Source: Pseudomonadota bacterium (GTDB taxonomy: Bacteria; Pseudomonadota; Alphaproteobacteria; Reyranellales; Reyranellaceae). Taken from it: 23,354 nucleotides of DNA. The position numbers and the translations under genes were made by a program. The DNA lies in the NCBI GenBank assembly GCA_023436825.1, contig JAEZHS010000416.1, forward strand, positions 1-23,354, written 5' to 3'. Shown here in pieces: positions 1 to 23,354 of the stretch. The stretch's first letter is position 1, and each line of letters begins with the position of its first letter. The notes under the pieces were generated by a model, which was given only the letters and a program-made list of their open reading frames with translations, had not been told where the DNA came from and did no database searches.

Positions 1-1286
1 TCGACCTCGGCCTCGGTATAGATGATGTCGACGCGCACCGGATGGCTCTGGCCGAAGCGTTGCACGCGATAGATCGCCTGGATGAAATCGTTGAACTTGA
101 AGCCGATGCCGAGAAAGATTTCCCACCAGCAATGGCGCTGGAAGTTGCTGCCCGAGCCGAGCATCACCGGTTTGCCCGCCAGCTCTCTCACGGTGCCGTT
201 GCGGAAGCCCAGGATGGCGCGCGACTGCTCGTCGGCGTCCTGGCTGCCGTAGACGCTGACGACGCCGGGCACGGCCTTCTCGATCGCCCGCCGCTCGTCC
301 TCGAGGTCGTGCCAGATCAACCGATGCGCCTCTGGCTGCTCGGCGCGCAGCTCCAGCAGCTTGTCGACGCGCGCCTGCAGGCTGGCGCGCTTCTCGCGGC
401 TGGCGTCCTGCACGCCGATCGCGGCGTTGCGGAACAGCCGATGCTGTCCATCGCGCTCGGCGCCGGCCTGGCTGTGGTCGGAGGGCAGCTCGTGCCAGCG
501 CACGTCGAGCGGCGGCAGCTCGTAGCCGTCATCGGAGAAGCCGAGATCGCTGGGCTTGCTGACGAACAGCGCCCAGCTCGCCACCCACAACCAGAACTCC
601 CGCTCCTTGTGCGGATGGATGGTGAGCTCGTCCGCCGATTCGGAGTTGCGCTTGAAGAAGCGCGTCTTGGCCTGGCCGACATCCATCACGTCGAGGAAGG
701 CGGCATAGGCCAGCAGCTCGATATACTCGTTCGGCGAGGGCGTCGCCGTAGCGACGAAGCGGAACGACGGCGTGTGCTCGAACAACCGCATGAACTCGCG
801 GAAGGTCTTCGTGCCGCCGAAGCCACGCAGGATCGACGCCTCGTCGAGCGACACGTCGAAGCCGGTCGGGTCGAGCTTGCCCTCGTGCACGCTCTCATAG
901 TTCGTGTGCCAGATCGGTCGATCGTCATCGATCTGGTGCGTCGACTGGACGAAGCGCAGGTCGACGGCGTGGTCGCCCGTGAAGAAGGCCTCGGCGTCGA
1001 GGCGGAACTCGTGCCGCACGTTCAGCGGATGGATGATCAGCTTCGGCCGGCCGGGCCGACGCTTCACCAGCTGTCGCATGATCTCGAGCTGCGTCACGGT
1101 CTTGTGCAGGCCGAACTTTGCGAACAGTGCCCGCCGCCCGCCCTTCAGCGCCCATTGCACCATGACGCGGTTGAAGCCGCGCAGCGCCGGGTTGATCTCC
1201 TCCAGCGGCACGTCGAAGCCCGAGGCGCGGTCGAGCTTGACCTTCTCCTGCAGGAATCGGCGGTAGTCGGGGGAGAGACCGTCCAT
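1..1286 (-). CDS. Phage SNF2-like DEAD/DEAH-box helicase, C-terminus cut by window
   Basis: The frame is open from ATG 1286 to the window edge, giving 428 residues. Superfamily 2 motifs are in order: a Walker A-like stretch LFAKFGLHKT (54-63), a DEAS box (148-151), TATP motif III (180-183), and a motif VI-like QRFGQSHPVR near 409-418 before the edge. This matches SNF2-like helicases found in phage replication or DNA-modification modules. The protein probably remodels or translocates on DNA using ATP. The usual GxGKT glycine is His61 here, an oddity treated in the findings. The start overlaps the stop of the upstream 84-residue gene as ATGA, which fixes it. The gene is last in the visible leftward operon, just after a C5 DNA methyltransferase. 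Some relatives carry an extra methylase domain, but that part would be off-window. Confidence 0.85.
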   Translation of the reverse strand, partial: MDGLSPDYRRFLQEKVKLDRASGFDVPLEEINPALRGFNRVMVQWALKGGRRALFAKFGLHKTVTQLEIMRQLVKRRPGRPKLIIHPLNVRHEFRLDAEAFFTGDHAVDLRFVQSTHQIDDDRPIWHTNYESVHEGKLDPTGFDVSLDEASILRGFGGTKTFREFMRLFEHTPSFRFVATATPSPNEYIELLAYAAFLDVMDVGQAKTRFFKRNSESADELTIHPHKEREFWLWVASWALFVSKPSDLGFSDDGYELPPLDVRWHELPSDHSQAGAERDGQHRLFRNAAIGVQDASREKRASLQARVDKLLELRAEQPEAHRLIWHDLEDERRAIEKAVPGVVSVYGSQDADEQSRAILGFRNGTVRELAGKPVMLGSGSNFQRHCWWEIFLGIGFKFNDFIQAIYRVQRFGQSHPVRVDIIYTEAEV

Positions 1287-1540
1287 CAGGCGAGCCTCTC
1301 GGCGCACTCGCGATGCGCCTCTGCCAAGGCACGTAGGTGACGGGTGTAGTTCGCCTCGACAATGTCGCGGTTGTAGCCAGAGGCTTTGGCGTGACGGTAA
1401 TCCGCGTGCGTAAAGGCATAGCTGCGCCGCCAGTCGGCCATATCGGCCAGCACCTGCATCCTCGCCGCCTGGCGCTCACCGTCGAGTTTGAGCGGCGTCA
1501 GGAGACCGGCCGGCATCGGCAGTAGAAGCTGGCCGTCCAT
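1286..1540 (-). CDS. Small phage protein of unknown function (84 aa)
   Basis: I do not recognise a family. The protein is soluble, charged and mostly helical in appearance. The central part (about 25-70) is rich in Arg, Tyr and Ala, with no metal-binding or signal motif. ATG 1540 abuts the TAG stop of the methyltransferase gene, and its own TGA overlaps the helicase ATG, so it is almost certainly translated as part of the operon. Lying between a methyltransferase and a helicase, it may be an accessory to one of them; that is inference from position only. Confidence 0.7.
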   Translation of the reverse strand: MDGQLLLPMPAGLLTPLKLDGERQAARMQVLADMADWRRSYAFTHADYRHAKASGYNRDIVEANYTRHLRALAEAHRECAERLA

Positions 1541-3535
1541 CTACGCCGCCTCCCGCATTTCCGGCGCGTCATTGTCGTTCGCCGGCAGGTTCGCACGGAC
1601 GATGGCGTAGGCCAGCATCGGGCAGACACTGTTGCCGCACATACGCACCTGCGCCGTCTTCGTCAGCGGCTTGCCGTTGGGGCCGATGACATTGATCCGG
1701 TAGGTCGAGGGGAAGCCCTGCGCCCGGTAGAGCTCGTGCGGCTGCAGCATGCGCATACCGATGTCGACGATCTCGTACGGCTCGCCATGGATATAGACCA
1801 ACGCGAAGTGGTCCTTCGCCGACGCCGTGTGCAAAGGCTCCTTGAGCGTCTGCCCGATCGTGCCAGTAGTGTAGTACTTGATCAGGAACGCCCGCACTTC
1901 GGCGACGTGCGTACCCTGGGCACATAGCGCCGGCACTGGCGTGGTCACCGGCCTGTCGCGCCGATCGCTGCCCTTCAAGCTGAGCAGATGCGCCGACACC
2001 AGCGCCTGCGGCCCGACCTTCGACACCACGGTCGACGTCGGTGTCCGCACATCGTGGCCCGGCTCCATATAATTGTGCTGGGCAAGCAATGCCGTCACGA
2101 GCGCATGACGGTTCTCCGTGGGTACGACGCGAGTGGGCTCTGTCACCGGGGCGCTGCGATCAGCGCCTCCGTTGCCTTCACCGTAGTAGGCGCTGAGGTG
2201 AGCAGTCACCAGGCCGATCGGCGCGGCGCCCCCGGGCCGCTTAATGAAGCTGTTGGCCGTTACTGTGCAGAGCGCATTGTCGACGCGCTGGCCGCTGCTA
2301 TTCGCCCGGAACTTCGTTATGACCGCCGAAACCAGGGCCTTCTCACCCCTATTCGCGCCGGTGATGGTCCGCACCGCCTCGGTTGGCGGCTGGCCGCGGA
2401 AGTCGCCGTGATGCGTGAGGTCGATCAGGAACGGGATCGCCGCCGCGGCCGCCTCGTGGTTCGGGCAACCCTCCGGACGTCCCTGCCGTGGCGTCGCTTC
2501 ACACCGCAGGCTGTGCCAGGGCCGCAGCACAGGCTGGACGAGAGATCCGACATTGGCATCCGGCGTCACGACGTTGAGCGGCGCCCGCACGCTCGAGGTG
2601 CGCGGCGTTTGCCCCGGCCGCTCGCCGTAGCGCGGCACGATGAACGGGTCGGCCGAATTGATCACATAGCGCCAGATGCCCAGCGCAATGCGCTTCAGCG
2701 TGTTGTCGACCAGCGGCCTGTCGCGCTCGAAGATCGATGGGCACGGGATCGACCAGTCGATGACGTCATCGGCCGCCGTGCGCCATGGCAGCAGCCCGCC
2801 GGCGCCGTCCTTGGCATGCGTCGGTTTCGGCCAGACGATCGGCTTGCCGTCACGCCGCGCGATCATGAACAGGCGCTTGCGGATCGTTGGCACGCCGTAG
2901 TCGCTGGCGCGCAGCTCGCGGTACTCGACGCGGTAGCCGAGCTGGCGAAACCGGCGCACGAAGCGCTGGAACGTGCGCCCTTTCGAAACCTTGCAAGGGA
3001 CCAGCCTGCCGGTGCCGTCGTCCACCAGCGGCCCCCAGTCCTTGAACTCCTCGACATTCTCCAGCCACACCTGGTCGGGCTTCACCAGCTTGGCGACGTG
3101 GTAAGCCACCCAGGCGAGATCCCGGATGCCCTTCTCGACCGGCTTGCTGCCTTTGGCTTTCGAATGGTGCTTGCAGTCAGGCGAGAACCACCAGCCGCGC
3201 ACCGGCAGCAGGCGATAGGGAATGCCGAGCTGCAGACAGCGCCGGCGCGAGGCCTCGGCAACCTCTTCACGCGGGTCGCCCTTCCAGACGTTGCGGATGA
3301 TGTGCCAGGTTTCGGGATGGTTCGCCTCATGCAGCGCCATCGCCTCGGGATCATGGTTCTTTGCCGCATCGGGTGAGCGGCCTCGGGCCCTCTTGATGCC
3401 CTCGCGCGCGCCGCCGCCGCCGGCGAAGTAGTCGAAGACGAGGCCGTCGCGCTCGGCGAGCGCGATGCGCGCCCGCAGGGCCAGCGGTGTGACGTGGTCT
3501 TGCGGCGGACGATCGAGGGGAAGAAGGGCGCTCAC
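1541..3535 (-). CDS. Phage DNA (cytosine-5)-methyltransferase with repeat-containing middle region
   Basis: This 664-residue protein carries C5-methyltransferase motifs in order: motif I FDYFAGGGG (34-42) for AdoMet binding, a motif IV-like SPDCKHHSKAKG (118-129) with the presumed nucleophile Cys121, ENV (159-161, motif VI), a motif VIII-like YGVPTIRKRLF, and a C-terminal MCGNSVCP motif X. Motif IV has DC where bacterial enzymes have PC, a form I recall from phage relatives. The protein is about 250 residues longer than a minimal Dcm. The extra part is a series of degenerate repeats of roughly 25-40 residues between motif VIII and the C-terminus. It starts with GTG 3535 in a GTGA overlap with the upstream gene. 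It probably protects phage DNA from restriction or marks it for regulation. The target sequence cannot be predicted from the protein. Confidence 0.9.
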   Translation of the reverse strand: MSALLPLDRPPQDHVTPLALRARIALAERDGLVFDYFAGGGGAREGIKRARGRSPDAAKNHDPEAMALHEANHPETWHIIRNVWKGDPREEVAEASRRRCLQLGIPYRLLPVRGWWFSPDCKHHSKAKGSKPVEKGIRDLAWVAYHVAKLVKPDQVWLENVEEFKDWGPLVDDGTGRLVPCKVSKGRTFQRFVRRFRQLGYRVEYRELRASDYGVPTIRKRLFMIARRDGKPIVWPKPTHAKDGAGGLLPWRTAADDVIDWSIPCPSIFERDRPLVDNTLKRIALGIWRYVINSADPFIVPRYGERPGQTPRTSSVRAPLNVVTPDANVGSLVQPVLRPWHSLRCEATPRQGRPEGCPNHEAAAAAIPFLIDLTHHGDFRGQPPTEAVRTITGANRGEKALVSAVITKFRANSSGQRVDNALCTVTANSFIKRPGGAAPIGLVTAHLSAYYGEGNGGADRSAPVTEPTRVVPTENRHALVTALLAQHNYMEPGHDVRTPTSTVVSKVGPQALVSAHLLSLKGSDRRDRPVTTPVPALCAQGTHVAEVRAFLIKYYTTGTIGQTLKEPLHTASAKDHFALVYIHGEPYEIVDIGMRMLQPHELYRAQGFPSTYRINVIGPNGKPLTKTAQVRMCGNSVCPMLAYAIVRANLPANDNDAPEMREAA

Positions 3536-4128
3536 TGCATCTTCTCGCGAATCGCGCGGCGCAGGCCCGCGACATCAGTGATGACGCCGTTCGTCATCGT
3601 CACTGCTGGACGGTCGACCTCGAGCACGTGCGTCTTGAACCAGCCGCCGTCGGCGCGCGGCTCACACTCATCGAGGAGCCAAGGCACCAACCGCTCGGAC
3701 CACAGCCCGAGCGAGCCCCAGCCCGAGCCGTTGTTCATCATGTTGATGTCGAAGACGCCGATCTCGGCCGGGCCGCCGATCGGTACGTGCCGACACGCGC
3801 CGACCCAATGCGTGTGGCGATAGGCTGCCTTCGCCGGAACGCCGGGCCTCGTCCAGGGACCCGTCCACTGGATGCGCACGAGCCCCCAGTCGGGCCAGTC
3901 CTTGTCGCGCCGGTGCGCCCACGACACGCCGAGCCGGCCAAGAATGCCGTACATCAGCGTCGGGTTGGTGTAGCGCTTGCTCTCGAAGTCACCCATGTGT
4001 GGGCGCAGCTCTGCCAGCGTCAATCCGCAGATCGCGGCGATGGCACCCGGGCCGCAGTTGGCGCCCCACGTCTCATGGGCGCGCTCGGCATCGGCAGCGG
4101 AGAAGCGTGGCAGGGCGGGCTTCGTCAC
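3532..4128 (-). CDS. Protein resembling a papain-fold cysteine peptidase, phage-associated
   Basis: The protein is 198 residues from GTG 4128, chosen because GTG and the upstream TGA overlap as GTGA; an ATG at 4176 would add 16 unlikely residues. Near the N-terminus is NCGPGAIAAICGLTL, the Cys-containing helix start typical of papain-like and C39-like folds. It is followed by RHTHWVGA, with a His at a beta-strand start, and then FDINMMNNGSGW, with Asp/Asn candidates. Together these could form a Cys-His-Asn/Asp triad. The order fits a small cysteine peptidase or transpeptidase, but the family is not one I can name. It has no signal peptide, so it is probably cytoplasmic. The gene precedes the C5 methyltransferase by an overlap. 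Confidence 0.65.
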   Translation of the reverse strand: MTKPALPRFSAADAERAHETWGANCGPGAIAAICGLTLAELRPHMGDFESKRYTNPTLMYGILGRLGVSWAHRRDKDWPDWGLVRIQWTGPWTRPGVPAKAAYRHTHWVGACRHVPIGGPAEIGVFDINMMNNGSGWGSLGLWSERLVPWLLDECEPRADGGWFKTHVLEVDRPAVTMTNGVITDVAGLRRAIREKMQ

Positions 4129-4307
4129 GACGGCAGTCTCGGGACGATGAAGAACAGCGCCGCCGCGATCGCCCAAGCGGCGCTTCGAATGTAAGTCCTA
4201 TGTTCGTTGTCCCTGTCACGGTCGATCGCATAACGGAGGCCAACGATCGAGCAGGACAGGCAAGAGGCAGTGCAGAGCCAAGCCATGATCTCGAAGAAGA
4301 TGTTCAT
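4125..4307 (-). CDS. Small two-segment membrane protein (60 aa)
   Basis: There are two hydrophobic stretches: residues about 4-24, with Cys at 12, 16 and 19, and about 43-56, separated by a strongly charged linker (RDRDNEHR). This predicts a two-pass inner-membrane peptide. A good Shine-Dalgarno sequence (GAGGTGA) lies upstream of ATG 4307, and the stop overlaps the next GTG start. Function is unknown. Small phage membrane proteins of this size can be holin-like or act on the host envelope, but nothing here decides between those. Confidence 0.65.
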   Translation of the reverse strand: MNIFFEIMAWLCTASCLSCSIVGLRYAIDRDRDNEHRTYIRSAAWAIAAALFFIVPRLPS

Positions 4308-4329
4308 GCCACCGTCACCTCGACCTGCT

Positions 4330-4605
4330 TCAAGCCACCCTCCAAACCCGCACCTTGCGCACGCCCTGCTCGGTCACCTGGCGCGAGGCGAAGCGGCGTG
4401 TGGTGCCCTGCTTCAGGTGGTAGGCCGAGGCGTTGATGCGGCGCTGCAGGGCGGTGATCGTCTCGCCCTGGTTGGGGCAGAGGGCGAAGGATTCGCCGAC
4501 CTTCATCATGGCCAGTGCCTCACGGATGCACGTCGGCGCGGGCGGGCGGCCGTGGCTCGGCGGCAGGGCGATGCCCTTCTCGATCTTGATGGGCGCCGCC
4601 ATCAT
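4330..4605 (-). CDS. Small phage protein of unknown function (91 aa)
   Basis: The start is ATG 4605, which overlaps the stop of the preceding 24-codon ORF as ATGA; an equally possible ATG is the next codon. The protein begins with a PIKIEKGIALPP segment. It continues with a REALAMMKVGESF helix and ends in basic, Arg-rich strands (TTRRFASRQV and VRKVRVWRVA). That C-terminus suggests a small DNA-binding or DNA-associated beta-rich domain, but I cannot name a family with certainty. Confidence 0.65.
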   Translation of the reverse strand: MMAAPIKIEKGIALPPSHGRPPAPTCIREALAMMKVGESFALCPNQGETITALQRRINASAYHLKQGTTRRFASRQVTEQGVRKVRVWRVA

Positions 4606-4676
4606 CGCGACACCTCGAGCAGGATGGGCAAGAAGCACAGCAGGCCGAGCGCGATCAGGATCAGGGCGGCGTTCAT
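4602..4676 (-). CDS. 24-residue single-pass membrane peptide
   Basis: The very short ORF reads as a near-continuous hydrophobic helix, ALILIALGLLCFLPILLEV, after a Met-Asn start. ATG 4676 lies one base after the upstream TGA, and its TGA overlaps the next ATG as ATGA. Such double coupling in a packed operon favours real translation. Function is unknown. It could equally be a coupling ORF whose product has no role. Confidence 0.5.
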   Translation of the reverse strand: MNAALILIALGLLCFLPILLEVSR

Positions 4677-4677
4677 C

Positions 4678-4968
4678 TCAGTGCACCTTGTCGACCGGCA
4701 GCATCTCGATCGCCGTCGCTTCGAAGCCGCAGGCGGCGGATAGCGCCTTGACGCAGTGCGCCAGCATCGGCGCGCGCATCGCCGCCGGCGCCTGGGCAAT
4801 GATTTCGCCCGCGAGCTGCTGCAGAGCGCCCAGAAGCTCGGTCGCCTGGGCCTGGCTGCCCGCGCGGGCGCGCACCACGCCGCGCACCGCGACGCCCAGT
4901 TGGCAGTGCAGGCATTCGGGGTCGCCCCCCCCTACGTTCACCAGGCGCGCGACCTCATCGTCGCTCAT
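4678..4968 (-). CDS. Small phage protein with CxxC pair (96 aa)
   Basis: The chosen start, ATG 4968, overlaps the upstream stop as ATGA. The N-terminal part contains GDPECLHCQLG, a Cys-x-x-Cys pair at about 18-21. The rest is mostly Ala-rich helix with two further Cys near residues 68 and 75. Four cysteines could bind a metal, but the spacing is not a standard zinc finger. The family is not recognised. Confidence 0.65.
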   Translation of the reverse strand: MSDDEVARLVNVGGGDPECLHCQLGVAVRGVVRARAGSQAQATELLGALQQLAGEIIAQAPAAMRAPMLAHCVKALSAACGFEATAIEMLPVDKVH

Positions 4969-5294
4969 CGCGTCACCTGCCTGCAGGCGATCAGGGTGCC
5001 GCTCGGTTGCGTGCGCACCTGGCCGGGGAGATCGACGTTGCACGCCGTGGCGCCGGTGAACGTCCACGGCTCGCGCCCCTTGATGCGCAGCGGCTGCCAA
5101 TCGTCGTTCGGCGGCTTGACCCAGATCTGCCAGCCCTTCGCGGGACGCTCGGCGGCGCGGACACTGCCGGCAAAGCCGGCCAGCAGCGCCAGGCCGACGC
5201 CGACCATCACGCCCGCGACCAGCGAGCGAGCATCGGGCCGCCAGCGGCGTTCGGGGCGGCGGCACCGAGGGGTGGGACCGAGCACGATGTTCAT
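4965..5294 (-). CDS. Exported or membrane-anchored small protein (109 aa)
   Basis: A basic N-terminal stretch (residues about 10-23) is followed by a long hydrophobic segment, LVAGVMVGVGLALLAGFAGS, and then VRAAE, a plausible signal-peptidase I site. The mature part is about 60 residues, with two Cys (ACNVDL and ACRQVT) that could form a disulfide in the periplasm. ATG 5294 overlaps the upstream stop and its stop overlaps the next ATG. The role is unknown; export from an early phage operon would fit envelope modification or superinfection exclusion. Confidence 0.65.
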   Translation of the reverse strand: MNIVLGPTPRCRRPERRWRPDARSLVAGVMVGVGLALLAGFAGSVRAAERPAKGWQIWVKPPNDDWQPLRIKGREPWTFTGATACNVDLPGQVRTQPSGTLIACRQVTR

Positions 5295-5782
5295 GGCTGC
5301 CTCTCCATTTCGTGGGCTTCCAGGGCACGCTGCACCGCGGGACTGATGCCGAACCGATCGGCGATGTCCTTGCGCGACAGGCCGGCGCCGCGCGCCGCCT
5401 TCAACCGGCGCAGCGCCTCGGCCGACAGCGGCGGCCATCGCCGGCCCCGCCGCCGAGGCGGCCATCCGTGGCCGCGGGCGATGCGCGAAAGCGTGCCCAT
5501 GCTGACGGCGAAGCGGTCGGCAATCTCCTGGCGGGTCAGTTCCTGCGATCGCCAGGCCAGCTCGATCTGCTCGAGCCGGGCGCCTTCCCAGGCGGGCGTG
5601 CGCCGCCGCCAGCAATGGCGACGATGCTTCGCCCGCGGGCGGCGGCCCCAGCCCTGGCGGCGCGCCATGGCGATCAGGCGCGAGCGCGACGTGCCGAGCG
5701 CGGCGGCGATGTCCTCGATCCGGCCGGGGCCTGCATAGGCCTCCTGGGCGATCGCCAGCCGCTCGGACGTCCAGGCGCTCAT
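5291..5782 (-). CDS. Triple helix-turn-helix DNA-binding protein (163 aa)
   Basis: Three similar units are visible. Each has a tri-helical HTH core of the form IxxxxAxxxxxSxxxLxxxAxxxGW: about residues 3-45 (IEDIAAALGTSRSRLIAMAR), 65-108 (EIADRFAVSMGTLSRIARGH) and 118-160 (DIADRFGISPAVQRALEAHE). The first two end in GWGRRPR and GWPPRRR, basic arms likely to touch DNA. It resembles the small terminase/transposase-type or resolvase-type HTH found in phages, but no catalytic domain is attached. Both ends overlap neighbouring genes. It probably binds a long, repeated DNA site, perhaps as a replication or late-gene regulator; that role is inference. Confidence 0.72.
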   Translation of the reverse strand: MSAWTSERLAIAQEAYAGPGRIEDIAAALGTSRSRLIAMARRQGWGRRPRAKHRRHCWRRRTPAWEGARLEQIELAWRSQELTRQEIADRFAVSMGTLSRIARGHGWPPRRRGRRWPPLSAEALRRLKAARGAGLSRKDIADRFGISPAVQRALEAHEMERQP

Positions 5783-6144
5783 GGCGTGTCCCTCGGCTCG
5801 CCGACGAGGATCGCCCAGACGAGGTCCTTGGGATCATGGCCGAGCGGCAGCGGGATCTCCTGCCAGTGCTCGCGAGCCACCACGCGATAGAGCAGCTCCG
5901 CGCTGCCGAAGTGGCGGTAGATCGCCCGGACGTGGACTTCCGCCACCGCTGCAATCTGCCGGGCACTGGCGCGATATCGCCCCTCCTGGGCGAGCGTGAT
6001 CACGGCTTGGACCAGCGCTTCCTTGACGATCGCGACCTGGTGCTCGCGAGCCGGCGAGCGGTAGGGTCGACGATTGGCGCACGGCGCGTCCGCCAAAGTT
6101 TCCCGTGAAACAGGCGGCACACAGGCCGCATCGATCGTCTGCAT
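5779..6144 (-). CDS. TetR-like HTH protein in phage early operon
   Basis: The central part of this 121-residue protein reads like a TetR N-terminal domain: ALVQAVITLAQEGRYRAS, then RQIAAVAEVHVRAIYRHFGS and a following helix. The short C-terminus lacks a full TetR ligand-binding domain, so it is a stand-alone DNA-binding module. I use ATG 6144 because a GTG at 6168 has no Shine-Dalgarno sequence and lies only 10 nt from the end of the tRNA. The stop overlaps the triple-HTH gene. It may be a late-gene or accessory regulator. Confidence 0.65.
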   Translation of the reverse strand: MQTIDAACVPPVSRETLADAPCANRRPYRSPAREHQVAIVKEALVQAVITLAQEGRYRASARQIAAVAEVHVRAIYRHFGSAELLYRVVAREHWQEIPLPLGHDPKDLVWAILVGEPRDTP

Positions 6145-6178
6145 CCGAGCCCCCGCTCGCTTTGCCACTCAACACAAC

Positions 6179-6255
6179 TGGTAGCGGGGGCTGGATTTGA
6201 ACCAGCGACCTCCTGGTTATGAGCCAGGCGAGCTTCCGGGCTGCTCTACCCCGCA
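6179..6255 (-). tRNA. Initiator-type tRNA-Met (CAT anticodon) inside the prophage operon
   Basis: Read on the minus strand, 77 nt fold into a complete cloverleaf with an encoded CCA. The acceptor stem has a U-U mismatch at 1:72 with six pairs below it. The D stem has A11-U24, the anticodon loop is CTCATAA, the T arm is GCTGG-TTCAAAT-CCAGC, and the discriminator is A73. The unpaired 1:72 and the A11-U24 pair are hallmarks of bacterial initiator tRNA, and elongator tRNA-Met lacks both. The anticodon stem is CCTGG/CCAGG, so two of the three usual G-C pairs are kept and 29:41 is U-A. It sits between the CII-like and TetR-like genes on the operon's strand, so it is probably cut from the leftward transcript. 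Confidence 0.9.
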
Positions 6256-6260
6256 GGAAT

Positions 6261-6722
6261 TCACGGTCGTCGCTTGACCACCAAGGTCTTGTTCAGTTCG
6301 GCCAGCTGGCGCTGCATGCGCTGCAGCTTGGCCTTCAGGCCCGAGATCTCGTGCGGCTGCAGCGAGCCGTCCTGCACGGCATCGCGGACGCCTTTCAGCA
6401 TCTCGGCGGCGTCGATGCAGGACTGCATGGCGGCCGCGACCGGATCGGCCTGGCTGGCGACCGGCGCGACGGCCTCGCCCTTCAACAGCTCGATGAAGAT
6501 CGGCGCGTGGCCGCTCTTGATCAGGAGCATCTCCATGGCGCGGACCTGCAGGAACGACGGCGTCTGCGCGGCGTCGCCGTCACACCACTTGTCGATCAGC
6601 GAGCCCGACGCGCGCAGCCCGATCGCGGCCAGCGCCGTCGAGATCGCCTCGCTGCCCAGCAGCGCCTTCGCCTGGGTGCAGGCATCCTCGATCGTGTCGG
6701 GCTTACGGAGTTTCTGTTGCAT
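6261..6722 (-). CDS. CII/CP76-like phage regulatory protein (153 aa)
   Basis: The N-terminal half has a helical HTH-like core. LGSEAISTALAAIG and LIDKWCDGDAAQTPSFLQVRAMEMLLIKSGHAPI resemble the DNA-binding part of phage CII/CP76 proteins, where a substrate-like loop is followed by a helix listing the lookup signature. The C-terminal half (about 95-150) is a predicted coiled coil, with heptads in LKAKLQRMQRQLAELNKTL, likely for oligomerisation. A Shine-Dalgarno sequence (GGGGAG) lies 10 nt before ATG 6722. The gene ends 6 nt before the tRNA. It probably controls lysogeny or early-lytic choice, but the family assignment is tentative. Confidence 0.6.
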   Translation of the reverse strand: MQQKLRKPDTIEDACTQAKALLGSEAISTALAAIGLRASGSLIDKWCDGDAAQTPSFLQVRAMEMLLIKSGHAPIFIELLKGEAVAPVASQADPVAAAMQSCIDAAEMLKGVRDAVQDGSLQPHEISGLKAKLQRMQRQLAELNKTLVVKRRP

Positions 6723-6737
6723 TGTGCGAAAGCTCCC

Positions 6738-6902
6738 CTACGGCCGCACAAGCGCGCCGCAACCCATGCGGGTAGCGTCCGCCGCGATGAAGCGCCCCGA
6801 GGACGAATGGTTCCTGCGTATCGCCGCGGTCGCCCCCGACCCGGCCGGCGAGGCGGTATGGGTGTTGCTGGCTCCGGCCCCCGTAAGGCTCAGCGCGCTC
6901 AT
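6738..6902 (-). CDS. Short Ala/Ser/Gly-rich ORF (54 aa)
   Basis: The ORF begins at ATG 6902 in an ATGA overlap with the stop of the Cro-like gene and ends at TAG 6738, just within the Shine-Dalgarno of the next gene. This translational coupling is the main support. The product is low-complexity (Ala, Ser, Gly, Thr) with no recognisable domain. It may be a real small protein or only a coupling ORF. Confidence 0.4.
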   Translation of the reverse strand: MSALSLTGAGASNTHTASPAGSGATAAIRRNHSSSGRFIAADATRMGCGALVRP

Positions 6903-7123
6903 GCCGCCGTCGCTTTCTTCGGCGACTTCGCCTGCGCCTGGCGCTCCGCGTCGAGGTAGGCGCGGACGCGATCGATGGTCGCGACGGTGACGCCGGCGCC
7001 CGCCCTCAAGCGGCCGACAAACTTGCCGTCATTGACGGCATGACGGCCGAACGTCGTCTCGGCCATCTCCTTCTCGCGAAGGAAGGCATCGATATCGGCC
7101 AGCAGGTCGCTGATCGTGGACAT
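6899..7123 (-). CDS. Cro-like HTH regulator, first gene of leftward operon
   Basis: The 74-residue protein starts at ATG 7123. An upstream ATG at 7135 lies inside the proposed -10 box and is rejected. The core ADIDAFLREKEMAETTFGR, followed by DGKFVGRLRAG and a third helix, fits a short HTH protein with a basic tail (QAKSPKKATAA). It is divergent from the CI-like repressor across an operator-bearing intergenic region, the classic position of Cro. The start codon lies about 7 nt from the -10, so the message may be leaderless or nearly so. It presumably competes with the repressor at the operators. Confidence 0.7.
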   Translation of the reverse strand: MSTISDLLADIDAFLREKEMAETTFGRHAVNDGKFVGRLRAGAGVTVATIDRVRAYLDAERQAQAKSPKKATAA

Positions 7124-7130
7124 GGCGCCC

Positions 7131-7175
7131 ACCATACGGTGGGCAATAGCCCACAGTCAATGGGCTATATCCCAT
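7131..7175 (-). promoter_or_regulatory. Leftward promoter with two palindromic operators
   Basis: On the minus strand, TTGACT (7160-7155) and TATGGT (7136-7131) form -35 and -10 boxes separated by 18 nt. The spacer is almost filled by the palindrome GTGGGCAATAGCCCAC (7139-7154). A second palindrome, ATGGGCTATATCCCAT (7160-7175), lies upstream and touches the -35. The centres are exactly 21 bp apart, two helical turns. The CI-like repressor is the expected ligand. Confidence 0.75.
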
Positions 7176-7194
7176 TTTGCCCATCAAGCACCGC

Positions 7195-7210
7195 GTGGGA
7201 AACGTCCCAC
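7195..7210. promoter_or_regulatory. Third palindromic operator, abutting repressor start
   Basis: GTGGGAAACGTCCCAC is a 16-bp palindrome of the same family (RTGGG-N6-CCCAY) and ends one base before the ATG of the repressor gene. It may serve for autorepression. With no clear Shine-Dalgarno sequence between it and the ATG, the repressor message may be leaderless, as lambda cI is from its maintenance promoter. Confidence 0.65.
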
Positions 7211-7873
7211 ATGGATTCTCGGGAGCGTCTCCTCAAGGAAATCGATCGGCGGATGAAGCCGCTCGGCCTGACCGATATAACGCTGGCAAAAAAGGCGGGC
7301 CTTGGTCGTGATGCCGTTCGCGATATTCGCCGGCGCCCAAACATGAGCCCGGGCTACGATACCGTGCGCGCAATTGCCGGGGCTTTGGGATGCACCCTCG
7401 GCGATCTGACTGGCGAGCACCGCCGCACACCCATCAAGGATGGTGAAAACATCACGGTATTTGAAGTGCCGACGTTCGCCCAGTCAGGGCCGGGCGGCGA
7501 CGGCGACCTCGAGATCTCGCGCGACCATGCGAGCGGAGAGTATACGTTCCCGGCCGCTGGCTTTCGTCAGCGCTACGGTGCGGCGCCGGATGGCGTGTTC
7601 ATCGACGAGGTGCGAGGCGACAGCAATGCACCGACTCTCATGCCGGGCGAGCCAGTGATGATCGATACGCGCGATCGCCGCCCCTCTCCTCCAGGATTTT
7701 TCCTGTGCTGGGACGGCATCGGCATGGTCATGAAGCGGATCGAGTTCGTGCCCAACAGCGACCCGCCGAAGATCCTCCTGAAAAGCGACAATCCACGCTA
7801 CGAGACCTACGAGCGTTTGCTTGAAGAGGTCATGATCTACGGCCGCCTCATCGGGCGGTGGCAGCGCTTCTAG
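7211..7873 (+). CDS. CI/LexA-type phage repressor with S24 peptidase-like domain
   Basis: The 220-residue protein has an N-terminal XRE HTH (about 18-66, LAKKAGLGRDAVRDIRRRP then a recognition-type helix). A linker follows, then a LexA-like S24 domain from about residue 110. The catalytic pair is present: Ser138 in RGDSNAPTLMPGE and Lys175 in MVMKRIEF, 37 residues apart as in LexA. A self-cleavage Ala-Gly at the expected 34-38 residues before Ser138 is not seen. It is divergent from the Cro-like gene and convergent with the lipoprotein gene. It probably maintains lysogeny by binding the five palindromes around it. Confidence 0.88.
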   Translation: MDSRERLLKEIDRRMKPLGLTDITLAKKAGLGRDAVRDIRRRPNMSPGYDTVRAIAGALGCTLGDLTGEHRRTPIKDGENITVFEVPTFAQSGPGGDGDLEISRDHASGEYTFPAAGFRQRYGAAPDGVFIDEVRGDSNAPTLMPGEPVMIDTRDRRPSPPGFFLCWDGIGMVMKRIEFVPNSDPPKILLKSDNPRYETYERLLEEVMIYGRLIGRWQRF

Positions 7874-7877
7874 CGCT

Positions 7878-8129
7878 CTACTCGCGGCAGGCGAACAAGT
7901 AGTACTTCTGGATGCAGTACTGATCGCCGCAGCGCTGGCTGAGCGGCGTCGCGCGCTTCTTGTACATGGCGCACGATTCGTTGGCCGTCGCCAACAACTG
8001 ATCGGGCGACGCGCCATTCCCTTGCAGGATCACCTTATCTTGCGAGATGTCCGCAACGACGGGCTGACCAGCGCAGGAGCCAACAGCCAGCGCGGACACG
8101 ACCAGAACCAAGCTCGTTGTAATTCTCAT
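7878..8129 (-). CDS. Small lipoprotein inside the immunity region
   Basis: The start is ATG 8129, with a strong Shine-Dalgarno sequence (GGAGGGA); longer ORFs from 8183 are rejected. The signal peptide runs MRITTSLVLVVSALAVGSC with a lipobox AVGSC, so Cys19 becomes the lipidated residue. The mature part of about 65 residues has four further cysteines (ESCAM, QRCGD, QYCIQ, FACRE) and ends at the membrane face. A possible own promoter (TTGACG at 8183-8178, CAGATT at 8160-8155, 17-nt spacer) lies upstream. Expressed from a lysogen, it could be a superinfection-exclusion or other conversion factor. The gene lies between the repressor and the right promoter, the usual moron position. Confidence 0.72.
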   Translation of the reverse strand: MRITTSLVLVVSALAVGSCAGQPVVADISQDKVILQGNGASPDQLLATANESCAMYKKRATPLSQRCGDQYCIQKYYLFACRE

Positions 8130-8195
8130 GAGTTTTTCCCTCCCCCTGCTGGCAAATCTGGCCTCAGCGTTATCCACCGTCAACAGTTTTGCTTA

Positions 8196-8240
8196 GTGGG
8201 CTATTGCCCATTGACAGTGGGATATTGCCCACGATAGGTT
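8196..8240 (+). promoter_or_regulatory. Rightward promoter with two palindromic operators
   Basis: TTGACA (8211-8216) is a perfect -35, and TAGGTT (8235-8240) is a -10 candidate after 18 nt. The palindrome GTGGGATATTGCCCAC (8217-8232) fills the spacer, and GTGGGCTATTGCCCAT (8196-8211) lies upstream. Their centres are 21 bp apart, the same geometry as the leftward promoter. It should drive the rightward operon starting at 8380 and be repressed in the lysogen. Confidence 0.75.
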
Positions 8241-8336
8241 TGCCCATCGTCGCCACCCGGCGCCGATCAGCCGAACGCCAGGGCACCAGCTCAAGTAACG
8301 AGGGGCCAAGGCCCTGCGGCTGCAGACACGCCACCG

Positions 8337-8363
8337 CCCGCGCATCGCCCCACGATGCGCGGG
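8337..8363 (+). promoter_or_regulatory. Strong leader hairpin before first gene of rightward operon
   Basis: CCCGCGCATCG (8337-8347) and CGATGCGCGGG (8353-8363) pair perfectly over 11 bp with a 5-nt loop, CCCCA. It lies in the roughly 135-nt leader between the right promoter and ATG 8380, ending 16 nt before the start codon. No T-run follows, so it is not an ordinary intrinsic terminator. It could act in attenuation, RNA processing or control of the first gene's translation. Confidence 0.5.
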
Positions 8364-8379
8364 CACCAGCGGGGAAACG

Positions 8380-8580
8380 ATGGCCAAGCCACTCAGCGAC
8401 AACCCCCGCCTCCCCTTGCGTTTCGAGGGTGAGGTACGGCCGACCACGATCGGCCTCTTCCTGAACGACAACCCTGACGACGTCGATCCGATCGCTCTGC
8501 ACGCCGCGCTGGCGCGCGGCGAGGCCTATCGCGGCGGCGGCGGTGCTGCGCCGGAATGGTCGGTGGAGCTCGCCCGATGA
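8380..8580 (+). CDS. Small protein of unknown function, first in rightward operon (66 aa)
   Basis: ATG 8380 has a weak Shine-Dalgarno sequence (GGGGA). The stop overlaps the next ATG as ATGA. The protein is soluble, with a DNPDDVDPIALHAALARGEA stretch that looks like an acidic helix and a Gly-rich tail. No family is recognised. As the first gene behind the right promoter it would be expressed earliest. Confidence 0.6.
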   Translation: MAKPLSDNPRLPLRFEGEVRPTTIGLFLNDNPDDVDPIALHAALARGEAYRGGGGAAPEWSVELAR

Positions 8581-8795
8581 TGACCGACCAGAAGCTCGTC
8601 GCGCGTATCAAGCGCAACAGCAAGTACTGGGGCCAGACGCCAGCCAATCAGTGGTTCGACGTCAGAATCTCCGATGGCAGTGACCATTACTGCGTGCGTG
8701 GCAACGGCAATGCCTATCGCATCGCTGACGTCGCCTTCGGCGTCCGTCGGGTCGACGGCACAGTCGTCGACATCAGCCCGGTGCGCGCCCGATGA
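8577..8795 (+). CDS. Small phage protein of unknown function (72 aa)
   Basis: ATG 8577 overlaps the previous stop as ATGA. A second ATG follows immediately and either may be used. The protein has a predicted all-beta look: WFDVRISDGSDHYCVRGNGN and AFGVRRVDGTVVDISPVRAR. No signal peptide or metal motif is seen. It belongs to the block of small unknown genes. Confidence 0.6.
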   Translation: MMTDQKLVARIKRNSKYWGQTPANQWFDVRISDGSDHYCVRGNGNAYRIADVAFGVRRVDGTVVDISPVRAR

Positions 8796-9118
8796 CCGAC
8801 GCTCTCTTCAGCTTCGACGACATCGTCGGCCTCGACGTCGAGCACCCGCGCGTGCGGCGCTTCAACGAACAGGTCGCCGGTATCGCGATCCAGCGGCCGC
8901 AGCTCCCGTCGGGCCTCGCCGTCTACGCCATACTGCCGCCGCCGGAGGCGGTAACGCAGCTGCGCACGCGAATGGCTGCGGTCATCGCCGAGGTGTTCGC
9001 CACCAACGGCAACGTCACCCACGACGACCTCACCCGCGCGGGCTTCACCGGCAAGGAGATCGCCACCCACTTCACCGCCGCCCGTCGGGCGGCACGCGTC
9101 GAGCGCATGGTGGTGTGA
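8792..9118 (+). CDS. Unknown phage protein, possible HTH (108 aa)
   Basis: The start overlaps the upstream stop as ATGA. After an acidic N-terminus (FSFDDIVGLDVE), the C-terminal third (about 66-100) reads NVTHDDLTRAGFTGKEIATHF, a possible short HTH or winged-helix segment followed by an Arg-rich helix. No close family is recognised. It might bind DNA, but this is a weak inference. Confidence 0.6.
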   Translation: MTDALFSFDDIVGLDVEHPRVRRFNEQVAGIAIQRPQLPSGLAVYAILPPPEAVTQLRTRMAAVIAEVFATNGNVTHDDLTRAGFTGKEIATHFTAARRAARVERMVV

Positions 9119-9119
9119 C

Positions 9120-9386
9120 ATGGCAGCGCCTGCAGCCCGCGACCTCGAGCGCATGGTCGCCGCCGACCATCCCGACCGCCTGCTCACCCTGCCGGCGACG
9201 ACGCGGCGGAACATCTTCCTTTACGTCGACCGCACGCACGAGAGGCCGCTGTGCGTCGTCAAGATCGTCGACGGCAAGGCCGAGGTCATTGCCCAGTTCG
9301 CCAACCCCGGCGACTGCGCTTTCCTCTTCTCGCCGGACGCCAGCACCTTGCCGGCGCCGATCGTCCGTCAACTGGCAGGCCAGTGA
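9120..9386 (+). CDS. Unknown phage protein (88 aa)
   Basis: ATG 9120 lies one base after the upstream stop. The middle is beta-rich (RNIFLYVDRTHERPLCVVKI) and ends in an amphipathic stretch. No signal, metal site or catalytic motif is visible. Its TGA overlaps the next start by one base. Confidence 0.6.
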   Translation: MAAPAARDLERMVAADHPDRLLTLPATTRRNIFLYVDRTHERPLCVVKIVDGKAEVIAQFANPGDCAFLFSPDASTLPAPIVRQLAGQ

Positions 9387-9730
9387 TGCCCGAGCCCTTC
9401 CAGATCCCCGACACTGTCGCGACCACGGATCCGCGACCACCGGCGCGCTCGGCTGATGGCCATCGTCTCGCCCGGCTGAAGCCCGCCAACCACCAGCAGC
9501 TCGAGGAGACCGTCGAGCTTTTGGGTCGCGTGTCGAAGGGCATGGTGAAGGTCCGCACCATCCCTCAGCCGCAGCGCGACGGGACGATCCCCAAGCCGGG
9601 CATCTGGGCCGTCTACCCCTTCCGCTTGGTCGACGCGGTCACGCGCCGCCAGCTGCTGCGCGCCGACCTCGCCGACCTGCCCTGGCAGGGTGCCGGGCCC
9701 GATCCCGACCAGGAGCAGGAGCGCACATGA
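9386..9730 (+). CDS. Unknown phage protein (114 aa)
   Basis: ATG 9386 overlaps the previous TGA by one base (TGATG). The protein has a disordered Pro-rich N-terminus, a helical mid-part (NHQQLEETVELLGRVSKGM), then a beta-rich WAVYPFRLVDAV and an acidic Gln-rich tail. The family is not recognised. Confidence 0.6.
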   Translation: MPEPFQIPDTVATTDPRPPARSADGHRLARLKPANHQQLEETVELLGRVSKGMVKVRTIPQPQRDGTIPKPGIWAVYPFRLVDAVTRRQLLRADLADLPWQGAGPDPDQEQERT

Positions 9731-9957
9731 CGACGAACATCCGTCCCCTGCCTCTCGGGCAGGGCGCCGAGCGTGCCTGGCGCATCGCCCAGCTCGTGCG
9801 CGAGGGCGCCATGGACCGCAACGCTGCTCAGTTCTCGTTGTCGCTTCTCTATCAGCAAACCGATAACGCTCGCCTACGGCACCTGTGTGCCCGCATCGCC
9901 GAAGGCCTCCCGGCGCCACCATCAGCCGAGCCGATCGTCGAGAGCTTCGCGCATTAG
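9727..9957 (+). CDS. Small helical protein of unknown function (76 aa)
   Basis: The start overlaps the upstream stop as ATGA. The protein looks like an all-alpha bundle (ERAWRIAQLVREG, RLRHLCARIAEGL) with a Pro-rich tail. It is followed by 37 nt with a strong Shine-Dalgarno sequence for the GapR-like gene. Confidence 0.6.
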   Translation: MTTNIRPLPLGQGAERAWRIAQLVREGAMDRNAAQFSLSLLYQQTDNARLRHLCARIAEGLPAPPSAEPIVESFAH

Positions 9958-9994
9958 CCGCGCCTTCTCAGTTCATCAAGGGGAGACAGTCATC

Positions 9995-10666
9995 GTGGCC
10001 ACCATTGGCAGGAATACCGTCGCCGGCGCTGAGTTGCAGGGCTACATCGACCGTGTCGAGAGCATCAACTCGCAGATCGCCGGGCTGAACGACGACAAGG
10101 CCGCCGTCATGTCGGAGGCCAAGGCGCGCGGCTTCTCGAAGAAGCGCATCGCCGAAGTCATCAAGATTCGAAAGCAGAAGCCGCAGGACAGACAGGAGGC
10201 CGAGGCGGAGCTCGACATGTACCTGCACGCCATCGGCATGGCGAGCGAGCCGCCCCTCTTGCGCTACATCGCCCACGCCGGCGTCGATACCGCGGTGCGC
10301 GAACAGGTGATCGAGGCGATGAAGGATTTCGTGCCGCCACATGGCCTGGGCGACATCACTGTCAACATGGGCGGCAAGCCCTTCCGGCTGTATCGCAACA
10401 AGCAGAACGAGGTCGAGATCGCCGAGGTGCTGGACAAGCCCCTGCCCGGCCTCAAGACGCCGCGCCAGCCCAAGCCCAAGGCCGACGTCCCCAACTGCAG
10501 CGAGGACCAGGCCGAAGAGATGGGCCGCCAGTTCGCCCGCGACAACCGGCCGATCATCGAGAACCCGTTCCCCTACGGAGATCCGCGCCGCCCACGCTTC
10601 GACAAGGGCTGGCGTCGCGAATCGGGCAACGACGGCATGGGCCCCCAGGAAGACGACGAGGATTAG
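9995..10666 (+). CDS. GapR-like (DUF2312) N-domain fused to an RMF/CrpP-like C-terminal motif
   Basis: The start is GTG 9995 with Shine-Dalgarno AAGGGGAG; the longer upstream frame is a shadow. Residues 9-82 match GapR: GAELQGYIDRVESIN, DKAAVMSEAKARGFSKKRI, and an end of AELDMYLHAIGM. GapR binds overtwisted DNA in alphaproteobacteria and is normally a protein of about 80-90 residues. Residues 83-165 are an unassigned middle part with a beta-rich VNMGGKPFRLYRNKQNEVEI. Residues 170-216 (RQFARDNRPIIENPFPYG, then RRPRFDKGWRRE) match the pattern of Rmf/CrpP-like peptides. At 223 residues this is a multi-domain fusion. It abuts an AAA+ ATPase gene, three bases later. Confidence 0.75.
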   Translation: MATIGRNTVAGAELQGYIDRVESINSQIAGLNDDKAAVMSEAKARGFSKKRIAEVIKIRKQKPQDRQEAEAELDMYLHAIGMASEPPLLRYIAHAGVDTAVREQVIEAMKDFVPPHGLGDITVNMGGKPFRLYRNKQNEVEIAEVLDKPLPGLKTPRQPKPKADVPNCSEDQAEEMGRQFARDNRPIIENPFPYGDPRRPRFDKGWRRESGNDGMGPQEDDED

Positions 10667-10669
10667 CCC

Positions 10670-11635
10670 GTGGTCGACGATGACGACGACAGCGACCGGA
10701 TGCGGCCCAACAGCTTTGGCGTGCTGCTGTCTCCCAGCGAGGCCGAGGAGCCTATCCTTGCCAAGGGCGTGCGCGGTGCTCTGACCGAGTGGCTGACCGA
10801 GATCTGGTCCGCCGACGAGCTGCGCGAAGCCGGACTGAAGCCGCGCCATCGCGCCCTGTTCACCGGCAAGCCCGGTACCGGCAAGACCACCCTCGGCCAT
10901 CATCTCGCGGCCCGCCTCGGCCTCAACATGCTGGTCGTTCAGCCCGAGCTGGTGCAGAGCAAGTGGGTCAACCAGACGGGCGAGCAGATCGGGCAGCTGT
11001 TCCGAATGGCCGCCAAGGCCGATCCTCCCCTGCTGCTCTTCCTCGACGAGTTCGACGCGCTGGCAAGCGCTCGCTCGAATGCCGAGCAGTCCGCCGATCG
11101 CGAGCACAACAAGAACGTCAACGTGCTTCTGCAACGGATCGAGCAGCACAAGGGGTTCATCATCGCCGCGACGAACTTCGGTCAACGCCTCGACCCCGCC
11201 ATCTGGCGTCGCTTCGACGTCCACATCGAGATCGAGCTGCCCGGCCGCTTCGAGCGCGAGCGCATCCTGAAACGGTACCTCGAGCCCTGGGGCCTGCCGA
11301 AGTCGGCGCTGCGGCTCCTGGCCGAGGCGTTCGAGACGGCAAGCCCAGCGCTCATGCGGCAGTTCGCCGAGGCGATCAAGCGCAACCTGGTGATCGGGCC
11401 CAAGGTCGGCTGGAACATGCAGCGCGAAGCCGTGGTCGAGCGCGTGCTCGCCGGCATCCAGCCTCACCCCGACCTCGGCAAGCCGCGTCTGTGGAGCCTC
11501 GGCCCCAAGGACCCAGCTGTCCGCGACCTCGTGTGGCCGCTGCCGCGCAGAGAGGAGATCGCGGCAGAACCGCCATCCGCCGATGAACGCGACGGCGGCA
11601 ACGTCGTGGCACTGTCGAAGCGAGCCGCACCGTGA
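10670..11635 (+). CDS. AAA+ ATPase of the FtsH/spastin-like type
   Basis: The 321-residue protein starts at GTG 10670, 3 nt after the previous stop. It has Walker A GKPGTGKT (66-73), Walker B LLLFLDEFD (121-129), sensor 1 AATN with Asn169, and arginine-finger candidates Arg180/Arg181 in WRRFDVHIEI. An acidic N-terminal tip and a helical C-terminus lacking any protease or nuclease domain complete it. It resembles classical-clade AAA unfoldases or remodellers that work as hexamers. The neighbouring GapR-like fusion is the obvious candidate partner. The ATPase role is secure; its substrate is not known. Confidence 0.88.
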   Translation: MVDDDDDSDRMRPNSFGVLLSPSEAEEPILAKGVRGALTEWLTEIWSADELREAGLKPRHRALFTGKPGTGKTTLGHHLAARLGLNMLVVQPELVQSKWVNQTGEQIGQLFRMAAKADPPLLLFLDEFDALASARSNAEQSADREHNKNVNVLLQRIEQHKGFIIAATNFGQRLDPAIWRRFDVHIEIELPGRFERERILKRYLEPWGLPKSALRLLAEAFETASPALMRQFAEAIKRNLVIGPKVGWNMQREAVVERVLAGIQPHPDLGKPRLWSLGPKDPAVRDLVWPLPRREEIAAEPPSADERDGGNVVALSKRAAP

Positions 11636-11919
11636 ACGATCCTGTTCCCATCTACACAGCTGAGCTGCTCGCCCGGTTTGGTGAGGCCATCGCCGCATAT
11701 CGCCGAGCCCATGGCGGTGGCGTCGACCCGCGTCGCCTCGCCACGGCGATGTTCAATTCCGGCGTCGCCCTGGTCGACCGCGACCGCAAGGCCGCCCTCG
11801 TCGACGAACGCGTCTATGCCAGCGCGCTCGAGCGCTGCCACGCCGCAGAGCGACGCGCACCGGTTCATCGCCTGCCGGCGCCGGCCGTGTGGGCTTCATT
11901 GGCGAAGGAGGGAACATGA
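11632..11919 (+). CDS. Unknown phage protein (95 aa)
   Basis: The start is GTG 11632 in a GTGA overlap with the stop of the AAA+ gene. The protein is helical and Ala/Arg-rich (ELLARFGEAIAAYRRAH, VYASALERCHAAERRA), with no recognisable motif. Coupling to the ATPase suggests it is produced in step with it. Confidence 0.6.
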   Translation: MNDPVPIYTAELLARFGEAIAAYRRAHGGGVDPRRLATAMFNSGVALVDRDRKAALVDERVYASALERCHAAERRAPVHRLPAPAVWASLAKEGT

Positions 11920-12158
11920 GGATCACGATCGAGAACACCGACCAGATGGTCACCGTCGAAACGCGCGATGGCGGCAAGGTCCCCGCCCGCGTCTGGCGCG
12001 GGGTGACCGAGGGCGGCGTCGAGTGCCAGGTGCTGGTGACCCGCATCGCCGTGCACCGGGACGCCGACAATTCAGCCTTCGAGCGCGAGCTGCAGGAGCA
12101 CCCGCCGTCGAAGATGGAAGGCCCGCGCGCCTTCGACCTCCGGCTGTTCATCGACTGA
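11916..12158 (+). CDS. Unknown small beta-rich phage protein (80 aa)
   Basis: ATG 11916 overlaps the previous stop as ATGA. The first half alternates strands and turns (RITIENTDQMVTVETRDGGK, PARVWRGVTEGG), like a small beta barrel or OB-type fold. No catalytic residues stand out. The short C-terminus ends in FDLRLFID. Confidence 0.55.
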   Translation: MRITIENTDQMVTVETRDGGKVPARVWRGVTEGGVECQVLVTRIAVHRDADNSAFERELQEHPPSKMEGPRAFDLRLFID

Positions 12159-12167
12159 GGCTGCATC

Positions 12168-12566
12168 ATGCCGATCGAGCACGCACGTCACATGACGCTG
12201 GGACAATTGATCGACGCACTGAAGGCGATGCCGGCTAACGAACAGGTGCGCTTCGATTTCGTGCACATGGCGCCAACCACGCTGCACAGCTATCGCGGCT
12301 ACTACGAGGACCTCGCGATTGGTTACGCCAACCTCTCGGACCACGATGTCAAGGAAATGACAGTCGCCGAGCTCCTCGCCCTGCTCGAGAAGGCGATCGG
12401 GCAGACGTTTAAGGGGTACAAGGGCGGCGACTATGTCGCCCGACGCACCACCGCTCTTTGGGTCGCCAACCTCGGCGAAACCGGCAGCACCGCAATCGTC
12501 GGCGTCCACCGCCTAAGCTGGACCGTGATGATCGAGACCGGCAACGCCGACTTGGCGGAGGCGTGA
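12168..12566 (+). CDS. Unknown phage protein (132 aa)
   Basis: A GAGG Shine-Dalgarno sequence lies before ATG 12168. The protein combines a helical N-terminus (MTLGQLIDALKAMPANEQ) with a Tyr-rich centre (YRGYYEDLAIGYANLS) and a beta-rich end. I recall similar hypothetical proteins in phages but cannot name a family. No enzyme motif is seen. Confidence 0.6.
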   Translation: MPIEHARHMTLGQLIDALKAMPANEQVRFDFVHMAPTTLHSYRGYYEDLAIGYANLSDHDVKEMTVAELLALLEKAIGQTFKGYKGGDYVARRTTALWVANLGETGSTAIVGVHRLSWTVMIETGNADLAEA

Positions 12567-12569
12567 CCC

Positions 12570-13580
12570 ATGGGCGCCACGACCTCCATCGAATGGACCG
12601 ACGCCACCTGGAACCCGATCGGCGGCTGCTCGATCGCGTCGCCGGGCTGCAAGCCCTGCTATGCCATGGGGCTGGCTGGCACGCGGTTGGCCAAGCATCC
12701 GCTCTATTCCGGCACGACGTCGAAAGAGAGCGGCCGGCCGGTGTTCAACGGCACGATGACGGCCGCGCCGGACGGCGACGACGTCTGGTCATGGCCAGTC
12801 CGCTGGCGCGGATCGAAGACACCGAAGCTCGGCGCCGACAAGCCCTCGCTGATCTTCGTCGGCGATATGTCCGACCTGTTTCATGCCAATCGTCCGACGG
12901 CGGACATCGACCGGACCGTTGCCGGCATCCTCTACTCGCGCCACATCGGCCAGCTGCTGACCAAGCGACCGGACAGGATGGAGCCGTACCTCTACGAGCT
13001 GTTCACCAGCCAGCGCTGGACCGAGTTCGAACACCCCATCCTGCGTGAGCCGAACTTCGCCTTCGATGCGAAGTTCATCAATGCGGTTCGGCCCGGACTG
13101 TGGCTCGGCATCTCGGCCGAGCGGCAGAAGGAATTCGATGCACGCTGGCCGTACCTGCGACGCCTGGCGGCGCTCGGCTTCACGGTGTTCGTCTCCTACG
13201 AGCCGGCCGTGGGCCCGCTCGTCCTGCCGGCCGACTTCCTCGCCCTGGGCAAGCGCGCCCAGGTGATCGCCGGCGGCGTCAGCGGTAAGTGGCCGTGGGC
13301 GCCGCATCCGGACTGGTTCCGGGCCGTGCGCGACCAATGCGTCGCCGACGGCGTGGCCTTCTTCTTCAAGCAGTGGGGCGAGTGGGAGCCGCGCGGAGAA
13401 TGGTCCGGCCATCAGGGCGCCGGCCGGTTCGAGACGATGCGGGCCGTCATGCCGGATGGCAGCGAATGCCCGGCCGACGTCGTGCCCCAGGACGTCGGCG
13501 CGCATCGCATGGCCATGGTCGGCAAGAAGCGCGCCGGCGCCATGCTCGACGGCCGCGAGTGGCGGGAGTTCCCGACGTGA
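12570..13580 (+). CDS. DUF5131 (phage Gp37/Gp68) family protein
   Basis: The 336-residue protein begins with the family signature SIEWTDATWNPIGGC, then SPGCKPCYA, giving three cysteines (C-x6-C-x2-C, about residues 20, 27 and 30). The mid-part (GDMSDLFHANRP, LLTKRP) and late VIAGGVSGKW and FFFKQWGEWEPRG are also diagnostic. The three-Cys cluster recalls radical-SAM-like metal sites, and the family is often found in phages; its function is not established. Relatives usually have GGESG where this has GGVSG (about 229-233), which could matter for activity. A GGAGG Shine-Dalgarno sequence lies 8 nt before ATG 12570. Confidence 0.85.
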   Translation: MGATTSIEWTDATWNPIGGCSIASPGCKPCYAMGLAGTRLAKHPLYSGTTSKESGRPVFNGTMTAAPDGDDVWSWPVRWRGSKTPKLGADKPSLIFVGDMSDLFHANRPTADIDRTVAGILYSRHIGQLLTKRPDRMEPYLYELFTSQRWTEFEHPILREPNFAFDAKFINAVRPGLWLGISAERQKEFDARWPYLRRLAALGFTVFVSYEPAVGPLVLPADFLALGKRAQVIAGGVSGKWPWAPHPDWFRAVRDQCVADGVAFFFKQWGEWEPRGEWSGHQGAGRFETMRAVMPDGSECPADVVPQDVGAHRMAMVGKKRAGAMLDGREWREFPT

Positions 13581-13588
13581 CCGCGGAT

Positions 13589-13879
13589 CTATGCTTCGAC
13601 CTTGGCGATGGCCGCCAGTTTGGTTCGCAGATCCTCGACGGTGACCGTCTTGGAGACTTCATCGGCGCCCGGTTGCCGCGTGGCGACGTCCGCCCACATC
13701 ATGGCCCGCTCGCCTTCGTCGAAGGCCTGCGAGGCAAGGCAGGCCACCGCCTTCTCCAGCCATTCGCCCTCGCGCCGGCACGGCGGCCGGTCGGCCTTCT
13801 GCATCTCGAAGAGGTAGCGCTCGATCCGGGAAGACAGGTTGCGGTGCGCCGTCGCGACGGCCTTGCGGGTCATTTCCAT
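13589..13879 (-). CDS. Oppositely oriented small helical protein (96 aa)
   Basis: This minus-strand ORF lies between two plus-strand genes. I choose ATG 13879 because a longer start at 13915 would run into the ASCH gene's start region. The product is helical and charged (NLSSRIERYLFEMQK, EWLEKAVACLASQAFDEGERA, KTVTVEDLRTKLAAIAKV), the sort of sequence expected of a small phage regulator. A plus-strand alternative frame reads as an Arg-rich shadow. The gene faces the ASCH gene divergently across about 34 bp, so they could share a regulatory region. Confidence 0.5.
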   Translation of the reverse strand: MEMTRKAVATAHRNLSSRIERYLFEMQKADRPPCRREGEWLEKAVACLASQAFDEGERAMMWADVATRQPGADEVSKTVTVEDLRTKLAAIAKVEA

Positions 13880-13913
13880 GCTGTCGGCTACCACGCAGCG
13901 GAGGCATAGGACC

Positions 13914-14396
13914 ATGCGGCACGCTCACAGCCTCGACACGCCGCGCATCTCGGCCACCGGCCTGCAGCCGATGCGGGCCCTGTCGCTGTGGCAGCCCTGG
14001 GCGTCGCTCTGCTTCACATTCCTGAAGAAGCACGAGACCCGCCATTGGGGCACGGACTATCGCGGGCCGCTCGCTATCCACGCCGCGCAGAAGCTCGTGA
14101 CCGATCTCAACGATCAACTGCTCGACCTGCTGTGTGATGAGTTCGGCGGCCACTGGGCCCGGGACCTGCCGCGCGGCCGGATGCTGGGCATCGTCGATCT
14201 CACCGACTGCCGGGCCACGGAAGCGCTCGACGTCGACGCGATCGACCGGCTCTGCGGCAACTTCGAGCCCGGCCGCTTCGCCTGGCGCCTCGACAATCCG
14301 CGACTGTTCGAAGATCCGCCCGAGGTCAAGGGCCGCCAGGGCTTCTTCACCTGGCCGATGGCGCCAACGAACCCGGAGAAAGGCAGTTTGAAATGA
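13914..14396 (+). CDS. ASCH-domain protein
   Basis: The 160-residue protein has the ASCH signature: MRALSLWQPWASLCF, KKHETRHW, then DYRGPLAIHAAQKLV, and a later FAWRLDNPRLFE-type strand. ASCH domains bind RNA or modified nucleosides, and some are RNA hydrolases or regulators of translation. ATG 13914 has GGAGG and AGGA upstream. An internal ATG at 13971, at the start of MRALSLWQPW, is the alternative and would give 141 residues. It follows the DUF5131 gene across the opposite-strand gene and overlaps the next start as ATGA. Confidence 0.85.
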   Translation: MRHAHSLDTPRISATGLQPMRALSLWQPWASLCFTFLKKHETRHWGTDYRGPLAIHAAQKLVTDLNDQLLDLLCDEFGGHWARDLPRGRMLGIVDLTDCRATEALDVDAIDRLCGNFEPGRFAWRLDNPRLFEDPPEVKGRQGFFTWPMAPTNPEKGSLK

Positions 14397-14575
14397 CGAC
14401 CAAGGAGAGGGCTGCCGTCATCGATGAATGCGTCGCCGTGGCGCGTTCGGCCGCGACCGTCTTCAAGAACATGGCCGGTAGCGGTCGCAACGACGTGCAG
14501 CGCACGTTCTCGATCAGCAGCGCTGCAGCAAGCAGCGTCGCCGACCAGATCGAGCTACTGAAGGAGAAGCGCTGA
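14393..14575 (+). CDS. Small helical protein of unknown function (60 aa)
   Basis: The start overlaps the ASCH stop as ATGA, and the stop overlaps the next ATG by one base. The product looks like one or two helices (ERAAVIDECVAVARSAAT, SVADQIELLKEKR) with a Ser/Ala-rich middle. No family is recognised. Confidence 0.55.
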   Translation: MTTKERAAVIDECVAVARSAATVFKNMAGSGRNDVQRTFSISSAAASSVADQIELLKEKR

Positions 14576-14883
14576 TGGGCGATCACCTGATCGACGGCGA
14601 GTTCCAGTCCGACAAGTATCCGACCACGCCGCGGGGCAAGGTCCCACTGAGCTGCAAGGACAAGACCGCCCAGGATCTGCTGTGGGAGTATGCCCAGCGC
14701 CGCCGGGCCGTCGATCCTGAATTCTCGGATGACCTCGAGACCGCGCTCAAGAACGCTGGCTTCGTGCCACCTGGAAGTGCGCCCGCCGCGTCCTTCGGCG
14801 TAGACCAATGGAAGTGCGCCTGCGGCTGGTACAATCACGAGCTCCGGAAGCGCTGCCGTAGCTGTGGCGCACAGCACCCATGA
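14575..14883 (+). CDS. Protein with RanBP2-like zinc-finger C-terminus (102 aa)
   Basis: The C-terminus reads WKCACGWYNHELRKRCRSCG. Its C-x-C-x3-N-x6-C-x2-C layout is close to the RanBP2-type zinc finger (W-x-C-x2-4-C-x3-N-x6-C-x2-C), with one residue fewer between the first cysteines. This probably binds Zn2+ and may contact single-stranded RNA or ubiquitin-like partners. The N-terminal part (FQSDKYPTTPRGKVPLSCKD, then DLLWEYAQRRRA) is charged and helical, with no known domain. It is coupled on both sides. Confidence 0.65.
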   Translation: MGDHLIDGEFQSDKYPTTPRGKVPLSCKDKTAQDLLWEYAQRRRAVDPEFSDDLETALKNAGFVPPGSAPAASFGVDQWKCACGWYNHELRKRCRSCGAQHP

Positions 14884-15269
14884 TCATCGTCAGCGTCCAC
14901 CTGTTGAGCGCAGTCACCGGCAAGGTCACCGAGCTCGCCCGCGCTCATATATGCAACATCGGCGGCACTGGCACGGTACGCGACTATGAGATCAGGACCC
15001 TGCGCGGCCGCAGCGCCAGGGCGCTGGACGCCGGCGCCGTGCAGCGGCAGGGCAAGGTGCTCGGGCATCGGTCGCTCGACCTGCACATCTGGCACCTGGT
15101 CGGCAAGGCGCTGCAACGCATCGGCTACACACCGCCGCCGGCGGCAGAAGCTGGCGAGATCGACCGGCTCCGCAAGATCCTGCGCGAGATCGCGTTCCAG
15201 AACGATCCGGCCTGGGCGCAGCAGCTCGCGCGGGATGAGGTCGGCTGCCAGGAGGCGACCGAGGCATGA
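14880..15269 (+). CDS. Unknown phage protein (129 aa)
   Basis: ATG 14880 overlaps the zinc-finger gene's stop as ATGA. The N-terminal MIIVSVHLLSAVTGKVTELA, the later GTVRDYEIRTLRGRSARAL and HIWHLVGKALQRIGY form a pattern I recall from alphaproteobacterial phage hypotheticals. It has no catalytic motif and the function is unknown. Confidence 0.62.
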   Translation: MIIVSVHLLSAVTGKVTELARAHICNIGGTGTVRDYEIRTLRGRSARALDAGAVQRQGKVLGHRSLDLHIWHLVGKALQRIGYTPPPAAEAGEIDRLRKILREIAFQNDPAWAQQLARDEVGCQEATEA

Positions 15270-15499
15270 ACGCGGGCGATTCGATGAAGCGGCGTGGCGG
15301 ACGTCCAAGAGTAAAGAACATCCAGCCGGGCGACAGAGTCCCCTTGAGCCTCCGCGTAACAACAGAAATGAGGGACCGAATCAAGCTGGACGCTGACCGA
15401 TCGGGACGGTCCATGAGCCAGGAAGCTGAGCTTCGATTGGAGATGAGCTTCGATCGCGAAGCCATTGTGCAATCCATCCTTCAGGCAGTTAAGAAATGA
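15266..15499 (+). CDS. Arc-like ribbon-helix-helix DNA-binding protein 1
   Basis: The 77-residue protein has a typical Arc/MetJ-type layout: a short strand (VPLSLRVTTEMRDRI), then a helix LDADRSGRSMSQEAELRLEM. A basic N-terminus (KRRGGRPRVKN) would contact DNA. Like Arc it should bind as a dimer of dimers. The stop overlaps the start of a second Arc-like gene, so the two may be co-translated and possibly heterodimerise. Confidence 0.75.
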   Translation: MNAGDSMKRRGGRPRVKNIQPGDRVPLSLRVTTEMRDRIKLDADRSGRSMSQEAELRLEMSFDREAIVQSILQAVKK

Positions 15500-15756
15500 C
15501 CCAAAAGCGCGGCCGGCCCTCACTCCCCGAATCCCGCCGGCTCGGTATGATCGGAGTGCACGTCTGCAAAGCCATGCGCCAGAGGCTTGCGGCGGCGGCT
15601 GCAGAAGCCGGACGATCACTATCGCAGGAATGCGCGATGAGGCTCGAGATATCATTCGAGCGAGAGGAAATCGTTGCCAGCGCAATTCGGACGCTGATGG
15701 AAGAGCTACCGCGTGGCCGAGATGTGGTGGGCAGCCGGGAGGTCGCCGAGGCATGA
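15496..15756 (+). CDS. Arc-like ribbon-helix-helix DNA-binding protein 2
   Basis: The 86-residue protein has the same fold as the preceding gene: strand MIGVHVCKAMRQRLAAAAAE, then a helix after GRSLSQECAMRLEIS, and a basic start (QKRGRPSLPESRR). The shared S-x-S-Q-E-x-x-x-R-L-E core shows they arose by duplication and then diverged. Its TGA overlaps the excisionase-like start as ATGA. It probably tunes the integrase/excisionase end of the operon. Confidence 0.72.
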   Translation: MTQKRGRPSLPESRRLGMIGVHVCKAMRQRLAAAAAEAGRSLSQECAMRLEISFEREEIVASAIRTLMEELPRGRDVVGSREVAEA

Positions 15757-16103
15757 GCACGGACCTCTCCCTCACCGAGCTCGCCGGCCAGATGGGCTGG
15801 TCGCGCCGCACGCTCGTGCGCAAGCTGGCCGAGCATGAGATTCCAACCTATGGTTCCGGCCGGCTGGAGCGCATCGAGCCACAGAACGTCGCGCTCCTGA
15901 AGGCCAAGGAGGCGCGGTGCCGTACAAGCTCTTCCCACCTGGGCACCGGGGCCCCTGCTGGTACGCGCGGGGCACGGACAGCACGGGCCCCTTCGAAGTC
16001 TCGACAGGCAAAGATGCTAAACGCGATGCTACGCGGTGGGTCGAAGAGGTATTCCTCCCCAGCCGGGCGCGTCGTCGCGTTCCCGGCATCGGCGAAACCG
16101 TAG
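15753..16103 (+). CDS. Excisionase-like HTH protein with C-terminus overlapping integrase
   Basis: Residues 1-55 are an HTH of the MerR/excisionase type (TELAGQMGWSRRTLVRKLAE, then EIPTYGSGRLERIEPQNVALL). A Ser/Arg/Ala-rich tail continues in the +1-shifted frame of the integrase to TGA 16103, giving 116 residues. The last 61 codons overlap the integrase reading frame. The start overlaps the upstream stop as ATGA. It is likely to control excision. The long tail may be real, or the native protein may end earlier if a frameshift has occurred. Confidence 0.55.
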   Translation: MSTDLSLTELAGQMGWSRRTLVRKLAEHEIPTYGSGRLERIEPQNVALLKAKEARCRTSSSHLGTGAPAGTRGARTARAPSKSRQAKMLNAMLRGGSKRYSSPAGRVVAFPASAKP

Positions 16104-16966
16104 GCTTCGCCGACGCTGCCCGCTTCTACAAGGCCGCCAAGCCACATCTCAGCCGCAGCGACATCCGCAAGATCGATGCGATCGCGGCCGAGATCGGCGA
16201 CATTGATTGCCGGCTGGTCAACCATGCCCGCCTCGTCGAGGCCGCCGACGCGCTGAAGCCCGGCCTCAAGCCGTCCACCCAGAACCGCTACGTCATCGGG
16301 CCCGGGGCGGCGGTGTTGCACTACGCCAATGAAAACAAGTGGTGCGAGTACCAGCGCATCCGGAAGCTGAAGGAGAGCCGCAAATCGCCGCGGAGCCCGG
16401 CCACGCCGGACACGATGGCCAAGCTGTTCGAGCACCTCGAGGATCCTCCGCACGAGCTCGCGCCGCAGTGGAACGGCGTCGATCCCAACCTTCCCTACAA
16501 ACGCCTGCTGCTTGCCCTGCTGTTCGAGACCGGACTGCGCCTCGGTCATCTCCTGAGCGTCGTCTGGACCAACATCCACCTGCCTGACGGGCGCATCGGC
16601 GTGGCCATCCCCAAGAGCGACGAGCTCGCTCTGGTGCCGATCTCGGCCGTGACGGTGGCGATGCTGGCCAACCTGCCGGACGCCGAGAAGACCGGCCGGC
16701 TGTTCCCGTGGTCAACGCGGCGCGGGGTCTATGCCTGGCTCGACCGCGTCCGCAAGCGGGCCAAGGTCCACTACACCCCTCACCTGAGCCGCCACGCCCT
16801 CGCCACGGCCGCCCAGGACATCCCCGACAAGAAGGCCGCAGAACTGGGCGTGTGGCTCGATCCACGCAGCCTTCACCGATACCAGCACGTGAAGCCCGAC
16901 CCCATTCCGGGGCGAGATGCGGGCTTCCTGATGGCCACGAAGTCGGCAGCGAGGAAAGCCGGCTGA
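15917..16966 (+). CDS. int: Tyrosine site-specific integrase
   Basis: The 349-residue protein has GTG 15917 with a strong internal Shine-Dalgarno sequence, AAGGAGG (15906-15912), inside the excisionase frame. The N-terminal MPYKLFPPGHRGPCWYARG matches other alphaproteobacterial phage integrases. The catalytic set is visible: Arg in TGLRLGHLLSVVW, a Lys in the beta-hairpin (IPKSDELALVPIS), HLSRHALAT with the His-x-x-Arg, and the nucleophile Tyr in HRYQHVKPD preceded by LGVWLDPRS. The usual second His/Trp is Trp in LGVW. It would integrate the phage at the tRNA-Glu 3' end directly downstream. Confidence 0.92.
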   Translation: MPYKLFPPGHRGPCWYARGTDSTGPFEVSTGKDAKRDATRWVEEVFLPSRARRRVPGIGETVGFADAARFYKAAKPHLSRSDIRKIDAIAAEIGDIDCRLVNHARLVEAADALKPGLKPSTQNRYVIGPGAAVLHYANENKWCEYQRIRKLKESRKSPRSPATPDTMAKLFEHLEDPPHELAPQWNGVDPNLPYKRLLLALLFETGLRLGHLLSVVWTNIHLPDGRIGVAIPKSDELALVPISAVTVAMLANLPDAEKTGRLFPWSTRRGVYAWLDRVRKRAKVHYTPHLSRHALATAAQDIPDKKAAELGVWLDPRSLHRYQHVKPDPIPGRDAGFLMATKSAARKAG

Positions 16967-17036
16967 CCAAGACCGTTTATGGGGACGCGCCGGTGACAGC
17001 GGGGGCAAGTCATTGATTTCCCTGAGGCCGGCCTCT

Positions 17037-17082
17037 CCCTCTCAAGGCTGAAACACGGGTTCGAATCCCGTAGGGAGCGCCA
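17037..17082 (+). repeat. tRNA-Glu(CUC) 3' fragment, likely attR
   Basis: The sequence from the anticodon loop (CTCTCAA, anticodon CUC) through the variable region, T arm (ACGGG-TTCGAAT-CCCGT) and acceptor strand to CCA forms the 3' part of a tRNA-Glu. The 5' half is absent: upstream bases cannot form the D arm or the acceptor partner. This is what integration at a tRNA 3' end leaves at one junction. The intact gene should be at the left end of the prophage. Confidence 0.8.
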
Positions 17083-17535
17083 ACGAAATCCTTTGAAATT
17101 GCTGCTTTCTTCACTCGCGCGTCTCGTTGCGCGTTGTGGACAAGTGGCAGGGATGGACAGAAATGGACCGCGAAGCTGGGGCAGGCGCCTTGGAATTTCC
17201 GGCTTCTTCCGCGTCACCGCTCCCCGGTTCCTGGTCTTTGCGAACGCAGCGAGGAATGGGGCCAAATATGCCCGCCGTGTTCGCGGTCGTGAGCGCCTGC
17301 AATCCTAACCGAGATCGTGACGAGGCTCGCGCGTACTGTCGCCGACGAGATGCGATCCACGCCCTCCATCGCCAGAGACGCTCCGCGCTGCAGTTTCCAC
17401 AAGTTCACCGACGGCCGCGCCTGTACGCAGGCGCGCACGCCGTTCAGCGTCGTCTATCAGCCGACCGGCGACGGCCGAGCGAGCTCCAGCTCGGGCAACG
17501 CAAGGCCGTCGAAGCCCAGCGGCGGCGGCGTCAAG
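17083..17535. other. Region without a supported gene
   Basis: This 453-bp stretch follows the tRNA fragment. Plus- and minus-strand ORFs exist but have an Arg/Ala/Ser-rich shadow look, and none has a plausible Shine-Dalgarno or domain. It may be degenerate host or element sequence left by an earlier integration at the same tRNA. Confidence 0.5.
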
Positions 17536-17901
17536 TCAGTCAAGCCCAAGCCAGGTGCGCGCTTCCTCGATCGACGTGAACAGCAGCATCGGCAGATTGG
17601 GGCCGCCGAGGTTCATGTAGCGCTGCAGGATCTCGCTCGCTTCCTTGTTCGCCGTGACTGCGGCGAGGGAACCGCGCGGATCGTACGCTGCGTAGGCGCT
17701 TACCCGCGCGCCCAGCATCATGACGTCGTCGTCGTTGAGCTTCGGCTCGGCCTCGCGAGCGTCGAACAGCTTGGGATAGGGCATCGCGTCCTGCCCCGCG
17801 ACCGCATCCAAGTAGTCCACGATTTCATCGAGGACGACGGGCCCATGGGCCCTGGCGCTGACGAACTTCCTATTGTGATCAATCTGATATTCGATGGGCA
17901 A
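17536..17901 (-). CDS. SpoIIAA/STAS-like cytoplasmic protein
   Basis: The start is TTG 17901, with GGAG 8 nt upstream; ATG 17925 has its only Shine-Dalgarno touching it and is less likely. The 121-residue protein has an alternating beta-alpha pattern (LPIEYQIDHNRKFVSARAHG, LDEIVDYLDAVAG, KLFDAREAEPKL, then SEILQRYMNLGG and EEARTWLGL). This is typical of SpoIIAA/STAS-like proteins common in alphaproteobacteria. A phospho-signalling or protein-binding role is usual for the fold, but no phospho-site is diagnostic here. The gene lies between two tRNA-Glu fragments. Confidence 0.7.
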   Translation of the reverse strand: MPIEYQIDHNRKFVSARAHGPVVLDEIVDYLDAVAGQDAMPYPKLFDAREAEPKLNDDDVMMLGARVSAYAAYDPRGSLAAVTANKEASEILQRYMNLGGPNLPMLLFTSIEEARTWLGLD

Positions 17902-17925
17902 CTTCGCTACTCCAGGCCAACACAT

Positions 17926-18169
17926 CCTCGAGAACAGATTAGCCGGGCTTCAGGAACGCGCCACCTACGCGGTGATGCAGAACCAGCGGCTATCCCGACA
18001 CGCCCAGATGTCGGTGTAGTGGCCGCTGCCGGGCCTGCCGTCAAGATAGCCGAAGCTGAGGCGGGGCGGTGCACGATTCGACGCGGCCGAGCGGACGCTC
18101 GCCCGGCTCGACCGCGAGATGGCGGAGCGGATGGCGGCCTGCTCGGCCCCCGTTCGTCCTGGTCAACGG
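17926..18169. other. Degenerate sequence before second tRNA fragment
   Basis: There is no credible full gene. On the plus strand a short coding-like stretch, FDAAERTLARLDREMAERMA, near 18079-18140 looks like a coiled-coil remnant of a lost gene. The last part (about 18145-18168, GCCCCCGTTCGTC) faintly resembles the 5' half of tRNA-Glu, but it cannot pair with the acceptor strand that follows. Confidence 0.4.
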
Positions 18170-18215
18170 CCCTCTCAAGCCTGAAACACGGGTTCGAATC
18201 CCGTAAGGAGCACCA
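18170..18215 (+). repeat. Second tRNA-Glu 3' fragment (imperfect copy of attR)
   Basis: The fragment is identical to 17037-17082 at 43 of 46 positions; the three differences are in the anticodon stem, the acceptor strand and the discriminator base (G to A). It is 1133 bp from the first copy in the same orientation. It could be an attachment-site relic of another element that used the same tRNA, or a truncated host tRNA-Glu. Confidence 0.72.
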
Positions 18216-18239
18216 ATTTCACAAGTTTTGGCCCGCACG

Positions 18240-19100
18240 CTACTCGCGAAGTGAGCGGACGATTTCACGACCTGCGATCGGCAGGTAGTCGGCAGCATAG
18301 TGATGAAAATCAGCGCCGCCCTCGGCAAGCGCGCGCTGCTGGCCGTCCCGCTCCACGAAGCGGCGCGGGTCGAGGACGGGGAGACCGGCTTGGCGGGCCG
18401 CCTCGATCGTCTTGTCGATGTGCTCGATCCTCTCGCCGAGCAGGCGGCCGTCGGCCAGTCGGACCGCGACATGAGGCACGACCAGGATGGGGCACGCCAC
18501 CATGCTGCGCAGCCTGGCCATGCCCTCGGCAATCGCCTCTGAAGAGAGCGTCACCAACCCGATTTCCCGCAGCATTCGCCGGTGGGTCTCCGTCAGCGCG
18601 CGCGACCGGCGCAGGGCGGCTTCGACCGCCTCGATGACGTCGTCCGGCGCCGGCTGCCCCCGGTGGACGTCACTCCACCAGGCCTCCCCGGCTTCGCCCG
18701 CCGGCGCGACAAGCTGGCGGTGGATTTCGTTGATGTTCAGCGTATGGCCCATCGCCGCATAGTGCTTGTCGGTGCAAACCTCGATGACCAGCCGTTGGGC
18801 ATCGCCGACGATGCGCGGCATCGACCGTCCGGCGCGCCAGTCCCTGAACGCAAATGGCGCAATCCCGGCCGGTATCGAGATCGTTCCCGTAAGCAGACCG
18901 AGGAACTGGATCATCTCGTGCACGTCGTGGAGATAGATCGGCGTGCGCGACTTGACGTGTCGATTGAGGTAGTCGACCTCGCCGGGCACAGCGGTCAGGG
19001 GATCGTGCACCCGACACGATCCCAGGGCGAAGACGCGCAAGCGGTTGTCACCGCCCCTCGATTTCCGCCAAAGCGTGGTCAGCAAGCTCACGGCATTCAT
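18240..19100 (-). CDS. SGNH/GSCFA-like putative hydrolase
   Basis: The 286-residue protein starts at ATG 19100, overlapping the methyltransferase stop as ATGA. Near the N-terminus is VFALGSCRVHDPL, a GSC nucleophile motif like those of SGNH/GSCFA hydrolases. Near the C-terminus is GADFHHYAADYLPIAG, a D-x-H block fitting the catalytic Asp/His of the fold. It lacks a signal peptide and is probably cytoplasmic. Such proteins often sit in gene clusters for surface glycans and may remove or transfer acyl groups. The adjacent methyltransferase and membrane protein support a glycan-modification setting. The assignment is from two motifs only. Confidence 0.6.
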   Translation of the reverse strand: MNAVSLLTTLWRKSRGGDNRLRVFALGSCRVHDPLTAVPGEVDYLNRHVKSRTPIYLHDVHEMIQFLGLLTGTISIPAGIAPFAFRDWRAGRSMPRIVGDAQRLVIEVCTDKHYAAMGHTLNINEIHRQLVAPAGEAGEAWWSDVHRGQPAPDDVIEAVEAALRRSRALTETHRRMLREIGLVTLSSEAIAEGMARLRSMVACPILVVPHVAVRLADGRLLGERIEHIDKTIEAARQAGLPVLDPRRFVERDGQQRALAEGGADFHHYAADYLPIAGREIVRSLRE

Positions 19101-19819
19101 ACCGGCCAGAAACGGCGCAGCGTCGACGCCAAGCCGAAGCCGCGCCGTACCGGATTGGTGAACAGATAGTAGCGACCACCTGCTCCCAGATCGAGAAAGA
19201 GCTCGGGATCGCGCAAGCCCGCTTCGGCAAACAAGGCCAGCGCTTCGGGCTCCTGATGGCGCTCGGTCCGGTAATCGAAGAACCGCTGGACGTCCGACAG
19301 CACGAACGGATAGCGACGCATCGCGCGCAGCACCGCGAGCTGCCCGGGCCGGCTGCAGGAGGCGACGAGGTTGGTCGTGAGAACCATCGAACCGGGCTGC
19401 GGCCGAGGGCCGAACCGAGCCGGGAACTCGGCTCGGACCAGGCGCACATTGGCCGTAAGCGCCGGCTCGACGCGCTGCAGCATGCCGCGCAGTGTCGCGG
19501 CGCTGCGGCCGCGCAAAGGATTGGCTTCGAAGCCGACCGTCTTGAACCCGTTCCAGCCGAGCAGGAACATCAATTGGCCGAAGCCGCTCCCGACTTCGTC
19601 CACGCGATGGACGCCGAGACCGCACGACAGGAGCTTGCGGGCGAGCGCGATCTCGTACTCGAGAAAGACCTGCCCGAGCCGGATCCTCGAATCGTAGTAG
19701 TTGTAGGCGCCGCTTCCTTCGATGCCGGATCGCTCGAGGAGATCGTGCATGGCCGGCAGCAGAAGCTCGCGCAGCCGGTCCGCCCATGGCGGGTCGCCCC
19801 TGTCTTCAGCGTTCCCCAT
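19097..19819 (-). CDS. Class I SAM-dependent methyltransferase
   Basis: The 240-residue protein has an AdoMet-binding motif I VDEVGSGFGQLMFLLGW (73-89). An acidic residue follows at the end of strand 2 in TVGFEANPL, and a motif IV-like TNLVAS lies further on. The C-terminus (YYLFTNPVRRGFGLAS) is less conserved. The stop overlaps the SGNH-like gene start as ATGA, so the two are translationally coupled. The substrate is not predictable; glycan or lipid O-methylation is the natural guess from the cluster. No strong Shine-Dalgarno sequence lies before ATG 19819. Confidence 0.75.
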   Translation of the reverse strand: MGNAEDRGDPPWADRLRELLLPAMHDLLERSGIEGSGAYNYYDSRIRLGQVFLEYEIALARKLLSCGLGVHRVDEVGSGFGQLMFLLGWNGFKTVGFEANPLRGRSAATLRGMLQRVEPALTANVRLVRAEFPARFGPRPQPGSMVLTTNLVASCSRPGQLAVLRAMRRYPFVLSDVQRFFDYRTERHQEPEALALFAEAGLRDPELFLDLGAGGRYYLFTNPVRRGFGLASTLRRFWPV

Positions 19820-19844
19820 CGGCGATTGCTAAAGCGTTTCCGGT

Positions 19845-19872
19845 TCAAATGGAATTGCGACGTTCCATTTGA
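19845..19872. repeat. Perfect 10-bp inverted repeat between divergent genes
   Basis: TCAAATGGAA (19845-19854) and TTCCATTTGA (19863-19872) are perfect inverse complements with an 8-nt spacer. Weaker symmetry continues outward (AAAGCG-like flanks). It lies 26 bp upstream of the minus-strand methyltransferase and about 135 bp from the plus-strand one. It could be a regulator site, a hairpin or a dispersed palindromic repeat. Confidence 0.55.
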
Positions 19873-20005
19873 GCAGAAAAGCGCGCTGCCATGCAGGCGT
19901 CGCGTAGGGCAATCGAGAGGCCTTGCAAGACGGCCCGTCAGGTGCATCGCCTTTTCGAAGCCGACCTCTTCCTTACGGGGGTGAGGGTGCTATAGAACAT
20001 CCCCC

Positions 20006-20766
20006 ATGGGCTACAATCACGCCTACTTCGGCCGTGCGGTGCAGAGGTGGATTGACATCGGGTGGCTGGCAAAAGGACACAGGCTGATAGAGTTCGGCGC
20101 CCAGGAATTCTTTGACGACGTTGAGCAGGTACGCAACGGCGTACGCGGCTTTCTGCTGAAGCAGGGTTTCGACCCTGTCGTCGCGGAGGGCATTATCGGA
20201 ACCGGCCTGCCGAGGGTGCGTCTGATCTACGAAATGCTCGGCATAGATTACACCGCGATCGACGTTGACGGCGCTTTCGGATCGACCTTCTTCGACCTCA
20301 ACACCTACACAACGCCCAAGGACTGGATGGGCACCTTCGACTTCATCAATGACGAGGGCACAATCGAGCACCTGGTGAATCCGATCAACTGCTTCCATGT
20401 CGCGCACGACATGGCAAAGGTCGGTGGCGTCATCCGCCACAGCTTCCCCTTGATCGGCTGGCGGGAACACGGCTTCTTCTATCCGACCGCCAAATTCTGC
20501 GCGTACCTCGTCGGCGACAATGGATACGAGCTCCTGCAGGCTGAAGCGAGAGCACTAGCCCCACGCCGTTTGAAGATCCCTTCTTCAAGATGATGAAGGG
20601 CCAGGAGACCCCGGCCGTCACCAACCTCTGGGCACGCCTGACCTATCGCAAGGTGCGCGATCAAACCTTTGTCATCCCGGTCGATCATGTCGGTGGCCTG
20701 TCGGCAGACGACGCCAAGCGGCGCTTACGGGAACACTACGACAGAACGGCCGGCAATCGGCTCTAG
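20006..20766 (+). pseudogene. SAM-dependent methyltransferase, frameshifted near its 3' end
   Basis: The first frame from ATG 20006 gives 195 residues. It contains YTAIDVDG (acidic end of strand 2), FDFINDEGTIEHLVNPINCFH and KVGGVIRHSFPLIGWREHGFF, typical of class I methyltransferases acting on sugars or similar. After NGYELLQAEA it becomes an unlikely tail. In the next frame, from about 20559, a convincing continuation reads TPFEDPFFKMMKGQETPAVT and ends at TAG 20766. A single-base deletion near 20540-20560 would join them into about 253 residues. No Shine-Dalgarno sequence is seen before ATG 20006, and a -10-like TATAGA lies about 10 nt upstream, so the message may be leaderless. Confidence 0.7.
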
Positions 20767-20789
20767 CCATCTCATTCTGATCCAGACAT

Positions 20790-20925
20790 TTGCTGAAATC
20801 ATATGCACGCCGTCGAAATGGATCGGCGTGCGCGACTTGACGTGCCGATGGACACAGTCGACTTCGACGTGCACCGCGATCCCAAGGGGGCGTACTCGAG
20901 AAAACCTGCCGGCGCCTGCCCCTCG
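20790..20925 (-). pseudogene. Decayed fragment of a second SGNH/GSCFA-like gene
   Basis: On the minus strand a segment reads VEVDCVHRHVKSRTPIHFDG, matching VDYLNRHVKSRTPIYLHD of the intact gene at 18240-19100. The nucleotide match runs through ATCGGCGTGCGCGACTTGACG on the plus strand in both places. The upstream part (CTTGGGATCGCGGTGCACG) aligns with the GSC region with changes, and the rest of the gene is missing. It overlaps the 5' edge of the membrane-protein gene. Confidence 0.65.
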
Positions 20926-20939
20926 GCGATGCCAATGGC

Positions 20940-22715
20940 TTGTGCATGGATGACTTGTATAATGCGCGCCGGCGGGCGACTGTCCCTCCGAGCCGTACTG
21001 AACAAGCCGTCCCGTCCTTGGTCTTCGCTGTCCCCACCTCCACCCGCCGTTCGGCAGTCCCAGGCCTCCTGTTCGACCTCGCCCTCGTGGTGCTGGGCGG
21101 CGGCGCTCTGCTGATCGCCATCGTCCTGTGGTTCGACAACGCCCAGGGCGGATTGACCGGCAACGGGCTCTTCAAGAGCCTGGAGCTCAAGCCCTGGGTG
21201 GTCGATCCGGCCAAGGCGCCGCTCTACCCCTCGAACTACCTGTTCTATCCCCTGTACGGCGTACTCTGCCGTCTGCTCGACGTCCTGGGCGTGTTCGCGG
21301 GCGATCCGCGCCGGCAGATGACCATCCTCAATGCCGCGAGCTGCGCGCTCAGCCTGGGGGTGGTCTATCTGCTGATCCGCGCCCTGACCGCCGATCGGCT
21401 GGTAGCGCTGCTGGCCGCGCTATTCCATCTTGCCTCCAGCTTCGTGATGTTCCTCGCCATCATCAACGAGGACATCATGCCGAGCTACACGGTGCTGCTG
21501 TCCGCCATGGCGCTGGGCGCCATCTGGCTCGCCAAGCCGACGGCGCCGCGGGTGTTGGCGGTGTCGGTGCTGTTCTCGCTCGCGTGGCTGATGGAATGGC
21601 GGCTGATGTTCCCCACCCTGCCCGCCATGCTGGTGGCGCTGTGGGTGTGCGAAAAACGCCTGACCTGGCGGTTCGCCTGGATGGCGCTGTTCCTCGTCGG
21701 CGTGGTGGCGACGGCCGCCGTGGTGGCCTGGGCCTGGCACGGCCACCCAGGCGCCGTCGGTCCGATCGACCTGATCTGGACCGGCAAGGCGGTGCGTTCG
21801 GTCTGGGCGGGCTTCACCTGGGCCAAGGTCGGCTACATGTGGGACGGCATGGTGGCCTATCTGCTGGGTGCGGGCGTGGCAGCGATCCCGGGCATCCCGG
21901 GCTGGGACATCTGGCGCTGGGTCGCCACCGTCTGGATGCTCGCGATAGCCTTCTTCGCCCTGCCCTTCCTGTGGCGCCACTGGGACGATCCGCGCTCACG
22001 CGCCCTGTCGGCGATCTTCGGCGTCACCTTCGTGGCCGGCGAGGTCTTCAACCTCTATTCCCAGCCGCAGGACCCGCAGATGCAGATCAACGTCATGGCC
22101 TGGCTCACGATCGGCTGGGCGGTGGTGCTGGTCGCGGTGCGCGAGCGCCGCCGTTATGGCCGGCGCGGACTGGCGGCAATGGCCGGCCTCACGGTGGCGC
22201 TGTTCGCCTACAATGTCTGGAGTATCGCGCCGCTGCGCGGCCTGGACAGCGCCTGGGAAGGCGCCATCCAGCGCATGGAAAGTGAAGGCAATCCCGACCG
22301 CACCGTCTGGCTGATGCACGACTTCGACTGGGCCATGGTCTACGGCTCGCTGTACTGGGGCATCAACGACCCCGGCACGGAGAAGCTCGGCCCCGCGCCG
22401 CAGAAGGAGCCGCGCTTCAAGTGGATCGGCTTCACCGGCCAAGTGCTGCGCCATCCCGAGTGGACCGACCACGAACTCGTCCAAGACCTGCGCGGGCAGA
22501 TCGACCGCGCGCTGGACCTGGGCTACGACGTGCTGGTGATCCGGCTTTGGGACATGGATCCCTATCAGCTCGAGGTCGCGACCGGCATGGTGGCGAGCAG
22601 CGCCCGCATCCAGGCGCTGCGCCGCATGATGCGCGATGACTATGTCGCCACCCAGGCCTTCATCGATCCGGTGGTGGGAGCGGTCGACCGGTTGAAGAAG
22701 AAGCCCGGGCGCTAG
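20940..22715 (+). CDS. Large polytopic membrane protein, GT-C-like
   Basis: The up to 591-residue protein has about ten strongly hydrophobic segments from about residue 44 to 435, with a first long one, LFDLALVVLGGGALLIAIVL, and loops rich in Trp. A soluble C-terminal domain of about 150 residues follows. The layout resembles GT-C glycosyltransferases or related lipid-linked sugar transferases, but I do not see a confident catalytic Asp motif. The N-terminus is uncertain: the track start is TTG 20940 and an ATG lies at 20946. A TATAAT at 20958-20963 with no good -35 suggests transcription may start inside this region. It lies downstream of the methyltransferase and SGNH genes, so glycan assembly is a reasonable guess. 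Confidence 0.65.
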   Translation: MCMDDLYNARRRATVPPSRTEQAVPSLVFAVPTSTRRSAVPGLLFDLALVVLGGGALLIAIVLWFDNAQGGLTGNGLFKSLELKPWVVDPAKAPLYPSNYLFYPLYGVLCRLLDVLGVFAGDPRRQMTILNAASCALSLGVVYLLIRALTADRLVALLAALFHLASSFVMFLAIINEDIMPSYTVLLSAMALGAIWLAKPTAPRVLAVSVLFSLAWLMEWRLMFPTLPAMLVALWVCEKRLTWRFAWMALFLVGVVATAAVVAWAWHGHPGAVGPIDLIWTGKAVRSVWAGFTWAKVGYMWDGMVAYLLGAGVAAIPGIPGWDIWRWVATVWMLAIAFFALPFLWRHWDDPRSRALSAIFGVTFVAGEVFNLYSQPQDPQMQINVMAWLTIGWAVVLVAVRERRRYGRRGLAAMAGLTVALFAYNVWSIAPLRGLDSAWEGAIQRMESEGNPDRTVWLMHDFDWAMVYGSLYWGINDPGTEKLGPAPQKEPRFKWIGFTGQVLRHPEWTDHELVQDLRGQIDRALDLGYDVLVIRLWDMDPYQLEVATGMVASSARIQALRRMMRDDYVATQAFIDPVVGAVDRLKKKPGR

Positions 22716-22716
22716 C

Positions 22717-23260
22717 ATGTCAGGCGACGCGCTCGTCGTCGTCGATATGCAGGCTGGCCTGCTCGACGGCCTGCCGAAGCACGACCTGAAGGGCGTCATC
22801 CAACGCATCAATGCCGCGGCATCATTCGTGCGCGCGCAAAGCGGCAAGGTCGTGTGGATCAGGCATTGCGGCAAGGCCGGCGACGGCTTTGCGCCGCATG
22901 AGCCCGGCTGGGCGTTCCTGCCGGACCTCGATCGCCAGCCCGAGGACCTCGTCGTCGAGAAGACGTTGAACGACTCCTTCGCCGGAACGGCGTTGCACGA
23001 CGCGCTGCAACGCCTGGCGGTAGATCGCGTCGTCATCGCGGGCTGGGCCACGGACTCCTGCGTCGACAGCACTGAGGTCCGCCGTGTCGCGCGACTACCA
23101 CGTGGTGGCCATCAGCGACGCCCATACGCTGAGCGACCGGCCGCATCTCGACGCGCCCACCGTCATCCGGCATCACAACTGGGTCTGGAGCGACCTTCTG
23201 ACCAACCGCTCGATCCGCGTCGTGACGACGGATGAGTTGCTGACCGAACACCAGCGGTAG
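22717..23260 (+). pseudogene. Isochorismatase-type cysteine hydrolase, frameshifted
   Basis: The gene starts one base after the previous stop. Catalytic residues of the isochorismatase/nicotinamidase family are present: Asp in LVVVDMQ (about residue 10), Lys in VVEKTLNDSF, and Cys in GWATDSCVDST. After CVDST the frame becomes Arg-rich. The +1 frame from 23078 reads SAVSRDYHVVAISDAHTLSD and onward to TAG 23260, the normal family C-terminus. A single-base insertion or two-base deletion near 23074-23078 breaks the gene. It would otherwise encode about 180 residues, hydrolysing an amide or vinyl ether. A sequencing error is the alternative to real decay. Confidence 0.75.
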
Positions 23261-23272
23261 CTGTGCTGGGGG

Positions 23273-23292
23273 CGCGCCACTCCAGTGGCGCG
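23273..23292 (+). terminator. Hairpin after hydrolase gene, terminator-like
   Basis: CGCGCCACT (23273-23281) and AGTGGCGCG (23284-23292) form a 9-bp perfect stem with a nominal 2-nt loop, which would open to about 4 nt. It lies 12 bp after the hydrolase stop. No T-run follows, so as an intrinsic terminator it is weak. It could instead be a Rho-independent structure protecting the 3' end. Confidence 0.35.
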
Positions 23293-23354
23293 TCATGAGC
23301 GGCAGGCAACACGACAACCTCACCCTTGTAAGTCATCGCGATCGGGTCGGGTTA

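Follow-up and report, generated by a model that had tools for sequence, protein, structure and literature searches.

A prophage initiator tRNA gene with a U29-A41 anticodon-stem pair that recurs in viruses and was unseen in surveyed Pseudomonadota genomes

The window, i.e., the whole stretch of 23,354 nucleotides analyzed here, covers the right end of a prophage, the left end of which falls beyond it. The host can be assigned to the Reyranella lineage because the protein encoded at positions 20940-22715 in the right flank is 97% identical to a protein from a groundwater Rhodospirillales MAG and 90% identical to one from Reyranella soli. The gene for the tyrosine integrase (15917..16966, plus strand; PF00589, 40.6 bits) adjoins an attachment-site remnant (17037..17083, plus strand) that represents the 3' part of the host tRNA-Glu(CUC) gene and matches the tRNA-Glu of a relative (L002) at 100% over 47 nt; the identical piece shared with that tRNA-Glu(CUC) is 46-47 nt long. 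As read from the sequence, the prophage is integrated in tRNA-Glu(CUC) and has its right end at 17037-17083. Another 3' fragment of tRNA-Glu(CUC), found at 18170-18216, forms a direct repeat with this remnant (94% identity, 1133 nt apart) and may be a scar from another insertion into this site. The prophage also encodes a protein with a GapR-like DNA-binding domain (PF10073; 9968-10666, plus strand).

The only tRNA gene that ARAGORN detected in the window lies ∼10.8 kb inside the prophage, measured from the right attachment remnant, within a leftward gene run that starts opposite a CI-like repressor. The latter combines an HTH domain with an S24 peptidase domain (7211..7873, plus strand; PHROG 4, E 1.8e-24; HTH_3 and Peptidase_S24; the open reading frame searched was 7040-7873, and the start ATG at 7211 was read from the sequence). 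The genes in the divergent run follow the order Cro-position gene, CII-like gene, tRNA, TetR_N-like gene, and HTH gene, with a cytosine methylase gene further to the left. The Cro-position gene (6899..7135, minus strand) belongs to PHROG 7669, a family of unknown function, and its position opposite cI suggests a Cro-like function. The CII-like regulator gene (6261..6722, minus strand; PHROG 101, E 1.9e-5) scores 21.2 bits against the Pfam CP76 profile, under its cut-off of 26, and its stop codon is separated from the tRNA by 5 nt. Directly downstream of the tRNA is an HTH open reading frame similar to TetR_N (5779..6168, minus strand; PF00440, 26.1 bits with a cut-off of 24), for which the ATG at 6144 is the likely start. 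Three operator-like palindromes of the form TGGGN6CCCA are located between cI and the operon (7140..7209, no strand assigned), and two more are found at 8197-8231; the window contains 6 such palindromes versus 0.41 expected, a number reached in 0 of 100 shuffles. A promoter scan near the operon returned one weak -35/-10 match (1 found, 0.4 expected). This arrangement looks like a CI-repressor-controlled early operon of the prophage. Since cI faces the gene run with operator-like palindromes in between, expression of the tRNA is expected during lytic growth but not in the lysogen. The initial annotation had placed the tRNA gene inside a phage operon, and the integrase, the attachment remnant, and the repressor-flanked gene run bear this out.

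The tRNA gene itself (6179..6255, minus strand; ARAGORN and Rfam RF00005) encodes an initiator-type tRNA-Met(CAU) of 77 nt, including the CCA end, and scores 61.9 bits against RF00005 (cut-off 29, E 1.9e-11). Its distinguishing marks are U1·U72, A11-U24, G30-C40, G31-C39, U29-A41, the anticodon loop CUCAUAA, and the encoded CCA; its predicted fold is a cloverleaf with 1:72 unpaired. The anticodon CAU occupies 6219..6221 (minus strand; ARAGORN and alignment) in a loop that is the same as in the host, while U29 (6226, minus strand) pairs with A41 (6214, minus strand), as placed by alignment with four Reyranella initiators that have A29-U41. The initial description of this tRNA (U-U at 1:72, A11-U24, CCA, and U-A at 29:41) was confirmed by ARAGORN, Rfam, and the sequence. 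Among the features expected of bacterial initiators, the CAU anticodon in a tRNA fold, the lack of a strong 1:72 pair, and A11-U24 are all in place; of the three G-C pairs (29:41, 30:40, and 31:39), described in the accessible part of PMC4611024 as universal in initiators and as a basis of P-site affinity, the first is replaced by U-A.

A closely similar gene is found in the 52,777-bp viral contig L232, where a tRNA that is identical at 74 of 77 positions occupies the same place. There, too, the gap from the CII-like stop codon to the tRNA is 5 nt, and the flanking products are a CII-like protein with 43% identity and a TetR_N-like protein with 48% identity over 86 residues. In this one further phage, the tRNA has kept its place and sequence better than its two neighbor genes. 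The shared position, together with the ∼10.8-kb distance from the attachment remnant, led to rejection of the idea of a host gene at the prophage edge. The tRNA core pattern matched L232 only among the viral contigs, and a search with an alignment of 16 CII-like proteins returned 27 stretches, of which the one relative was again this contig. Scanning the viral contigs with the two neighbor proteins gave no pattern match, and a second scan gave 8 stretches and 0 relatives; a protein search for relatives of the operon in 75 genomes of the family found none, an empty answer that by itself shows nothing. When window positions 1-17100 were compared with named phages by megablast, three records were hit, two of them through the tRNA only and the third through a stretch of helicase sequence that makes up 4% of the query. 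A different viral contig (L226) combines an initiator tRNA identical at 70 of 77 positions, also with U29-A41, with homologs of the ASCH-like and DUF5131 proteins of the window. Both the window (6146-6159) and L232 (about 3335-3347) have a hairpin just 5' of the TetR_N-like start codon, with folding z values of -2.5 and -1.4, respectively, for these two sequences only; its arms read CGAGC/GCTCG in the former and GGAGC/GCTCC in the latter, and therefore represent a paired change.

Four of the six Reyranella genomes searched yielded a single full-length initiator match each, downstream of the 5S rRNA, in draft assemblies that may collapse copies. No match was obtained in G003 or in G001, the closest Reyranella assembly, probably because MAGs lose rRNA operons. 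The four initiators are identical to each other, and the phage tRNA is identical at 66 of 77 positions to these initiators, which come from relatives of the exact host. The initial annotation had named an identical host copy as the finding that would speak against a phage-specific gene; the phage tRNA differs from the Reyranella initiators at 11 of 77 positions (1, 9, 20, 27, 29, 41, 43, 50, 51, 63, and 72). Nine of these differences affect paired positions or 1:72. Pairs 27:43, 29:41, and 51:63 are altered on both sides with pairing kept, and 50:64 has changed from U·G to C-G. The 1·72 position is also altered on both sides, from C·A to U·U, keeping the mismatch that an initiator requires. 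In the anticodon arm, only the stem pairs 27:43 and 29:41 differ from the host, and the whole loop is unchanged. With its stem changes compensated and the 1·72 mismatch kept, the tRNA shows the pattern expected from selection for initiator function.

The 29:41 pair is A-U in all four Reyranella initiators. A pattern survey of 289 alphaproteobacterial genomes found A29-U41 in 167, G29-C41 in 1, and U29-A41 in 0, with none of the three in 121. The initial annotation had assumed G-C as the normal state of 29:41, which is the wrong baseline for Alphaproteobacteria. Because these hosts lack the first G-C pair too, the three-G-C rule does not define alphaproteobacterial initiators, and, at the level of sequence, what sets the phage tRNA apart is an A-U pair in flipped orientation and not the loss of a G-C pair. 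In the wider set of 398 Pseudomonadota genomes, the U29-A41 pattern was found in none, while 269 had an R29-Y41 match and 129 were without a match; the patterns fix the D stem, the loop, and the inner pairs, so that initiators departing from these are missed, and pattern-negative genomes may have other sequences or missing rRNA operons. At the neighboring pair, U27-A43 is present in all 19 distinct host sequences from 34 loci, versus C27-G43 in the phage (for 30 of these loci, A29-U41 was part of the search pattern and is therefore given by construction). According to the accessible text of PMC8522696, E. coli and the alphaproteobacterium Bosea sp. have the same anticodon stem-loop, a wording by which 29:41 would be G-C in the latter. 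In one alphaproteobacterial genome (G015:C1:2943714-2943751), a second initiator core, the stem of which is a variant (CAAGG at 27-31), lies 1.6 kb from a normal one, perhaps on a mobile element.

Among viruses, the U29-A41 pattern is present in at least 120 contigs, as compared with 3 contigs with C29-G41 in the whole collection; the host surveys cover Pseudomonadota, and the C29-G41 count covers viral contigs alone. A generic scan for viral initiators, which had at least 120 matches, gave, among the 80 loci listed, 38 with A-U, 23 with G-C, and 19 with U-A at 29:41, and some of the A-U and G-C loci near contig ends are probably host genes. From the 80 loci listed in the U29-A41 scan, one partial locus was dropped, leaving 79 complete and 63 distinct tRNAs. 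Their 1:72 position is a mismatch in 40, A-U or U-A in 19, G-C in 2, and G·U in 2. At the stem positions that the pattern does not constrain, the bases pair in 54 to 63 of the 63 sequences. Two other changes were considered as phage-type features linked to U29-A41 and are unsupported as such: among the 67 distinct viral initiators of the generic scan, A9 accompanies U29-A41 in 7 of 15 versus 15 of 52 others (p 0.22), and C27-G43 does so in 7 of 15 versus 12 of 52 (p 0.10).

Named phages were compared in a biased sample of 27 records, hand-picked from lists ranked by similarity to U29-A41 tRNAs, with the 29:41 classes read by eye: U-A in 10, A-U in 9, and G-C in 8. The 10 phages with alphaproteobacterial hosts include eight with U-A and two with A-U (Rhizobium phage RHph_TM3_3_3 and Komagataeibacter phage phiKX1), whereas the remaining 17 records include two with U-A, both of them Xanthomonas phages, and 15 with A-U or G-C. 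Related Caulobacter phages account for five of the 10 named U29-A41 cases; the neighbor genes in one record (Acinetobacter MD-2021a) are bacterial, and three records are without annotation. The tRNAs of RcXuper, RR1-A, and PHB04 have an altered D stem. Position 33 of tRNAs is a near-universal U; the initiator-like tRNA of Janthinobacterium phage Donnerlittchen (L320 1501-1577) has C at this position, in the loop CCCAUAA. In the initiator-like tRNAs of Rhizobium phage RHph_TM3_3_3 (L338) and Mycobacterium phage Phabba (L333), 31:39 reads as C-G instead of G-C, which is another break of the three-G-C rule.

Phage initiator tRNAs as such are already known. The initial annotation regarded them as unusual, a view contradicted by the 9 tRNA-fMet genes among the 25 tRNA genes in phage-related sequences of Sinorhizobium meliloti, as reported in the accessible part of PMC11476347, and by tRNA-fMet annotations in phages. 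As in the present case, the prophages of S. meliloti (phiLM21-like and others) are temperate alphaproteobacterial phages with initiator tRNA genes, and these genes mostly cluster apart from the rrn copies; the accessible text of the two reports (PMC11476347 and PMC12429752) does not discuss the 29:41 pair. Phage phiLM21 likewise has U29-A41 but differs in the neighborhood of the tRNA, which is flanked there by an HNH endonuclease gene on one side and a hypothetical gene on the other, close to the terminase. The Caulobacter phages CcrBL9, RB23, CcrColossus, CcrPW, and CcrBL10 of the Dolichocephalovirinae have tRNAs, annotated as tRNA-Met or tRNA-fMet, that resemble the one in the window in having U29-A41 and the inner G-C pairs; these phages differ in being very large (221-322 kb), and CcrBL9, CcrBL10, and RB23 have a second tRNA-Met nearby in the stretches examined. 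The initiator of alphaproteobacterial rrn operons shares the identity elements and the loop with the phage tRNA and differs in having A29-U41 and U27-A43 instead of U29-A41 and C27-G43. What appears to be new is the presence of U29-A41 in viruses versus 0 of 398 Pseudomonadota genomes; this contrast between phage and host at 29:41 was not found in the accessible open-access literature that was searched, a set outside which most subscription papers fall.

The simplest reading of why a phage would carry an initiator is that the tRNA is a functional lytic-phase supplement to the host initiator pool with a tolerated phage-type stem, and we consider this the probable one. The tRNA would be transcribed in the lytic phase from the CI-repressed leftward early operon, along with the Cro-position, CII-like, TetR_N-like, and HTH genes and probably further leftward genes, e.g., the DNA methylase gene. 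RNase P and 3' processing would free it from the polycistronic RNA, and it would undergo charging and formylation in the same way as the host initiator and be used in initiation. The initiator pool, for which the host seems to have a single gene, located after the 5S rRNA, would thereby be enlarged; the phage would benefit from the added initiator. Initiator dose appears to matter, since E. coli with additional fMet genes partly survives a tRNA-fMet-cleaving VapC and is protected from lamotrigine, a drug targeting IF2 (accessible parts of PMC8522696 and PMC10486304, respectively). As to the stem, 16S rRNA residues A1339 and G1338 contact pairs 30:40 and 29:41, and swapping 30:40 to C-G lowers translation 20-fold (available excerpts of PMC11497404, for both statements, and PMC4611024, for the contacts). 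The E. coli 3GC mutant U29:A41/C30:G40/A31:U39 is described in the accessible text of PMC10486304 as inactive in initiation, so that U29-A41 could cost activity, although this mutant is a triple change. The phage tRNA should still initiate because it retains 30:40 and 31:39: the flip leaves the two inner G-C pairs and would be a tolerated variant, one found repeatedly in phage initiators and most of all in those of alphaproteobacterial phages. C29-G41 would place the amino group of G41 at the docking spot of G1338, where A41 has no amino group, and this structural difference may explain the frequent U-A and the near absence of C-G among viral initiators.

The same observations allow a stronger claim, namely, that U29-A41 is a selected phage-type signature, strongest in alphaproteobacterial phages, which works on host ribosomes (it retains the inner G-C pairs and, in contrast to C29-G41, leaves the minor groove free of an amino group) and either escapes a host factor that reads the stem or shifts start-codon choice to phage messages; this is possible, if unlikely. 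Nuclease evasion was proposed at the outset, in which the phage initiator replaces a host initiator destroyed by a defense nuclease, VapC-like or other, with the altered stem making it a poorer substrate. The accessible text of PMC8522696 reports that the VapC of Bosea, itself an alphaproteobacterium, cleaves the tRNA-fMet of E. coli, with the partial rescue by extra genes mentioned above; phage tRNAs elsewhere evade anticodon nucleases (PMC10264068, in its accessible part); U29-A41 recurs in phages and was unseen in the surveyed hosts; and weak matches to the VapC family are present in five of six Reyranella genomes. Enteric VapC, however, is reported to cut between A38 and C39 (PMC4105405, accessible excerpt), and this site and the loop CUCAUAA are identical in phage and host, so that the altered cleavage site or loop expected for anticodon-nuclease evasion is absent. 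The phage tRNAs described as evading tRNA-cutting defenses (PMC10264068 and PMC11555353, accessible parts) likewise differ from the host in the anticodon arm, but those in PMC10264068 do so by loop mutations, and the same excerpt states that phages generally avoided encoding tRNA-fMet against an anticodon-targeting VapC. The fMet-specific VapC family NF010285 was found above its curated cut-off in none of the six Reyranella genomes (sub-threshold hits in five), and the many unlike phages with U29-A41 would require a nuclease common to their hosts. With the loop and cut site unchanged and no Reyranella genome passing the fMet-VapC cut-off, VapC evasion was downgraded as the leading reading, and nuclease evasion is considered rather unlikely.

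That the gene is neutral cargo, an initiator that was captured and now drifts without serving any function, with the 29:41 flip as one of its changes, would fit its 11 differences from the host initiator and the odd features of several phage initiator-like tRNAs. It is, however, quite unlikely, given the compensated stem changes, the retained 1:72 mismatch, and the better conservation of the gene than of its neighbors; the 3 viral contigs with C29-G41 as against at least 120 with U29-A41 also indicate that 29:41 is not free to drift. A role in RNA processing, whereby maturation of the tRNA separates the CII-like message from the downstream genes and gives them distinct mRNA stability, with any use in translation secondary, would agree with the start of the tRNA 5 nt past the CII-like stop codon and with the hairpin just before the next start codon, both features being common to the two phages. 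Any tRNA would do for this purpose, making the initiator identity elements needless, and such a role is very unlikely. The idea that the phage tRNA stands in for a host tRNA that integration has damaged, as in tRNA-dependent lysogeny, is suggested by the tyrosine integrase and the tRNA attachment site but is extremely improbable. In the described systems, the shared piece measures ∼10 bp and the tRNA carried is of the same isotype (PMC10865867, accessible part), whereas the 46-47 nt shared here are long enough to rebuild the tRNA. The attachment site is moreover in tRNA-Glu(CUC) and not in an initiator gene, and replacement of the attachment-site tRNA was rejected on this ground.

What was observed directly comprises the gene, its structure, identity elements, and position, its conservation in one further phage, and the difference between hosts and viruses at 29:41. 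The recurrence of U29-A41 in related viruses, unseen in the surveyed bacteria, is a testable oddity and does not prove that a new mechanism exists. Found repeatedly in viruses but not in the hosts surveyed, and with a nearly absent C29-G41 counterpart, this stem variant amounts to a natural experiment on the tolerance of the ribosomal P site, and it also bears on the question of why phages bring their own initiator.
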